64,000 nt of DNA from Alteromonas sp. BL110 (GTDB taxonomy: Bacteria > Pseudomonadota > Gammaproteobacteria > Enterobacterales > Alteromonadaceae): positions 620,001 to 684,000 of the forward strand of contig NZ_CP031967.1 of the NCBI RefSeq assembly GCF_003443615.1, read 5' to 3'. The position numbers and the translations under genes are program-made. A model generated the notes under the pieces. That model was given only the letters and a program-made list of their open reading frames with translations, ran no database searches and was not told where the DNA came from. This document shows, one piece after another, positions 1 to 64,000 of this stretch. Position 1 is the stretch's first letter, and every line of letters begins with the position of its first letter.

Positions 1-2133
1 TGCAAGTTGCTGGCCATTTTCGTTACTCGACGAATTATCTTTTCTAACTTGCGCATCACCTAGCTCAATGCCTTGTTCAGAAAGCATGTCTCGTAATTTA
101 GGCATGGCATCAGCTAGCGCTTCTTTTGCTTGTTGAGATTGGACAACAAAGCTCACGCTTGCTGCATCACCTGAGACGTTTACACGAACCTGCATGCTGC
201 CCATTTCCGGAGGATCAAGACGAATCTCAGCCATGGTGTTACGCGCGTTTACCATCCAACGAATCTTTTCGTTTAGCTGCTGTTGGCCTTCTGGCTTATG
301 AATGTTGACCGCTTTATCGAAACCTTCAAACTGCTGTTGAGACTTTGACGCTTCAGTGCGAAGCTGAGCGTTTTCCTGCATTACCGTATCGGTTTGTCCC
401 ACCATACTTGCGAAAGCCTGTTGCGCGCTCGACTGCGTTTGCGTCATCAAGTTAAGAAACTGACTCGCTTGGCTGTCGACCCGAGCCGTCATTGAAGCAA
501 TAACGTCAGTATTCACTGCGGCCTCTTTTGCCGCGTCTGCCACGATAGCTGACAAATCAATGCCCGGCTCTCTACCTTGCTCAGCTTGTTGCTGGAATTC
601 ATTAATACCGGCAATGATGTTTGTCTTCACTGCTTGCTGCTGCGAAGCGTTTGGCATCACTGCAACTACACGCTCTGCAAACGCCTCGGTAACTTTTTGT
701 GCAGTTTGTGGGGAGAGTTCACTTAACGCAGTTAATAAGTCGGTTTGTGAATCACCGGTCATTTCGAAGCTAGGATTTTGGGTATTCATCACTGGCACTG
801 TGTCAGTTGCCGTTACCTTACTCTTTTCTGTCCCGTTAGTATTTACATCACCACTATCTAAAACAGCTCCGTCAATGGCTACTTCATCCGCTATGTCATT
901 GGTTGCGTCAGAATACAATGCTTCTAATTGAGAGTTGGCTCCATCTGAAGATAATTTGCGCATTGCTTTAAGCTCATCAGATAAAAGACCTAACACAAGA
1001 GACTCTTCTGTAGCATTTTTACTACCTGCCAGCGTATGCTCCGCTCCCTCGTTCACGGTTTGCTCTACATTGCCAGCACTGTCTTTTTGCTGCATGAGTT
1101 GTGCAATTAGCCCAGAAAGTTCATCGGCATTTGAATCTAACTTATCACTGGCAAGAATTTGTGACTGCTCAGCGCTTGCTTCGCCGCTAGCGCCATTTTG
1201 TTCGCTTTCAGCGCCAAGCAATAGTGCGGTTAAAGCACTGAGTGTTTGCTGTGCTTCAGTCGAAAGGGATTCAACAGCGATCCCCCCCTCTTCGCTGTCA
1301 CTATTTAGCTGAGAAAGTAAATGCGCCATTACCGAGGGCGCGTCGCTGGCATCTACACCGTCTGGGATCTTCCAAAGCTTTCCGTTTTCTTTTACAGAAA
1401 GAATATTAACCGTCTCATCTGAAACTTCAGAAATACCATTGGTTGTTCTGTTACCAGATTGCCCTTGAGTTTGCTCTCTATTATCAGCCTTACCAAAGCG
1501 ATCGGCTAGGATTTCAACATAGGCAACCCAGTCTGGTTCTTCATCAACCTTATCCGGTTTTCCATCAGGCGTACCTGGCGTGGTAATAACTCCAGCCTCA
1601 GCATCTTTTTTACCGCCTTCTCCAATTACAAACTCTGCTTCGGTTACAGCTTTTTGCTCAATATCACCTTCAGCGTCATCTACTTTCAAACTGGTCTTTT
1701 CTTCACCGACTGAGTTACCGTGCGCTTCTATAGCTTCGGCTATATCTTTTTGGGCAATGGCAGCGTTTTCTTCTTTTGTACTTGGCGCAGACTCTGCTGG
1801 ATTGTCTGTTACTTTCTTATCAACAGGAAGATCGGTATGGCCGGCATCCCGGTCTTTTCCCTTCTTTACCGTTTCATTAGAAACTGAAGTGTTAGCAGAT
1901 GAGCTGGTCGAACGGGTTGTCTCTCGGAATTGAGAGCCTGATGTCTCTTTGTCATTTAAAACAAAGTCTGATTTACTCGATTTTGCTTCCTGATAAAGTC
2001 GATTAAATGCTTGGTTATTTTGACTATTCGCTTGCTGTTGCGTACCAATACCTGTTTCAACTGCTTTAGCTGTACTAGAAGCAGAAAAAGGTAATGCGGC
2101 AATGTCTGTTTTTTGTGCGGCAACTTGTTGCAT
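1..2133 (-). CDS. fliK: Flagellar hook-length control protein FliK (3' end missing)
   Basis: Open reading frame of 711 codons on the minus strand, starting at the ATG at 2133 and running off the window start, so the C-terminus is missing. FliK is exported through the flagellar secretion apparatus, measures hook length and switches export from hook to filament substrates. The first 500 or so residues are low-complexity, rich in Ser, Thr, Glu, Asp and Gln, as in other FliK proteins. The conserved C-terminal domain is seen near residues 640-700, with the motif RLDPPEMGSMQVRV followed by a segment like FVVQSQQAKEAL. It lies downstream of fliJ with a 349-base gap, so it may have its own promoter. 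Plus-strand ORFs inside it are shadows. Identification rests on the C-terminal motif and position. Confidence 0.9.
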   Translation of the reverse strand, partial: MQQVAAQKTDIAALPFSASSTAKAVETGIGTQQQANSQNNQAFNRLYQEAKSSKSDFVLNDKETSGSQFRETTRSTSSSANTSVSNETVKKGKDRDAGHTDLPVDKKVTDNPAESAPSTKEENAAIAQKDIAEAIEAHGNSVGEEKTSLKVDDAEGDIEQKAVTEAEFVIGEGGKKDAEAGVITTPGTPDGKPDKVDEEPDWVAYVEILADRFGKADNREQTQGQSGNRTTNGISEVSDETVNILSVKENGKLWKIPDGVDASDAPSVMAHLLSQLNSDSEEGGIAVESLSTEAQQTLSALTALLLGAESEQNGASGEASAEQSQILASDKLDSNADELSGLIAQLMQQKDSAGNVEQTVNEGAEHTLAGSKNATEESLVLGLLSDELKAMRKLSSDGANSQLEALYSDATNDIADEVAIDGAVLDSGDVNTNGTEKSKVTATDTVPVMNTQNPSFEMTGDSQTDLLTALSELSPQTAQKVTEAFAERVVAVMPNASQQQAVKTNIIAGINEFQQQAEQGREPGIDLSAIVADAAKEAAVNTDVIASMTARVDSQASQFLNLMTQTQSSAQQAFASMVGQTDTVMQENAQLRTEASKSQQQFEGFDKAVNIHKPEGQQQLNEKIRWMVNARNTMAEIRLDPPEMGSMQVRVNVSGDAASVSFVVQSQQAKEALADAMPKLRDMLSEQGIELGDAQVRKDNSSSNENGQQLA

Positions 2134-2482
2134 ATTGTCCTACCGTCCTACATTTATCTCGTCTTTCACCAAGAAGGCATTATGTGATGCGAATAAATCA
2201 CTGGGCGTCATTTTTTAACAGACCGTGAGAAGTAAATCGCAAACCTACCAACGCTTATCCAAATTTCAATCACTTAGCTTTGCCCAGATACCCTTTGGGA
2301 CTACCGTTTGGCATTGGATTTATACTCGCTTTTGTCGAATTTTTTACCTTATAATATGGGTAGAACTTCAAACAAACGCGTTTAGAGCGTAACAACTATT
2401 GCACTGAAAATATGGCGCGCTGTTGCATTTTATATTGATTTAGCAAGGGTTGAGCCAAAGTGGCTTGAGAACATACTATTTA
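2134..2482. other. fliJ-fliK intergenic region
   Basis: A gap of 349 bases between fliK and fliJ, both on the minus strand. I see no convincing gene. A short inverted repeat (AGCCA, three-base loop, TGGCT) lies near 2453-2466, just beyond the fliJ stop, but no T-run follows it, so it is at best a weak terminator. I found no sigma-54 (GG-N10-GC) or sigma-28 box for fliK here. Confidence 0.4.
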
Positions 2483-2929
2483 CTAGAAAGGTGAGCGCTT
2501 AGCTCTGAAAAAACGCTGTGTAGCGAACTCATCCATCATGGCCTGTTCTGCTTTGGCTTCTTTTTTCTGCTCCGCCAGCTTCTTCTTATCAAGCAACAAG
2601 GTAACCGCTTTAACTTTCTGCTGTTGTTTTAGCCACATTTGCTTACGCTGGTCCGCTGCCATTTGTGCACGAGCAATTACTTGCATTTGCTGCTCACACG
2701 CTTTATCTAATTTACCAACGAAGGATAAATGTTGCTGGTAGTAAGTAGCCGTAACACCGGCTTGACCGGTCTGCTGAATACCTTTGATATAGTCAACGCG
2801 GTACTGCTCTAAACTGGTAAGCTTTTGCTTTTGTTGGTTAACGTTTTGCTGCGCTTGCTGATAATAGCGGGCTTCACGCTGCTCTTTTTCGCGCTCGAAT
2901 TCAGCTAAACGCTCTAATTGCTTAGACAT
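2483..2929 (-). CDS. fliJ: Flagellar export chaperone FliJ
   Basis: This 148-residue protein is highly charged, rich in Gln, Lys and Glu, and predicted to be almost wholly alpha-helical coiled coil, as expected for FliJ. FliJ is the central stalk of the FliH-FliI-FliJ ATPase of the flagellar type III export gate and helps recycle export chaperones. The length is standard for the family. It is last in the run fliE-F-G-H-I-J, 72 bases after fliI. Sequence conservation in FliJ is low, so the call relies on composition, size and position directly after fliI. Confidence 0.9.
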   Translation of the reverse strand: MSKQLERLAEFEREKEQREARYYQQAQQNVNQQKQKLTSLEQYRVDYIKGIQQTGQAGVTATYYQQHLSFVGKLDKACEQQMQVIARAQMAADQRKQMWLKQQQKVKAVTLLLDKKKLAEQKKEAKAEQAMMDEFATQRFFRAKRSPF

Positions 2930-3001
2930 TTTTGGCTCCCTTACTCACAAAGCCTTGCTGACTGTTCGTTAAAGCCCAAGCACCCGTTACTGAAAAACAC
3001 A

Positions 3002-4336
3002 TTATCCTTGTCCCAACCCTTTGGCGAGGGCCGCCATACCTTCCAAGCTTTCGTCATAAGGAATGACTTGCTTCATTCCTTGCTGTAACAAAGCGTTGAT
3101 TGCAGGCTCGGCACGAATGGCTAAATCAATACGAGGGTCTGAACCTTTTGCATAAGCGCCAATCGAAATAAGGTCTTGGTTTTGTTTGTAGTTTGAATAA
3201 ACTTGTCGAATGCGACGGGCCATCAGCTGGTGCTCTTCACTCACCACCATTGGCATTACGCGACTTATTGATGCTTCAATATCAATTGCGGGGTAATGAC
3301 CACTATCGGCAAGGGTTCTTGATAAGACCACGTGACCATCCAAAATGGCACGAGCAGCATCAGCTATGGGATCTTGTAAATCGTCCCCTTCGGTAAGTAC
3401 CGTATAAAAGGCCGTGATAGAGCCTTGTCGCTCGCTGCCGTTACCTGCACGTTCAACTAACGCTGGTAACCGAGCAAAGACCGATGGCGGATAGCCTTTT
3501 GTTGCAGGAGGCTCACCCACAGCCAGCGCAATTTCACGCTGCGCCATTGCATAACGGGTTAACGAGTCAATAAGTAACAGCACCTTCATGCCTTTATCGC
3601 GAAAATATTCAGCAATGGTGACGGCAGTTTCACAGCCCTTTAAGCGCATAAGAGGTGATGTGTCAGCAGGCGCAGCAACGACAACTGCACGTTGGCGCTC
3701 TTCTTCTGTGAGGATGTCATGAATAAATTCTTTAACTTCTCGGCCACGTTCTCCCACAAGCCCAACGACAACCACGTCGGCTTCACAGCCTCGGGTCATC
3801 ATGCCTAATAACACACTTTTACCCACGCCACTTCCGGCAAAAAGTCCCATACGCTGACCTACACCCACTGTATTGAGCGCGTTAATGGCGCGTACACCAA
3901 CATCCATAGGGGCATTAATTGGCCGGCGAATAAGCGGGTTCATTGGCGGTCGGGTCGTTGGCGCGCGGGCTTCAGCATTTATTTCACCTAGTCCGTCAAG
4001 AGGTTGACCATTTCCGTCTACCACACGCCCTAAAAGCCCCATTCCCACTGGTAGACCGCTTTGCCTATTTAACGGCATCACGCGACTTCCGGGCACGATA
4101 CCGCGCACGGCTTCAGTAGGCATTAAATAAGTAATATCATCCCCAAAACCAACCACTTCGGCTTCTATTTCACCTTCAATGGTTTGCACTAAGCACTGAC
4201 TACCAACGGGTAGCTGGCAACCTACTGCTTCAAGGGTTAAACCGATACCTCGAACTAACTTACCGGCAGCGACGACAGGGGGAGAAGATACCTGTTTTGT
4301 TAGGGATTCAAAATACGAATGCCAAGGGCTAGTCAT
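3002..4336 (-). CDS. fliI: Flagellum-specific ATPase FliI
   Basis: This 444-residue protein is the flagellar export ATPase, related to the F1-ATPase beta subunit. It hydrolyses ATP at the cytoplasmic face of the export gate. A Walker A motif AGSGVGKS lies near residues 167-174, followed by the family signature [14 protein letters not shown] Walker B strand ([20 protein letters not shown]) and the FliI/YscN-typical [18 protein letters not shown] segment follow. The start codon overlaps the 3' end of fliH by 8 bases, indicating translational coupling of the ATPase with its regulator. Confidence 0.98.
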
Positions 4337-5111
4337 CTGACAAACCTTGATTCAATAAAAATTTATCAATGACGTCTCGACAGCGGCGTTCGATAGATAC
4401 ATCCACGGCGTTTTGCGCAGTAGTAATATCGCAACCACCGCGTTCCATCGCTGGGGCTTCAACCAAACTCCATCCTTTTTTGGCAATTTCTTCGTCGCCG
4501 AAGTGCGCTTTTACCAATTCAATATCATCAGGGTTCATGTGAATTTGATAATCCGCTTGATTAATGGGTAGCGCTTTAATGCCTTCGCTTAACGCTTGGA
4601 GTATCACCTGTTGGTTAGTACTAACCTCTGTTTTAATGACAGCTTTTGCGAGAGTTACGGCAAGTTTCACCAACTGGTCGCGCGATTCATCGTTTGCTTG
4701 TGAAAGTGGGTCGTGAAGCTTGTCGGCAAGGGCCTGCCACACTTCGGCTTGTGCCGCCATCTGCTGGCGACCTTCTTCTAACCCTTGCTCTAGGCCATCG
4801 TTGTGACCCTGTTCTTTACCTTCGGCCAAGCCGGTTTCAAGGCCTTCGGCTTTACCTTCTTCAAAACCTTTTTCCTTACCTTCTTGAAAACCTTCGTCAT
4901 AGGCAGCTTGGCGAATAGCTTCAATCTCTTCAGCTGTTGGAGGCTTGATTTCCTCTTCAACTTCAGGGGGCTCATACTTCCAATCTGAGCGTTTATTCAA
5001 TGCATTGGTTGGCTGGTCCTTCCTCGATGTTTTTGGGTCATCGACAAAAGGCAGATCCCAGGTTTTAGCTTCACTTATTTCGTTTTCACTGAAATTTTTA
5101 TTACCAGACAT
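4329..5111 (-). CDS. fliH: Flagellar assembly protein FliH (export ATPase regulator)
   Basis: A 260-residue protein that binds and restrains FliI and docks it to the C-ring. Residues of about 75-115 form a regular glycine-repeat segment ([18 protein letters not shown] and onward). This GxxxG-type repeat is a hallmark of FliH. The C-terminal part (residues about 130-255) resembles the FliH/YscL domain that contacts FliI. It overlaps fliI by 8 bases and lies 72 bases after fliG. The glycine-repeat codons make a short imprecise DNA repeat that gives shadow ORFs on both strands. Confidence 0.95.
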
Positions 5112-5183
5112 GTTTTTTTACCAGAGACTTTTATTACCAAGCATAGTTCTACCTAGGCTACAGAAGTAAGGGCATCAGAGCGC

Positions 5184-6224
5184 TTATAAGAACTCTTCAC
5201 CGCCACCGCCGCCAAGCATAATTTCACCTGAGTCAGAAAGTCGACGGGCAACAGAAAGAATTTCTTTTTGTGCGGTTTCCACTTCACTGATACGAACAGG
5301 GCCAAGAGCTTCCAAGTCGTCGCCAAGCATTTCAGCAGCACGCTTAGACATATTGCGCATAATTTTATCTTTAAGTTCTTCGTCAGCACCCTTAATAGCT
5401 TTAAGCAGCGCATCTTGCTGAACTTCTCGCAATATTGCTTGAATGCCTTTGTCGTCTACATCGACTAAGTTGTCGAAGACAAACATAAGATCCTGGATCT
5501 GCTGACTCATCTCTTCGTCTTGCTCGCGAATAGCGTCCATCAGCTGACCTTCTATCGCGGTATCTAAGTAGTTCATGATGTTCGCTGCAGACTTCAAGCC
5601 GCCCATTTTCGCTGCTTGCGTTCCCGCTTGACCAGCGAACTGCTTCTCCATAATTTCGTTTAGTTCTTGCAATGCTGCTGGTTGAACTTCTTCTAGGTTC
5701 GCAATACGCATCAACAGGTCAAGGCGTACTTTTTCTGGGAACTGTGCCAAAATTTCAGCGCTTTGCTCAGGTTCGAGGTAAGACAGTACAATGGTTTGAA
5801 TCTGCGGGTGTTCGTTGCGAATGATGCTCGCTACCTGCTTAGAGTCCATCCATTTCAATGAATCTAAACCTTTAGCGCCACTTCCCATTAGGATCTGATC
5901 GATAAGGTTTGCCGCCTTGTCTTCACCTAAGGCCGCAGTTAGCGCTCGCTTAACAAAGTCTTGGCTCTGGAAGCCAATAGTGCTGTAGTTCTGAATCTCT
6001 TCAATGAAGTGCTTGTGAACTGACGTGATTTTGGTTTGCGTCATATCGTCCACTTTCGCCATTTCAGAACCCAGCTTCTGCACCTGCTTTGGTTCAAGGT
6101 GCTTTAATATCTGCGCCGCATCTTCTTCAGATAAGCTAAGTAGTAAGATGGCAGCTTTTTCTACGCCTTCTAATTTACTGACGTCGTATGACGCTTCTTC
6201 AACATTGGCAAGTTCTTCAGCCAT
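5184..6224 (-). CDS. fliG: Flagellar motor switch protein FliG
   Basis: A 346-residue C-ring protein that couples MotA/B-type stators to rotation and to the switch. The N-terminal domain has EKAAILLLSLSEEDAAQIL, the middle domain has NEHPQIQTIVLSYLEP (the EHPQ motif), and the C-terminal domain has MFVFDNLVDVDDKGIQ followed by the charged torque helix with the MSKRAAEMLGDDLE segment. Length and domain order are standard. It lies 12 bases after fliF, with which it assembles at the MS-ring. Confidence 0.98.
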   Translation of the reverse strand: MAEELANVEEASYDVSKLEGVEKAAILLLSLSEEDAAQILKHLEPKQVQKLGSEMAKVDDMTQTKITSVHKHFIEEIQNYSTIGFQSQDFVKRALTAALGEDKAANLIDQILMGSGAKGLDSLKWMDSKQVASIIRNEHPQIQTIVLSYLEPEQSAEILAQFPEKVRLDLLMRIANLEEVQPAALQELNEIMEKQFAGQAGTQAAKMGGLKSAANIMNYLDTAIEGQLMDAIREQDEEMSQQIQDLMFVFDNLVDVDDKGIQAILREVQQDALLKAIKGADEELKDKIMRNMSKRAAEMLGDDLEALGPVRISEVETAQKEILSVARRLSDSGEIMLGGGGGEEFL

Positions 6225-6236
6225 AATCTTATCTCA

Positions 6237-7931
6237 CTACTCGTCTTGCATTAACCAGCCTTTTACTACCTGGGCTGATAATTCTGGTTCATTGGCCACT
6301 AGCGCGCGTACGGCTTTAAGTACATCTTCGTCTTTGTGTAGGTCAGGCAGCATAAGTGAGCCATCTGGCGCAAAGCCTACCTGTCCTTCGTCAAAGTCAG
6401 ACGTTAACATGCTAATTGTGTCATCGCCTAAGTCTAAGCCTTCATCGGCATCAAATTCATCTGCCTCGTTAGACTCATCTGGGTTGATAAGACGACGCAA
6501 CATAGGTCTAATCACAAAGATGATAAGTACTATTATAACCAAGCCACCAACAACTAGCTTAAGAATTGGCAGAAAACCCGGCTGTTCCCACAAAGGCGCA
6601 TCTTCAATTTCACCTGCATCCATACGAGTAAAGGGTACGCTAACCACTTCTAGCGAGTCGCCGCGGGTTACGTCAAAGCCAATACCGCCCTGCAATAGTC
6701 TGCGAATATTAAGGATTTCTTCTTGTTTGCGTGGCGTTGGCGTCATAGCGCCATCTTCGCCAGCAACTTGGGTATAGTCCACTGCCACCGACACACTTAG
6801 TCTGCGGATTACACCTGTCTGCTTTTTGGTATGACTAATGGTGGTATCAAGCTCGTAATTGCGCGTTGATTCTTTTGCTGTGCGCCCAGGCATGGTTTGT
6901 TGGCTAGCGCCCACTGCATTTTCTGGGATATTAGAATCCAGCGGAGGCTGATTTGATAATGCGCCAGGAATACCGCCAACACCACCACCTACACTGTTCT
7001 CCTCTACAATCATTTCACTGCGAACCGCAGGTAAGTCTGGATTATAGCTGCGTTGGGTTTGCTCCATTGCAGTAAAGTCCATAGCAACGTCGGCTTGCGC
7101 CGTATAGTTGCCTATACCCAATACTGGAATCAGTATAGCGTCAATTTTTTCGAGATACTCTTGCTCGCGCTGACGTTCAATTTCGTATTCTTTTCTGGCA
7201 CGAGCACTCATTGAATCTTGTGAGCCAGAATTTAGCAAACGACCGTTACTGTCTGTTACCGTTACTTTAGACGGCTCCATGTTTTGTACGGCGGAAGCCA
7301 CGATATCAACAACCGCATCTACCTCTTCACCAGCGATGACAGCGCCGCGTTTAGCGGTTAATACGACCGTTGCGGAAGCTTTCTTTTCTCGACGGGCGAA
7401 CACGTTTTCTTTTGGCATCGCCAGCAGCACTCGGGCTTTTTGAATACTCGCGATATCTTCAATAGTCGAGGCAATCTGCTGCTCGCGAGCGTGCTTAAGA
7501 CGCTCCATCTCAACGCGCTGACTTACACCAAATCCCATGTCCTGCATGATAATATCGGTTCCAGCGTCTGAAGACTTTGTTAATCCCTGACGGGTCATGC
7601 CTAGGCGAATGTTTTGAAATTCATCGCTTCTTACATAAACTGTATTGCCCTCAAGCTTATAATCAATTTGACTGGCATCCATATAATCGAGGGTTTCGAT
7701 AAGCTCTTGGGTTTCCATCTTAGCAAGGGGACGATAATCAGGCTCTTGTGACCAGATAAGAATGAAAATAGCAATAGCCACACAAATGACCAAAACGACC
7801 ACAAGGGCCATTTGGCGCATCATATCAGCGCTACCCAACGTATCCATAAAACCAGATTTATTCTCTGGCTCATTGTCCGCTACTTGATTTTGATCGGGAA
7901 CCGTAAGGTTTGTACCTGTTGCTTCAGCCAT
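6237..7931 (-). CDS. fliF: Flagellar MS-ring protein FliF
   Basis: A 564-residue inner-membrane protein that forms the MS-ring, the foundation of the basal body. A first transmembrane helix lies near residues 40-60 (MALVVVLVICVAIAIFILIW). The periplasmic ring-building domains follow, with the motif ARVLLAMPKENVFAR. A second transmembrane helix lies near 455-475 (LVVGGLVIIVLIIFVIRP), and the acidic C-terminal tail ends in the FliG-binding helix. It lies 12 bases downstream of fliE and leads into fliG, so the three genes form one unit under the sigma-54 promoter before fliE. Confidence 0.98.
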   Translation of the reverse strand: MAEATGTNLTVPDQNQVADNEPENKSGFMDTLGSADMMRQMALVVVLVICVAIAIFILIWSQEPDYRPLAKMETQELIETLDYMDASQIDYKLEGNTVYVRSDEFQNIRLGMTRQGLTKSSDAGTDIIMQDMGFGVSQRVEMERLKHAREQQIASTIEDIASIQKARVLLAMPKENVFARREKKASATVVLTAKRGAVIAGEEVDAVVDIVASAVQNMEPSKVTVTDSNGRLLNSGSQDSMSARARKEYEIERQREQEYLEKIDAILIPVLGIGNYTAQADVAMDFTAMEQTQRSYNPDLPAVRSEMIVEENSVGGGVGGIPGALSNQPPLDSNIPENAVGASQQTMPGRTAKESTRNYELDTTISHTKKQTGVIRRLSVSVAVDYTQVAGEDGAMTPTPRKQEEILNIRRLLQGGIGFDVTRGDSLEVVSVPFTRMDAGEIEDAPLWEQPGFLPILKLVVGGLVIIVLIIFVIRPMLRRLINPDESNEADEFDADEGLDLGDDTISMLTSDFDEGQVGFAPDGSLMLPDLHKDEDVLKAVRALVANEPELSAQVVKGWLMQDE

Positions 7932-7943
7932 AACCTACTCCGC

Positions 7944-8279
7944 CTACACCGGCATATTCATTATTGTTTTATAGGCTTCAAGTACTTTGTTACGTACCTG
8001 AACAGTAGCTTCAAACGCAATACCTGCCTTTTCTTTTGTCAACATAACTTGAGCTAAACTTAAGCTAGGATCGCCCAGTTCAAAGCGCTGCTGAGCATCT
8101 TTCGATTCAAGCTGCATACCGTTTACGCCATCTACCGCATTCTTAAGCATGACCGAGAAATCGCTTGCTGAGCTGTTTACTTCAGTAAGCGGTTGCTGCT
8201 GAGGCTCGTTAACTTGAAGACGAGTTTGCCCGATCATGTTTTGCATTTCTTGATACAAACTATTGGCTTTAACGTCCAT
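7944..8279 (-). CDS. fliE: Flagellar hook-basal body protein FliE
   Basis: A small (111-residue) protein that links the MS-ring to the proximal rod. The C-terminal half has the family pattern around VMLTKEKAGIAFEATVQVRNK. I place the start at the ATG at 8279 because an AGGAG ribosome site lies five bases upstream. The alternative GTG at 8285 would touch that site. It is the first gene of fliEFGHIJ and is preceded by a GG-N10-GC sigma-54 promoter. Confidence 0.94.
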   Translation of the reverse strand: MDVKANSLYQEMQNMIGQTRLQVNEPQQQPLTEVNSSASDFSVMLKNAVDGVNGMQLESKDAQQRFELGDPSLSLAQVMLTKEKAGIAFEATVQVRNKVLEAYKTIMNMPV

Positions 8280-8346
8280 ACCCACTCCTAGCGTTTCTTA
8301 AAAACCGCCTGAACAACGGCGAATAACTAATTATAAGAATGATTTA

Positions 8347-8361
8347 GCAAGGGGCTTGCCA
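8347..8361 (-). promoter_or_regulatory. Sigma-54 promoter of fliEFGHIJ
   Basis: Read on the minus strand the sequence is TGGCAAGCCCCTTGC, an exact GG-N10-GC arrangement close to the sigma-54 consensus TGGCAC-N5-TTGC. It lies 68 bases before the fliE start. FlrC, encoded just upstream, is the expected activator in this family of flagellar systems. Confidence 0.85.
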
Positions 8362-8446
8362 ACTTTAAAAAGCACTACAAATCAACGAGATAAGAAGAAA
8401 ATAAGAGGGTAAGCCAAATTTATGGCGTTTGATTTAATGTGAGCAA

Positions 8447-8483
8447 CAAAAAACCGCCGCCTTCTTTACTACAGAGGCGACGG
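8447..8483 (-). terminator. Intrinsic terminator after flrC
   Basis: On the minus strand a 9-bp GC-rich stem (CCGTCGCCT paired with AGGCGGCGG, one wobble) with a 12-base loop is followed by TTTTTT. It lies about 37 bases beyond the flrC stop and separates flrBC from fliE. Confidence 0.85.
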
Positions 8484-8519
8484 ATAACAAGGATGAAACA
8501 AAAGATTTAGAAAGCGGTA

Positions 8520-9857
8520 CTATGCAGGCACTTCAATGCCGTCTTCACGCATACGCGCGAGTTTATAACGAAGAGTTCGAGGGCTTATACCCAGCTTCTC
8601 TGCCACATCCTTGCGCTTACCATTACACGATACCAATGTATCAAGTATAATTTGGTGTTCCTGATAGCGAAGCTCTGAGCCCAATTTGTTATCTTCAACC
8701 TGCTCTTGTGCAACTTCAAGCGGGGCTGACATGTCTTCGTCAATCATTAAATCGCCGGCATCTATTTCATTGTTTTCACAAAGAATAAGCGCGCGCTGAA
8801 CCACGTTCTCTAACTCTCGAACGTTTCCAGGCCAGCTGTATTGCGACAATTTATTGCGAGCAGCAGCACTTAGCCTAATGGTACCTAAGCCTTGTGAACT
8901 GGCGTGGCGATGAATAAGGTGTTCGGCAAGCGGAACGATATCACCCGGGCGTTCCGATAGAGGACGCCACTCGATAGGAAAAACATTTAAACGGTAGTAG
9001 AGATCTTCTCTGAACTCGCCTGCGTCTACTGCTTTTCTCAAATCCCGGTTACTCGTAGCAATAACACGCACATTAAGTTTAACGGTTTTTCGACCGCCAA
9101 GGCGTTCTACTTCACGCTCTTGCAGCACGCGCAGCAATTTAGCCTGCAGTGCCAAATCCATTTCAGTTATCTCATCAAGTAACAGGGTGCCGTCTTGGGC
9201 TTGTTCGAACTTACCTGGGCACGCCTGAATAGCACCGGTAAAAGCCCCTTTTTCGTAACCAAACAAAGTCGCTTCCAACATATTTTCTGGAATAGCAGCA
9301 CAGTTGATGGCAACAAAAGGCGCATCGCTTCTCGGTGACTGGTCGTGAATATAGCGAGACAGCACTTCTTTACCTGACCCGCTTGGACCCATCACCATAA
9401 CGGTAGCTTCAGACTTGGCGACTTTGCGCGAAAGCTCAAGTAGCTTCAAACTCGAAGGGTCGGCTACGATTGGCGTACGTGATTCAATTTTTTGTGCAGG
9501 CGCGTAGCGCCCCACTAAGTTAAGCAATACTTCTGGCGCAAAAGGCTTTGAGAGATAGTCCGTTGCGCCATCGCGCATCGCCTGAACCGCATCATCAATG
9601 GTGGCGTAGGCCGTCATTAACAGCACAGGCATATTAGGGCATTTAGCTTTGATGCTTTTTAGCAGCGTTAAACCACTCATTTCGCCCATTTGTATATCGC
9701 TAACCACTAGGTCTACATTCTGAGACGACAGCATCATTAACGCTTCTTCTGCACAATCAGCGGCAATCACGTTGTAGTTACCTAATAAAAGGGTGTCTAG
9801 GAGCGCCTCGCGTAAACCCGCGTCATCTTCAACAATTAATATGGTAGTTTTAGACAT
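8520..9857 (-). CDS. flrC: Sigma-54-dependent flagellar response regulator FlrC (FleR)
   Basis: A 445-residue NtrC-type activator. The N-terminal receiver domain has the acidic pair at 11-12, the phosphoacceptor Asp54 (VVSDIQM) and Lys104. The AAA+ domain has Walker A GPSGSGKE near 157-164 and the sigma-54 contact loop GAFTGA at 204-209. The C-terminal Fis-type helix-turn-helix includes KRKDVAEKLGISPRTLRYKL. FlrC is phosphorylated by FlrB and activates sigma-54 class III flagellar genes (hook, basal body). It lies 16 bases downstream of flrB, forming a two-component operon. Confidence 0.96.
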   Translation of the reverse strand: MSKTTILIVEDDAGLREALLDTLLLGNYNVIAADCAEEALMMLSSQNVDLVVSDIQMGEMSGLTLLKSIKAKCPNMPVLLMTAYATIDDAVQAMRDGATDYLSKPFAPEVLLNLVGRYAPAQKIESRTPIVADPSSLKLLELSRKVAKSEATVMVMGPSGSGKEVLSRYIHDQSPRSDAPFVAINCAAIPENMLEATLFGYEKGAFTGAIQACPGKFEQAQDGTLLLDEITEMDLALQAKLLRVLQEREVERLGGRKTVKLNVRVIATSNRDLRKAVDAGEFREDLYYRLNVFPIEWRPLSERPGDIVPLAEHLIHRHASSQGLGTIRLSAAARNKLSQYSWPGNVRELENVVQRALILCENNEIDAGDLMIDEDMSAPLEVAQEQVEDNKLGSELRYQEHQIILDTLVSCNGKRKDVAEKLGISPRTLRYKLARMREDGIEVPA

Positions 9858-9873
9858 TATTCTCTCCTATGAC

Positions 9874-11013
9874 TTACGCTACATGAGTCAATGTTTGTGA
9901 GGTTTTAGCATTCGCCGAGCACGATAATGACACGCTAAAGCATGCCCCGCCCTCGGGTACGTCAATTACATTAAGTGCGCCACTATGCGCACTTACCACC
10001 GACTTCACCACAGCAAGACCCAAACCGGTACCGTGAGTTTTCGTTGTAAAGAAGGGTTCAAAGATTTTGGTCTTTAATTGTTCTGGTACACCAGGACCTT
10101 TATCAATAACTGAAACATGTAAACGCTGATCGCTTACCGAAGCCTGAACATGTACACATTCACCTTTCGGGGTAACTTGGCTTGCATTGTGTATAAGGTT
10201 TAATAACGCACCCTGAAGAGCAGTTAAATTCCCAGTTATTGCTACGTTTTGATCGAAACCTGAAAACGTTAGCTTTTGCAGCGCTTGAGCTATCATGCTT
10301 TGTGCATTCCCCTCAATGGCCGCAAACAATTCAGCGAGGCTAATTTTGCTTACCACCTGCTCTTCGCCAGATTTAGCAAAAAGCAACATGTCATTGACCT
10401 GGCTTTCTAGCTCTTTAAGCCTGTCAGTTAGTTTGTTCGCAAATTGTGTTTGTGCTTCTTCCCCTAACCCTTTACGCGTTAAGTTCGACGCATAAAGCAT
10501 AGCTGCAGAGAGTGGAGTTCTAATCTGGTGTGCTAGTGATGCCACCATTTTTCCAAGAGAAGACAACCGCTGCATGTGACTAACGCGCGCTTGCAGCTGG
10601 CGAGTTTCGGTTAAGTCTGTGATAACAATTAGCTGACCTGGCTCGTTGTCTAGTGGGGTTATTGAAAGCTTCACACGTCTACCATCAACGAGCGAGACTT
10701 CATGACCATCATCTGCGCGAGGCTTGAAAGAGCGAGTAATAATACTGCGCCACACTTCCTCTTCCAGCGGTTCACCTAATAATGCTTTTGCCTGCTCGTT
10801 GGCTTGGCGAACAATGCCCTTACCATCAATAACAATAACACCCGCTGGCATTACTTGAAGTAGATGTTCGAGTCGACTCGCCTGCAATCTCAGTGATTCA
10901 ATATCATCATTTTGCGACGTTTGATAATCATCTTGAGATGCCGCCGAGCCGCCGTTAAGTGCATAGGCAGATGCGAAATACTCTGTAGCTTGTGGTGTGC
11001 TGTCGAAAGCCAT
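9874..11013 (-). CDS. flrB: Flagellar sensor histidine kinase FlrB (FleS)
   Basis: A 379-residue kinase without transmembrane segments, so cytoplasmic. A PAS-like domain covers about 45-135. The HisKA segment carries the phosphoacceptor His162 in SLAHQIRTPLSAAM. The ATP-binding domain has an N-box (LLNLIHNASQV), a G1 box (VIDKGPGVP) and a G2 box (HGTGLGLAVVKS). It phosphorylates the adjacent FlrC. A sigma-54 promoter lies about 50 bases upstream, fitting control of flrBC by FlrA. Confidence 0.95.
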   Translation of the reverse strand: MAFDSTPQATEYFASAYALNGGSAASQDDYQTSQNDDIESLRLQASRLEHLLQVMPAGVIVIDGKGIVRQANEQAKALLGEPLEEEVWRSIITRSFKPRADDGHEVSLVDGRRVKLSITPLDNEPGQLIVITDLTETRQLQARVSHMQRLSSLGKMVASLAHQIRTPLSAAMLYASNLTRKGLGEEAQTQFANKLTDRLKELESQVNDMLLFAKSGEEQVVSKISLAELFAAIEGNAQSMIAQALQKLTFSGFDQNVAITGNLTALQGALLNLIHNASQVTPKGECVHVQASVSDQRLHVSVIDKGPGVPEQLKTKIFEPFFTTKTHGTGLGLAVVKSVVSAHSGALNVIDVPEGGACFSVSLSCSANAKTSQTLTHVA

Positions 11014-11061
11014 ATTATCCTCGTCAAATTGCAGACGCTGTTAAACTATGGCTTAGATAAA

Positions 11062-11076
11062 GCAGAAGATGTGCCA
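11062..11076 (-). promoter_or_regulatory. Sigma-54 promoter of flrBC
   Basis: On the minus strand the sequence is TGGCACATCTTCTGC, with a perfect -24 box (TGGCAC) and exact GG-N10-GC spacing. The -12 box is CTGC rather than TTGC. It lies 49 bases before the flrB start. In polar-flagellum hierarchies FlrA activates flrBC with sigma-54, which matches its location between the two. Confidence 0.8.
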
Positions 11077-11122
11077 ATTCATCATTGGCTTAATTATCAA
11101 TTAGATAGATAGGAATTTAGAA

Positions 11123-11154
11123 GAAAAACGCAACGTCAATTACCTGACATTACG
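11123..11154 (-). terminator. Terminator overlapping the flrA stop codon
   Basis: On the minus strand CGTAATGTCA pairs with TGACGTTGCG (10 bp, two G-T wobbles) around the loop GGTAAT, followed by TTTTTC. The left arm includes the flrA stop codon, so the hairpin begins inside the coding sequence. It would separate flrA from flrBC. Confidence 0.65.
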
Positions 11155-12616
11155 CTTCTTCAGTACGCTGAATATCGTATTTCCGCATTTTTTCAACAAG
11201 CGTGGTTCTGCGCATTCCAAGTTTGTCGGCGGCACGTGCTACTACCCAATCCTGGTGCTCCAGTGCCTGCCGAATTAGGTTTACTTCCAGCTCGGAAAGG
11301 TACTCTTTGAGGTTGACCCCTTCTTCAGGTAGCGAAGAAGACACCATACCATTTAGGCCATCATGACTCTGCTCATTAACATCTTCTTCTGGCTCTTGCG
11401 CAGCGGCTTCAGCAAATAGTTCGTTAAAGGCTTCACGCTCTAGCATTTCTTCTGGATAGTCTGGCTCGTAAGCCTGAACATCACCGTATTGATACTTTTC
11501 CGGTAAATCAGCAATATCAACAATCTGCCCTGGATAAAGGATAGTTAATCGTTCAACTAAATTTGAGAGTTCTCGAACGTTCCCTGCCCACTCATGCTCC
11601 ATTAACGACGCAATGGCTTGCTCGGTAAAACGCACGCTTTCAACGCCATCTCCTTGAATTCGGCTATTCAATTCCTGAAGTAGTAAGGGAATATCGTCTT
11701 TTCTTTGTCTAAGCGCAGGGCTATCTATCGGGAAAACGTTAAGTCGGTAGTACAAGTCTTCTCGAAACTTGTCTTCACTGATCATGGTTTCTAAGTTACG
11801 GTGCGTTGCAGCAATAATGCGTACGTTACATTGAAGGGGCTTATTCCCACCTACGCGCTCGAAAGTACGCTCTTGTAACACGCGCAATAACTTCACCTGC
11901 ATTTGAAGCGGCATATCACCGATTTCATCAAGGAACAATGTGCCGCCTTCGGCTAACTCAAAACGACCTTTTCGAGCACTAATAGCGCCGGTGAAAGCTC
12001 CCTTTTCGTGACCAAACAACTCGCTTTCTAGCAGCTCGCCGGGAATAGCGCCGCAGTTTACCGGAATGAATGGACCGTCTTTACGTTCAGATAAGAAGTG
12101 AACATTGCGCGCAACTACCTCTTTCCCCGTTCCAGACTCACCTAATATCAACACGGTGGCATCGGTAGGCGCGACTTGCTCAACTAAGCGCCGAACAATT
12201 TGAATCTGCTCACTTTTGCCAATCAGGCTTCTAAATAATCGAGTTTTTGTGCCTGCAGCACGAGATAAGCCAGGTTTGCGTCTTGAATACTCTTGGCAAC
12301 GATGTATAGCCTGCGTTAGGACTGGATAAGTTAACGGTGTTGCAACAACACTAACCAGGTTACAACTCGCAGACGCCTGTGTATTGCTCTCAACTAAAGC
12401 GACAAACGGTATGTGTGGAAACTTTTCTACCAAATTACTTACAGCCGTGGGCGAGCGGTGCTCGATAAGCACCGCGTCTGCACCACTTTCATGGAGGTAT
12501 CGTTCGCATTCACTGAAACCTCGTGACTGACACGACTCTCCCATGAAGGTAACGATAGTTTCCAAGTTTTGAATAAGTTCCTGATTATCACTAATCAGCA
12601 AAATGTTCTTCATCAA
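11150..12616 (-). CDS. flrA: Flagellar master regulator FlrA (FleQ), sigma-54 activator
   Basis: A 488-residue NtrC-like protein at the top of the polar flagellar hierarchy. The N-terminal 120 residues resemble a receiver domain, but the usual phosphoacceptor Asp is absent (IEHRS near 51-55), as in FleQ/FlrA. The AAA+ domain has Walker A GESGTGKE (159-166), GAFTGA (206-211) and Walker [14 protein letters not shown]. The C-terminal Fis-type helix-turn-helix includes [18 protein letters not shown]. Members of this family bind c-di-GMP and act with sigma-54. A protein of this type could therefore coordinate the flagellar and adhesin loci in this window, which is inference. Confidence 0.95.
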
Positions 12617-12714
12617 TTCCCCGAGGACGCTTTGTTATTATTTACAGTTTAGCGCATTTCTAAATTGTAACGACAAAAGATCGGAGCGCAACCGCTGATT
12701 TGGGAAATATATCA

Positions 12715-12739
12715 ATAAAAAAAGCAGGTTACCCTGCTT
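12715..12739 (-). terminator. Intrinsic terminator after the divergent flagellin
   Basis: On the minus strand AGCAGG-GTAA-CCTGCT (extendable by one pair) is followed by a run of T. It lies about 40 bases beyond the flagellin stop and separates it from flrA. Confidence 0.9.
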
Positions 12740-12776
12740 CTTTCGATTAAATTTAGCCTAACCTACATCATATAGC

Positions 12777-13574
12777 CTAGCTCAATAACGATAAAACTTG
12801 GCTTTGCTGCTGGTTCGCTTGCGCTTGAACAGTAAGAGCTGCTTGGCCTAATACATCGTTTGAAGCTTGCTGCGAAGTAGCTTGTGCAAAATCTAAGTCT
12901 TGAATACGGCTTCGCGCTTCTGCGGTATTTACATTAGCTTGAGTAAGTGAGCGCGCAGCACTTTCAAAGCGATTTTGTGTTGCGCCTAAATCGCCCCGTG
13001 CGCTGCCAAGAGTTTCTATAGCCGCATCTGCTGCACCTAGTGCATCTTCAATACTTGTGCCTGACGTAATATCAATAGATAAAACATCATTTAGCTGCGC
13101 CGCTACGTCTTGTGTATTTACACTAATCGATTGACCAGGACTAGAACCTGACTGAAATTCAAGTGAGCCATTTTCAGATAATAACGGCTTACCGGCAAAA
13201 TTTGTTTGCTCGATAGTTTGCGAAATATTCTCTTGTAACTGGGTTATTTCAAATTGGATAGCGCGGCGGTCACCACTGCTGAGCACGCCATTACCAGACT
13301 GCAAAGTAAGCTCGCGAATACGGTTTACATCATCATTAATGCTGCCTAAACCACCTTCTGCAACCTGTGCAAGTGAAATTCCGTCATATACATTGTTTAA
13401 CGATTGGCGGTTACCTTCAACTTCAGATGTTAATCGGTCGATGATTTGTTGGGCCGACGCATCATCTAGGGCATTATTTACCTTTTTTCCAGAAGCCAGC
13501 TTCTCAAACAAGTTGTCCTGCTTTTCTTGGATTTGACCAATTAGCGATGTTGAGCTGCTGTTATTAATTTGCAT
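12777..13574 (-). CDS. Divergent flagellin-like protein
   Basis: A 265-residue protein with flagellin N- and C-terminal (D0/D1) features: an N-terminal coiled coil with LASGKKVNNALDDASAQQI and a C-terminal helix with ARSRIQDLDFAQATSQQASNDV. It differs clearly from the three flagellins at 27489-31488: the start is MQINNSSSTSLIGQIQ rather than the usual M-x-FVNTNVSS, and the central region is shorter. It stands alone, with its own terminator, next to the pseB operon and upstream of flrA. It could be a minor or alternative filament subunit or a decoy substrate. I found no clear sigma-28 box upstream. Confidence 0.85.
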   Translation of the reverse strand: MQINNSSSTSLIGQIQEKQDNLFEKLASGKKVNNALDDASAQQIIDRLTSEVEGNRQSLNNVYDGISLAQVAEGGLGSINDDVNRIRELTLQSGNGVLSSGDRRAIQFEITQLQENISQTIEQTNFAGKPLLSENGSLEFQSGSSPGQSISVNTQDVAAQLNDVLSIDITSGTSIEDALGAADAAIETLGSARGDLGATQNRFESAARSLTQANVNTAEARSRIQDLDFAQATSQQASNDVLGQAALTVQAQANQQQSQVLSLLS

Positions 13575-13774
13575 GGTAGCGCCCTCTCATTAACACTTCT
13601 TCCAAATATAGCATATCGCTGTATAACTTCTAATCAATACAACGTATAAAAGTTCATACCACCAAAAGTAAAACTATAAACGAGAGGCGCGTTTGATGCT
13701 GTGACTGCAGCACTTTTTAAATAAACATACTGGTACGTGGACACCTCTATTTTATATTTATTTTTGATGAATAA

Positions 13775-16003
<2,229 letters not shown>

Positions 16004-16023
<20 letters not shown>

Positions 16024-17029
16024 CTTCCTCAGCTAAAATTGGGTCGCCAATATCGTAAGTTCTCGAAGCATTTCGACTTAGCAGTGCGTCTAAATATTGC
16101 GGCGCCAAGCCAAAGCCGGTTCTAAGCGACTTAACATTGTCATGAGTGAAGGGCTGACCTTTCTCAATAGGTACACTAGCGTAAAGCGAACGGCGTCTTA
16201 ACTTATCTTTTTCACTGACCTCGTAGGTGACTTTACCTAAGGCAAGCTCTACCTGACGAACCCCCTCCACCATATCAGCAAATTCGTCTGGCTCCATCGA
16301 AAACGCGGAGTCTGGACCACCAAGCGCTCTGTCTAAGATAAAATGCTTTTCTATAACCCTTGCTCCCATTGCTGCCGCCGTTACGGGTACCACAGCGCCC
16401 ATAGTATGGTCAGAAACACCTACTATGGTGTCGAATTTATCACGCATGTCTATCATGGTTTTAAGATTGGCATCAGCAAGAGTAGAGGGGTAATTTGACG
16501 TGCATTTTAAAAGTGTTACTTGAAAGTTTTTTTCTTGGTGACAGGTTTCTAACGCTAAGGAAATGTCAGTTTCTTGCGCTACCCCTGTTGAAATAATAAT
16601 AGGTTTGCCCGTTTTCGCTACCGCCCTTATCAAAGGAATATCAGTAATTTCAAACGAAGCAATTTTGTAGAGGGGGACGTCAAGCTGCTCTAAAAGTGCT
16701 ACACCATCTAAATCAAATGGGCTGGAAAAAAATACCAAACCCAACTCTTGAGCTACTTTTTGAAGCGGCTCATGCCACTCATAAGGCATAGATGCTTCTT
16801 TGTATAAATCCCATAAAGTACGGCCTTTCCATAGGCCGTCTTTGCGCTCTCCAAAAATGTCATTATCTATATTTATGGCCAGCGAATCAGCGGTGTAAGT
16901 TTGTACTTTAACCGCGTTAGCTCCTGCTTTCGCCATTGCTTTTATCGTATCGACCGCCAAATCAAAATCGTTATTGTGATTAGCGGACAGCTCGGCAATG
17001 ATGAATACTTGTTCGGTAAACGGATACAT
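16004..17029 (-). CDS. pseI: Pseudaminic acid synthase PseI (NeuB family)
   Basis: A 341-residue enzyme that condenses the 6-deoxy-AltdiNAc sugar with phosphoenolpyruvate to form pseudaminic acid. The NeuB domain starts with IIAELSANHNNDFDLA and includes KIASFEITDIPLI and VSDHTMG. The C-terminal SAF (antifreeze-like) domain is near 275-335. It ends a minus-strand run with pseF, pseG, the acyltransferase and the ACP genes, and lies 3 bases after the ACP gene. Its 3' end overlaps pseC by 20 bases. A NeuB-type sialic acid synthase is less likely because pseB, pseC, pseF and pseG are all here. Confidence 0.94.
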
Positions 17030-17032
17030 CTA

Positions 17033-17260
17033 TTAAGACTTATTAAAATATACAAGTACGTCGTCAATAGACTTTAACTTATCGAGGTCTTCGTCTGGCA
17101 CAGTGACGCCAGTTTTGCCTTCAAGCTCTACAAACAGATTGAATAAATCTAAGCTATCTAAACCATACTCTGAAAACGCTTGTTCGCTACCTAAATTGCT
17201 CACATCTGCTGTTACACCAGAGTCAGTCATTGCTTGCTTTACGTCTACTTCAGTTAACAT
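17033..17260 (-). CDS. Acyl carrier protein of the pseudaminic acid locus
   Basis: A 75-residue acidic acyl carrier protein. The phosphopantetheine-attachment serine is at residue 36 in the motif EYGLDSLDLF. I choose the ATG at 17260 because the AGAGG ribosome site is about 10 bases upstream. The ATG at 17269 would touch it. The start lies inside the synthase III gene (11-base overlap), which implies coupled translation. A dedicated ACP beside a ketoacyl synthase III and a sugar acyltransferase suggests it carries an acyl group destined for the pseudaminic-type sugar. That role is inference. Confidence 0.9.
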   Translation of the reverse strand: MLTEVDVKQAMTDSGVTADVSNLGSEQAFSEYGLDSLDLFNLFVELEGKTGVTVPDEDLDKLKSIDDVLVYFNKS

Positions 17261-18188
17261 GTTCTTCATTCCTCTTTAATAAGCAGGTCGCCCACGAAAA
17301 CCCTACACCGAATCCGCTTAATACGAGTCGCGTTGAGTTGTCGCTATTTAAATAGTTTTTCAATATGAGCGGGATGGATGAAGAAACAGTATTCCCCGTC
17401 TCTTCTAAGGCTTTTATAAACTTATCTTCACTTCCTTTAAAACGCCTTGCTATTGCGTCGACAATAGCCAAACTCCCTTGGTGCAAAATGAACGCATCCA
17501 CACTGTCTTCGGACCAACCATTCTTTTCTAATAATGATTTTATAGCAGGAGCGACGTTCAACGAAGCAAAGTTAAAGACTTGCCTTCCATTCATATAAAG
17601 CTCGCCTTGCTCTACTTTTAAATGCTCAGCGCCTTTTCCATCGGTACCAAAGGTACAATCTGAAACTGAATATTGGGGATTTTCTCCCATCCATGTTGCA
17701 GAAGCGGCGTCGCCGAACAGCATAGAGGTTGTTCTATTAGGTGTGGTGATCACTTTTGAGTACGGATCGGCGGTAACCAATACGCCATTTTTCTTACCAG
17801 ACGCAGCCAAGAAGCCTTGTAGAATTGATAAACCATAAACATACCCTGAGCACCCCAACGAAACGTCAAAGGCCGCAACGTGATTAGGCAATGCGAGCTT
17901 TTGATGCACTAGGGCTGCGCAGTGTGGCAAGCCATGACCGTCTGGGTTTTGGGTTACAACAATAAGTGCATCTATGTCTTCTTTAGCGAGGTCTGATTCA
18001 TTAAGCAATGCTTCCACTGCCTTCACTGCCATATCAGAGGTATCATCACCCTGTTCTAATCTTGGCAAAAACCGAGCGCCGAGCTTGGTCTCAACAAATG
18101 ATGCTGTTTCCTCGAAGGTTTCAGCTTGCTTGAAGTTATCTACACCGTCTTTAGGTATGTAGCTTGAAATAGCTTTAATGCCTATCAT
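17250..18188 (-). CDS. 3-oxoacyl-ACP synthase III family protein (FabH-like)
   Basis: A 312-residue thiolase-fold condensing enzyme. The catalytic triad of ketoacyl synthase III is intact: Cys113 (SLGCSGYVYGL), His236 (FILHQGS) and Asn266 (ETGNTVSSSIP). Synthase III enzymes load an acyl-CoA and condense it with malonyl-ACP. The ATG at 18188 is chosen because GGAG lies seven bases upstream. The frame extends 15 residues further to an earlier start at 18233. It sits two bases after the unknown 196-residue gene and overlaps the ACP gene, so the three are probably co-translated. Being away from fatty acid genes, it is likely specialised, perhaps making a short beta-keto or hydroxy acyl group for the sugar. 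Confidence 0.9.
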   Translation of the reverse strand: MIGIKAISSYIPKDGVDNFKQAETFEETASFVETKLGARFLPRLEQGDDTSDMAVKAVEALLNESDLAKEDIDALIVVTQNPDGHGLPHCAALVHQKLALPNHVAAFDVSLGCSGYVYGLSILQGFLAASGKKNGVLVTADPYSKVITTPNRTTSMLFGDAASATWMGENPQYSVSDCTFGTDGKGAEHLKVEQGELYMNGRQVFNFASLNVAPAIKSLLEKNGWSEDSVDAFILHQGSLAIVDAIARRFKGSEDKFIKALEETGNTVSSSIPLILKNYLNSDNSTRLVLSGFGVGFSWATCLLKRNEEHVN

Positions 18189-18189
18189 G

Positions 18190-18780
18190 CTATTCTCCAA
18201 CAATAAACTGCACGGTTCCAAAACGTTTACCATCGATTATTACGTCGTTAATCGAAAATTTGTTTTGCATCATTCGCGTAGTTTTAATAGAAAGACTTCC
18301 ATAAACTATCGGCAGCTCATCGCAAAAGTTAAGCTGTCCCACCAACCACTTCCCCTTATTTAGACTAAAGAGTGTGTTATGAAGCTTTTTCGTTAATGCC
18401 ACTACAAGTTCAACGGTTGTGCAGTCATTGAGACAAAAAGCAGTGGCCTGTTGCTGCGAGGATATTATCTCGGCGTCTTTTACCAATTTATCCTCATCAA
18501 ATGGGTAAGATTCGTCCACTGGTGTATCAGTCTCGACAATTACACCACTTATACTTTCCCGATTACTTTTATCGAGAAGCTGCACAGCGCCAACAATGTT
18601 TTCTTCTACACCCACTGCTGCTTGCCCAAGTAAAACCTCACATTGGCAATGTATTAACTGCTTAAATATGAGTTTAGTCACGATTTGATTCTCATCACAT
18701 ACTGCAGTGCTAAACCACGTATAGAAATCCGTACTATGCAGGTACTTTCGCGAGCCTTTAAACTTAAGTTCTGTTTTCAT
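18190..18780 (-). CDS. Unrecognised 196-residue protein of the glycosylation locus
   Basis: I do not recognise this protein. It has no signal peptide and no transmembrane segment, so it is probably cytoplasmic. It contains several Cys (residues about 28, 46, 48), a segment GSRKYLHSTDFYTWF near the N-terminus, and a beta-rich C-terminus. Its start overlaps the stop of the NeuD-like gene by one base (TAATG), and its stop is one base before the synthase III start. That tight packing implies a shared job with the synthase III, ACP and acyltransferase, such as reducing, dehydrating or recognising the acyl group. This is inference only. Confidence 0.8.
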   Translation of the reverse strand: MKTELKFKGSRKYLHSTDFYTWFSTAVCDENQIVTKLIFKQLIHCQCEVLLGQAAVGVEENIVGAVQLLDKSNRESISGVIVETDTPVDESYPFDEDKLVKDAEIISSQQQATAFCLNDCTTVELVVALTKKLHNTLFSLNKGKWLVGQLNFCDELPIVYGSLSIKTTRMMQNKFSINDVIIDGKRFGTVQFIVGE

Positions 18781-19421
18781 TATCGAATCCTTTTAGCCGG
18801 ATTTCCCAACATAGTGGCGCCAGGGGCAACATCTTTAAAAATGGCAGCGCCAGCTGCCACAGTGCTGTATGTACCAATACGTACGCTGTCTCTAACCACT
18901 GAATTTGGTGCTATCTGAACGCCTTCTCCGACATGAGCATAGCCGCATAGCGTTGAATTAGGGCCGATATCAACTAGATTATCAAGCGTAACATCGTGCC
19001 CTAGGTTTGCATTCGCGCGAATAAAACAGTTATCTCCTACCTTTGCGCCAGGTTGAAGTACAGCGTTGGCAGCGACGACAACACCACTACCAAGTTTTAC
19101 ATTAAAACCAATGCTCGCAGATGGATGAACCACTGTTGCCAGTCGGCTTTGCGGAATATTGAGTTGCTTGAATTTTTCAGCGCGAACTTTCATTTTTCCA
19201 ACAGACAGTAGCGCATAAACGAACGAAACATCACCGTCTAAGCTTTCCCATTCATGGGGCGCGCCTAATACTGGCCATCGCTCGATGTACTCTCCTACAG
19301 GAATATTGTCATTTAAAAAACCTACAAGCTCGATGGACTCGCCAGCTTTGATTAAATCAAGAACAATTTGAGCGACAACTAAGCCATTCCCGCCGCCACC
19401 TATGATCACTACCTTTTTCAA
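18780..19421 (-). CDS. NeuD/PglD-type sugar O/N-acyltransferase
   Basis: A 213-residue left-handed beta-helix acyltransferase. The N-terminal Rossmann-like sugar-binding domain has VVIIGGGGNG, and the hexapeptide-repeat domain spans about 95-210. His142, in NANLGHDVTLDN, aligns by context with the catalytic His of PglD. PglD N-acetylates a UDP-4-amino-4,6-dideoxy sugar, the same chemistry as PseH. No PseH-type (GNAT) enzyme is in this locus, so this protein probably fills that step, either with acetyl-CoA or with an acyl-ACP made by its neighbours. An O-acetyltransferase role, as for NeuD, is the alternative. Confidence 0.88.
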   Translation of the reverse strand: MKKVVIIGGGGNGLVVAQIVLDLIKAGESIELVGFLNDNIPVGEYIERWPVLGAPHEWESLDGDVSFVYALLSVGKMKVRAEKFKQLNIPQSRLATVVHPSASIGFNVKLGSGVVVAANAVLQPGAKVGDNCFIRANANLGHDVTLDNLVDIGPNSTLCGYAHVGEGVQIAPNSVVRDSVRIGTYSTVAAGAAIFKDVAPGATMLGNPAKRIR

Positions 19422-19433
19422 TACATCCTGCCT

Positions 19434-20555
19434 TTAACTGATAATTTCATCTAACCACGGTTGGTTGTGGTCGTATGCATCCATAACCGATAGCGCCTTA
19501 GCGGACATTTCATTCAATTTATCTGAAGAGCACCTTAAGTTATCAAGCACGTTGATAACACATTGCTCAACCTCGTTTAAGTTTTCGCATTCTGAACTGA
19601 AGTCACCAATATAAACCACTGCCCCCCTCGCTTCTAATGAAGTTGCCTGTGCAACCTGATTTTGAGCAATAGTGAGGATAACTGTAGGTAAGGCCATCTT
19701 ACAGCGCTCCCAGGATATGGTACCCCCTCCGCCAATAGCTAAATCACTCCGTAACATCAATGATGAAATATTCGATGCCTGCACGTGTAATTCAATACCC
19801 TGTTGCCCACAGAACGTTATTATCGCTTGCTTATGCGGATGGTGCTTGCCTATAACAACGTCAACACTGACAGGGTCATCTAACTTTTCATTCCATTTGG
19901 CGAGTAATTCACATACAAACAAGGTTGCATTATCTTTGTCCATGCCGCCAAAGCAAACAAAAATGCGCTTTACTGATTTGCGCAGTATAGGAGAGACTTG
20001 AGTGAACTCTTCTCGCAACGGAAAGTACTGTGGGCCAATAATGAGCCTGGTGCACCTAGGTATTTTTCCGCCCCATTTCGTTTGGGCATCGAGCACTAAA
20101 TTAGGGTCAATTAATACATCGCATAGCAGCGCACGATCTGCTAGACCATCAATTACAACGACTTTGGCACTAAGGGCTTCTTTCACCGTATTGTGCCATT
20201 GAGATGTAAGCGAAAAATGGTCGACTATAACAATAACACGCTCCGATAGCGTCACCTGCTGCAATGCCGTCAGTGACATCTCTGCGTCACTCAGTTCTGT
20301 GCTACCTAACCAATTAGCATGAGGGCACCAACTCCCTTCGTATTTGGCGGAGTCTGCCAAAGGTAGCTCAATAACCTTGAAACCTGCACCTCTTACTTCA
20401 TCTAAACAATGCCCCTTATGAGGCTTGGAAATAAAGGTTATTGATACGCCTCGATCATACAGCAACTTAGCCAACGTTAGGCAGCGCATAACGTGACCTG
20501 TTCCTATGTGCTCTGCACTGTCCGCGCGGATAAACACCGTAACTGAGTTGTCCAC
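19434..20555 (-). CDS. pseG: UDP-2,4-diacetamido-2,4,6-trideoxy-beta-L-altropyranose hydrolase PseG
   Basis: A 373-residue GT-B fold hydrolase that removes UDP from the diacetamido sugar before the PseI reaction. The N-terminus has the family motif IGTGHVMRCLTLAKLL, and the C-terminal domain has the glycine-rich DLAIGGGGTISWERC motif. The length is slightly longer than typical PseG (about 270-360). It lies two bases downstream of pseF and 12 bases before the acyltransferase gene. Confidence 0.93.
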   Translation of the reverse strand: MDNSVTVFIRADSAEHIGTGHVMRCLTLAKLLYDRGVSITFISKPHKGHCLDEVRGAGFKVIELPLADSAKYEGSWCPHANWLGSTELSDAEMSLTALQQVTLSERVIVIVDHFSLTSQWHNTVKEALSAKVVVIDGLADRALLCDVLIDPNLVLDAQTKWGGKIPRCTRLIIGPQYFPLREEFTQVSPILRKSVKRIFVCFGGMDKDNATLFVCELLAKWNEKLDDPVSVDVVIGKHHPHKQAIITFCGQQGIELHVQASNISSLMLRSDLAIGGGGTISWERCKMALPTVILTIAQNQVAQATSLEARGAVVYIGDFSSECENLNEVEQCVINVLDNLRCSSDKLNEMSAKALSVMDAYDHNQPWLDEIIS

Positions 20556-20557
20556 CC

Positions 20558-21253
20558 TTACAACCCTCGAGACTGTATCGCGCTAAATAAAAGTTCTGCT
20601 GTTTCCCAATCTTCCTCGGTATCTATATCTTGTACGCGGTATCTTGGCATCAAAAACGCGCTGGCATGATGAGAGTACATAGGCAAGTTTTGCAAAAAAG
20701 CATCAGCTCTTCCCCAATAAAATTGCCCCGCATCGTGATAGGCTTCTTGTAGGTCTTGAGAACGTGCTTTCATTTGCTTTTTATCAAACATTTCAATATC
20801 GCCTTGAGGCGTGAAGTAAAAAGCACGCTGAATCGGGAAAGGGAAACTTGTAGCTGCAAAGCAAAAGTTTCTCTTTGAACTTTTTAATTGTTCAAAAGCG
20901 CTAACCAAATCATTAGATGTTACAAAAGGGGCAGTAGCATATAACACACAGCAATAATCTGCCGGTTGCTCGTTCTCTGCTAGCCATGTCAACGCGTGAT
21001 TAACTACATCGCGGGTCACTGCGCGATCATCAGACAGCTCAACGGGTCGGACGAACGGAACAGATGCCCCCTTTTCAATAGCAAACTGTGCAATTTCGTC
21101 ATCATCAGTGCTTACAATAACTTTATCAAATTGCGCAGAGTTTAAAGCGGCTTCGATAGACCAGGCAATAATAGGCTTGTTGCAGAAAAGACGAAGGTTT
21201 TTTCGCAAAATACGTTTACTACCGCCGCGCGCTGGAATTATTGCTACATTCAT
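20558..21253 (-). CDS. pseF: Pseudaminic acid cytidylyltransferase PseF
   Basis: A 231-residue nucleotidyltransferase that activates pseudaminic acid with CTP. The CMP-sugar synthase signature IIPARGGSKRILRKN lies at the N-terminus, followed by KPIIAWSIEAAL and VSTDDDEIAQFA. It heads the minus-strand run pseF-pseG-acyltransferase-unknown-synthase III-ACP-pseI, all with gaps of a few bases or overlaps. The CMP sugar it makes is the expected donor for the Maf protein encoded next to it. Confidence 0.94.
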   Translation of the reverse strand: MNVAIIPARGGSKRILRKNLRLFCNKPIIAWSIEAALNSAQFDKVIVSTDDDEIAQFAIEKGASVPFVRPVELSDDRAVTRDVVNHALTWLAENEQPADYCCVLYATAPFVTSNDLVSAFEQLKSSKRNFCFAATSFPFPIQRAFYFTPQGDIEMFDKKQMKARSQDLQEAYHDAGQFYWGRADAFLQNLPMYSHHASAFLMPRYRVQDIDTEEDWETAELLFSAIQSRGL

Positions 21254-21331
21254 ATATGTCTCTGCTGTTAGCGTATTCTGGTTTAGTAACTGTTGACGCT
21301 AATGGCACGATGACGTATCAAATTGATCACT

Positions 21332-24300
21332 CTAGGCCGACTTCTTTTTACTGAAAATGAGTTTTGTTTCGCAAAGTGATACTTCTAACGGCCTTGGACA
21401 CAACCAAAATCTATCACCGCCTTCATTGGTCATCTCTTTATCGGCCAGAGGTTCAGAAGCTAAAGCAAACATATTATAGGTTTCAAATGATGTCATACCG
21501 CGGGATAGTATAGGGAAGTAATTTTCAAAGAAGCTCCCCCAATCTTCCTGCTCAAGTTTAGGAAACACCAACTTCAGTTTATTGCTCGACGTCAGCGCGA
21601 GTACCGCGGTAAACACGGCTTTTTCTAGTCTTTTGTCATCAAAGCTATCGAACGGGCTAAATACAACAATATCGCTTTCAGTTGCTTTGAGCCGCTCGTG
21701 TAACGCCAATAGAACTTCTGGGTCATTTACGATATACGCCATTCGGCTGATGCCAGACTTTCGCTCTTTAAGACCAGAAACACTAGAAATAACTTCAATT
21801 TGATAGTGGCATTGGGTATCTTCAGCGTTTTGGTTAATTTCTAGCGCACTAAGTAGGTCATTAACAGATTCACTAACGAAAGCCACGCTTTCTCTTTCGA
21901 TAAATTCTTGAAGGGCGATTTCTTGCCTTTCTCTTGTAAAACTTGAAACAGTGTCAAAGGCATCTGGGTACATCGAAATACTCGTTAACGCATCATCGAG
22001 AAAGTTGTGCCAACACTCTCTTATTGCCTCAAACTTTTCCATCACAAGTTCGTCGTTCTTGAAATGCGTTAGTTTACTAAAAATACTGTTTATATAGTTA
22101 GATGTACCATTGAAGTAGAAAAACAGAATAGAGCATTTACGCAAATATGCTTCGACCAAAAATTTTCGCTGGTCGAACACAAGCTTATCAATATCTTCGC
22201 GCCCATTAAATTCCCTTTCAGATAACGCTTTGAAATTGGTTATATCCTCAATCAGCGCATCGTGGTTAAAACGTTGAGCAAATCGCTTCTGGAATTCAGT
22301 CGCTGGAATAGGAGCATGAGCCTTATTTTGAATCCAGTTCATCGCTGCCTGTTTGTCTTCCAATGAATTGGTAATAATTAGTGCGTCTTGCTCTAATGGG
22401 GGACTGCCAACAATTTTTGCGCCATCGTTTAAGTTATAGACGTCGGCGTCACTAAATGCTGCAAGGGTTTTCTCAATCACAGATTTAGACATATTGAATT
22501 CAAATTTGGTATTTACATAGGGTCTTAAATTCCCCGGCACTACCAATGAAGTGTCTGTCCGTTCTGCGTGATTGAACAGTTCGTCACCGTCTTTTTTATA
22601 ATAGCCTGAAGACTTTGAGTGATGATGTTTAACATCAACCATACCGAGATCTACCCCAAACAAATAAACTTGTTTAAAGCCAAGTTCCAACACGTAATTA
22701 ATAACGAAATTAGACACAGTAGGGTAGGAAAAATGAAGGAAGGGTAAATCTAGCTCAGGAAAGAGCTCTTTCATAAATACCGTTGATGACTCCCCCTCTT
22801 TGAAGGCGAGATAAGTATTTTTATAAAGATCTGCCGTATCAGGGTGCACACCATTACAGCTGATGAAATTAATTTGCTTTAAATACGCTTTGTCACCAAT
22901 TCGAGATGCCCAGTCAAATGTTGCTCGGTTCGATTCCACTTCAGCATGAAAATCAGGAACAATGCCATTGCTATACATTGCCTGAAGAGCCGTACCGCAC
23001 GAGATGACAATTGCATGTTCTCTTTCTTCTTTTAAAAGAGGCATTAAACTGTCAAGAGATGGGCCGTTCCCTACAATAAACACAGCAACATCACTTAGGC
23101 TTTTACCTAGGGCTGGCACACCCGCTTTTCGATAAAACCCTATATTGTTTTCAACCGCCCATTTGGTATGTGTTGTTCCGAAGCGAGAGTGTTCGAAATA
23201 TTCTCCCATAGCAACTATCAAACGTAGGTCTTCTCTGAGTTTATCAACAGCAGGCAGTAGCACCTCGTTATCGTAACCAAGGGAGAGATAGGTGTTAGCA
23301 ATAATATGGGTACCAATGGAATGGAACTGACTTAACAGGTCGCGAACTAAGTTGCTACCATCATCACCTATGTTGAGATAAATTCGATGTCGTTTTTCTT
23401 CAACCTTGTTAAGTATTGCTGCCCAATCTATCGCATACAGGGAAGCAAAAAAGTAATCTCGATTAGGCTCACAAACAAAGAGCTTTTCGATATCTCGAGA
23501 CTCACTTAAAGCTTCAAGCTGATAGCCCGCTCCCATTCCAAAAAGAAGCATCGACTTAACAGTTTCAGGTAACTCGCCTTCTTCCTCTTCCATTCCTGCC
23601 AAATGCTCTTGAATTCTTCTGACCATTTTATGGTGCGAGTAATGAATCAGCTTCCCACCTGCGTAACCTAAAATTAAGTTATCCCGGTTGGGCTGTCTAA
23701 CAAACGCCTCATAAGCCCGTTCAGATTCACGTTTTGGACTCTCGCCATGAAGTGGCGTACTGGTCTCTATATGGAAAAGGTTTACTTCACCACGCTGATT
23801 CGCTCGAGGCTCCCATTTAAGCGGGACATAATCTTTGAATTCGTGTGCAATGTCTGGGTAGTACTTTGAGAACGACGCTATATTTTTATCAAACGTGTCG
23901 CGACTAAGTTGGCTTTTATCCCAATGACTTTTCGTGACTATAGGGCTCCATGGGACTAAATAATCGTCGAATGGTTGCAATGAAGGGAAAGAAAATAAAC
24001 GTTTTTGTACGCTATCGATGGTTAGCTCTGACAGGCTTTTCATTACCGAGTCGAAGCTCATACTGTGATAGTGCTGATAAAAATAAACACTAGTAAAAGG
24101 GCTAACTTGCTTTAATTCACTTAAGTCCTCTAAGACCGAACTTCCGTCACGCTGGCTTTGAAAGTAAATCGCCGTCCCTTTTTCAGCGGCAACCTTAAAA
24201 ATTTCCGGCCACACACCTGTGTACAAAGAGCAGTGTGTGTATTCAAAATTAGGTTCGTAAAGAATAATGCTTTTAAAGTTAGTTTCTCTCACTATATCTA

Positions 24301-24694
24301 AAAGATGAATGCCTAAACCCAACCCCAACGCCACCAATACGTCAGCGTTATCATCAAGGGGATAGGCTTGCTGCGAAAAGCCGTCTTTGTTTAGAACCCA
24401 CGGAGAACGTAAAAAAGCATCCACATGTTTATGGATATTGGCGGTTACCTGGTCGCCATACAATACCTTGCCGCTATTAAAATCGACAATATCAAGCTCT
24501 TTATTTTTATTGATGAACACAGATGTAGACGTGCTTCGCGATTGCATTAACTGAGCACAGATAACAGGCATCACACGCTTGAAGGCTATTAGACTTTTTT
24601 CTTTGTTCTTTTTTATCACATATGCAGATTCGACTTCTAGTGATGTTTGCTGTTCTTCATCATCTAAAAGGTAGAATTTAATGGCTTTAAGCAT
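21332..24694 (-). CDS. Large Maf-type motility accessory factor (flagellin glycosyltransferase)
   Basis: A 1120-residue protein of the Maf/DUF115 family, whose members transfer pseudaminic-type sugars to flagellin. The DUF115 core starts near residue 535 (VAVFIVGNGPSLDSLMPLL) with the ISCGTALQAMYSNGIVPDFHAEVES segment. The N-terminal half is duplicated: residues about 118-190 (VLVALGLGLGIHLLD, then LYEPNFEYTHCSLY) and 381-455 (SMLLFGMGAGYQLEAL, then VCEPNRDYFFASLY) match in order and spacing. Family members are usually about 600-700 residues. The gene starts with an overlap (TAATG) on the FliT-like gene, tying it to the filament cap operon, 78 bases before pseF. Confidence 0.9.
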   Translation of the reverse strand: MLKAIKFYLLDDEEQQTSLEVESAYVIKKNKEKSLIAFKRVMPVICAQLMQSRSTSTSVFINKNKELDIVDFNSGKVLYGDQVTANIHKHVDAFLRSPWVLNKDGFSQQAYPLDDNADVLVALGLGLGIHLLDIVRETNFKSIILYEPNFEYTHCSLYTGVWPEIFKVAAEKGTAIYFQSQRDGSSVLEDLSELKQVSPFTSVYFYQHYHSMSFDSVMKSLSELTIDSVQKRLFSFPSLQPFDDYLVPWSPIVTKSHWDKSQLSRDTFDKNIASFSKYYPDIAHEFKDYVPLKWEPRANQRGEVNLFHIETSTPLHGESPKRESERAYEAFVRQPNRDNLILGYAGGKLIHYSHHKMVRRIQEHLAGMEEEEGELPETVKSMLLFGMGAGYQLEALSESRDIEKLFVCEPNRDYFFASLYAIDWAAILNKVEEKRHRIYLNIGDDGSNLVRDLLSQFHSIGTHIIANTYLSLGYDNEVLLPAVDKLREDLRLIVAMGEYFEHSRFGTTHTKWAVENNIGFYRKAGVPALGKSLSDVAVFIVGNGPSLDSLMPLLKEEREHAIVISCGTALQAMYSNGIVPDFHAEVESNRATFDWASRIGDKAYLKQINFISCNGVHPDTADLYKNTYLAFKEGESSTVFMKELFPELDLPFLHFSYPTVSNFVINYVLELGFKQVYLFGVDLGMVDVKHHHSKSSGYYKKDGDELFNHAERTDTSLVVPGNLRPYVNTKFEFNMSKSVIEKTLAAFSDADVYNLNDGAKIVGSPPLEQDALIITNSLEDKQAAMNWIQNKAHAPIPATEFQKRFAQRFNHDALIEDITNFKALSEREFNGREDIDKLVFDQRKFLVEAYLRKCSILFFYFNGTSNYINSIFSKLTHFKNDELVMEKFEAIRECWHNFLDDALTSISMYPDAFDTVSSFTRERQEIALQEFIERESVAFVSESVNDLLSALEINQNAEDTQCHYQIEVISSVSGLKERKSGISRMAYIVNDPEVLLALHERLKATESDIVVFSPFDSFDDKRLEKAVFTAVLALTSSNKLKLVFPKLEQEDWGSFFENYFPILSRGMTSFETYNMFALASEPLADKEMTNEGGDRFWLCPRPLEVSLCETKLIFSKKKSA

Positions 24695-25011
24695 TATTTT
24701 TTATATCTCTTTGCCGCTTTTTGCGCTCTTGAAAAGCCAACTATCTCCTCTTTTGCTGCTAACTTCAACTCAAGCGCTAGCGCTTCGAGTTCTCGGTTAA
24801 TAGTTAATTCATTTTCAGCGAAAGCTGAGCGGGCATCGTCTGAAAGTCGGCGCAACTCGCGCAGCACTAAAGAATGTCGAAGGCTAATAAGGTAATGGAA
24901 TTGTTCAGTCGAGAGCGCGGCAGGCTCTGCCGCCACGCAAACCGCAATTGCTGCGTTAACTTTACCTAGAAAAATTGGTGTTAAGGAATGGTTTAATTTA
25001 TCAAGGTTCAA
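24694..25011 (-). CDS. Putative FliT-like flagellar chaperone (TTG start)
   Basis: A 105-residue, helix-rich protein directly after fliS, the position of fliT in enteric bacteria and close to that of flaI in Vibrio. FliT-type proteins chaperone the cap protein FliD. The start is TTG at 25011: it overlaps the fliS TGA (TTGA), and the protein has no internal Met at all. Similarity is weak, so the call rests on size, helical composition and gene order. Its stop overlaps the Maf gene start by one base. Confidence 0.65.
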   Translation of the reverse strand: MNLDKLNHSLTPIFLGKVNAAIAVCVAAEPAALSTEQFHYLISLRHSLVLRELRRLSDDARSAFAENELTINRELEALALELKLAAKEEIVGFSRAQKAAKRYKK

Positions 25012-25436
25012 ATGGCTTGCTTACTTTCTCGTTGCGCCCGAAATGCCTCTTCTTTGGCTTCCTGAGGAATTTGCACCCATGCATCTCTAATCGGTGCTAA
25101 AAGTGAAGACACTTCATCCAACAAAGCTACGTCATTGTTTACGTGAGCTTCATTAAGCTTTTCAATCATAAATTCATATAGGGCGAACATGTTTTCAGCA
25201 ACTTCCCCCCCCACTTTCACGTCTAATGTATCACGTAAGTGAATAATAATAGCTGTGGCTTTAGAAATAAAAGTCGCCTTTTCTTGAAGCTCTTTTCTTT
25301 CCATTGCGCCTTTTGCGTAGGCAATCCTGTCTAACGCGCCCTGGAGCAACATCAAGGTTAATTTATGTGGATCTGCATTGGCAACATCTTGCTTCAAATT
25401 GCCTTTTTTGTAGGCATTTATACCTTTAAGGGACAT
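25008..25436 (-). CDS. fliS: Flagellin export chaperone FliS
   Basis: A 142-residue helical chaperone that binds the flagellin C-terminus in the cytoplasm and prevents early polymerisation. The N-terminus has the family features AYKKGNLKQDVANADPHKL and TLMLLQGALDRIAYAKGAM. Later, the segment ATAIIIHLRDTLDVKVGGEV is typical. It lies 21 bases after fliD and overlaps the FliT-like gene by four bases. Confidence 0.95.
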   Translation of the reverse strand: MSLKGINAYKKGNLKQDVANADPHKLTLMLLQGALDRIAYAKGAMERKELQEKATFISKATAIIIHLRDTLDVKVGGEVAENMFALYEFMIEKLNEAHVNNDVALLDEVSSLLAPIRDAWVQIPQEAKEEAFRAQRESKQAI

Positions 25437-25457
25437 ACTTTCTCCGAAACTCGTACG

Positions 25458-26888
25458 TTATAGTGCGGCTAATAATGCCGAGCTTGTCTGATTCAATTGG
25501 GCCACAGTCTGATCTAAGTTTAGGTATTTGTCTCGTAAGATTTGCTCATAGCTAAACATACGAAGCTCCAAGGTTTCCCTATCAGCATAGACATCTTCCC
25601 TATTCTCTTTAGCCGTTTTTTCACGCAGAGAAATAAGGCCACCAGATGATGTGAACTCATCAACGAAATCGTATAAACGAACAGCGATACCTTCGTTTTC
25701 ATCAGTAAACAATGTAGCGATATCGTCAAAATTATCTTCCAACGCATCTTTTAGTCTGTCTTCACCAGACCCGATTCCGTAGTCTGAAGAACTAATTTCA
25801 AGCTTTCCATCTTGATCTAGCTCTATGCCAAGTCTGAACAAGCCACCCAGTTCTGACGAAGAAACATTGTCTCCGATAATTGAAGAAAGCCCTGACTGAA
25901 CGCCTCTCAGTAATGAGTCTCCAGCTAATGCTCCATCTTCTTCTAACTCGGATTCACCGTAGCGCGTTAATGTACCTATCTCGTCAATTATTGCATTGTA
26001 ATTATCAACGAAATCTCTAATTTTTTGTTCTAGCCCTTCTTTGTCAAAACCAATTTTCAGTGTTGTTGATAAAAAATTGCCTGCATTATCTTTTGGTGAA
26101 ATTTCGTTTACGTCAAAGGTAACGTTTTGAATTGTATTCTCAAACTTGTTCGATTCGCTTTGAACTTCAATACCATCCACAAATGCAATGGCGTTCTTCG
26201 CCGACTCGATATTAGCAGCACTAATATTACTGGTACCGCCAGCAGTTGAAAGTCTGTCTAGTTCAGCAGCGCCTGTATCATTGTTGATAACTAGATCATT
26301 GCCTTCACCGGACTCTTCAGACAAAAACACCAAGCGAGGCCCTTCAGCAGTGCCTGTATCTATGATATTGGCGGTTACACCAAAGTTATCGTCAGCACTG
26401 TTAATCGCTTCTCTTAGGTCAACAAGAGAAGTGCTAGAATCCACGTTGATAGTAAATGAATCGCCACTAGGAATGCTAAAGGTTAACGAGCCTGTTCCAG
26501 AACTTAAAACAGGATCTGTACTTGAAGTAAACGCCCCTGCGTCAGTTGTTATACGACTCCCTGACGCAAGCTGTTGTACGGTAATATCATAATTTCCGCG
26601 CAAGGCTGAACTCGACGCATCAGCCGATAAAATGTCATCATCTTCAGAGGGATTAACGATTGTAGGCTCTCGACCATTGATATCAGTATCGCTACGCAAA
26701 TCGTCTACCGCATCTTTAAAATCTGACAGCTTTGACTTTATTTGACCAAGACCAGATATTTCAGCTTCAATCTGTTCTTCTTTGGCGTTTAGCCTTTCCT
26801 CTTTAGGCAATCTCTCAGCATCTAAAAGCTGCTGAACAAGATCGTCAAGGGCTAAACCTGAACCTACACCTAGCGACTGAATAGTCAT
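25458..26888 (-). CDS. fliD: Flagellar filament cap protein FliD
   Basis: A 476-residue hook-associated protein 2, which caps the growing filament and inserts flagellin. The N-terminus has the family start IQSLGVGSGLALDDLVQQLLDAE, and the C-terminal domain has an NAIIDEIGTLTRYG-like segment and a final coiled coil. It lies 11 bases after flaG and 21 before fliS, in the usual order flaG-fliD-fliS. Confidence 0.96.
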   Translation of the reverse strand: MTIQSLGVGSGLALDDLVQQLLDAERLPKEERLNAKEEQIEAEISGLGQIKSKLSDFKDAVDDLRSDTDINGREPTIVNPSEDDDILSADASSSALRGNYDITVQQLASGSRITTDAGAFTSSTDPVLSSGTGSLTFSIPSGDSFTINVDSSTSLVDLREAINSADDNFGVTANIIDTGTAEGPRLVFLSEESGEGNDLVINNDTGAAELDRLSTAGGTSNISAANIESAKNAIAFVDGIEVQSESNKFENTIQNVTFDVNEISPKDNAGNFLSTTLKIGFDKEGLEQKIRDFVDNYNAIIDEIGTLTRYGESELEEDGALAGDSLLRGVQSGLSSIIGDNVSSSELGGLFRLGIELDQDGKLEISSSDYGIGSGEDRLKDALEDNFDDIATLFTDENEGIAVRLYDFVDEFTSSGGLISLREKTAKENREDVYADRETLELRMFSYEQILRDKYLNLDQTVAQLNQTSSALLAAL

Positions 26889-26899
26889 AACCTACCTCA

Positions 26900-27400
26900 T
26901 TAAACCTGATTGTTGATAAACACCCCTACACTATTCCCTACATCCTGCTGTAGTTCTTGGATTCTTTCGGCAAGCTTTAAAAGCTCCTCGGAAGGTATTT
27001 GCCGAATAACATCTCCAGATTGACCGTCTTTAACCGTTACTACCGAACGGTTGGTAGTTTCGTCGATCGAAAAAGTTAAGTCCCTGTTTTGGACAGTTAG
27101 GAATGATTCAACTTTTGCCACTGCCTCTTCAAGTCTAGCAACATTCCTCTCTCCACCTTGGTTATCGGCGTCTTGAGATAAACCTTGAGACAAATTTTCC
27201 TTTTCTAATTCAGCATTAACTCGCTGAGTTAAAGGCGCCTTTGTAAGCTCATCTGTATTGATAACGCCACTTTGCACTTCTTTAGATGAACTTAGATTCT
27301 CCTTTACCGACGGTGCAGTATTTACCGCACTATCTGTCGATCCACCCACTCCCGGTTTTGATGCAAAAGGCTGACCATTTTGAATATTCGGTATTTCCAC
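26900..27400 (-). CDS. flaG: FlaG family protein (filament length)
   Basis: A 166-residue protein. The C-terminal part has the FlaG pattern: LTFSIDETTNRSVVTVKD, then GDVIRQIPSEELLKLAERI. The N-terminal half is low-complexity, rich in Ser and Asn. FlaG proteins influence filament length in polar flagella. The start is GTG at 27400, with AGGGGG eight bases upstream. It is the first gene of flaG-fliD-fliS. Confidence 0.9.
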   Translation of the reverse strand: MEIPNIQNGQPFASKPGVGGSTDSAVNTAPSVKENLSSSKEVQSGVINTDELTKAPLTQRVNAELEKENLSQGLSQDADNQGGERNVARLEEAVAKVESFLTVQNRDLTFSIDETTNRSVVTVKDGQSGDVIRQIPSEELLKLAERIQELQQDVGNSVGVFINNQV

Positions 27401-27426
27401 GTTTCTACCCCCTTCTGAAACGACAA

Positions 27427-27456
27427 AACGGGAGCCTGCCTAAGCAAGCACCCGTT
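27427..27456 (-). terminator. Intrinsic terminator after flagellin 1
   Basis: On the minus strand AACGGG and CCCGTT pair around an inner stem with GC and TGC pairs (two mismatches), followed by TTTTG. It lies 33 bases beyond the flagellin stop, before flaG. Confidence 0.65.
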
Positions 27457-27488
27457 ACATCTCAACTAAGGCTAAATTGTATTATAGC

Positions 27489-28328
27489 TTATCCAAGCAA
27501 CGATAGCGCAGTTTGTGGACGCTGATTAGCCTGGCTCAGAACTGAAACAGATGCTTGCTGAATAATCTGGTTACGTGTTAGTTCAGCCGTTTCCGCAGCA
27601 AAATCTGTATCTCTGATTTGAGAGCGGGCCGCTGACAAGTTCTCACTGATGTTACTCAGATTACGAATAGTCGACTGGAATCTGTTTTGAAGTGCACCTA
27701 AATCAGCACGAACGCCCCCAACACCAGATATTGCAGCATCGACGGCACTTAATAGCGCAGCAGCACCTGAAGCAGTTTCAACGCTATCACCATCAATACC
27801 AAGACCTGCTGTACTAAAGCCTGTTATTGAGCCTAGGTTACCGGTTGAAAGGTTTACTGAAATAGTTTGTCCTGCGTTCGCACCTACTAGGAATGAAGCG
27901 GAAAAATTACCATCTAAAATATTCACGTTACCAAACTGAGTATCCGTTGCGATACGAGAAATTTCTGTTCGTAGCGCTGATACTTCTTTTTGCAGTGCTA
28001 AGCGGTCTGCAGAAGAGTTAATACCGTTTTGCGATTGAATAGATAGCTGGCGAATACGCTGTAGGCTAGTGGTAATCTCGCTGATCGCACCTTCGGCTGT
28101 TTGTGATAGTGAAATAGCGTCATTTGCGTTACGTACAGCTTGGTTCAAACCTTCAACCTGCGATGTAAGTCTATCAGAAATCTGAAGGCCGGCAGCGTCA
28201 TCTGCTGCACTGTTAATTCTAAAGCCTGACGACAATCTTTCGAACGATGTATTAAGACGATCATTTACGTCAAAAAGCTGACGTTGTGCGTTGATCGAAG
28301 ACACATTTGTGTTAACGAATAAACTCAT
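27489..28328 (-). CDS. Flagellin 1
   Basis: A 279-residue flagellin. The N-terminus MSLFVNTNVSSINAQRQL and the C-terminal segment IRDTDFAAETAELTRNQI are typical of polymerising D0/D1 regions. It has a short variable centre. The ATG at 28328 is chosen because TAGGAGG lies just upstream. The frame extends ten residues further without support. It has its own sigma-28 promoter and terminator, so it is a single-gene unit. Glycosylation by the Maf/Pse system would target Ser or Thr in the centre (inference). Confidence 0.95.
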   Translation of the reverse strand: MSLFVNTNVSSINAQRQLFDVNDRLNTSFERLSSGFRINSAADDAAGLQISDRLTSQVEGLNQAVRNANDAISLSQTAEGAISEITTSLQRIRQLSIQSQNGINSSADRLALQKEVSALRTEISRIATDTQFGNVNILDGNFSASFLVGANAGQTISVNLSTGNLGSITGFSTAGLGIDGDSVETASGAAALLSAVDAAISGVGGVRADLGALQNRFQSTIRNLSNISENLSAARSQIRDTDFAAETAELTRNQIIQQASVSVLSQANQRPQTALSLLG

Positions 28329-28455
28329 TGGAATACCTCCTAGGGACTCGTCGACCAATGTGGTACGATCAAATCCTTCCAGTTCATATTAGCTTGGTCA
28401 CTACTCCGAGCTAACGCCTCTGTTAAAAGTAAAGTAAATTACCCCTCAACTATAG

Positions 28456-28482
28456 GTATCGGCCAACCCTTTAGGTTCTTTA
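28456..28482 (-). promoter_or_regulatory. Sigma-28 promoter of flagellin 1
   Basis: On the minus strand TAAA, 15 bases, GCCGATAC: a near-consensus FliA promoter. It lies about 128 bases before the flagellin ATG, leaving a 5' leader of roughly 120 bases. Confidence 0.85.
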
Positions 28483-28855
28483 GTATTATTTTTGTTTTTT
28501 TTTGAAAAATATATCAAGACACCCCTAAGGCAATGAATTATATAAAAAAATATTTTAGAAAAATTATCTAACAACGCGATTTTCCGTAATTTTTTAGACA
28601 AATGTAGGTCCAGGTAAGCAGATTGTTTAATGGAAGCACTTCAATGCAAGAGCCAAAAGACAAGCCGAGAAAGATGTTCCCATTCAACTCACAACACAGA
28701 AAGTAGAAATGTACGGTTAATGCATATCGGTAAACGAAAAAGTCAGAAATTTTTTGTTGTGCTTTAAAGTTGGCATTGAAGCTGCAAATAAAAATTTGAA
28801 CAGATTGTCTTGCTCTGCAATTTGTTTGAAATTGGCGGGATGTTTCGGTAATACT

Positions 28856-28888
28856 AAAAAAAAGGCCGAGACAATTTAACTCTCGGCC
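28856..28888 (-). terminator. Intrinsic terminator downstream of flagellin 2
   Basis: On the minus strand a perfect 8-bp stem GGCCGAGA/TCTCGGCC with a 9-base loop is followed by TTTTTTTT. It lies about 200 bases beyond the flagellin 2 stop, so that transcript has a long 3' tail. Confidence 0.9.
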
Positions 28889-29090
28889 AATTTGCTCACG
28901 TTAGGAGATTGAGCAAATTCAGTTTCTGTCGGCTGGCAGGTATTTAGTAGGATAAACTGGCCTCTCAACCAACACTTCTACACTCTCAGTCCTGTTAGTC
29001 GACGCTTTCTTAAGGGAGCGGCCTCATTGGCCGCTTACCTTCTTTAGGGGATGGCCTCTCAACTCCTTCCCAAATAAAGCGTCTAATTTA

Positions 29091-29939
29091 TTAACCACCT
29101 AGTAATGAAAGTGCAGCCTGTGGACGCTGGTTTGCCTGCGCTAGGATAGTAGTACTCGCCTGCTGTAAAATCTGGTTGCGGCTTAATTCTGCCGTCTCGG
29201 TGGCAAAGTCCGCATCTTTAATTCGCGATCTTGCCGCTGATACGTTCTCTGAGATATTACTTAAGTTTCTAATTGTAGATTGAAATCTATTTTGGATAGC
29301 ACCTAAATCTGCACGTAGACCACCAATTGCCGATATTGCCGTATCAACATCATCAAGAAGTGCTGATGCGCCAGCCGCAGTTAGAACGTCTGCTGAAATG
29401 ATTCCCAGACCAGTAGCACTGAAGCCGGTTACACCTGCTGCAGTTAGTGCTTGAGACGATAAATTAACTGAAATCGTCTGTCCTGAGTTTGCACCAACTA
29501 AGAAAGATGCTGAAAACACACCAGAAAGGATACTTACACCGGCAAATTCGGTAGTCGTCGCTATTCTTGAGATTTCCGTTCTTAGTGCAGACACTTCTTT
29601 CTGTAGAGCTGCTCGGTCTGCAGAGCTGTTAATACCGTTTTGAGATTGAATAGCCAAGGTACGAATACGCTGCAAAGCAGTTGTTGTTTCGGCCATTGCG
29701 CCTTCAGCTGTTTGCGCTAATGAAATACCGTCGTTAGCGTTTCGAACCGCTTGGTCTAAACCTTGAATTTGAGAAGTCATACGGTCAGTAATTTGCAGTC
29801 CAGCCGCATCGTCTGCCGCGCTGTTAATTCTGAAGCCTGAAGAAAGGCGTTCAAAAGCAGTGCTCAGATTATTACCTGTAGTGAACAATTGACGTTGTGC
29901 ATTTAATGATGACACATTGGTATTAACAAATAGACTCAT
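29091..29939 (-). CDS. Flagellin 2
   Basis: A 282-residue flagellin starting MSLFVNTNVSSLNAQRQLFT and ending QRPQAALSLLGG. D0/D1 segments such as RLSSGFRINSAADDAAGLQI match flagellins 1 and 3. The centre is short and rich in Ser, Ala and Gly. AGGAGAGA precedes the ATG. It is very similar to flagellin 3 over most of its length, indicating tandem duplication. Upstream lies a sigma-28-like promoter at 30211-30238. Confidence 0.95.
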   Translation of the reverse strand: MSLFVNTNVSSLNAQRQLFTTGNNLSTAFERLSSGFRINSAADDAAGLQITDRMTSQIQGLDQAVRNANDGISLAQTAEGAMAETTTALQRIRTLAIQSQNGINSSADRAALQKEVSALRTEISRIATTTEFAGVSILSGVFSASFLVGANSGQTISVNLSSQALTAAGVTGFSATGLGIISADVLTAAGASALLDDVDTAISAIGGLRADLGAIQNRFQSTIRNLSNISENVSAARSRIKDADFATETAELSRNQILQQASTTILAQANQRPQAALSLLGG

Positions 29940-30210
29940 GGGTCTCTCCTAACAGTTTCGTGTATGGCGCTATTGGTTTTATTATTTGCGCAATTAATTA
30001 AAATATTTGGCATAACCTGTGCTTTGAAAACATTGTCAGTTTATTCTGACGTTTCATTGGCACACTACCAATGGAACTTGCTAAATAGAGAAGCTACTTC
30101 TCTTTGCTGGTCGGTGGGTTTGGTGTTCCAGAACCTCAAACCTCTCACTACCTCCTGGCTCTAATCTCGCCGGTCAGCAGCTCTAACCATCTATCAGCAA
30201 ACTCCACCTT

Positions 30211-30238
30211 TTATCGACCTTAACTTGAAATTACTTTA
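30211..30238 (-). promoter_or_regulatory. Sigma-28-like promoter of flagellin 2
   Basis: On the minus strand TAAA, 16 bases, GTCGATAA. The spacing is one base longer than ideal and one -10 base differs from GCCGATAA. It lies about 270 bases before the flagellin ATG, so the leader would be long. Confidence 0.6.
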
Positions 30239-30562
30239 GTATTTTTTTCAAAACTTTTTGTCGATTTAAAGCACTGTATTTCCTAACTTTTAAATTCAGA
30301 CATTAAAAACAAACCTGAATTAAAACTGTGCTTCTAGCGCTCTTAAACATCAGTTTTAGGAGCGTAGAGGATAGAAACATTGTTTATCTCCCCTTTGTAA
30401 TAGTTATCGTCAAAGATCGATTTTTACTTTAGATGTTTTTTAAAATTTTTAGACAAAAAAGAAGATGACCAAAAAAAACCGAATAACTTCAGTGTTTTAG
30501 GGAATGAATTGAAGGCACAAATATGGTGTGGGTGGGCTTTATAACAATGAAATGGCTGGGAT

Positions 30563-30591
30563 ATAAAAAGCTGGCCTTTAAAAGACCAGCT
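30563..30591 (-). terminator. Intrinsic terminator after flagellin 3
   Basis: On the minus strand AGCTGGTCTTT pairs with AAAGGCCAGCT (one wobble), followed by TTTTTAT. It lies 52 bases beyond the flagellin 3 stop. Confidence 0.9.
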
Positions 30592-30642
30592 CTAAACGCA
30601 CGTGAACTAGAGCACTACCTCCTGGCTTCACGTTAATTACGA

Positions 30643-31488
30643 TTAACCTAGAAGCTGTAATGCAGCCTGTGGACGCTGGTTAGCCTGTGATAATACAGTA
30701 GTACTTGCCTGCTGAATGATCTGGTTACGCGTTAAGTTAGCGGTTTCAGTAGCGAAATCGGTATCCTTAATCTGTGAACGTGCAGCCGATACGTTCTCAG
30801 AGATGTTGCTTAGGTTACGGATAGTTGACTGGAAGCGGTTCTGTAAGGCACCTAAATCGGCACGTAAGCTACCAATCGCAGATATTGCGCTGTCTACATT
30901 ATCAAGAATAGTTGAGGCATTTTCTGCAGTAAGAACATCACCTGCACCAATACCTAGACCTGATGGACCAAAACCTGAAACGCCAGCAGCGGCTAGAGTA
31001 GGTGTAGACAAATTAACTGAAATTGTCTGACCCGCGTTCGCACCTACGAGGAACGAGGCAGAAAATGCACCAGATAGAATACTTACACCAGCAAACTCAG
31101 TTGTTGTAGCGATACGTGAAATTTCTGTACGTAATGCAGAAACTTCTTTTTGCAGCGCTGCACGGTCAGCAGAACTGTTGATACCGTTTTGTGATTGAAT
31201 AGCTAGTGTACGAATACGTTGAAGTGCTGTTGTTGTTTCAGATAACGCACCTTCAGCAGTCTGCGACAGTGAAATCGCATCGTTAGCGTTACGTACAGCT
31301 TGGTTTAGACCTTCAATTTGCGAAGTCATACGGTCAGTGATCTGTAGACCTGCGGCATCATCAGCAGCGCTGTTGATACGGAAGCCTGAAGATAGACGCT
31401 CAAAAGACGTGCTCAAAGAATTGCTTACATCAAAAAGCTGACGCTGGGCATTCAATGAGGATACATTGGTATTAACGAACATAGACAT
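30643..31488 (-). CDS. Flagellin 3
   Basis: A 281-residue flagellin starting MSMFVNTNVSSLNAQRQLFD. It has the usual D0/D1 motifs, including LSSGFRINSAADDAAG and IKDTDFATETANLTRNQI. It is closest to flagellin 2. AGGAGAGAC precedes the ATG. The sigma-28 promoter at 31605-31631 has correct spacing and gives a leader of about 110 bases. With its own promoter and terminator it is a single-gene unit and a candidate for the major filament subunit (inference). Confidence 0.95.
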   Translation of the reverse strand: MSMFVNTNVSSLNAQRQLFDVSNSLSTSFERLSSGFRINSAADDAAGLQITDRMTSQIEGLNQAVRNANDAISLSQTAEGALSETTTALQRIRTLAIQSQNGINSSADRAALQKEVSALRTEISRIATTTEFAGVSILSGAFSASFLVGANAGQTISVNLSTPTLAAAGVSGFGPSGLGIGAGDVLTAENASTILDNVDSAISAIGSLRADLGALQNRFQSTIRNLSNISENVSAARSQIKDTDFATETANLTRNQIIQQASTTVLSQANQRPQAALQLLG

Positions 31489-31604
31489 AAAGTCTCTCCT
31501 ACACTCTCAGTCCAGCGTGCGCTGGCTGTCGGAATTTCCGACGTTTTGTTTTAGTAGTCATCAAGACCTGAGGGGTAATTGATGAACTGGCTCTCTCAGA
31601 AACT

Positions 31605-31631
31605 GTATCGACAACATATAAATTCTCTTTA
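31605..31631 (-). promoter_or_regulatory. Sigma-28 promoter of flagellin 3
   Basis: On the minus strand TAAA, 15 bases, GTCGATAC, matching the FliA consensus at the -35 box and six of eight -10 bases, 117 bases before the flagellin ATG. Confidence 0.75.
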
Positions 31632-31657
31632 GAAAAAATTACGATATTTGCCGATTA
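31630..31657 (+). promoter_or_regulatory. Possible sigma-28 promoter of the sialidase-like gene
   Basis: On the plus strand TAGA, 16 bases, GCCGATTA: seven of eight -10 bases match the FliA consensus but the -35 box is imperfect. It is back-to-back with the flagellin 3 promoter and 71 bases before the TTG start at 31728. Confidence 0.45.
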
Positions 31658-31676
31658 GCGGTAATATATTGCCGCT
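31657..31676. promoter_or_regulatory. Near-perfect 20-base palindrome between divergent genes
   Basis: AGCGGTAATATATTGCCGCT is a palindrome except for one T-G position on each side of the centre. It lies between flagellin 3 and the sialidase-like gene and touches the -10 box of the possible rightward promoter. It looks like an operator for a dimeric regulator, but none is identified. Confidence 0.45.
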
Positions 31677-31727
31677 CAAAGCGCTAGAATCTTTCACTAA
31701 ACATCAGATTTTTAAAGGAGATTTCAA

Positions 31728-32702
31728 TTGAATAAAAAACTTAAATTAGTTGAAATTTGTCGTATCTCACCGCCCGCTATACATGCAGCCTTTACTGATT
31801 TGATAGAAAATCCTTTCGACAAAAGTAGCAATTCACTGTTGTGCTGTTATCGCCAAGCAACTGACCATGTGAGTAAAGATGGCGTAATAGTTATCCTTAC
31901 GGTTAATAAAAAAACGTCTGAGATTGTCAGTAAGGTTTTGGTTAACGAACCGGGTACAGACTTAAGAGATCCTAAACTGATGTTCGACGGGCATAGGGTG
32001 ATATTAACGGCCTTTGCAAAGACTATTGATGAAAACGATCAAGCCCACACAAAAATGCTTAGTATTTTCACCACCAATGGAAAATCTTGGTCTAGTAAAC
32101 ATTGGTTTGGAGATAATGGTTGGTGGATATGGAAACCGCAATGGACTAACAACAAAGCGTTCGGTTTCGCTTATCATCGCCCAGCTGATCACATTACGTT
32201 GTATGAAGGCGACCCAACACGAGCCATGCGCATTCATAAATCAAGCGTTTTTGGCCTAGCAAAAAACAATAAAGGTTTTCCGAATGAAGCTTCTCTTTTG
32301 TTTGACGGTGACGGAAAAGCAAGCGTATTTTTAAGACGAGACGCTGATACGTTTTCCGCCCAATTTGGCACGTCTAGACCACCTTATACAAAGTGGGATT
32401 GGTGTGATTTAGGCATTTATATTGGTGGACCCTGCGCCGTGGCTCTAAACGCTACCACATTTTTGGTCGCCGGCCGGCACGTAAATTGGGAAAAACGGCG
32501 GTTTTCAACGCGTATTTGGCATTTCGATGCCAAGAGCAAAAAGCTCACCGAAGTACTAACAATGCCAAGCTGTGGTGATACTAGTTATCCGGGTCTGGTA
32601 TTAGATAACGATCTTCTTTACATATCCTACTATTCGAGTCATGTCGACAATCAAGCCAGGGTTTATCTGGGCAAGATTAAAGGCATTAAAACGCTCTTTT
32701 AA
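31728..32702 (+). CDS. Sialidase-like beta-propeller protein
   Basis: A 324-residue protein with sialidase-superfamily features. An early Arg lies in the motif CYRQATDHVSKDG near 40-52. A DLRDPKLMFDG segment lies near 78-88, and an Asp-box-like IFTTNGKSW near 113-121. There is no signal peptide, so it is probably cytoplasmic. The start is TTG at 31728 with AAAGGAG seven bases upstream. It stands between flagellin 3 and flgL, on the opposite strand to both, ending six bases from the flgL stop. Given the pseudaminic acid pathway nearby, a role on nonulosonic-acid glycans is attractive but is inference. Catalytic activity cannot be judged. Confidence 0.75.
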   Translation: MNKKLKLVEICRISPPAIHAAFTDLIENPFDKSSNSLLCCYRQATDHVSKDGVIVILTVNKKTSEIVSKVLVNEPGTDLRDPKLMFDGHRVILTAFAKTIDENDQAHTKMLSIFTTNGKSWSSKHWFGDNGWWIWKPQWTNNKAFGFAYHRPADHITLYEGDPTRAMRIHKSSVFGLAKNNKGFPNEASLLFDGDGKASVFLRRDADTFSAQFGTSRPPYTKWDWCDLGIYIGGPCAVALNATTFLVAGRHVNWEKRRFSTRIWHFDAKSKKLTEVLTMPSCGDTSYPGLVLDNDLLYISYYSSHVDNQARVYLGKIKGIKTLF

Positions 32703-32708
32703 CACTGA

Positions 32709-33932
32709 CTAGATATAGTTAAATAGCGACAAGTTTGATACCTGTGGAAATGTAGCTAGCGCCGCGCTTAAAGCTGTTTCCTGCTTAGCAAATTCAGTTG
32801 AAGCCTCAGCGTAATCAACATCTTGAATAGAAGAGCGTTGTGCTTTGGCCGCAATTTCCATATCCAAATTACTTTCATAAGTACTTTCAGCAATGTTAAG
32901 TCGACTACCTATAGACGCACGCTCAAGTGATATCTTTTCTAAACCGTTATCTAAACCCACTAAAGCATCGGCAATAGCGTCCTGTAATGCGCTATGATTA
33001 ATGGTGCTATCTGATAGTAGTGTTTGCACTTCGTGAATGGTTTGCGCCATGCTCTTTTTCTCTGGCTGATCGAGAGAAAAATCGATGCTCGTACCCGGCG
33101 CGGCGACAGCATCAAACTGCATTCCTTTAATCGTAAACGGTTCACCAGACGTGTAGCCCACTGTGTCGATAACTGCACCGCTGTTTTGATTAACAAGTTG
33201 TGCCTGACCTGAGCCCAAAAAGTCTATTCGAAAATCGTTATTCGAGCTATTCTGCGCGTCATAGTTATTGTTAAAAAAGGTATCAAAAGTGCCTTGCTCT
33301 GAAATGGTGGCACCATCTAAAGACCCCACCGTACTCCCAGTAACCGAAAAATTAAAACGAGATAATACATTTTCAAAAACTTCATAACCGTTGCTTGTTG
33401 ATTGAATTTTCGAACTATTAGAGAGTTGGATGAAGTTAACGCCAGCATCTCCAGAGAAAGTAATGGCATTTCCACCTGAGGCTGGATTGTAAGTGAACGC
33501 CTGATTCCCAGATTGAAAACCGGCATAAAGATAATTACCGTCTGCGTCTTGTGTATTCATCAAATCAAATATCTCAAGCTTTATTTGCTCTAACTCTGAG
33601 CCAATAGCACGCTTGTCGGGATCGTCTAAAATCCCATTTCCCGCTTGAACGATAAGCGTTCGCGCACGGTTAATTGAGTTAGTGATATTTGTAAGAACGG
33701 CTTCTTGCTGCTCAAGCGAGCCTGTTACCAAATCATTATTGCGTTGAAACTGAGTAAGCTCGTCAATTTCTTCGGTTAAGCGCAGTACTTTCGCGGCACC
33801 AACAGGGTCATCACTTGGCGTGATAATGCGCTTGCCAGTTGATAGTTGCTCTTGAGTCTTTGCCAAATCGCCCTGATTTTGCATAATCGAGCGCATGTTT
33901 TGATCATAAATTTGATTTGTTGATATACGCAT
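32709..33932 (-). CDS. flgL: Flagellar hook-associated protein 3 FlgL
   Basis: A 407-residue hook-filament junction protein. The N-terminus (RISTNQIYDQNMRSI, then LSTGKRIITPSDDPVGAA) and the C-terminus (QDVDYAEASTEFAKQETAL) are typical FlgL/flagellin-like D0/D1 segments. It lies seven bases after flgK and converges with the sialidase-like gene. Confidence 0.96.
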   Translation of the reverse strand: MRISTNQIYDQNMRSIMQNQGDLAKTQEQLSTGKRIITPSDDPVGAAKVLRLTEEIDELTQFQRNNDLVTGSLEQQEAVLTNITNSINRARTLIVQAGNGILDDPDKRAIGSELEQIKLEIFDLMNTQDADGNYLYAGFQSGNQAFTYNPASGGNAITFSGDAGVNFIQLSNSSKIQSTSNGYEVFENVLSRFNFSVTGSTVGSLDGATISEQGTFDTFFNNNYDAQNSSNNDFRIDFLGSGQAQLVNQNSGAVIDTVGYTSGEPFTIKGMQFDAVAAPGTSIDFSLDQPEKKSMAQTIHEVQTLLSDSTINHSALQDAIADALVGLDNGLEKISLERASIGSRLNIAESTYESNLDMEIAAKAQRSSIQDVDYAEASTEFAKQETALSAALATFPQVSNLSLFNYI

Positions 33933-33939
33933 AGCTCAC

Positions 33940-35982
33940 CTACCTTGCCGATTGCAAAATGGTATTAAATAATTCTTGGGCCGTAGACAAAATACGTGCT
34001 GCAGCTGCATAGCTCTGCTGATATTTTATCAAGTTAGCAGCTTCTTCGTCTAAGCTTACGCCCGACACTGACTCAAACCAATTTTCAGACTGAACTTTCA
34101 TCGCTTCAGCCGAAGCCAATGAGACACTTGCCATGGATGCATCTTCACCAATGCGCCCTACCATAGACGCATAGGCATCTTGAAAAGTTCTTGGCGTATT
34201 GGTTGCTTCACTGCTCACCTGAACTTTATTTTCATTTTGAAGAGCAGCTAAATTAAGCGCATTGCTGTTATCGTTGAAACCATCTGTATTATAGCTAATT
34301 GAAAAGCTATCACCTGCTTTTGGCACACCATCTAAGCTTAAATCAAAACCTGGATCAGGGCTTATCCCCGCTTGAGTGATAAGATTCGTTAAATCCGTTG
34401 TACCCGTTACAGTAGCTAAAACCGTCCCGCTTCCATCTAACACTTCATAGGTATCTGCAGCCGTAAAGTTAATTTGAGCTGGTGCTGAGTTTAAAAGGCC
34501 ACCCGCTCCATCAAAAGCAGAGGTTCCCACTTCCGTATTAGAAACAGTTACATCTATTACGTTAGCACTGCCTAAGTTTGTACTGTTAGCCCCAGCTCTT
34601 ACCGGATTGGCGAAGGCTAAATCTTCTGGGCGATTTGTATCTAAACTTATATTTGAAGCAATATCCTTTGTTGGCTGAATCAAAAACTCGTTACCCACGG
34701 TGTAAGGATCGCTACCCGCAAAGTCTATTTCGATGCCTCCAGGTAACTCATTAAAACCAGGGGTTACTGCAAAGTTTGAATAAATAATATCATTGCCAGA
34801 ACCGTCTTTTTTAGGCGTGCCGTCTGGATTTAAAAATGTGACTTCTATTTCACTAGGTACACCAGCGGCTACGGCCGTCACTTCAATTTTGTAATCGGCG
34901 TCAGTTAATTCCGCGCCCTTGCCTTCAGTTACCTGTGCTGTAACTACGTAATCGCCATTGGTGTCTTCATAGGCTAGCCCTCTGAAAGAAGGAATGTCGA
35001 AAATATTACCGCCTATTTGCCCATCTAGGTCCATACCCAATTTATTTTGTGTGTTCATCGCATCGGCAAAAGCGACCGAAAGCTGACCTACATCACGCAT
35101 CGTAGGGCCTAAAACTTCATTGCGATACTTGAACAAGCCACCTAATGCCCCGCCTAAGTCATCTTCGACAACGCGTATTGAAGCATCGTTTTTAGTTTGT
35201 GAGCCAAAATTAGTCTCTAGTTTGATCTCTTTGGTTGTCAAATCAGCATTTGAACTTAACTCAAAAAGATTGAATGCGCCGTTTTCAAGAACCAGCGATT
35301 CGCCCGATGTTAAATTAATAGTAACAGCGCCGTTTTGGGTGGTACTCTCCTTTACCGTAATTCCCATTATTGAGGCAAGCTCGTCTATCGCCTGATCTCG
35401 TTCGTTAAGGAGAGCACTAGGCTGGTCGCTAGTATTGTTGCCATTTGCAATAACAATATTGCGATTTAAATCACCAATGTTGCCTATCAGAGTATTCGCT
35501 CTATTTACCATTGAAGTGACCTCTAAATTGAGTTCTTCTTCTTTTTCAAGCATGTAATCCGACAAGGTTCTCATTCGGTTATAGAGGGATTCAGATTTAC
35601 TAAGTACCTGTTCACGAGATGCAAGGTTTGTCGGATCATCAGCGGCGGTTTGTAAGGCTGAAAAGTATTCGCTCAGGCCTTGAGAAATTGAGTTTGCTTC
35701 ACTGGCTAAAAGATTATCGATTGCTGTAGTTTTACTAGAAAAGGCTTCGAGTTCCCCTACTGCGGTGATATCGCGGCGTAGCTGATTTTGCGCAAACACA
35801 TTGATAATACGCTCAGTATTGCCAATCTCCACACCAAAAACTTGACTGTTTTGAAGCTCAGTGCGCTCGCGAACATAGCCAGGTGTATTAACATTAGCAA
35901 TATTGTTACTTGTAGTTTGAAGTAACTTGCTGCTAGCGTTTACGCCGCTTGTGGCTAATGAATATAAATCAACAGAACTCAC
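33940..35982 (-). CDS. flgK: Flagellar hook-associated protein 1 FlgK
   Basis: A 680-residue junction protein between hook and filament. The N-terminus has DLYSLATSGVNASSKLLQ and NNIANVNTPGYVRERTE. The C-terminus has SLDEEAANLIKYQQSYAAAAR. Both are family signatures. The length is on the long side (enteric FlgK is about 550) because of an enlarged middle region. It lies 27 bases after flgJ. Confidence 0.97.
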   Translation of the reverse strand: MSSVDLYSLATSGVNASSKLLQTTSNNIANVNTPGYVRERTELQNSQVFGVEIGNTERIINVFAQNQLRRDITAVGELEAFSSKTTAIDNLLASEANSISQGLSEYFSALQTAADDPTNLASREQVLSKSESLYNRMRTLSDYMLEKEEELNLEVTSMVNRANTLIGNIGDLNRNIVIANGNNTSDQPSALLNERDQAIDELASIMGITVKESTTQNGAVTINLTSGESLVLENGAFNLFELSSNADLTTKEIKLETNFGSQTKNDASIRVVEDDLGGALGGLFKYRNEVLGPTMRDVGQLSVAFADAMNTQNKLGMDLDGQIGGNIFDIPSFRGLAYEDTNGDYVVTAQVTEGKGAELTDADYKIEVTAVAAGVPSEIEVTFLNPDGTPKKDGSGNDIIYSNFAVTPGFNELPGGIEIDFAGSDPYTVGNEFLIQPTKDIASNISLDTNRPEDLAFANPVRAGANSTNLGSANVIDVTVSNTEVGTSAFDGAGGLLNSAPAQINFTAADTYEVLDGSGTVLATVTGTTDLTNLITQAGISPDPGFDLSLDGVPKAGDSFSISYNTDGFNDNSNALNLAALQNENKVQVSSEATNTPRTFQDAYASMVGRIGEDASMASVSLASAEAMKVQSENWFESVSGVSLDEEAANLIKYQQSYAAAARILSTAQELFNTILQSAR

Positions 35983-36009
35983 TGCTTTCTCCTCATCTAT
36001 GGCCCTAAA

Positions 36010-36960
36010 CTATGGCATTAGCGCGTTAAGACGTTCGCTGTTGTAAACAGCCATTATCTTGCTGGCATATTCAGGGTCAGTAGCGTAACCCGCGTCTTGG
36101 AGCGCACTTGTGTAACGTGCAGCATTTGAAGCATTTTCCACAGCATGGCTATAGCGAGGCTGTGAGGTAATAAAGCGTCCGTAGTCTTCCATTGCCTCTT
36201 CTACCGATGAATAGGATCTGAATGCAGCTTTTTGTTTCTGGGGTAGTCCATTGTTGAATTCCAGTGTATCGACTACGGCCTGCTCTCCTTGCCATCCTTT
36301 GTTCGCTTTGATACCAAACAGATTGTGTGAACTACTTCCGTCAGCTTTGTGGATAACGAATTTTCCCCAGCCTGTTTCTACCGCAGCCTGAGAAATGATC
36401 GCTTTCGGATCCATGCCGTATTTTGCCGCTACTTTTTCAGCAATAGGCATAAGGCTCTCAACAAAGTCTTCGGGACTTTTGAACATGACATCTTTTTGCG
36501 CCGACTGGCTTTTGATCGAATTAGAGGAAAGTGCTAAATCTAGTGCCTCAGCAACCTTGTACTCACGGTTTCTATTTAGCGATGAAATATCGCCGTCACT
36601 TCTTATGACGCTCGCTGGCGTATAGCTATCTTCGGTTTGACCCAGCTGTTTCACAATGACATCAGCTAACCCCAGGCCACCGCCTGATGTCAAATCTGTA
36701 GCCAGCTGCTGGTCGTGCATGTCACGGTAAAACTTCACTTGTTGAGAATTGAACGGACTATTTTCATCGGCAAGGGCATCTTGCGCTTTACGCATAGACT
36801 TCAACATCATTTGCACAAATATTGCCTCAAACTGCTGAGCAGCTTCTTGCAATACCGTCTCATCGCCTGACGCAATGGCTTCGCGCATTTTGTTAATGCT
36901 GCCCATATCATGGACATTGCGAGCCATATCAAGCTGATTTTTTGTGCTAAGTGCTTCCAT
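36010..36960 (-). CDS. flgJ: Flagellar rod-assembly protein and muramidase FlgJ
   Basis: A 316-residue two-domain protein. The N-terminal rod-binding domain (about 35-105) has AAQQFEAIFVQMMLKSMRKA. The C-terminal glucosaminidase domain (about 160-315) has ISQAAVETGWGKFVI with the likely catalytic Glu195 and later ARYTSALQDAGYATDPEYA. It opens the peptidoglycan for the rod. Confidence 0.97.
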   Translation of the reverse strand: MEALSTKNQLDMARNVHDMGSINKMREAIASGDETVLQEAAQQFEAIFVQMMLKSMRKAQDALADENSPFNSQQVKFYRDMHDQQLATDLTSGGGLGLADVIVKQLGQTEDSYTPASVIRSDGDISSLNRNREYKVAEALDLALSSNSIKSQSAQKDVMFKSPEDFVESLMPIAEKVAAKYGMDPKAIISQAAVETGWGKFVIHKADGSSSHNLFGIKANKGWQGEQAVVDTLEFNNGLPQKQKAAFRSYSSVEEAMEDYGRFITSQPRYSHAVENASNAARYTSALQDAGYATDPEYASKIMAVYNSERLNALMP

Positions 36961-37020
36961 CGTATTTGTTCCGCTCTAACCCGTTTTATTCCTACCAGAT
37001 GCTATTAAAGACTGTTCGCT

Positions 37021-38136
37021 TTAGATAATTACAAGCTCACCGCGTAAAGCGCCCGCTTGACGTAGCGCTTCTAAAATGGCCATTAAATCACCCGGTGCCG
37101 CGCCTACTTCATTTACCGCGCGTACAAGTTGGTCTAGCGTAACGCCAGGCTCGAACTTAAACATCCTGCTATCAGCCAAGTCCACATCAACAATAGACTG
37201 GGTGGTAATGGCAGTTTGGCCATCTGCAAATGCATTAGGTTGGGCAACCTGCTGGTTTTCAGAAATCGTTACGGTTAGGCCACCGTGTGTAATTGCAGCA
37301 GGTAATAAACGAACGTCGCTGCCAATCACAATAGTGCCTGTACGGCTGTTTATTACTACGCGCGCCGGTGCATCGGCAGGCGTAAATTCAAAATTCTCCA
37401 AGGTAGCCAAGAAACCAACCCGCTGGCCCACGTCCCTCGGTGCAGTTACTCTTACAGATGCGGCGTCGATAGGCTTTGCAATGATGTAGCCATTTTCAGG
37501 CTGTGCACCCAAGCGTTCATTAATGGTGTCTGCAAGTGCTTTGGCCGTTGAAAAGTCTGGGTAATGAAGATTAAGGGTTAGCGTATCGCCATTGGCAAAA
37601 CCGCTAGGAACCGACTGTTCAACCATAGCGCCATTTGGAATTCTACCAACAGTAGGTGTATTGACTACGATGCGAGACCCGTCGCCACCTTGAGCGCCAA
37701 AACCACTCACTACTAGGCTACCTTGTGCTACCGCATATACTTTGCCATCGACCCCACGAAGAAACGTTTGAAGTAGTGTTCCGCCTTGAAGGCTTGATGC
37801 TTCGCCTACAGACGAAACCGTAATATCAATCGTCTGACCCGGTTTTGCAAAAGCAGGTAATTCAGCATGTACAGCCACCGCTGCAACATTTTTGATTTTG
37901 GGCTTAGTGTTGGCATCCAAACTGATGCCGAAATTACTCAGCATAGTTCTAAAACTCTGCTCTGTGAATGGGCTTTGCTCTCCTGTGCCAGGTAAACCCA
38001 CTACAAGACCATACCCTACTAATTGGTTACTACGAACGCCCTGTATGCTGGCTAAATCTTTAATACGCTGCGCCGCTACTTGTGAAGATAAAAGCAGTGC
38101 AAATACGACGGCTAATACGACTGAAAATAAACGCAT
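37021..38136 (-). CDS. flgI: Flagellar P-ring protein FlgI
   Basis: A 371-residue periplasmic protein that forms the P-ring in peptidoglycan. The signal peptide covers about 1-22, ending in SSQVAA. The mature start [21 protein letters not shown] and the motif [16 protein letters not shown] are typical. The ATG at 38136 is chosen because AGGAG lies seven bases upstream. The GTG at 38142 would abut that site. It lies 21 bases after flgH. Confidence 0.97.
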
Positions 38137-38157
38137 GTCCACTCTCCTACCAAAAGC

Positions 38158-38838
38158 CTAAAGAGGCCACCAAGTTGAATCAAAGAACTTAGTTAACCAG
38201 CCCTTTTCCTGTGCTCTTGCAAAAGTCCCCGTGCCTGAATATTGAATGCGAGCATTGGCTACCTTTGTAGACACTATTTCATTCTCAGGACTGATATCTG
38301 CAGGGCGTATAATGCCAGTTAGACGGATGTATTCATCGCCATGGTTCAGCGTTAGCCACTTCTCACCGCGAATAACCAAATTATTGTTCGGTAATACGTC
38401 TACAACGGTTACCGAAATAGCACCGTCTAAACTGTTACTTTGGTTAGCTTCAGCATCACCGGTGAAATCGCGTGACGAGCCAATGCCTAACTGAATAGAT
38501 TGACCGCCAATATTTACAGCCTGACCGCCAAGACCCGTTATAGTGTCTAGGTTTACATTGGTATCTTTGGCTGTAGAAGTGTCTGCAGATTTACTCGCAG
38601 ACGTACTTTCGTTAAGGGTTACTGTGATAATATCGCCAACTCTTCTCGCGGTAACATCAGAATACAAACTGTTTGCCATATGTGAACGGAACAATGACCC
38701 ATCTTCAACCACAGTCTCACGCGGGTAATCTGGCACTACTGGCGCAAACGAGGGATCATTCGCCTGAACAGGCGGTTCGCTTGTACTGGCGCAACCACCA
38801 AGAATCAGTAATGCAGCAGATAAACCTAAAATACGCAT
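38158..38838 (-). CDS. flgH: Flagellar L-ring lipoprotein FlgH
   Basis: A 226-residue outer-membrane lipoprotein. The lipobox ILGGC puts the acylated Cys at residue 16. The family motifs GSLFRSHMANSLYSDVTARRVGDI and WLTLNHGDEYIRLTGIIRPADI are present. It forms the L-ring around the rod, next to FlgI. Confidence 0.97.
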   Translation of the reverse strand: MRILGLSAALLILGGCASTSEPPVQANDPSFAPVVPDYPRETVVEDGSLFRSHMANSLYSDVTARRVGDIITVTLNESTSASKSADTSTAKDTNVNLDTITGLGGQAVNIGGQSIQLGIGSSRDFTGDAEANQSNSLDGAISVTVVDVLPNNNLVIRGEKWLTLNHGDEYIRLTGIIRPADISPENEIVSTKVANARIQYSGTGTFARAQEKGWLTKFFDSTWWPL

Positions 38839-38849
38839 GACGCTACCTA

Positions 38850-39638
38850 TTAAAGTTGCTGAATAACTTGACCAAGCATTTGGTCAACTGACGAAATAAC
38901 CTTCGAGTTCATTTCGTACAAGCGCTGGCTTTCGATTAGGTTCACCAACTCTTCGGTCACGTTTACGTTAGACGTTTCTAACGTGCCTTGAGAGATGTAG
39001 CCTAGTCCTTGAAGACCGGGAACACCTTGAATTGGCGCTCCGCTAGATGCAGTTTCCACGAACAGGTTTTGTCCGATTGGCTGAAGGCCCGTTGGATTAA
39101 CGAAGTCAGAGATATTCATTTGCCCCAATACCTGGGGTTCCGCTTGTCCGCGAATGCTCACGCTTATTTCACCATCTTGAGAAATAGTGATTTGCTGTGC
39201 ATCTTCTGGAACAGCCACTTCAGGCTGCAGTAAGAAGCCAGCGCCAGAGGTAACAATTTGGCCTTGGTCATTAAGTGAAAACTGACCGTTTCTTGAGTAA
39301 GCAATAGTGCCGTCGGGCTGTAATATTTCAAAATAGCCACGGCCTTGAATTGACATATCCAACGCGTTTTCAGTGGTGAGCAAGTTACCCTGCGTATGTG
39401 CTTTTTGCGTAGCGACCACTTTTGAACCTGAACCAAGCATTAATCCAGAAGGCAACTCTGTATCAGCAGAGGAACGACCGCCCGGCTGATTGATATTCTG
39501 ATAAAGCAAATCTTCAAATACTGCGCGGTCTTTTTTAAAGCCTACGGTTGATGCGTTTGCTAGGTTGTTAGATACCACTGCCACATCGGTCTGTGCGGCG
39601 TCTAATCCGGTTTTACTAATCCACAGTGCTGGATGCAT
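38850..39638 (-). CDS. flgG: Flagellar distal rod protein FlgG
   Basis: A 262-residue rod protein. The N-terminus (LWISKTGLDAAQTDVAVVS, then NNLANASTVGFKKDRAVF) and the C-terminus (SNVNVTEELVNLIESQRLYE) are standard. The length of 262 is typical. It lies 46 bases after flgF. Confidence 0.97.
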   Translation of the reverse strand: MHPALWISKTGLDAAQTDVAVVSNNLANASTVGFKKDRAVFEDLLYQNINQPGGRSSADTELPSGLMLGSGSKVVATQKAHTQGNLLTTENALDMSIQGRGYFEILQPDGTIAYSRNGQFSLNDQGQIVTSGAGFLLQPEVAVPEDAQQITISQDGEISVSIRGQAEPQVLGQMNISDFVNPTGLQPIGQNLFVETASSGAPIQGVPGLQGLGYISQGTLETSNVNVTEELVNLIESQRLYEMNSKVISSVDQMLGQVIQQL

Positions 39639-39684
39639 GTTAACCTCCGACGTTGCTCATGGGGCAACGATAATAAAAATTCGT

Positions 39685-40428
39685 TTACAGTATGCGTAGC
39701 AACGAATTGCCACTTTGATCTAGCTTTTCAGCTTGCTTCATCATTTTGACTTGTAGTTCGTAATGGCGCTGAAGACTTATCATGTCGACCATTTCTTCAA
39801 CAGCATTAACGTTTGAGCCTTCAAGCATGCCAGACATCACTTTGACGTTTGCATTAGCAGGCGCAATAGAACCATCTTCCATTCTAAATAAGCCGTCGGT
39901 GCCTCGCTCCATATCAGCGTAGTTTGGAGAAACTAACTTAAGCCGGCCTACTTCCTCAATAACATTGGCAGGGGCGCCTAACTGCCTCATGGACAAAGTG
40001 CCGTCGGCGGCAATGTTTAGGTTATCAAGTGGTACAGGTAAAAAAATTGGCCCGTTGTCACCTAGCACCACACGGTCGTGAATGTCTGTCAAAATTCCGT
40101 CGTCGCCCAGTTTGAAGTTGCCATCACGGGAATAAGCTTCTTGCCCATTTTTATCTTGTACCGCAAACCAACCATCCCCCTGAATGGCTACGTCTAAATC
40201 TCTGTCCGTTTTAATCATAGGGCCCGATTCATAGTTATTTGACGGGCTTTCAGTCATAGAGAACACGCGGGTTGGCAAACCTTCGCCGTAAGCCGGCATC
40301 GATCTCGCTTGCTCTAATTGAGCTCTAAATCCGGTGGTCTGTGCGTTAGCTAAGTTATTGGCCCTAATCCCCGTTCCTAATAGGTCCTGGGATGCGCCAC
40401 TCGCTGAAATGTAGAGAAGTTTGTCCAT
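39685..40428 (-). CDS. flgF: Flagellar proximal rod protein FlgF
   Basis: A 247-residue rod protein with a FlgF-type start (DKLLYISASGASQDLLGTGI) and the C-terminal EGSNVNAVEEMVDMISLQRHYE. It is the first gene of flgFGHIJKL. A sigma-54 promoter (40469-40483) lies 41 bases upstream, and a terminator separates it from flgE. The split into flgBCDE and flgFGHIJKL is as in Pseudomonas. Confidence 0.96.
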   Translation of the reverse strand: MDKLLYISASGASQDLLGTGIRANNLANAQTTGFRAQLEQARSMPAYGEGLPTRVFSMTESPSNNYESGPMIKTDRDLDVAIQGDGWFAVQDKNGQEAYSRDGNFKLGDDGILTDIHDRVVLGDNGPIFLPVPLDNLNIAADGTLSMRQLGAPANVIEEVGRLKLVSPNYADMERGTDGLFRMEDGSIAPANANVKVMSGMLEGSNVNAVEEMVDMISLQRHYELQVKMMKQAEKLDQSGNSLLRIL

Positions 40429-40468
40429 GACTGACTTTTGACTCTGATTAAACCTTAAACAAGATTTT

Positions 40469-40483
40469 GCAAAGGCGATGCCA
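40469..40483 (-). promoter_or_regulatory. Sigma-54 promoter of flgFGHIJKL
   Basis: On the minus strand the sequence is TGGCATCGCCTTTGC, with exact GG-N10-GC spacing, 41 bases before the flgF ATG and after the flgE terminator. Confidence 0.85.
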
Positions 40484-40541
40484 ATCTGTGGATTTTTACG
40501 TCAGTTAGAAAATATGAAAGGTATTAAGTTGATATTTAAAG

Positions 40542-40573
40542 GAAAATAAAAGAGCCGCTGTTGGGCGGCTCTT
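40542..40573 (-). terminator. Intrinsic terminator after flgE
   Basis: On the minus strand a perfect 9-bp stem AAGAGCCGC/GCGGCTCTT with a six-base loop is followed by TTTATTTT. It ends the flgBCDE transcript. Confidence 0.92.
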
Positions 40574-40653
40574 GTAAATATCGGTAATAATGGAAGGCTT
40601 ACACGCCAACGTATTGCCGCTTTTATATTCTAATAAACGGCCCTTTACCTTAA

Positions 40654-42039
40654 CTATCGAATGTTCAGAATAGTCTGGTTCAGTGAGTTGTTCACTTCAA
40701 GTGCTCTAGAGTTAGCCTGGAAGTTACGCTGAGCTATGATCATGTCGATTAGCTCAGTGGTCAGGTTAACGTTGGCTTGTTCAAGGGCCGATGAATTAAT
40801 CTCACCGAAAGTACCGGTTGTTGCTTCACCTGCTAGAGCCTCACCCGAAAGAATACTCTCTTTCCACTGCGTGCTGCTTTCTTGCGTTAGGCCCTGCTCA
40901 TTAGAGAAACGAACGAGTGCAACGCGAACAATAGGTTCAGATGTACCGTTAGAGAAGGTAGCACGAACTAAGCCATCGGGGCCGATATCGATACCTGTTA
41001 GTCGGCCTACTGGCAGACCATCTTGTTCTAGTGAGGTTACTTCAAAGGCTGATGCAAACTGAGTCGGTTCATTAGGTGTGGCGCTATTTACATCAAGATT
41101 AAAGTCTATGCTTATCTGCTGCGTAGGATCCGAACCATTTGCAAGAATACCCGCACCCAATGCTTCAGTTTGCATTTTAAAATCTAGCGTTGGTAAGCCA
41201 TCTGGCGTTTCCATACCAGAAAAATCACCACCTTGAGAGAAAATAAGTTTAGATGCGGTTACTGCGTTACCTGTATTACCGCCTACCGAGTTAACTGCTG
41301 TAGTAGGGTCGGTATCAGCACCTGTTGAATCAGTCATATCCACAAGGGTATCGTCGATTGCAGTGGCAACATACCATTCGTTATCTACACCTGCGGCATT
41401 ATCCTTGATAAAGTAGTAAGTCATTACATGACTATCACCTAAAGAGTCATATACAGTGACTGACGTTGCCGCGTTGTAAGTTAACGGATCTTCTGGGTCA
41501 AAATCTTGCGGATCTAGCGCAGCATCTCCGGCCGGTAAATTCATACGAAGATCAACTTCTGAAGTTTGCGCAGGTGAACCTGATGAATCGGGAATACGCA
41601 CTGGCTCAGTGGTACTTAGAGCAACCGATGCGCTTGTACCATCAGAGTTAACTGGGAAGCCCAGAAGGTTGTCTCCATTACTGTTAACCACAAAGTTGTC
41701 ACTATCCAACTTAAACTGCCCGGCACGAGTAAACGAGAAATCCCGTGACGTAATTTCAGGTACCGTAGCAAAGAAACCGTTACCCGTAATCGCCAAGTCA
41801 AGCGATGTATTGGTAAACTGAAGGCTACCTTGAGAAAATTGCTGTGCAACTTCTTGGGTAAGAACACCGTCACCCACTTTCGTTTTACCACCTGAAAGTA
41901 GTGATGCCGCATAAACGTCACCAAATTCAGCACGTGATTCTTTAAAGCCAACAGTATTTACGTTTGCGATGTTGTTGGCGGTTACATCCAAATCTTTTTG
42001 TGCGGCAGAAACGCCACTCAGTGCAATATTAAAAGACAT
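40654..42039 (-). CDS. flgE: Flagellar hook protein FlgE
   Basis: A 461-residue hook protein. The N-terminus (FNIALSGVSAAQKDLDVTANNIANVNTVGFKESRAEF region) and the C-terminus (ANVNLTTELIDMIIAQRNFQ) are typical. It lies 14 bases after flgD, which caps the growing hook. Confidence 0.97.
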   Translation of the reverse strand: MSFNIALSGVSAAQKDLDVTANNIANVNTVGFKESRAEFGDVYAASLLSGGKTKVGDGVLTQEVAQQFSQGSLQFTNTSLDLAITGNGFFATVPEITSRDFSFTRAGQFKLDSDNFVVNSNGDNLLGFPVNSDGTSASVALSTTEPVRIPDSSGSPAQTSEVDLRMNLPAGDAALDPQDFDPEDPLTYNAATSVTVYDSLGDSHVMTYYFIKDNAAGVDNEWYVATAIDDTLVDMTDSTGADTDPTTAVNSVGGNTGNAVTASKLIFSQGGDFSGMETPDGLPTLDFKMQTEALGAGILANGSDPTQQISIDFNLDVNSATPNEPTQFASAFEVTSLEQDGLPVGRLTGIDIGPDGLVRATFSNGTSEPIVRVALVRFSNEQGLTQESSTQWKESILSGEALAGEATTGTFGEINSSALEQANVNLTTELIDMIIAQRNFQANSRALEVNNSLNQTILNIR

Positions 42040-42053
42040 TATTGATTCTCCTA

Positions 42054-42740
42054 CTAACTGCCGATTTGAATGACGTCATCAAGATTGATACTGACATCAC
42101 CATCCAAATTCAAAATTACGCCTTGACCACTGCCGGCCAAGCTTACACTTCCAACATGACGATTCACGGCGGTATTCAGCTGCACACCTTCACCGTTTAG
42201 CTCGCCAGTAGCGCTGATAACATATTCACCTGGTGCCATCTGGTTACCATGCTGATCTTTGCCATCCCACTCAAACTCAATGTTGCCTGCACTTTGCGTA
42301 CCTGCATCAATGGTTTTAATAACTTCGCCAAACTGGTTCTCAATGCTAATTGTCATATTTTGAACCGTTTTTTCGTTAACAATAACGCCCGAGATCCCTT
42401 CTCCTTCGTTCGCCATGTAACCGACATTACCTTGAACTAACACGTTCTGACCGATGAGACTTGAAGCCTGCAGCGCTTGATTCGATGTCATTGAAGCCGC
42501 AAACGATTCGAATTTTTCGTTAAGTTGGGAGATGCCGTCTGCCATGGTAAATGACGTCATCTGCGCCACCATCTGATCGTTATCAACCGGTGCCGTAGGA
42601 TCCTGATTAGCAAGCTGTTCAGTCAACATTGAAAAGAAATCTTCCTGGGTTAACTGCTGCTCGGTACCATCGGCAACTTTGACAGTTTCTTCCTGCCAGT
42701 ACAGGTCAGTATTTAAGCCGGTATTGTTTATGGTATTCAC
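42054..42740 (-). CDS. flgD: Flagellar hook-capping protein FlgD
   Basis: A 228-residue scaffold for hook assembly. The N-terminal region has FFSMLTEQLANQDPTAPVDN, the classic FlgD signature. The middle has a FlgD Ig-like region with EFEWDGKDQHGNQMAPGEY. It lies 31 bases after flgC. Confidence 0.97.
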   Translation of the reverse strand: MNTINNTGLNTDLYWQEETVKVADGTEQQLTQEDFFSMLTEQLANQDPTAPVDNDQMVAQMTSFTMADGISQLNEKFESFAASMTSNQALQASSLIGQNVLVQGNVGYMANEGEGISGVIVNEKTVQNMTISIENQFGEVIKTIDAGTQSAGNIEFEWDGKDQHGNQMAPGEYVISATGELNGEGVQLNTAVNRHVGSVSLAGSGQGVILNLDGDVSINLDDVIQIGS

Positions 42741-42771
42741 TGATTAATCCTCACATTATTCAAGCGGCAAA

Positions 42772-43194
42772 TTACTGCCCTTGACCTAACTGCAGTACGC
42801 GGCGAAAGATTCGCTTGGTGGTATCCGCTACCTGTACGTTAGTTTCATACGCTTTTGACGCTGACATCATATTTGCCATTTCCTCTACAATGTTGACGTT
42901 AGGTTTGTAGATATAACCTTCTTCATCTGCCATTGGGTTATTGGGCGCATATTCCACCTGAAGCGGAGCATCACTTTCGACTATGCCCTTAACTTGAACA
43001 CCTGCGCCCTTTGATTGATCCCGCATGGCATCTTGTAGCGCCGTTGCAAAAACAGGGTGACGAGCTCGATAGGTTTCGTCATAGCTGCTGCTTACCGAGT
43101 TTGCATTAGCAATATTGCTCGCCGTGGTGTTAAGACGGACATTTTCCGCCTCCATACCCGTACTCGAAATTTGCATTACGTTAAATAAACTCAT
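42772..43194 (-). CDS. flgC: Flagellar proximal rod protein FlgC
   Basis: A 140-residue rod protein with NVMQISSTGMEAENVRLNTT at the N-terminus and PNVNIVEEMANMMSASKAYE at the C-terminus. It lies two bases after flgB. Confidence 0.97.
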   Translation of the reverse strand: MSLFNVMQISSTGMEAENVRLNTTASNIANANSVSSSYDETYRARHPVFATALQDAMRDQSKGAGVQVKGIVESDAPLQVEYAPNNPMADEEGYIYKPNVNIVEEMANMMSASKAYETNVQVADTTKRIFRRVLQLGQGQ

Positions 43195-43196
43195 GA

Positions 43197-43631
43197 CTAT
43201 TGACCTCCTGAGCTAAGTGCTTTTTTCATGCCTTTGATTTTTCCATTCAAAAATTCAAGGCTTGCTTGGTAGCGCAATCCATTGTCTAAAAACCGGTTTC
43301 TTTCCGCTTGAACTTCAACCGTGTTACCGTCGCCGGTGTCGGGTTGAGTAGGAACGCGGTACTGCATGTCAAAATTTGCCGCAACGGACGAAGGGTTGCC
43401 GCCTAAGTGGCGCTCATTTGTCCTTACCAATCCGGAAGAAGCATGTTGTGAGCTACCACCAGAGGCTTCTCTCATTGCTGACTGCATGGCTTTGTTAAAA
43501 TCAATATCTCTGGCTTTGTAACCAGGCGTATTTGCGTTAGCTAAATTCCCTGAAATAACCTCCATACGCTCTGTGCGTATTTTGAGTGCTGACTCGTGAA
43601 AGCCCACCAGCTTATCTAGGTTAATAGCCAT
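43197..43631 (-). CDS. flgB: Flagellar proximal rod protein FlgB
   Basis: A 144-residue rod protein with a FlgB-type N-terminus (ESALKIRTERMEVISGNLA, then NANTPGYKARDIDF) and EVQAERNRFLDNGLRYQASL near the C-terminus. It is first in flgBCDE, with a sigma-54 promoter about 105 bases upstream. Confidence 0.97.
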   Translation of the reverse strand: MAINLDKLVGFHESALKIRTERMEVISGNLANANTPGYKARDIDFNKAMQSAMREASGGSSQHASSGLVRTNERHLGGNPSSVAANFDMQYRVPTQPDTGDGNTVEVQAERNRFLDNGLRYQASLEFLNGKIKGMKKALSSGGQ

Positions 43632-43734
43632 AACATGACCTCTGACATACTTTGAAAACGTTTCGTATTGACAGATATACGGGGATTGAAGCGTTAAACT
43701 TTTGCCGTTTTACTGTCGTTTGTTGAAATAGTTA

Positions 43735-43749
43735 GCAAGGCAAATGCCA
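43735..43749 (-). promoter_or_regulatory. Sigma-54 promoter of flgBCDE
   Basis: On the minus strand the sequence is TGGCATTTGCCTTGC, with GG-N10-GC spacing and a perfect TTGC -12 box, 104 bases before flgB. Confidence 0.85.
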
Positions 43750-43833
43750 CAATGAGATTTTGACGGGGTGTATAGAGGTTAGTAACTCGGCTTGAGTTAT
43801 AAAAAACTTTATTTATCAAGCCGGTAAGTTAGA

Positions 43834-44664
43834 TCATTTTTTTTGATAGTAAAGGCCAGGATGACACTTCACCATACTGTAGATATCGCTTGCAGCACTT
43901 ATAGACTCTGACGCGCCAAGAAATAGCACGCCGTTTGGCTGCAGTTGTCCGGCAATTTGTTGCAGGATCTTTTGTTTCACTTCCGCTGAAAAATAGATCA
44001 ATACGTTGCGGCAGAAAACGATATCAAAGCGGCCGAGCGCGGCATAACTTGTCAGCAAGTTCAAACTTCTAAAGTTTACCATTCGGCGAACTTCAGGCTT
44101 CACCTGCATAAGCCCTTTTTCATTTTGTTGGAAAAAAGCTTGCCTTCGCTGTGGCGATAAACCTCTGGCAAGAGACAATTCGTCATAAATGCCAGATTCA
44201 CACTTTTGCAGCATCTCTGATGACAAGTCAGTTGCCACAATTTCAACGCCCGCTCTTAAGGCACCAGGACGTTGACGTTGATACTCAAGCACGGACATTG
44301 CAATGGAGTAAGGTTCTTGCCCTGACGAACAAGCCGCACTCCAAATACGGATCTTCTGATTTTTAGTTGATAAAGATGGTAATAAATCCTTCAAAAGAAG
44401 ATCAAACGGGTAATTATCGCGAAACCATAATGTTTCGTTGGTTGTCATCGCGTCGATAACACTCTGTAACAAGGACCTATCAAAACCGCGCACAACGACA
44501 TCAATCAGTTCGTCTGCAGATTCGTATTTATGCTTAAAAAGTAACGAAGCCAAACGGCTGCGGACGAGATACTGTTTATTCTCGCCCAAAACTATGCCAC
44601 ATTGCTTTTCAAGAAACTCTCTAAACTTAAGATAGCTCGCAGGCGAAACGTCTTTATTAGCCAA
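43834..44664 (-). CDS. cheR: Chemotaxis protein methyltransferase CheR
   Basis: A 276-residue SAM-dependent enzyme that methylates glutamates on chemoreceptors. The N-terminal helical domain is followed by the catalytic domain with TTNETLWFRDNYPFDLL, the SAM-site motif IRIWSAACSSGQEPYSIAM and the motif FDIVFCRNVLIYF. It lies 15 bases after cheV, in the common cheV-cheR-flgB order. Confidence 0.97.
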   Translation of the reverse strand: MANKDVSPASYLKFREFLEKQCGIVLGENKQYLVRSRLASLLFKHKYESADELIDVVVRGFDRSLLQSVIDAMTTNETLWFRDNYPFDLLLKDLLPSLSTKNQKIRIWSAACSSGQEPYSIAMSVLEYQRQRPGALRAGVEIVATDLSSEMLQKCESGIYDELSLARGLSPQRRQAFFQQNEKGLMQVKPEVRRMVNFRSLNLLTSYAALGRFDIVFCRNVLIYFSAEVKQKILQQIAGQLQPNGVLFLGASESISAASDIYSMVKCHPGLYYQKK

Positions 44665-44679
44665 TCCTTTTCTGCTCCG

Positions 44680-45609
44680 TTATTCGCACTCGGTCATCAG
44701 CCACTTCTGCACAGCAGTCGCCAATTCGTCGGGGTGAAACTTTGCAATAAAATCGTCTGCACCCACCTTTTGTACCATTGCCTGGTTAAAAACCCCACTT
44801 AATGACGTGTGCAGAACGACATGAAGTTTTTGAAGTTCAGGAATATTCTTAATTTCTGCAGTAAGTGTATAGCCGTCCATTTCGGGCATCTCGATATCAG
44901 AAACTAATACACCAACGCGATTTGTTACGTCGCCATACTCTTCAGCAATTTCTTTGAGACGATTAAGTGCTTCAAGTCCATTTTTAGCGAGCTCGATTTC
45001 AAGGCCTAATGACGTAAGCGCCTTTTTCACCTGATTCCTCGCTACCGCCGAGTCATCCGCTATAAAGATAATTTTGTTTTCTTGACCTTCTGTTGTTAGC
45101 CCTTCAGCAACGTCAGCGCTAACTTCAGCGTTTAGCGGAGAGATCTCATTAAGAATTTTTTCTACATCTAGTATTTCAATGAGTTCGTTTTCTACCTCTG
45201 TAACCGCCGTCAGATAACTGGCGCGCCCCGTGCCTTGGGGCGGCGGCATAATGGCATCCCAATTAGTATTGATAATGCGTTCAACAGCGCCAACCAAAAA
45301 GCCTTGAACAGAACGGTTGTATTCAGCAATAACGATAAATGCATTAGAAAGGTCTTCAATTTTACGACCCCGTGTAGCCATACTCAGGTCAATAACTGAA
45401 ATTGTTTGCCCACGAATGTGTGCAACACCGCGAACCAGTGGATTTAATCTTGGCATTGCCGTAAGTGGAGGACACTGCAACACCTCTCGCACCTTAAACA
45501 CATTAATTCCAAACCGCTGACGGCCGTTCAGTCTAAACAGCAACAACTCTAAGCGGTTCTGCCCAACAAGCTGCGTTCGCTGGTTTACCGAATCTAAAAT
45601 ACCCGACAT
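44680..45609 (-). CDS. cheV: Chemotaxis coupling/response regulator CheV
   Basis: A 309-residue fusion of a CheW-type coupling domain (about 18-160) and a receiver domain (about 180-305). The receiver has the acidic pair in IFIADDSAVARNQ and the phosphoacceptor Asp238 in VLVSDIEMPEMDGY. CheV links receptors to CheA and tunes adaptation. It precedes cheR by 15 bases. Confidence 0.96.
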   Translation of the reverse strand: MSGILDSVNQRTQLVGQNRLELLLFRLNGRQRFGINVFKVREVLQCPPLTAMPRLNPLVRGVAHIRGQTISVIDLSMATRGRKIEDLSNAFIVIAEYNRSVQGFLVGAVERIINTNWDAIMPPPQGTGRASYLTAVTEVENELIEILDVEKILNEISPLNAEVSADVAEGLTTEGQENKIIFIADDSAVARNQVKKALTSLGLEIELAKNGLEALNRLKEIAEEYGDVTNRVGVLVSDIEMPEMDGYTLTAEIKNIPELQKLHVVLHTSLSGVFNQAMVQKVGADDFIAKFHPDELATAVQKWLMTECE

Positions 45610-45782
45610 AGGTCACCTCTAAGTAATACTGGGCATGATCATTGCCTCTTATGATAAGAATAGACAATATCACTAAATTTTTGCAGGTCAAACGACAGAA
45701 AAATGACACTTAAGGTTTATTTAAGCTGTACCAGCATTTCAACACTGCCGATTAAACCTTGTCGCGTTGAAGCGTATGCTTT

Positions 45783-45810
45783 TACACCTTGAACTAAGCA
45801 TTGCCGATAA
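45783..45810 (+). promoter_or_regulatory. Possible sigma-28 promoter upstream of flgA
   Basis: TACA, 16 bases, GCCGATAA: the -10 box is a perfect FliA match but the -35 box has one mismatch. It lies 69 bases before flgA. A second GCCGATTA at 45747-45754 has no -35 box. Confidence 0.4.
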
Positions 45811-45878
45811 ACCCGCTGTTTATAAACATAGATTTCACTAAGCATAGTCAATTAATCGCAAACTGAACACGAAATGTC

Positions 45879-46610
45879 ATGATGAAAAAGATAAACGAAA
45901 AAATGCGTACCAGATTCTCCCGCTCGTTCGCCAGCTTGGTAGTCGGTTTGCTAATCGGTTTACAAAGTGGATATTGCTATGCAGCAGCGTCCAATCACGA
46001 ACGAGTAGAAGCCGGTGCTAAGCAGTACTTGATAAACCAACTTACTGATAATGCGCAGGATACTAACATCGATGTGGATGTTGTGAAGATAGACGATCGG
46101 ATAAATATCCCAGACTGCCCAACTGGTTTCCAATATAATGCTTCTCAGGAAGCGTTGAGCCAATCTTATATATCGGTTCGAGTAAGCTGTAAAAATAATG
46201 AGTGGTATTTGTTTACCAGCGGCCAAGTTACGCGAACAAAGGAAATTGTGGTGACTCAGGGCGCTATAAGTCCTGGAACTGTATTAACTTCATCGAATTT
46301 AACGAAGGCAAAAGTTGACGTGAGACGTTTACGCTACACCGCGTTCACCGATTTAGAATCATTAATTGGTGCTAGAATGAAACGCCGCATTACCGATGGC
46401 CAAGCGATACAGTCGAATATGCTATGCTTTGTATGTAAAGGCGATAGAATAACAATTACTGCGGAGGTAGCGGGAATGGAAGTAAAGACCGCTGGGATAG
46501 CGCAACAAGATGGTGTAGTCGGCGACAATATAAAAGTCATAAATGCCAGTAGCCAGAAGGCCATTATTGCCAGAGTCGCAAGCCCTGAGGAAGTCGTGAT
46601 ACACTTGTAA
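45879..46610 (+). CDS. flgA: Flagellar P-ring chaperone FlgA
   Basis: A 243-residue periplasmic protein needed for P-ring assembly. A signal peptide covers about 1-36, with hydrophobic LVVGLLIGLQSGYCYAA. The C-terminal SAF-type region has VVTQGAISPGTVLTSSNLTK and ends with the family segment DNIKVINASSQKAIIARV. It is divergent from cheV and followed by flgM. Confidence 0.95.
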   Translation: MMKKINEKMRTRFSRSFASLVVGLLIGLQSGYCYAAASNHERVEAGAKQYLINQLTDNAQDTNIDVDVVKIDDRINIPDCPTGFQYNASQEALSQSYISVRVSCKNNEWYLFTSGQVTRTKEIVVTQGAISPGTVLTSSNLTKAKVDVRRLRYTAFTDLESLIGARMKRRITDGQAIQSNMLCFVCKGDRITITAEVAGMEVKTAGIAQQDGVVGDNIKVINASSQKAIIARVASPEEVVIHL

Positions 46611-46651
46611 AAGTGAGTGTTAAATATCTACTATTTTGTTCTCAATTTAGC

Positions 46652-46678
46652 TAAAGATATTTGCCAAAAGGCCGATAT
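46652..46678 (+). promoter_or_regulatory. Sigma-28 promoter of flgMN
   Basis: TAAA, 15 bases, GCCGATAT: a near-consensus FliA promoter, 35 bases before the flgM ATG. This would give negative feedback, since FlgM inhibits sigma-28. Confidence 0.9.
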
Positions 46679-46712
46679 ATATTCTAGAGGCAAAAAGTAG
46701 TGAGGACTGATT

Positions 46713-47042
46713 ATGGCAATTAACAATATAAACAATGGGTTACCTAAAACCCCCGTTGATAACGGTAAAGTTGCGCAGCAGAACCAGACGCAACAATCTC
46801 AACAGCAGGCTTCAGCGCAAGCGGCGCAAACAGCACAAGCGCCAAGACAAGATTCTGTTTCGCTAACGCAATCTGCTCAGCAGTTGAATCAAGTCCAGAA
46901 GAAAGGGACTGAAGCTCCTGTGAATCAGGAAAAAGTTGATCGCCTTAAGAAAGCGATCCAAAGTGGTGAGTACAAGGTTAATCCTGAAGTGCTTGCAAAT
47001 AAAATCGCTAAACTAGAATCCCAAATATTTGAGGCTAAATAG
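46713..47042 (+). CDS. flgM: Anti-sigma-28 factor FlgM
   Basis: A 109-residue, mostly disordered protein that binds sigma-28 until it is exported through the finished hook-basal body. The N-terminus is Gln-rich. The C-terminal half has the sigma-binding features DSVSLTQSAQQL and KVDRLKKAIQSGEYKVNPEV. GAGG lies upstream of the ATG. It is paired with flgN under a sigma-28 promoter. Confidence 0.95.
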   Translation: MAINNINNGLPKTPVDNGKVAQQNQTQQSQQQASAQAAQTAQAPRQDSVSLTQSAQQLNQVQKKGTEAPVNQEKVDRLKKAIQSGEYKVNPEVLANKIAKLESQIFEAK

Positions 47043-47098
47043 TTTGGTGTTAAATAATCAGCGAGAATTTATCAAACACGTTCAATGAGACAAGTATA

Positions 47099-47530
47099 GT
47101 GACAGAACAAGCGAGTCAGTTAACACAAGCATTATCACGGCAAGTGGAGCAAATGACTTCACTTGCGTCACTGCTTGAAAAAGAACTGCAGCTTATTAGC
47201 TCGCGTGACGCTGAATCTTTGATGAATTTGTTAGACGAAAAAACAGCCCTTCTAACCTCTATTCAAGCGCTAGACGCGAGTATTGAAGATGCTATCAAAA
47301 GTGAAAATGCAATGTCGGAAGACGACGAAGCATTAATGGCTGACGCTAAGAAGCTCCTTGAAGATTGCAAATATCGAACACAGATTAATCAAAAAGCCGT
47401 AGAGCAAGGACAGCTACGCCTCACACACTTGCGGAATTTGATGATGGAAGTTCGAGCAAAAGAATCGCTTACTTATGACAAAAAAGGTAAACCGAAGGGT
47501 GGAACCTTAGGCTCTGGAGTGAGTGCTTAG
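47099..47530 (+). CDS. flgN: Flagellar export chaperone FlgN
   Basis: A 143-residue helical chaperone for FlgK and FlgL. It is a Glu- and Leu-rich coiled coil with LLEKELQLISSRDAESLMNL, typical of FlgN. The start is GTG at 47099. It follows flgM by 56 bases. It ends with a short disordered, Lys- and Gly-rich tail. Confidence 0.9.
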   Translation: MTEQASQLTQALSRQVEQMTSLASLLEKELQLISSRDAESLMNLLDEKTALLTSIQALDASIEDAIKSENAMSEDDEALMADAKKLLEDCKYRTQINQKAVEQGQLRLTHLRNLMMEVRAKESLTYDKKGKPKGGTLGSGVSA

Positions 47531-47677
47531 GCTTTTAAATAGCTTTGTATGGCCGCAGAGCATTGACCACATCGGCTGCTAAATTCACCACATCGGCAGT
47601 CAAGTTCACTTTATTATCACGTTTTTTCTAGCATTCCACTGCAAAGTAATTAGCGCGAATTGCCTTTAACTTACTAC

Positions 47678-48163
47678 CTAGTAATACTTTACATCTTTCA
47701 CTCGGCGCGGCTTAGCAGTCGACAAATAAATATCGTAGACTTGCTGCATATCTAAAGAAAGCTCCGTTACGTAGGTATCCTCACCCACGGGATAAGTCTT
47801 AACCACCTCGGCGCCTCTTATTACTCCCTCAACAGACGCGCGTAACGTTTCACTGTCAACAACAAGGCGTGATACAGACTGACTACCTTCTATTTTCTGA
47901 CCGTATACCTGCTCGGTTAACTCGCGGTATGCATCTAATTTTGACGCTTTCATCGCCATTATTAGCTTCATACTGTCAGACTCGCCCTTTTGCGATGAAA
48001 TTGGCGCATAGCCAACCGCCTTTAAAACAGGATAAGTTTCAGGCTCTACGGTTTCCCATTCGACGTGTTTATCAATAATGCCACAACTACTCAAAGAAAT
48101 TGCTAGGCCAAACATGGAAGACCGCAAAAGTAATTTCGAATTTTTTAGTCCATTCAACCACAT
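47678..48163 (-). CDS. flgP: Outer-membrane lipoprotein FlgP (LPP20 family)
   Basis: A 161-residue lipoprotein with lipobox Cys near residue 27 (SLSSCGIID). The LPP20 domain follows, with MAMKASKLDAYRELTEQVYGQ and EVVKTYPVGEDTYVTELSL. FlgP stabilises the sheathed or polar flagellum outer-membrane complex in Vibrio. The usual partner flgO is absent from this interval: only 291 non-coding bases separate flgP from the divergent flgT. Confidence 0.88.
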   Translation of the reverse strand: MWLNGLKNSKLLLRSSMFGLAISLSSCGIIDKHVEWETVEPETYPVLKAVGYAPISSQKGESDSMKLIMAMKASKLDAYRELTEQVYGQKIEGSQSVSRLVVDSETLRASVEGVIRGAEVVKTYPVGEDTYVTELSLDMQQVYDIYLSTAKPRRVKDVKYY

Positions 48164-48375
48164 AATTTAAAACCTCTGTGTGCATCAATAACGAGTTAAT
48201 GACATCTAAATGTTTACCTTTATAAGCTAATAACAAGGCGGAAAAGCGTTATGAAGAACATCAAATTCGATAACGATACATTCCATAACGCTACTTTGCA
48301 GTCATATACCTTGGTCCGAAGAAGGTAAGCAATATATGCGCCCGTTTTCTTACCAAGATAACTAGGCCCTTTAAT

Positions 48376-48390
48376 TGGCACTTTTTTCGC
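48376..48390 (+). promoter_or_regulatory. Sigma-54 promoter of flgT
   Basis: TGGCACTTTTTTCGC has a perfect -24 box and exact GG-N10-GC spacing, 65 bases before the flgT start. The -12 box (TCGC) is weaker than TTGC. Confidence 0.75.
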
Positions 48391-48454
48391 ATAGTTCTCA
48401 CATAGATTACGATATTACTTAATCGCAATAACTAAACAACCACAGAGGTGTCAC

Positions 48455-49636
48455 GTGCGACAAGCAAGCAGAGCAACGCTAATGGCATGTTTAAGCAGAG
48501 CAATGGCCGCAGTTTGCCTTCTTGGCCTGTTGGCGGGGCAATCCCATGCCGTTTGGTATGAAGCCACAGGGCAAGCCGTGGTAATGGACGGTAACAAAGA
48601 AGCAGCAAAACGTGCAGCAACACAAGATGCGCTTAAACAAGCTATGTTGTTTGCTGGGGCATCAGTGCAAAGTGTAGCCAAACTAACCAATGGACTTCTG
48701 AGAAACGAAGAGATGACGATTCGTTCGACGGGCGAAGTCGAACAATTAGAACTTGTGAGCGAAGTTTATAACGGCGATGTAGTCACGGTTAGTGTGCGTG
48801 CAGACATATTCCCCAAAGGGGAAATATGCTCAGCGCAGCAGGACGAAAAGCACTTTGCAACTACACATTTTAGGATAAGAAACAGATCACAACTGACCCA
48901 AGGAAATATTCCGCACTTTGATAAGGCGTTTACACAGCGTTTAGCTAAGGCAATGCGAGAACAGACAGATAATCTGAGCCTTACTTACGTTGCTCCCCAT
49001 ACTGCAAAGTTTGATAGCCGCTATACCGACCAAAACGTACGAACGCTATCAGATCAAAGTAACACACAATTCGTCATTATTGGAGTTATTGATGATTTAA
49101 GTGTTACGCAAAAAGAGGCATCCGTGTTTACCCCATGGCGAAGCAGCACTTCACATCGCGCATTTGCAATGTCTGTACAAGTTTATGACGGAATAAACGG
49201 CGGTCTGTTGTTCAGTTCCTCTTACGATACTAATGAGGAGTGGACGTTTGATAGGTTTGAAAACGTCGATGAATTTTCGTCAACCTTTTGGCAATCACGC
49301 TACGGTCAAGCAATAGATGCGTCAATCAGTCAATTAATAGAAGATATTAAAGAGGCGACAGCCTGCCAACCTGTTACGGGGCGCGTGATCAGTATTGCGA
49401 ACAATAAAATTTCGGTATCACTTGGGCGAGATAATGGCATATCTGTAAAAGATGAACTATATCTTTATCAGGCCAAAGAAGTGGTCGACAATCGCGGTAG
49501 AAGATATCTTCAATATACGCTCTACCCCGGTACGTTTGTTGTTGATAGTGCTTATGGCAATTCATCTGTAGTAGTCAACGCTACGTCGGGAATTACTGCT
49601 AACATTCAGGAAAATGATTTTGTAGTTAAGAAGTAA
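48455..49636 (+). CDS. flgT: Flagellar H-ring protein FlgT
   Basis: A 393-residue periplasmic protein that builds the H-ring around the basal body in polar flagella. A signal peptide covers about 1-32 and ends LAGQSHA. The mature N-terminal domain has VWYEATGQAVVMDGNKEAA, the middle domain has IPHFDKAFTQRLAKAM, and the C-terminal domain has an SH3-like segment with VSLGRDNGISVKDELYLY. The start is GTG at 48455, with AGAGGTG upstream. The later ATG at 48482 is a weaker alternative. Confidence 0.92.
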   Translation: MRQASRATLMACLSRAMAAVCLLGLLAGQSHAVWYEATGQAVVMDGNKEAAKRAATQDALKQAMLFAGASVQSVAKLTNGLLRNEEMTIRSTGEVEQLELVSEVYNGDVVTVSVRADIFPKGEICSAQQDEKHFATTHFRIRNRSQLTQGNIPHFDKAFTQRLAKAMREQTDNLSLTYVAPHTAKFDSRYTDQNVRTLSDQSNTQFVIIGVIDDLSVTQKEASVFTPWRSSTSHRAFAMSVQVYDGINGGLLFSSSYDTNEEWTFDRFENVDEFSSTFWQSRYGQAIDASISQLIEDIKEATACQPVTGRVISIANNKISVSLGRDNGISVKDELYLYQAKEVVDNRGRRYLQYTLYPGTFVVDSAYGNSSVVVNATSGITANIQENDFVVKK

Positions 49637-49804
49637 ATTAGCTTTCACTTTATCAAATGTAAGTCACTGGCGTTGTGGGAAACAGGGTTGGATTATCAAC
49701 ATACCCGTGTTATACCTATAACTACGTATAGTATCTAATACTTAAACTTCAGATAGAGACAAGTACTCTCTCTTATACTTTAGTATGACCTACATAATAA
49801 AAAT

Positions 49805-50485
49805 ATGACCCTTTCTCTGTTTGCGTCACACTGCTTAGCATTAGTAGCCTTGCTACTGGCTGGACAACAACTGAGGGATCACTACGTTATCGAGTTTCCA
49901 AAGCTCGAACAGGAAGTTAAAAATAATTTTGGAGCTGACAAAGCATTACATGTTAGCGCGCTTGAAACTAAACTTAACGACCTTGAAAACAAGGCCATTA
50001 AAGAGCAGCTTATCGGTGTAAACGCTTTTTTTGACGAGCATATCCAATACGCTACTGACGATATCGTATTCAAACAAAAAGACTATTGGGCCACGCCTTC
50101 TGAGCTTTTTGGTCATTCTCGCGGAGATTGTGAGGATTATGCCATTGCAAAATACGTAGCTCTGCTACACTTAGGTATCGATAGTTCTAAACTTCGCCTC
50201 ATTTATGTAAAAGCGAAGATTGGTAGAAGCCGAGTAACGCAAGCACATATGGTTTTGGGATACTATGATTCCCCTTCATCGGATCCTTTGGTGCTAGATA
50301 GCTTAGTGTCTAATGTGTTGCCAGGTTCTCAACGGACGGACTTAATTCCTGTATTCAGTTTTAATGATTCGGGTATTTGGCAGCCGGGTAAAACTGCACA
50401 AGTTTCTTCGTCTACCAGCAGACTATCAAGGTGGCGTGATGTTATTGAGCGCATGAAACAAGAGGGGATTAGCAGAAGGTCTTAG
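49805..50485 (+). CDS. lapG: LapG-type periplasmic cysteine protease
   Basis: A 226-residue transglutaminase-like protease that cuts the giant adhesin LapA when c-di-GMP is low. One N-terminal hydrophobic segment (about 3-20) exports it. The likely catalytic triad is Cys109 (RGDCEDYAIAK), His148 (TQAHMVLGY) and Asp165 (LVLDSLV). Glu110 and Asp111 fit the calcium-binding region of the family. It lies six bases before lapD. The substrate motif TAAG is present in the adhesin at 58735. Confidence 0.95.
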   Translation: MTLSLFASHCLALVALLLAGQQLRDHYVIEFPKLEQEVKNNFGADKALHVSALETKLNDLENKAIKEQLIGVNAFFDEHIQYATDDIVFKQKDYWATPSELFGHSRGDCEDYAIAKYVALLHLGIDSSKLRLIYVKAKIGRSRVTQAHMVLGYYDSPSSDPLVLDSLVSNVLPGSQRTDLIPVFSFNDSGIWQPGKTAQVSSSTSRLSRWRDVIERMKQEGISRRS

Positions 50486-50491
50486 GAGTTT

Positions 50492-52426
50492 ATGTCAATA
50501 ACAAGAGAATTATGGCTTGCCATAGCAGTTGTTGTCCTTGTTGCAATTGCAGGTAGCGTCACAATTCATGGAATAACTACCAAGCAATACGTAGAAGAGC
50601 AGCTTTATTCAAAAAACCTAGACAACGCTAGTATGCTTGCCCTTACCCTAAGTGGGCTTGACAAAGACCCTGTTTCACTAGATCTTTTCATAATGTCACA
50701 ATTTGACATTGGTCACTACGCTTCCATTGTGCTTCAAAAATCTAACGGTGAAATTGTCTCTGCACACACCCACGAAGTGCAATTAGATGAAGATACGCCA
50801 AAGTGGTTTTCAGATAATTTTTCTCCCATAGTCAAACCAGGTATCGCCCAAGTAAGCGAAGGTTGGGGTCAGTACGGCACGGTTTATGTCGAGACGGATA
50901 CTAGCTTTGCGGTGGCATCAATGTGGCGCGCTACACAGCGACTTATTTTTGGTTTATCTCTTGTGGGCATATTTTCGGGCCTGTTAGGCGGCTGGGCGCT
51001 ACGCTTCATTATTCGCCCACTAGACGGTGTCGTGCGCCAGGCTGAATCATTCCAACAAATGCAATTTATCCAGCTAAAGGAGCCTCGCACCTTAGAGCTT
51101 AAGCGTGTAGTGCGCGCCATGAACTTTCTTGCTTCTAACTCTAGAAAGATCATGGATGAAGAAAATACACGGCTAGATCTCATGCGCTACAAAACGCAGT
51201 TTGACGACGAGTCTGGCGTTGCTAACAGAGATTACTTTATTTCAATTTTAAAAGGGCAGCTGGCATTTAGAGACACTGAAGGGGTGAACTGCCTTTTCTT
51301 CGTCAGATTTACCGAAGGCGAAGGCTTTTTACGCTCACCTGCAAATATCAGAAAAAGGCGCATTCGCGATTTTGTTGAGGAGATTAATGACTGCCTTTCA
51401 TTACATCATCATCAGTTTACTGACAGCCGTATTGCAAGAATGCAAAGAAATGAATTCGCTATTTTACTCACGGAAACCCATGATGCTGTTGCTATTTCAG
51501 AAGCGGTCCATGGCGCGTGTTTAAGTGCGTTTAGTGATGTAGGTGACCCCAAGGTATTTCAATCCGTTGTTAAACTTCGCCCAGACGATAGTTTCTCTGC
51601 CCTGTTGATGCGGGCAGATGCGATGATTGATGAAGCAGAACTGTTAGATATGGATGAGCCGTTTATCGAATCAACGCTCAAAGAATTTATTAGCTTGGTA
51701 GAGCAAAAACGCTGGGAAAAAGAACTACAAAATACTATTGACGAATGTGGTGTAGAAACCTTTAACTTCCCGGTTTTAGATATTGACCGAAATTTGGTTC
51801 ACTATCAGAGTTGGGCGGGCGTCACTATAGATGGCGAGCTAAGGAAAAGTGGTTATTATACCCATTGGGCTCGATATTTAGGGCTCTTACCCCAGCTAGA
51901 ACTAACCACAGTTACCAGCTTAATCAACTACATAAACCGCACTAATACAAACTCGAAGTTTGCTTTTTTATGTTCTGAGCAATTTATGCTCAACCCAGAA
52001 ATTCTAGCTCAACTTTATTATCAAATTGGGACCAACGAAAAAGCGGCAAAACAATTATGTCTTGAAGTACGAGAGTCAACAGCTACGCGCTTCCCTGATG
52101 AGTTTAGAGACTTTTGTTCAACGCTTAAAGCCAAGGAATGCGAAGTGGGTTTAAAGCGAGTTGGAGAGTCCTTCTCGCAGTTGTTGAATGTTCAGGAAAT
52201 GGGTTTGGATTATGTAAAAATCGACTCTGCGTTTATGGCAGATATCGATTACAATCCTGCCAATCACGCCTTTATACGTGGCTTCTGCTCCCTTGCCCAT
52301 ACTTTTGGTATAAAAGTTTATGCAGACGGAGTTAAGCGCTCCGATCATCAGGAACTATTCATTGAATTAGGGATAGACGGTGTGGTTTCACATATTGAAG
52401 TTATAGAGCATCTTTTAGATGACTAA
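50492..52426 (+). CDS. lapD: LapD-type c-di-GMP receptor (degenerate GGDEF-EAL)
   Basis: A 644-residue inner-membrane receptor. TM1 covers about 7-28. The periplasmic LapD_MoxY_N domain has EGWGQYGT with Trp125, the position known in LapD to contact LapG. TM2 covers about 151-174, followed by HAMP. The GGDEF domain is degenerate (QRNEF in place of GGDEF), and the EAL domain lacks the EAL motif (HYQSWAGV), so it should bind c-di-GMP rather than make or degrade it. AGGAG precedes the ATG. The 3' end overlaps the convergent LuxR gene by 26 bases. Confidence 0.95.
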   Translation: MSITRELWLAIAVVVLVAIAGSVTIHGITTKQYVEEQLYSKNLDNASMLALTLSGLDKDPVSLDLFIMSQFDIGHYASIVLQKSNGEIVSAHTHEVQLDEDTPKWFSDNFSPIVKPGIAQVSEGWGQYGTVYVETDTSFAVASMWRATQRLIFGLSLVGIFSGLLGGWALRFIIRPLDGVVRQAESFQQMQFIQLKEPRTLELKRVVRAMNFLASNSRKIMDEENTRLDLMRYKTQFDDESGVANRDYFISILKGQLAFRDTEGVNCLFFVRFTEGEGFLRSPANIRKRRIRDFVEEINDCLSLHHHQFTDSRIARMQRNEFAILLTETHDAVAISEAVHGACLSAFSDVGDPKVFQSVVKLRPDDSFSALLMRADAMIDEAELLDMDEPFIESTLKEFISLVEQKRWEKELQNTIDECGVETFNFPVLDIDRNLVHYQSWAGVTIDGELRKSGYYTHWARYLGLLPQLELTTVTSLINYINRTNTNSKFAFLCSEQFMLNPEILAQLYYQIGTNEKAAKQLCLEVRESTATRFPDEFRDFCSTLKAKECEVGLKRVGESFSQLLNVQEMGLDYVKIDSAFMADIDYNPANHAFIRGFCSLAHTFGIKVYADGVKRSDHQELFIELGIDGVVSHIEVIEHLLDD

Positions 52427-52997
52427 ATTCGCCTATACGAAGCAATAAGCTTATCCGGTCTTTCGCTTCAAACTTGTGAAGGAGCGTACCAACATATTCT
52501 TTAACGGTACGCTCTGTAATACCGTGCTCTCTAGCTATCTCCTTGTTGCTTAACCCTTCCAAAATACCATTTAACACATCTTTTTCTCGGTTGGTTAGCT
52601 CACGCAGCACAGGTAAATTACGCTTCGTCTGCAAGTTCGCAGCGACATTTGAAGTAGTCACTGTCAATAATTCATTGGGCAACCACATGCCTCCAGCTTC
52701 TATAACACGTGCTACAGAAGACAGTAGAGATTGTGTCCCTAGCGCATGGCAATATGCTCTAGCACCTAACATTAGTGCTGTTTGCATCTCTAGGCGGTCA
52801 TATTTGTAGGTGAGCAAAACGAGGTTATCGGCTTTTTGTTTTGCCTCAAGCAGTAACTGACGCCAGCTTTTATCGCTCGCCATAATCCATACACAGTCAC
52901 TACTATCGCACTTTAATTCATTGACACTACTATAACTAGACCAAGAGTATTGAGTAAGTGCCCCTTGTAAGTCTTTTTCTGCGATAAAATGTCTCAT
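52401..52997 (-). CDS. LuxR-type transcriptional regulator of the adhesin locus
   Basis: A 198-residue regulator. The C-terminal LuxR/FixJ helix-turn-helix (about 130-195) has LTNREKDVLNGILEGLSNKEI and ITERTVKEYVGTLLHKF. The N-terminal 120 residues resemble a receiver domain but lack an obvious full phosphorylation site, as in CsgD and VpsT. It starts one base before the lapC stop (TAATG), so it is translationally coupled to the secretion genes. It may control adhesin or matrix genes (inference). Confidence 0.9.
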   Translation of the reverse strand: MRHFIAEKDLQGALTQYSWSSYSSVNELKCDSSDCVWIMASDKSWRQLLLEAKQKADNLVLLTYKYDRLEMQTALMLGARAYCHALGTQSLLSSVARVIEAGGMWLPNELLTVTTSNVAANLQTKRNLPVLRELTNREKDVLNGILEGLSNKEIAREHGITERTVKEYVGTLLHKFEAKDRISLLLRIGEFSHLKDAL

Positions 52998-54364
52998 TAG
53001 CGCTCCCTCAGCGCAGAGGCTGTCACATTAAATAAGGGCGATAAAATGTAATTAAGAACGGTTTTCTTACCCGTTAAAATATCTACTTGCACAATCATGC
53101 CTGGCAGAATGTCCAAGGATTCATCTGCGATGCTTCGCTTTGTTTCAAGCCTGACAAGGTAATAGGTTTCATCTTTTTCATTGGTAATAGCATCTGCACT
53201 AATGTGCTGAACTTCAGCCGACATACCGCCATAAATAGTAAAATCGTATGCACTAAATTTCAGGATTGCCGGCTGCCCTTCCCTAATAAAAGCAATATCT
53301 TTCGGTGAAACTTTGGCCTCAACAATAAGCTGATCATCTTGAGGAACAAGCTCGACAACGGCACTACCTGGTGTAATAACGCCGCCAACTGTGTTGATGA
53401 GTAGTCGTTGAACCGTTCCATTAATAGGGGAGCGCAAGTCAGCTTGCGATACTACATCTTCTAAACTCGTTTGAGACTGCTGTAGCATAGCCATTTCACC
53501 AGTCGCATCGGTCAATTCTTGATTCCATCGATTGATTAGCTTTAGGCGGGCCTCTTCCTTCTTAATAATTTCTTCTTCAATAGCGTTAAGGCCTCGCTCT
53601 ATTGCCACTTTAGATTTGCTGATGTTGCCTTCAAGCTCTACTATTTGACGTTCTAATCTAAGAATTTCTATTTCCGACACTGCTCCTGATGCTAACAATG
53701 GCTTAGTCACCGCAAGCTCTTTTTTAGAAAGTGTCAGCACATTTTGATATTGAGAGAGATTAGCTCGCTCTTCTTCAACATCTTGTCGGCGTTGCAAAAT
53801 ACGGGAATCAGAACCCGCCGCGACTTCATCAAGCTCAGCTAAATTCGAGTTATAGAGTTTTCGCTCATTATCAACGATAGTAGGCGCCTCTTCCTTAAGT
53901 TCTCGATTAAACCGCAATACCTCGCCCTGGGTAAGCGCAGACAAGCGCTGTACCTTCGCGGCAAGTGCTGCAAACTGAGTGGTATTTTCTTCTAAACTGG
54001 ACAGAAAGCGCGTGGGATCGACTTTTAATAGCACTTGCCCTGCTTCAACGGTTTGTCCTTCACGCACTAAAATCTCCTGCACTATCCCGCCATCGTAGGA
54101 CTGGAGCACCTGCAGCTGTTGTGACGGAATAACCTTCCCATCACCTTTAGCAACTTCGTCAATCTCTGCGAAATAAGACCACACCACCAACAAAAACAGC
54201 ACTATTATTACAACATAGAGTAGGCCTCGGGCTTTTACCGGCGTTTGCATAATGCGCGACCATTCCGCTTCTAACACCCAATCTTGACCTGGAGGCGGCG
54301 CAAGCCAGCCTCGCATAAGCCTCTGTAGCCAATCTTTTTTTTCACCATCACTTTTCAAAATCAT
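52997..54364 (-). CDS. lapC: Type I secretion membrane fusion protein LapC (HlyD family)
   Basis: A 455-residue HlyD-family adaptor linking the ABC transporter to the outer-membrane pore. A single transmembrane helix lies near 47-67 (GLLYVVIIVLFLLVVWSYFA). It is followed by the biotinyl-lipoyl half (VVQEILVREGQTVEAGQVLLKV type), long coiled coils (about 130-300) and DLRSPINGTVQRLLI. It overlaps lapB by four bases (ATGA). Confidence 0.94.
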   Translation of the reverse strand: MILKSDGEKKDWLQRLMRGWLAPPPGQDWVLEAEWSRIMQTPVKARGLLYVVIIVLFLLVVWSYFAEIDEVAKGDGKVIPSQQLQVLQSYDGGIVQEILVREGQTVEAGQVLLKVDPTRFLSSLEENTTQFAALAAKVQRLSALTQGEVLRFNRELKEEAPTIVDNERKLYNSNLAELDEVAAGSDSRILQRRQDVEEERANLSQYQNVLTLSKKELAVTKPLLASGAVSEIEILRLERQIVELEGNISKSKVAIERGLNAIEEEIIKKEEARLKLINRWNQELTDATGEMAMLQQSQTSLEDVVSQADLRSPINGTVQRLLINTVGGVITPGSAVVELVPQDDQLIVEAKVSPKDIAFIREGQPAILKFSAYDFTIYGGMSAEVQHISADAITNEKDETYYLVRLETKRSIADESLDILPGMIVQVDILTGKKTVLNYILSPLFNVTASALRER

Positions 54365-56520
54365 GGCGCCCTCTTCAATACTTGACTGGGTTGTCTAAAC
54401 TGCACCAATACCTCTTCCTTTTTACCATCTGCAATAACTTTTCCGTTTTCTACAACAATTACCCGTTCTACTAAATCGAGCAATGTGGTTCTGTGCGTAT
54501 TGATAATGAGAGTTTTACCTGCTGTTGCCGCTTTAATCGTTTCCTTCATTTGCGCTTCATTGGTTGAATCCATGGCTGAAGTTGGTTCATCCATAATGTA
54601 GATTGCAGGGTCTCGCACTATGGCTCTTGCCATCGCCACCGCCTGGCGCTGGCCTCCTGATAGTAAGCAGCCGCGTTCACCCACATTTTGCTCTATGCCA
54701 CTCGCACTTCCATTGACTAACTTTGCCAAACCGCACTGACTTATGATCTCCCAAAACTCAGCGTCATCAAGATGCGTATCCTCTGGCAAGATATTGTCTT
54801 TTAGTGAGCCATGAAAAAGACTCACATCTTGCGGGACATAGCCTATTTGTTTACGCAATAACGTTGGGTCATACTGCTGAAGGTCTATCCCATCCAACAA
54901 AAGTTGCCCCGATTCAGGGCGATAAAAAGCCATGATGAGCTTGTTCAAGGTTGATTTTCCGCATCCGTTTTTACCCAAGATAGCGACGTGTTCTCCATGT
55001 TTGATAGAGAAGTTAATGTCCTTCAACGCGAGAACGGTTTCATCTGGATACTTAAAACAGAGCTGGCTAGCATCAATATTCCCTTTTAGCACGACATTAT
55101 TTTTTATTTGCTTGTTGCTACCTGTTTCACTTGGCAGAGACATTATGTCATCAAGGGCATTTTTTGCGGTTTCAGCATGATGGAACTGCGCAAGCAATGC
55201 TGCCGCCTGAGAAACAGGCCCCATAGCTCGGCTTGATAGTAAATAAGCAGCAATTAACCCACCTTGGGTAATTACCCCCTCAATAATAAGGTAAACGCCA
55301 GTGAGAATGATAACTACGCCCACCGATTGCTGGATCCAAAGCGCTGCGTTATTTACCGACATAGATACTAGGCGGAGTTTGGCGTTCACTTTGGCTAGAA
55401 AAATGGTCTGCTTTTCCCATGCGCTTTGGTTTCTGCTTTGGTAACCAAACGCTTTAACGTCTTCTAGTGACGTAACGCTTTCAGTCACAAGCGAGCTTTT
55501 GCGAGAGCTGATTTCCATCGACTCTTCAGAAAGAGAACGCATTACCCGCTGCGCCTTCATCGCATAAAGGAAAAGAGCAGTGGCGCCAATTAGAATTGGA
55601 ATGATCAGATAAATATCAATCATGGCGATAATGACGACAAACAGTAGCCCGAAGGGTAAATCGACCAGCGCCACTAAAGTGACAGAACCAAAGAACTGCC
55701 TAATACTTTCAAAAGACTGTAAGCTATTTATGAAAGAGCCACTTTTAGCGGGCTTGCTAGCTAAGTTTATAGACAGCACTTTTTCCATTATTTTCGCCGA
55801 TAGCGTGACGTCTAATCGACTCGCCGCCAACTCTACAAAGTACTGTCTAAGCATGCGCAATAAAAAATCTGCCGCTAGCACAAGTAAAACGCCAATAGCA
55901 AGCGCCCACATAGTTTCTAAAGCAGCATTTGGCACTACCCTGTCGTATACATTCATCACGAACAGGGGTAATGCGATAGAAAGCAAACTGATAAAAACGG
56001 ACGCCAAAAGAACATCGCGATACAAACCTTTTGCTGTTCTAATGGAGGACCACAACCAATGGCCTACTGATGACTTGTCTATTTGAGCATTGGTTTCTTG
56101 TGCATTCATCTCGGGGCGAGCGAAAATGACATACCCTGTATAACTGTCACTTAGCTCATCTCTTGGTACTTCGAGCACAGCGTCATCGAGCTCCGGATAT
56201 GAGACTCTGGCATGGGTTTTATCAAGCCCATGTAATACGCAGGCTTGCTTATCTCTAAGCACTAAAACAGCGGGCAATATCGCAGTATTGATATGGTCTA
56301 AATCCCGTTTTACAGTTCTACTGGCCAGCCCCGCTCGTTTCGCTGCGCGTTCAAACCCCGTAGGAGACAACTCTCCGTGGTCCAAGGGCAGTCCGCTAAG
56401 CAGGCTAACTCGAGATACATCCAAATGGTGGGCATGGCAGATTGTTATTAAACAATCCATCAATACGCCACCTTGTTTCTCAAGATATGATATGTCGCTG
56501 TCGACCTTTTTTTCCTTCAT
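54361..56520 (-). CDS. lapB: Type I secretion ABC transporter LapB
   Basis: A 719-residue ABC exporter. The N-terminal 130 residues form a C39-like domain without the catalytic Cys context, typical of RTX adhesin transporters. About five or six transmembrane helices follow (160-460). The nucleotide-binding domain has Walker A GKNGCGKST, signature LSGGQRQAVAMAR and Walker B IYIMDEPTSAMD. The substrate should be the giant adhesin next to lapE. Confidence 0.95.
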   Translation of the reverse strand: MKEKKVDSDISYLEKQGGVLMDCLITICHAHHLDVSRVSLLSGLPLDHGELSPTGFERAAKRAGLASRTVKRDLDHINTAILPAVLVLRDKQACVLHGLDKTHARVSYPELDDAVLEVPRDELSDSYTGYVIFARPEMNAQETNAQIDKSSVGHWLWSSIRTAKGLYRDVLLASVFISLLSIALPLFVMNVYDRVVPNAALETMWALAIGVLLVLAADFLLRMLRQYFVELAASRLDVTLSAKIMEKVLSINLASKPAKSGSFINSLQSFESIRQFFGSVTLVALVDLPFGLLFVVIIAMIDIYLIIPILIGATALFLYAMKAQRVMRSLSEESMEISSRKSSLVTESVTSLEDVKAFGYQSRNQSAWEKQTIFLAKVNAKLRLVSMSVNNAALWIQQSVGVVIILTGVYLIIEGVITQGGLIAAYLLSSRAMGPVSQAAALLAQFHHAETAKNALDDIMSLPSETGSNKQIKNNVVLKGNIDASQLCFKYPDETVLALKDINFSIKHGEHVAILGKNGCGKSTLNKLIMAFYRPESGQLLLDGIDLQQYDPTLLRKQIGYVPQDVSLFHGSLKDNILPEDTHLDDAEFWEIISQCGLAKLVNGSASGIEQNVGERGCLLSGGQRQAVAMARAIVRDPAIYIMDEPTSAMDSTNEAQMKETIKAATAGKTLIINTHRTTLLDLVERVIVVENGKVIADGKKEEVLVQFRQPSQVLKRAP

Positions 56521-56537
56521 ACAGGTCTACCACATCA

Positions 56538-58487
56538 CTATTGCGTTGAAGGAAGCTGGATGATAGCCGCCTCAATTCTACGATTACGGGCATTAGCCGC
56601 TTCTGACTCTTCATCGACAAGCGGACGAGTTTCCCCATAACCGACGGCGGTGATTCTTCTAGCCTCTATGTTTGCTTTTGTCATAAGCATTGATGCGACA
56701 GTTTTCGCTCTGCGTTCAGACAAACGCTGATTGTAGGCGGCGTCTCCATCTAAAGATGCATGACCGTGAATGATCACTCCAGAATTAGCGTCACTATTAA
56801 GCGCATCAATAACCTCTTGAAGGGAGTTCTCATACTCAGGTAAAACCTCGGTAGAATTAGAGGCAAACTCAATGTTTACGTTAAACGACTCTATTATATT
56901 TGCGTTGTCCAAGGTGAAGTCTGCAGCACTTGGTTCTGGCGCTAATTCAGGCTCCTCTTTCGCTTCACAACCAAAGTCATCGACCATAGCGCCTGGTGTT
57001 GAATCTACACAGTCATCCCATAAATCAACAATACCGTCACCATCAGAATCGCGCTTTAGAATATTCAATTCATCTTCAAAGTCAGTGCGAACTACAGGGC
57101 ATACGTAATTAGGGTCGTAGGTGATTTTTTCTTCCGCTTTGTCTAATACATCAGGCACGCCATCTTTTGTTATTCCTAACGTTTGCGCTAAGCTTCCAGA
57201 TGCTGCAAGCAGTCTTACTCGTGCTTTTTCTAGCGTATACTGCGCTTCCAAGTAAGCACGACTAGATTCATAGTACTCATTTTCTGAATCGAGCAAATCC
57301 AATAAAGAGCGTTCACCTATGGTGAATTGGTCCATGTATGCAGATTTCACTCTGTCTGAAGATAGTCTATGTGCATTCAGCGCAGGAAGTTGCTCTGTAA
57401 TATTGATGATGTCGTTATAAGCAATCTGTACCGTTTGTCTCATATCGATACAGGCTTTATCTCTTAAGTCTTTTGCTAAGTCTACCTGCGACAGAGCCTG
57501 CCTTATAGCCGCGCTATCCGACCCACCATTATACAAGTTATAGGAAAAATTAACGCCAACACTTGCCTCGGTGATGGTGTTATTTAATGCAGCTTGATCT
57601 CGTGTTTGCGCACCGTAACTTGCGGTCAAATTGACCTGAGGGTGATATAGACTCTTTGCACTATCTACTGCATAACGCTGCGCATCAATATTATAAATAG
57701 CAGCATTAAACTGTGGATTAGTGCCGTAGGCGCTGGTAAGTAAAGATTGAATATCCGTGACGTTTGCATCAACAAAAGCAGAGTTTATCGATACTGACTG
57801 TAAGTTTTGAGCGGGTTTCTCCCCTACCAACCGTAAAAAGCGAGCGGTAACATCGTGCAAATTAGATAGCTCAGTAAGCACGTTAGACTCGGCAAGAGAA
57901 AGGCGACCACTGATTTGCTCTAAGTCAGCTCTACGACCTACCCCAGCTTCCACGCTTTCTTCAATTTGTTTGAACACATCAACGTGAGTTATCAGGTTTT
58001 CTTCAGCAAGCTTTAAGAGCTCTCGAAACAACTGAACATCCATATAAGCAAGGGCGGTATCTAACGACTTTTGCTCAATTTCGCCCATTAGTTCAAAAAA
58101 ACGTACAACTTGCGCTTGCTTAAACCGCTTTACCTCACTGCTTGTTAAAAAGCCGTCGTATAACATTTGGGTGAGGGTGATTTGAGCTGTGTGCCCCATA
58201 TATTCACGGTCCAAACCATAGTTTCTATCGGTATACGCGCTCGAGGCTAATACATCGACCTGCGGTCGAAAACCGCCACGCGCAATATCAACGTCTGACA
58301 TTGCTACCTGGAGTTGACGCCAGCTGGCTTGTACTTCCGGATTTTCGTTTACGACCTTGCGAACATAATCTTCCAAACTCACCGGCGAGTTGTTTACACC
58401 GTTGCTTTGTGCAATAGCAGCATGAGTAAGCACAGCGCCAGTTACTCCAATAACAACTTTGGTAAGCACTGAATTAATCAACTTCAT
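56538..58487 (-). CDS. lapE: TolC-family outer-membrane channel fused to an OmpA-like domain (LapE type)
   Basis: A 649-residue protein. A signal peptide covers about 1-26 (THAAIAQ). The TolC domain (about 35-455) has the repeated coiled coils and a LYNGGSDSAAIRQALSQ-type segment. It is followed by a thrombospondin-3-like DSDGDGIVDLWDDCVDSTPG near 483-502. The OmpA C-terminal domain (about 540-645) has VEFASNSTEVLP, HGHASLDGDAAYNQRLSERR and ITAVGYGETRPL. In some relatives the TolC and OmpA-type proteins are separate genes. Here they form one chain that could hold the channel to peptidoglycan. Confidence 0.9.
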   Translation of the reverse strand: MKLINSVLTKVVIGVTGAVLTHAAIAQSNGVNNSPVSLEDYVRKVVNENPEVQASWRQLQVAMSDVDIARGGFRPQVDVLASSAYTDRNYGLDREYMGHTAQITLTQMLYDGFLTSSEVKRFKQAQVVRFFELMGEIEQKSLDTALAYMDVQLFRELLKLAEENLITHVDVFKQIEESVEAGVGRRADLEQISGRLSLAESNVLTELSNLHDVTARFLRLVGEKPAQNLQSVSINSAFVDANVTDIQSLLTSAYGTNPQFNAAIYNIDAQRYAVDSAKSLYHPQVNLTASYGAQTRDQAALNNTITEASVGVNFSYNLYNGGSDSAAIRQALSQVDLAKDLRDKACIDMRQTVQIAYNDIINITEQLPALNAHRLSSDRVKSAYMDQFTIGERSLLDLLDSENEYYESSRAYLEAQYTLEKARVRLLAASGSLAQTLGITKDGVPDVLDKAEEKITYDPNYVCPVVRTDFEDELNILKRDSDGDGIVDLWDDCVDSTPGAMVDDFGCEAKEEPELAPEPSAADFTLDNANIIESFNVNIEFASNSTEVLPEYENSLQEVIDALNSDANSGVIIHGHASLDGDAAYNQRLSERRAKTVASMLMTKANIEARRITAVGYGETRPLVDEESEAANARNRRIEAAIIQLPSTQ

Positions 58488-58734
58488 ATATGCGTCTCAC
58501 TATATAAAAACTAGGCGACATTTGTGTCGTTTCCTACATTTAAAAAGTAGACGCTATATGTATTTCTGCAAACCTAACCTTCAATTAAATAGACTAAATA
58601 TTAATAAATTAGGGGTAACTACCTAGAGCTTATACCAAAGAATAAGTGCTCTCCGTACCACGGTCCGGTAACCGATTTAAAAACCTCTGCTACGCTTTTT
58701 CTATAGCGTGATATTTATTGATTGAGAGGGAAAT
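58488..58734. other. Divergent intergenic region between lapE and the adhesin gene
   Basis: A 247-base region that must hold promoters for both divergent genes. It is AT-rich in the half next to lapE. A small hairpin (ACGCT, loop, AGCGT) lies near 58690-58710, ahead of the adhesin start, and a GAGAGGG ribosome site is present. I could not assign a sigma factor. Confidence 0.4.
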
Positions 58735-61700
58735 ATGGCTGAAGTAATCATTGCAGAAATAAATGGTGAAGCTTCTATTGTTCGTGGTGAAACAGGTGAA
58801 CAAGTTGTTGCTACTGTCGGAATGACTGTTTATGAGGGAGATGTATTAGATGTTTCACCCAATGGGTTTGTTACCGTTAGTGTCGATGGCGAACTTCGCA
58901 CACTTCCAGCCGGACAAAGTGTCACCTTCCCGCTGCAATTAGATTTTACAGAAAGCAATTCTGACGATGAATTTGCCGTCTTTGACGAGAGTGTCGATGA
59001 GCTTGCCGCATTGCTTGACGGCGTTGATGGCGTTGATGGCGTGGAGAGTGTCGAAGGAGAGAACCAAACAGGCGATGCTGATTTTCTTGACGCGCTTGCT
59101 GGTGACGGCGACATTTTAGAGTCATTGGAAGCTACCGCTGCCGGTCTTGATGGTGGAGCGGGTGCAGGCGGAAGTAACTTTGTTCGTGTTGATCGTATAA
59201 ATGAAGACGTTGACCCAGCCGGTTTTCAGTTCGATCAAAATGCAAATGGTAACGACGATGTTACGCCCGTTGAGTTTTCTGAAACAGGTGAACAAGCACA
59301 AGATATCTCACTTTCTCTTGACGCAATCGGTTTGACGAGCGACACCACACCCACCTTATCAGGTATCACTTCGGCAATTCCGGGAAGTACAGTTACGCTG
59401 ACCGTTACCGACAGCGATGGAAACAATCAAATTGTCACAGCTATCGTACAGGACGATGGTACATTCAGCGTGGACGTGCCAAATTCATTAGCCGATGGTG
59501 AATTTACTGTAGACGCTACTGTATTAGAACCTACGGGTAATACTGCAGATAGTTCTACCACTGGCGAAATTGATGCTACTGCCCCGACAATCACCATTAA
59601 TGCGCCAGGTTCTGACAACGACACCACACCTACCCTGTCAGGTACCACTGATGCCGCACCGGGTAGCACGGTTACGTTAACCATTACCGATAGCGCGGGC
59701 AACACGCAAACTGTGACCGCTATTGTGCAAGCGGACGGCACGTATAGCGCAGATGTACCTGCCGAATTAGCCGAAGGCGAATTTACGGTTAATGCAAGCG
59801 TTAGTGATGAAGCGGGCAATACGGCAACCGCTGATACTACGGGCGAAATCGATACTACTGCGCCGTCCATCACTATCGACACTATAGCTACTGACAACGA
59901 CACCACACCTACCCTGTCAGGTACCACTGATGCCGCACCGGGTAGCACGGTTACGTTAACCATTACCGATAGCGCGGGCAACACGCAAACTGTGACCGCT
60001 ATTGTGCAAGCGGACGGTACGTATAGCGCAGATGTACCTGCCGAATTAGCCGAAGGCGAATTTACGGTTAATGCAAGCGTTAGTGATGAAGCGGGCAATA
60101 CGGCAACCGCTGATACTACGGGCGAAATCGATACCACAGCGCCGTCCATCACTATCGACACTATAGCTACTGACAACGACACCACACCTACCCTGTCAGG
60201 TACCACTGATGCCGCACCGGGTAGCACGGTTACGTTAACCATTACCGATAGCGCGGGTAATACTCAAACTGTGACCGCTATTGTGCAAGCGGACGGCACG
60301 TATAGCGCAGATGTACCTGCCGAATTAGCCGAAGGCGAATTTACGGTTAATGCAAGCGTTAGTGATGAAGCGGGCAATACGGCAACCGCTGATACTACCG
60401 GTGAAATCGATACCACTGCGCCGTCCATCACTATCGACGCCATAGATACTGACAACGACACCACGCCTACCCTGTCAGGTACCACTGATGCCGCACCGGG
60501 TAGCACGGTTACGTTAACCATTACCGATAGCGCGGGCAACACGCAAACTGTGACCGCTATTGTGCAAGCGGACGGCACGTATAGCGCAGATGTACCTGCC
60601 GAATTAGCCGAAGGCGAATTTACCGTTAACGCCAGCGTTACTGATGAAGCAGGCAATACGGCAACCGCTGATACCACAGGTGAAATTGATACCACAGCGC
60701 CGTCGATCACTATCGACACCATAGCGACTGACAACGACACCACGCCCACCCTTTCAGGAACAACAGATGCCGCACCGGGCAGCACGGTTACGCTAACCAT
60801 TACCGATAGCGCAGGCAACACACAAACTATCACAGCAATTGTTCAGGCGGACGGTACCTACAGTGCAGACGTACCGGCTGAATTGGCTGAGGGCGAATTT
60901 ACGGTTAATGCCAGCGTTACTGATGAAGCGGGCAATACGGCAACCGCTGAGACCACAGGAGAAATTGATACTACTGCGCCATCAATTACTATTGACGCTA
61001 TAGCCACTGACAACGACACCACGCCTACCCTTTCAGGAACAACAGATGCCGCACCGGGCAGCACGGTTACGCTAACCATTACCGATAGCGCGGGTAATAC
61101 TCAAACTATCACAGTAATCGTTCAAGCAGACGGGACTTACAGTGCGGACGTACCGGCCGAATTAGCCGAAGGCGAATTTACGGTTAACGCAAGCGTGACC
61201 GATGAAGCGGGCAATACCGCAACCGCTGATACTACCGGTGAAATCGATACCACTGCGCCATCAATTACTATTGACGCTATAGCCACTGACAACGACACCA
61301 CGCCTACCCTTTCAGGTACCACTGATGCCGCACCGGGCAGCACTGTCACGCTAACCATTACCGATAGCGTGGGTAACACACAAACTATCACAGCAATCGT
61401 TCAAGCAGACGGGACTTACAGCGCTGATGTACCTGCCGAATTAGCCGAAGGCGAATTTACGGTTAACGCAAGCGTGACCGATGAAGCAGGCAATACGGCT
61501 AGTGCTGAAGCACAGGGCGGCATCGACCTGACTGCGCCTACCATTTCGTTAAACGACCCAGGGATAAATGGCGATGCTACACCTACGCTTTCTGGTTTAT
61601 CGGATGCCGTGCCCGGAAGCACCATAACACTTACCGTTACCGATAGTGCTGGTGTTACTCAAACTTTCACTACCACTGTACAAGCCGACGGTACCTTTAC

Positions 61701-64000
61701 CGTTGAAGTTCCAAATGCTGTGGCAGAGGGTACATACAGCGTAACTGCTGAGGTGACCGATGGGGCGGGTAACACAGCGCAGGCAACAGCGAGTGGCGAT
61801 TATGATTCTACGAGTCCGTCGACCACAGTAAACCAACCTGCACCATCGAACGACACTACGCCTAACGTTTCTGGTGAAACCGATGCGCCTCCAGGCAGTG
61901 AAGTCGTCATTGTTGTTACAGATAGCGAGGGTAACGAGCAGACGATAGTTACCACAGTGAGTGGAGACGGAACGTTCAATGAGGATGTGCCAGCAGATCT
62001 TAGCGAAGGAGAGTACACAGTAGATGTTACCGTAACGACCCCTGCAGGTAATAGCTCTACCACTACGGTAACAGGCGAAGTAGATACCACAGCGCCGGTG
62101 ATCAGCCTTGAACCCATTGGATCAACCAATGATGATACGCCAGTGATCAGTGGAAACACTGACGCAGAACCAGGTGCGGCAGTAACACTAGATATCGTAC
62201 ACTCAGACGGTACTACGCAAACAATTACGGCGATAGTGCAAGAAGACGGTAGCTTTAGTGCTGAAGTTCCGCAAGCACTGGCAAACGGCGACTTCACGGT
62301 AACCGCTACTGTGTCTGATGTGGCGGGCAATACCGCTTCAACGTCAATCGATGCGGTTATCAATACCCAAGGCCCTAATGTTGTTATTGAAACCGGCTCT
62401 CCTACCAATGGTAGTGAAGGCATAGGGGGGTCGTCAGACGCACCTAATTCAGAGGTTGTGGTTGTTATAACCGATAGCGACGGCAACAGCCAGATAATAA
62501 CGGGGACAACCGATGAGGATGGTAACTTCAATGTAGCATTCCCTCCTGGCTCTGAAGAGGGCGAATACGATATTGAAGTAACGGTGACTGACGAAAATGG
62601 TAATAGCTCTACTGCCACAGCCACTACCGTACTTGATACCACGCCACCAGTTGTGAATATCGACCCGCAAACGGATACTAACGACACAACACCGACTATC
62701 TCAGGTAATACAGATTTACCCGCTGGCAGCGAGGTTGCTATTACCGTGACCGATAGTCAGGGTAATACGCAAACCGTCACCGCTGTTGTGGATGAAAACG
62801 GGAATTTCAGCGCCGATGTGGACGAAGCTCTGGCACAAGGAAGCTACGAGGTTTCTGTTGAAGCAACCGATGCTGCAGGCAATACAACTACCGCTGTAGA
62901 CAACAGTGGCAATATAGACACTACCGCACCAGTACTTACTCTAAACCCACAAACCGACGGCAGTGATACTACGCCAACCATTTCTGGCTCTACCGATTTA
63001 CCTTCTGGTTCAACGGTAACCATTGTGGTTACCGACAGTGCGGGCAACACGCAAACTATCGATACAATCGTTAATGATAACGGTGAATTTACCGTAGACG
63101 TGCAAACGCCTCTTACTGAGGGGGAATTCACTGTAGAGGCCAGTGCTACAGACGATGCGGGCAATACAACGACCGCTACCGAAGACGGCGGCAACATCGA
63201 CACCCAAGCACCGAACATTGCGCTAGAGCCTCTTGGTACAAGTAACGACCCGACACCGACGATTAGTGGTTCGACGAATTTAGAAGCAGGCAGCACGGTT
63301 ACACTTACCGTTACCGATAGTGCTGGAAACAGTCAAACCTTTACTGCCACAGTAGACGCGAACGGCGAATTTAGCGCAGACATTCCTGCTGAACTCGCTG
63401 ATGGTGACTACACGGTTGAAGCAACAGCCACCGATGCTGCGGGAAATAGTGCTTCAACGACACAAACTGGCACCGTGGACAGCAATGCGCCAAGCTTAAC
63501 CCTTGACCCACTAGGTGATGATAACGACACCACACCTACTATCTCGGGTACTACCGATTTACCTGCTGGTAGCACTGTTACACTGTCTGTTACCGACGCG
63601 CTCGGCAATACGCAAACGTTTGCGGCGACGGTAGACGGTTCGGGTAACTTCAGTGTAGATGTGCCCAATCCATTAGCGGAAGGTGAATATAGCGTAACGG
63701 CTACAGCGACCGACGCGAACGGCAATACCGCAACGGCAACGGAAACTGGCGGTAATATCGATATTACATCGCCGCTGGTTAATCTAGATGCTCAAGGCAG
63801 TACTAATGATACTACGCCAATCATTTCTGGTAACACAGATCAAGCGCCAGGTAGCAGTGTCGCAATCACTGTTACTGACAGTGCAGGAAATACACAAACC
63901 TTTGTTGCTGTAGTCGAGAATGACGGTACTTTCTCGGTTGATGTTCCAGCAGAGCTTGCCGACGGTGACTTTACCGTTACCGCCACGGTCACTGACGATG
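58735..64000 (+). CDS. lapA: Giant LapA/BpfA-type surface adhesin (3' end missing)
   Basis: An open frame of 1755 codons that runs off the window. The N-terminal 130 residues form the retention module. Residues 134-137 are TAAG, the LapG cleavage motif, so cutting would fall between Ala135 and Ala136. A Gly-rich linker follows, then at least 17 tandem Ig-like repeats of about 93 residues from about residue 195 to the window end. Each has TPTLSG, SAGNTQ and TGEIDTTAP motifs. No signal peptide is present, as expected for type I secretion. GAGAGGG lies upstream. It probably holds cells to surfaces until LapG releases it. Confidence 0.93.
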   Translation, partial: MAEVIIAEINGEASIVRGETGEQVVATVGMTVYEGDVLDVSPNGFVTVSVDGELRTLPAGQSVTFPLQLDFTESNSDDEFAVFDESVDELAALLDGVDGVDGVESVEGENQTGDADFLDALAGDGDILESLEATAAGLDGGAGAGGSNFVRVDRINEDVDPAGFQFDQNANGNDDVTPVEFSETGEQAQDISLSLDAIGLTSDTTPTLSGITSAIPGSTVTLTVTDSDGNNQIVTAIVQDDGTFSVDVPNSLADGEFTVDATVLEPTGNTADSSTTGEIDATAPTITINAPGSDNDTTPTLSGTTDAAPGSTVTLTITDSAGNTQTVTAIVQADGTYSADVPAELAEGEFTVNASVSDEAGNTATADTTGEIDTTAPSITIDTIATDNDTTPTLSGTTDAAPGSTVTLTITDSAGNTQTVTAIVQADGTYSADVPAELAEGEFTVNASVSDEAGNTATADTTGEIDTTAPSITIDTIATDNDTTPTLSGTTDAAPGSTVTLTITDSAGNTQTVTAIVQADGTYSADVPAELAEGEFTVNASVSDEAGNTATADTTGEIDTTAPSITIDAIDTDNDTTPTLSGTTDAAPGSTVTLTITDSAGNTQTVTAIVQADGTYSADVPAELAEGEFTVNASVTDEAGNTATADTTGEIDTTAPSITIDTIATDNDTTPTLSGTTDAAPGSTVTLTITDSAGNTQTITAIVQADGTYSADVPAELAEGEFTVNASVTDEAGNTATAETTGEIDTTAPSITIDAIATDNDTTPTLSGTTDAAPGSTVTLTITDSAGNTQTITVIVQADGTYSADVPAELAEGEFTVNASVTDEAGNTATADTTGEIDTTAPSITIDAIATDNDTTPTLSGTTDAAPGSTVTLTITDSVGNTQTITAIVQADGTYSADVPAELAEGEFTVNASVTDEAGNTASAEAQGGIDLTAPTISLNDPGINGDATPTLSGLSDAVPGSTITLTVTDSAGVTQTFTTTVQADGTFTVEVPNAVAEGTYSVTAEVTDGAGNTAQATASGDYDSTSPSTTVNQPAPSNDTTPNVSGETDAPPGSEVVIVVTDSEGNEQTIVTTVSGDGTFNEDVPADLSEGEYTVDVTVTTPAGNSSTTTVTGEVDTTAPVISLEPIGSTNDDTPVISGNTDAEPGAAVTLDIVHSDGTTQTITAIVQEDGSFSAEVPQALANGDFTVTATVSDVAGNTASTSIDAVINTQGPNVVIETGSPTNGSEGIGGSSDAPNSEVVVVITDSDGNSQIITGTTDEDGNFNVAFPPGSEEGEYDIEVTVTDENGNSSTATATTVLDTTPPVVNIDPQTDTNDTTPTISGNTDLPAGSEVAITVTDSQGNTQTVTAVVDENGNFSADVDEALAQGSYEVSVEATDAAGNTTTAVDNSGNIDTTAPVLTLNPQTDGSDTTPTISGSTDLPSGSTVTIVVTDSAGNTQTIDTIVNDNGEFTVDVQTPLTEGEFTVEASATDDAGNTTTATEDGGNIDTQAPNIALEPLGTSNDPTPTISGSTNLEAGSTVTLTVTDSAGNSQTFTATVDANGEFSADIPAELADGDYTVEATATDAAGNSASTTQTGTVDSNAPSLTLDPLGDDNDTTPTISGTTDLPAGSTVTLSVTDALGNTQTFAATVDGSGNFSVDVPNPLAEGEYSVTATATDANGNTATATETGGNIDITSPLVNLDAQGSTNDTTPIISGNTDQAPGSSVAITVTDSAGNTQTFVAVVENDGTFSVDVPAELADGDFTVTATVTDD
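59317..64000 (+). repeat. Tandem 279-base (93-residue) repeats in the adhesin
   Basis: The same motif (codons for a TPTLSG-type segment) recurs at 59335 and then every 279 bases through 62404 (59614, 59893, 60172, 60451, 60730, 61009, 61288, 61567, 61846, 62125). After that spacing varies from 273 to 282 bases (62677, 62959, 63241, 63520, 63802). Units between 59614 and 61566 (seven units) are nearly identical at DNA level, including synonymous positions. Confidence 0.95.

Follow-up and report, generated by a model that had tools for sequence, protein, structure and literature searches.

Within the window, a 64,000-nucleotide stretch of the Alteromonas sp. BL110 genome, lies a pseudaminic acid (pse) locus whose PseB, PseC, PseI, PseG and PseF are all encoded, each above its NCBIfam equivalog cut-off. 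Between pseI and pseG sits a quartet of genes, all on the minus strand (17033..19421), for an acyl carrier protein (ACP), a KASIII-type ketoacyl-ACP synthase, a protein that we call X and a PglD-like acyltransferase. A sequence-only reading of this DNA had described both the pse backbone and the quartet, and the genes proved real. The same set is present in other genera and families, so the arrangement is not a chance one. The features are as follows.

13856..14857, plus strand: pseB, UDP-GlcNAc 4,6-dehydratase (inverting), ATG at 13856; TIGR03589, 555.5 bits (cut-off 407.75), computed on 13853-14857, one codon longer than the called gene
14854..16023, plus strand: pseC, UDP-4-amino-sugar transaminase; TIGR03588, 545.9 bits (cut-off 423.5)
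16004..17029, minus strand: pseI, pseudaminic acid synthase; TIGR03586, 442.6 bits (cut-off 340.25)
17033..17269, minus strand: acyl carrier protein, 78 aa, motif GLDSLD; PP-binding domain PF00550, E 1.8e-9
17250..18188, minus strand: KASIII-type ketoacyl-ACP synthase, 312 aa from an internal ATG; PF08541/PF08545
18190..18780, minus strand: protein X, 196 aa, predicted double hotdog (AlphaFold models); no family match
18780..19421, minus strand: PglD/VioB-like hexapeptide N-acyltransferase, TTG start; TIGR03570
19434..20555, minus strand: pseG, UDP-sugar hydrolase; TIGR03590, 243.8 bits (cut-off 153.55)
20558..21253, minus strand: pseF, CMP-pseudaminic acid synthetase; TIGR03584, 325.7 bits (cut-off 205.7)
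21332..24694, minus strand: Maf-type flagellin glycosyltransferase; PF20157 (E 3.6e-102) and PF01973 (E 5e-29)

The X, KASIII and ACP genes and their distribution

The first ATG of the KASIII gene, at 18233, would give a protein of 327 aa (17250-18233). A start at 18188 (312 aa), preceded by GGAG and one base past the stop codon of X, matches the relatives better. On the 312-aa numbering the predicted catalytic residues Cys113, His236 and Asn266 are exact, and the triad reads CHN in 10/10 aligned loci, bearing out the expectation of a catalytically complete enzyme. Its score against the fabH profile, 182.1 bits, falls under the cut-off of 292.1, indicating that it is not the housekeeping FabH; genome-wide we found a FabH above the cut-off and two further KASIII-like matches, one of them the KASIII of this locus. 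The DSL motif of the ACP is likewise kept in 10/10 loci.

The gene order X, KASIII, ACP is maintained in all ten intact loci read. These three genes are thus strongly co-inherited, and the suggestion that X is a third part of the acyl-ACP route, beside KASIII and ACP, held up. Seven of the ten are pseudaminic acid loci, and there the acyltransferase partner is PglD-like; in the remaining three, which lie in other sugar clusters, it is LpxD-like. Because 3/10 intact loci have this second context, the cassette is not tied to nonulosonic acids. The proposal of a distinct nonulosonic-acid acylation system therefore stands in part: the quartet appears to stand in for the missing PseH, but the cassette extends beyond nonulosonic acid loci. 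In a phylum-wide sample, X was found in one of 398 genomes, that of Alteromonas sp. BL110 itself, adding no new ones.

No ketoreductase was seen by eye beside X-KASIII-ACP in the loci read, nor was one found among the ten proteins scanned between 13.9 and 24.7 kb, where X adjoins KASIII instead. Ketoreduction must therefore come from elsewhere.

The PseH step and the PglD-like acyltransferase

PseH normally acetylates the 4-amino group of UDP-4-amino-4,6-dideoxy-beta-L-AltNAc. No GNAT-type PseH (TIGR03585) scores above its cut-off, in line with the absence noted for the locus: the 4.46 Mb genome holds no match above 93.1 bits, and the eight weak GNAT matches to this profile (top score 34.6 bits) all lie outside the window. 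Could one of them nevertheless act as PseH, with the quartet merely adding to it? Only 9/39 locus GNATs of the genus pass the PseH cut-off (9/59 genomes have such a locus GNAT), so a distant GNAT could escape detection. However, the eight weak GNATs show no close likeness to the 39 GNATs encoded in the loci of sister genomes (best 36 bits, 26% over 126 aa), and two quartet genomes, G105 and G320, have no match whatever at E 1e-5. We consider a distant PseH very improbable. A GNAT is absent from 3/3 quartet loci of the genus and present in 39/53 of the remaining loci; the three quartet genomes are close relatives, and we keep this mutual-exclusion argument outside the main case.

A different ACP-type set, consisting of a GNAT, an ACP, an SDR and an AMP ligase, is found instead in 35/56 loci of the genus. 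Scanning for an ACP motif near the reductase of these GNAT loci, two earlier patterns matched 2/35 and 12/35; a less strict pattern applied to a longer stretch, picked after those two had failed, matched 35/35, with 0/35 on the opposite strand and 0/35 in stretches away from the reductase.

The assignment of the fourth quartet protein as PglD-like was upheld by a score of 164.4 bits against the NeuD/PglB/VioB family (TIGR03570; cut-off 160.8), under which its relative at locus L106 falls (141). Its best match among PDB sequences is VioB (7txp, E 1.2e-24), and its best relatives are VioB and a pilin glycosylation protein. PglD and VioB are acetyl-CoA enzymes, and the family is named for sugar acetyltransferases, so the activity of the PglD-like protein may be plain acetylation. 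This protein would then be an ordinary N-acetyltransferase replacing PseH, with X-KASIII-ACP supplying some other acyl group, for instance one O-linked to the finished sugar or protein. Such a division of labour is consistent with genome G1078, in which KASIII and ACP adjoin an AAC(3)-like acyltransferase as well as a PseH that scores 143 bits, above the cut-off, X being split into two pieces on two contigs; replacement of PseH is thus not universal. Yet the PglD-like gene adjoins X-KASIII-ACP in 7/7 intact Pse loci, and a profile scan of ten Pse-locus proteins (13.9-24.7 kb) found no second acyltransferase. The partner outside Pse loci, moreover, is LpxD-like, a family that takes acyl-ACP as donor. 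These observations make plain acetylation unlikely.

We favour the reading that the quartet, with X-KASIII-ACP as a portable acyl-ACP cassette, replaces PseH by acyl-ACP-dependent N-acylation, yielding Pse5Ac7(acyl) on flagellin, and give it a probability of roughly 0.58. The acyl group supplied by the cassette is probably short, C4.

Protein X and the proposed pathway

The 196-residue protein X had been called unrecognised, and it remained so: neither Pfam and NCBIfam (E 0.1) nor PHROG (E 1) gave a match. A profile of X drew only chance-level matches from PDB sequences (ribosomal L22 and others; best E 0.11). Judging by its sequence, X appears to be an undescribed enzyme family, named in none of Pfam, NCBIfam and PHROG.

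Two AlphaFold models of X (pLDDT 87.9 and 95.3) both give a double hotdog, so that of the two folds suggested beforehand, hot-dog and ketoreductase, the former is the one predicted. In the first model (VIA-align) just the second half, 94-196, was matched, and the second model matched polyketide dehydratase/enoyl-isomerase domains and TesB-type thioesterases over its full length. X thus resembles the polyketide double hotdogs in predicted fold along its whole length, but the top three chains matched are longer than X by about 45-95 residues, identity among the matches listed is 3-15%, and X lacks an invariant catalytic His. Eight residues, K8, R11, Y13, D18, E124, K131, W145 and F192, are invariant in 54/54 aligned sequences; in the model, Glu124 lies on helix 122-137. 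Dehydratases of the PKS/FAS kind (DH, FabA/FabZ) generally need the catalytic His of the first hotdog, whose place residue 15 of X presumably takes (by eye). In the 54 aligned sequences this residue is H 46 times and Q 8 times, and no strictly conserved dehydratase-type catalytic His was found among them. As TesB-type thioesterases also match X as well as dehydratases do, dehydration is just one option.

X might instead be a thioesterase or transacylase shuttling acyl groups among ACP, CoA and acceptor. This would alter only the third step of the pathway below and is compatible with replacement of PseH. Hydrolysis would waste the product, however, a hexapeptide acyltransferase is already there for transfer, and dehydratase-type domains make up most of the 50 Foldseek matches listed, which leaves this role a rather doubtful one.

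A second alternative for the same step is that X decarboxylates a malonyl- or methylmalonyl-thioester, as MadB or LnmK does, to give the KASIII starter. MadA/MadB and the double-hotdog LnmK are indeed hotdog decarboxylases of acyl thioesters, and in the available text of that work they rely on a conserved Asn in a catalytic loop (PMC8666670). No such Asn is among the eight invariant residues of X in the 54-sequence alignment. LnmK is not among the Foldseek matches listed for X, which excludes nothing. The usual starter of KASIII enzymes, furthermore, is acyl-CoA. The chance that X is a decarboxylase seems slim.

For replacement of PseH by the quartet, we propose the following route. KASIII would condense malonyl, carried by the dedicated or the general ACP, with a short starter that is most likely acetyl-CoA; from its family, the product would be a C4 beta-keto acyl-ACP. 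A housekeeping ketoreductase encoded elsewhere in the genome, such as FabG, may then reduce it. In the third step X would act on the C4 chain while ACP carries it, and might for instance dehydrate, isomerise or hydrate it; its computed fold and invariant acidic residues are the basis for this step. With this acyl group the PglD-like enzyme would next acylate UDP-4-amino-4,6-dideoxy-beta-L-AltNAc at its 4-amino group. Finally PseG, PseI, PseF and Maf would, following the familiar pathway, place Pse5Ac7(acyl) on flagellin.

Known acylation systems and what the cassette adds

Both a KASIII/ACP/acyltransferase set, for flagellar viosamine, and a short-acyl pseudaminic acid, Pse5Ac7(R)3Hb, are already known from the published text available to us. 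The viosamine island of Pseudomonas syringae pv. tabaci 6605 has vioS (KASIII), vioB (acyltransferase), vioR (ketoreductase) and acp; the glycosylation island of P. aeruginosa PAK contains a counterpart. The product of the viosamine island carries an N-(3-hydroxy-1-oxobutyl) group (PMC3927599). There, as in the BL110 locus, a KASIII, an ACP and a hexapeptide acyltransferase of the VioB kind occur together, serving in the viosamine case the 4-amino sugar of a flagellin glycan. The sugar differs, being dTDP-viosamine rather than a pseudaminic acid precursor, and the island has its own ketoreductase, VioR, where the BL110 module has none; among its seven genes with assigned functions, the available text gives none that is X-like.

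The Psa/Psb pathways of Acinetobacter baumannii (psaABCGHF) and Shigella boydii O7 make Pse5Ac7(R)3Hb. Here too the 4-amino intermediate is predicted to take 3-hydroxybutanoyl rather than acetyl, and a change of acyltransferase goes with a change of the enzyme that follows it (PMC9676051, PMC3628348, PMC3726653). Unlike in BL110, the available text describes neither a KASIII nor an ACP among the six named genes. Aeromonas group II flagellar glycosylation islands also bring ACP-linked acyl chemistry into a flagellar pse island, combining pse genes with an ACP, a 3-oxoacyl-ACP reductase, an AMP-dependent synthetase, luxE and luxC (PMC7874193). With an adenylating ligase, a reductase and PseH, they resemble the GNAT-containing set of 35/56 Alteromonas loci; KASIII, X and a PglD-like enzyme are not described in the accessible portion of that paper. 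Shewanella oneidensis sfmABCDE similarly accompanies a flagellin nonulosonic acid without a clear PseH, but as far as the available text goes its five genes (NeuB-like, TPP enzyme, 3-oxoacyl-ACP reductase, methyltransferase, ATP-grasp) are without KASIII or ACP (PMC3765264).

In the open-licence literature, so far as its text was available, we found no pse locus described as containing KASIII, ACP and X. What is new is the X enzyme family, which travels with its partners between sugar pathways. We tentatively raise the possibility, which we hold with well under even odds, that X-KASIII-ACP is a portable acyl-donor cassette serving pseudaminic acid, 3-amino-sugar and other pathways by a change of the sugar N-acyltransferase only. 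X would then found a new family of free-standing double hotdogs that edit C4 acyl chains carried by a dedicated ACP: they might dehydrate the chain, shift its double bond or invert it to the (S)-3-hydroxy form. If so, there would be glycans with a novel N-acyl group, such as crotonyl-pseudaminic acid; we know of no pathway that makes such a group.

The N-acyl groups of bacterial nonulosonic acids and amino sugars influence antigenicity, phage binding and glycosyltransferase choice. In the loci described here the donor-making part is a single gene block, kept together as the sugar acyltransferase is swapped, and the origin of unusual acyl groups is thereby open to direct testing with four purified proteins.

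The pseudaminic acid locus and the search for PseH

The genome is a single contig of 4.46 Mb, and the window, at positions 620001-684000, covers a flagellar region (Maf assigned by Pfam; flagellin, FliD, FlaG, FliS and FlrA labelled by eye). The pseudaminic acid (Pse) genes named in the sequence-only reading, pseB, pseC, pseI, pseG and pseF, each score above their NCBIfam equivalog cut-off. The interval between pseG and pseI holds a quartet of minus-strand genes in the order PglD-like acyltransferase, X, ketoacyl synthase III (KASIII) and acyl carrier protein (ACP). These genes touch or overlap: the PglD-like stop codon ends on the first base of X, the KASIII start most likely lies one base past the X stop codon, and the ACP start falls within the 3' end of the KASIII gene. 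Numbered from the start just after the X stop, the KASIII carries the Cys113/His236/Asn266 triad assigned to it earlier. X and further features of the window are as follows.

18190-18780 (-): X, 196 residues, predicted double hotdog
24694-25011 (-): protein of 105 residues, encoded between the genes for Maf and a FliS-like protein, no Pfam match; gene recognisable in 31 of 56 Alteromonas loci
31728-32702 (+): protein of 324 residues, encoded within the flagellin cluster on the strand opposite to it; a Pfam scan at E 0.001 gave no match
49805-52426 and 52997-58487: LapG-like protease (Peptidase_C93) and LapD-like EAL protein, adjoining genes for type I secretion (C39-ABC transporter, HlyD and an outer membrane protein of the OEP-OmpA kind)
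about 59-63 kb: repetitive region next to these genes, by eye like a giant adhesin in a wrong-strand reading

A whole-genome search with TIGR03585, the model for the GNAT-type N-acetyltransferase PseH, returned no match above the 93.1-bit cut-off, in agreement with the claimed lack of this enzyme; it gave eight weak GNAT matches, the highest at 34.6 bits. Across Alteromonas (59 genomes), the model finds a match at E 1e-15 in 33 genomes and above cut-off in 9. Because many GNATs in the pse loci of this genus score low, we compared those of sister-genome loci (n = 39) with the eight own-genome matches. A PseH encoded elsewhere, which had been named as evidence against the proposal, did not emerge above cut-off, and the best-scoring pair in this comparison matched at 26% over 126 residues. 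Of the other genomes with intact X, eight, all except that of locus L009, were searched (G105, G320, G038, G058, G412, G419, G844 and G916), and none has PseH above cut-off. Genome G1078, in which X is in pieces, has PseH above cut-off (143 bits).

A fixed X-KASIII-ACP block with different acyltransferases

X occurs in 3/59 genomes of the genus, 5/394 of the order, 4/369 of the class (one in pieces) and 1/398 of a phylum sample, overlapping sets whose counts each include the own genome. In the protein database, X alone retrieved 16 relatives and an alignment 57, two of them named Idiomarina.

We read ten intact X loci (window, L009, L010, L018-L022, L103 and L106). In all ten, KASIII and then ACP directly follow X, and the KASIII triad and ACP serine are kept. 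Pairwise distances of the three proteins correlate (r 0.97-0.99, a level reached by no more than 2 of 5000 permutations), and shared species history contributes to this correlation. The co-occurrence check upheld the association of X, KASIII and ACP (10/10) and not their confinement to pse loci, as three of the ten lie in other sugar clusters.

A PglD-like enzyme is present in all seven Pse loci among these ten; at L106 the gene order is altered and the enzyme falls below the cut-off of TIGR03570 (NeuD/PglB/VioB family). Loci L020, L021 and L103 encode a hexapeptide enzyme that, among NCBIfam families, matches LpxD best (3.6e-56, 3.2e-49 and 2.2e-39, respectively; all below cut-off). L020 also has a deacetylase-like protein and L021 an aminotransferase. 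At L103, a DegT-type aminotransferase together with an RmlC-FdtA fusion suggests a 3-amino-3,6-dideoxy sugar. LpxD takes acyl-ACP as its acyl donor, and this counterpart is the main ground for proposing that the PglD-like enzyme does likewise. In G1078 (L104 and L105), X is broken into two pieces, each on its own contig, and this genome is not among the ten. Its KASIII and ACP precede an AAC(3)-like acyltransferase and, at a greater distance, PseC, PseF, PseG, PseH and PseI; a DUF4910 protein also follows KASIII and ACP in this cluster.

Acylation genes in pse loci across Alteromonas

PseF scores above cut-off in 56 of the 59 genomes, and we viewed the surroundings of all 56 loci (53 fetched stretches, three of them truncated by a contig end, together with the window, L010 and L022). 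A GNAT is present in 39, a LicD/ATP-grasp/HAD trio in 11, the quartet in 3, and none of these in 3; of the last, L042 and L052 carry a WbqC-like protein and L048 a formyltransferase-like protein with transposase-like genes. Family scans covered the trio on L039, WbqC on L052 and the formyltransferase on L048, with the remainder assigned by BLAST cluster and transposases by eye. No PseH match at E 1e-15 was found genome-wide in the 14 genomes having neither a GNAT locus nor the quartet. In the trio loci (L039, L041, L043, L045, L047, L049 and L053-L057), LicD-like, ATP-grasp and HAD-like genes follow pseI; a ligase of the ATP-grasp type might link an amino acid to the sugar amino group that PseH would acetylate. 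In L054, pseG and pseI are each split into two adjacent pieces.

Of the 39 loci with a GNAT, 35 (L044 and L058-L091) also carry an SDR reductase, a short ACP-like ORF and an AMP-dependent ligase. The SDR and one ligase cluster were scanned on L044, and the second ligase cluster was labelled by eye; the ACP pattern appeared in 0/35 on the opposite strand and 0/35 in stretches elsewhere. The same kind of set is described for Aeromonas group II islands (PMC7874193). Many GNAT-type loci also have two genes that look by eye like LuxE and LuxC. From these contents, the acylation step is the variable part of the island, and ACP-linked acyl chemistry is common there.

Between the window and the GNAT loci, PseG is the least conserved pse protein (median identity 23.5%, against 46-71% for the other four). 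This divergence is in line with, without proving, an altered acyl group on the PseG substrate; enzymes 4 and 5 of the Psa and Psb pathways for Pse5Ac7(R)3Hb are described as differing likewise (PMC3628348).

A proposed acylation route

The best-supported account is a Pse acylation route in which KASIII and ACP would produce a short acyl-ACP, X would edit it, and the PglD-like enzyme would acylate N4 of the UDP-sugar. Since FabH and FabG are encoded elsewhere in the genome, both above cut-off, the KASIII of the window is additional to the FabH, and an enzyme encoded outside the locus can supply ketoreduction. A third KASIII-like gene lies at G000:C1:2912569-2913399 (135.5 bits against the fabH model, below cut-off). 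With acetyl-CoA, the natural product of KASIII is a C4 chain. Published work gives 3-hydroxybutanoyl as an alternative to acetyl at the same Pse position (PMC9676051, PMC3628348, PMC3726653), and it is also described on flagellar viosamine (PMC3927599).

Each part has precedents: a KASIII and an ACP dedicated to an amino sugar of flagella, Pse with short acyl groups, and ACPs in pse islands. Enterobacterial islands with fatty-acid genes, one FabZ among them, are also described (PMC4875605). Judged by the open-licence literature, the apparent novelties are the X family, the fixed X-KASIII-ACP block, the way this block stands in for PseH in a pseudaminic pathway, and its recurrence in other sugar pathways, where the acyltransferase is a different one.
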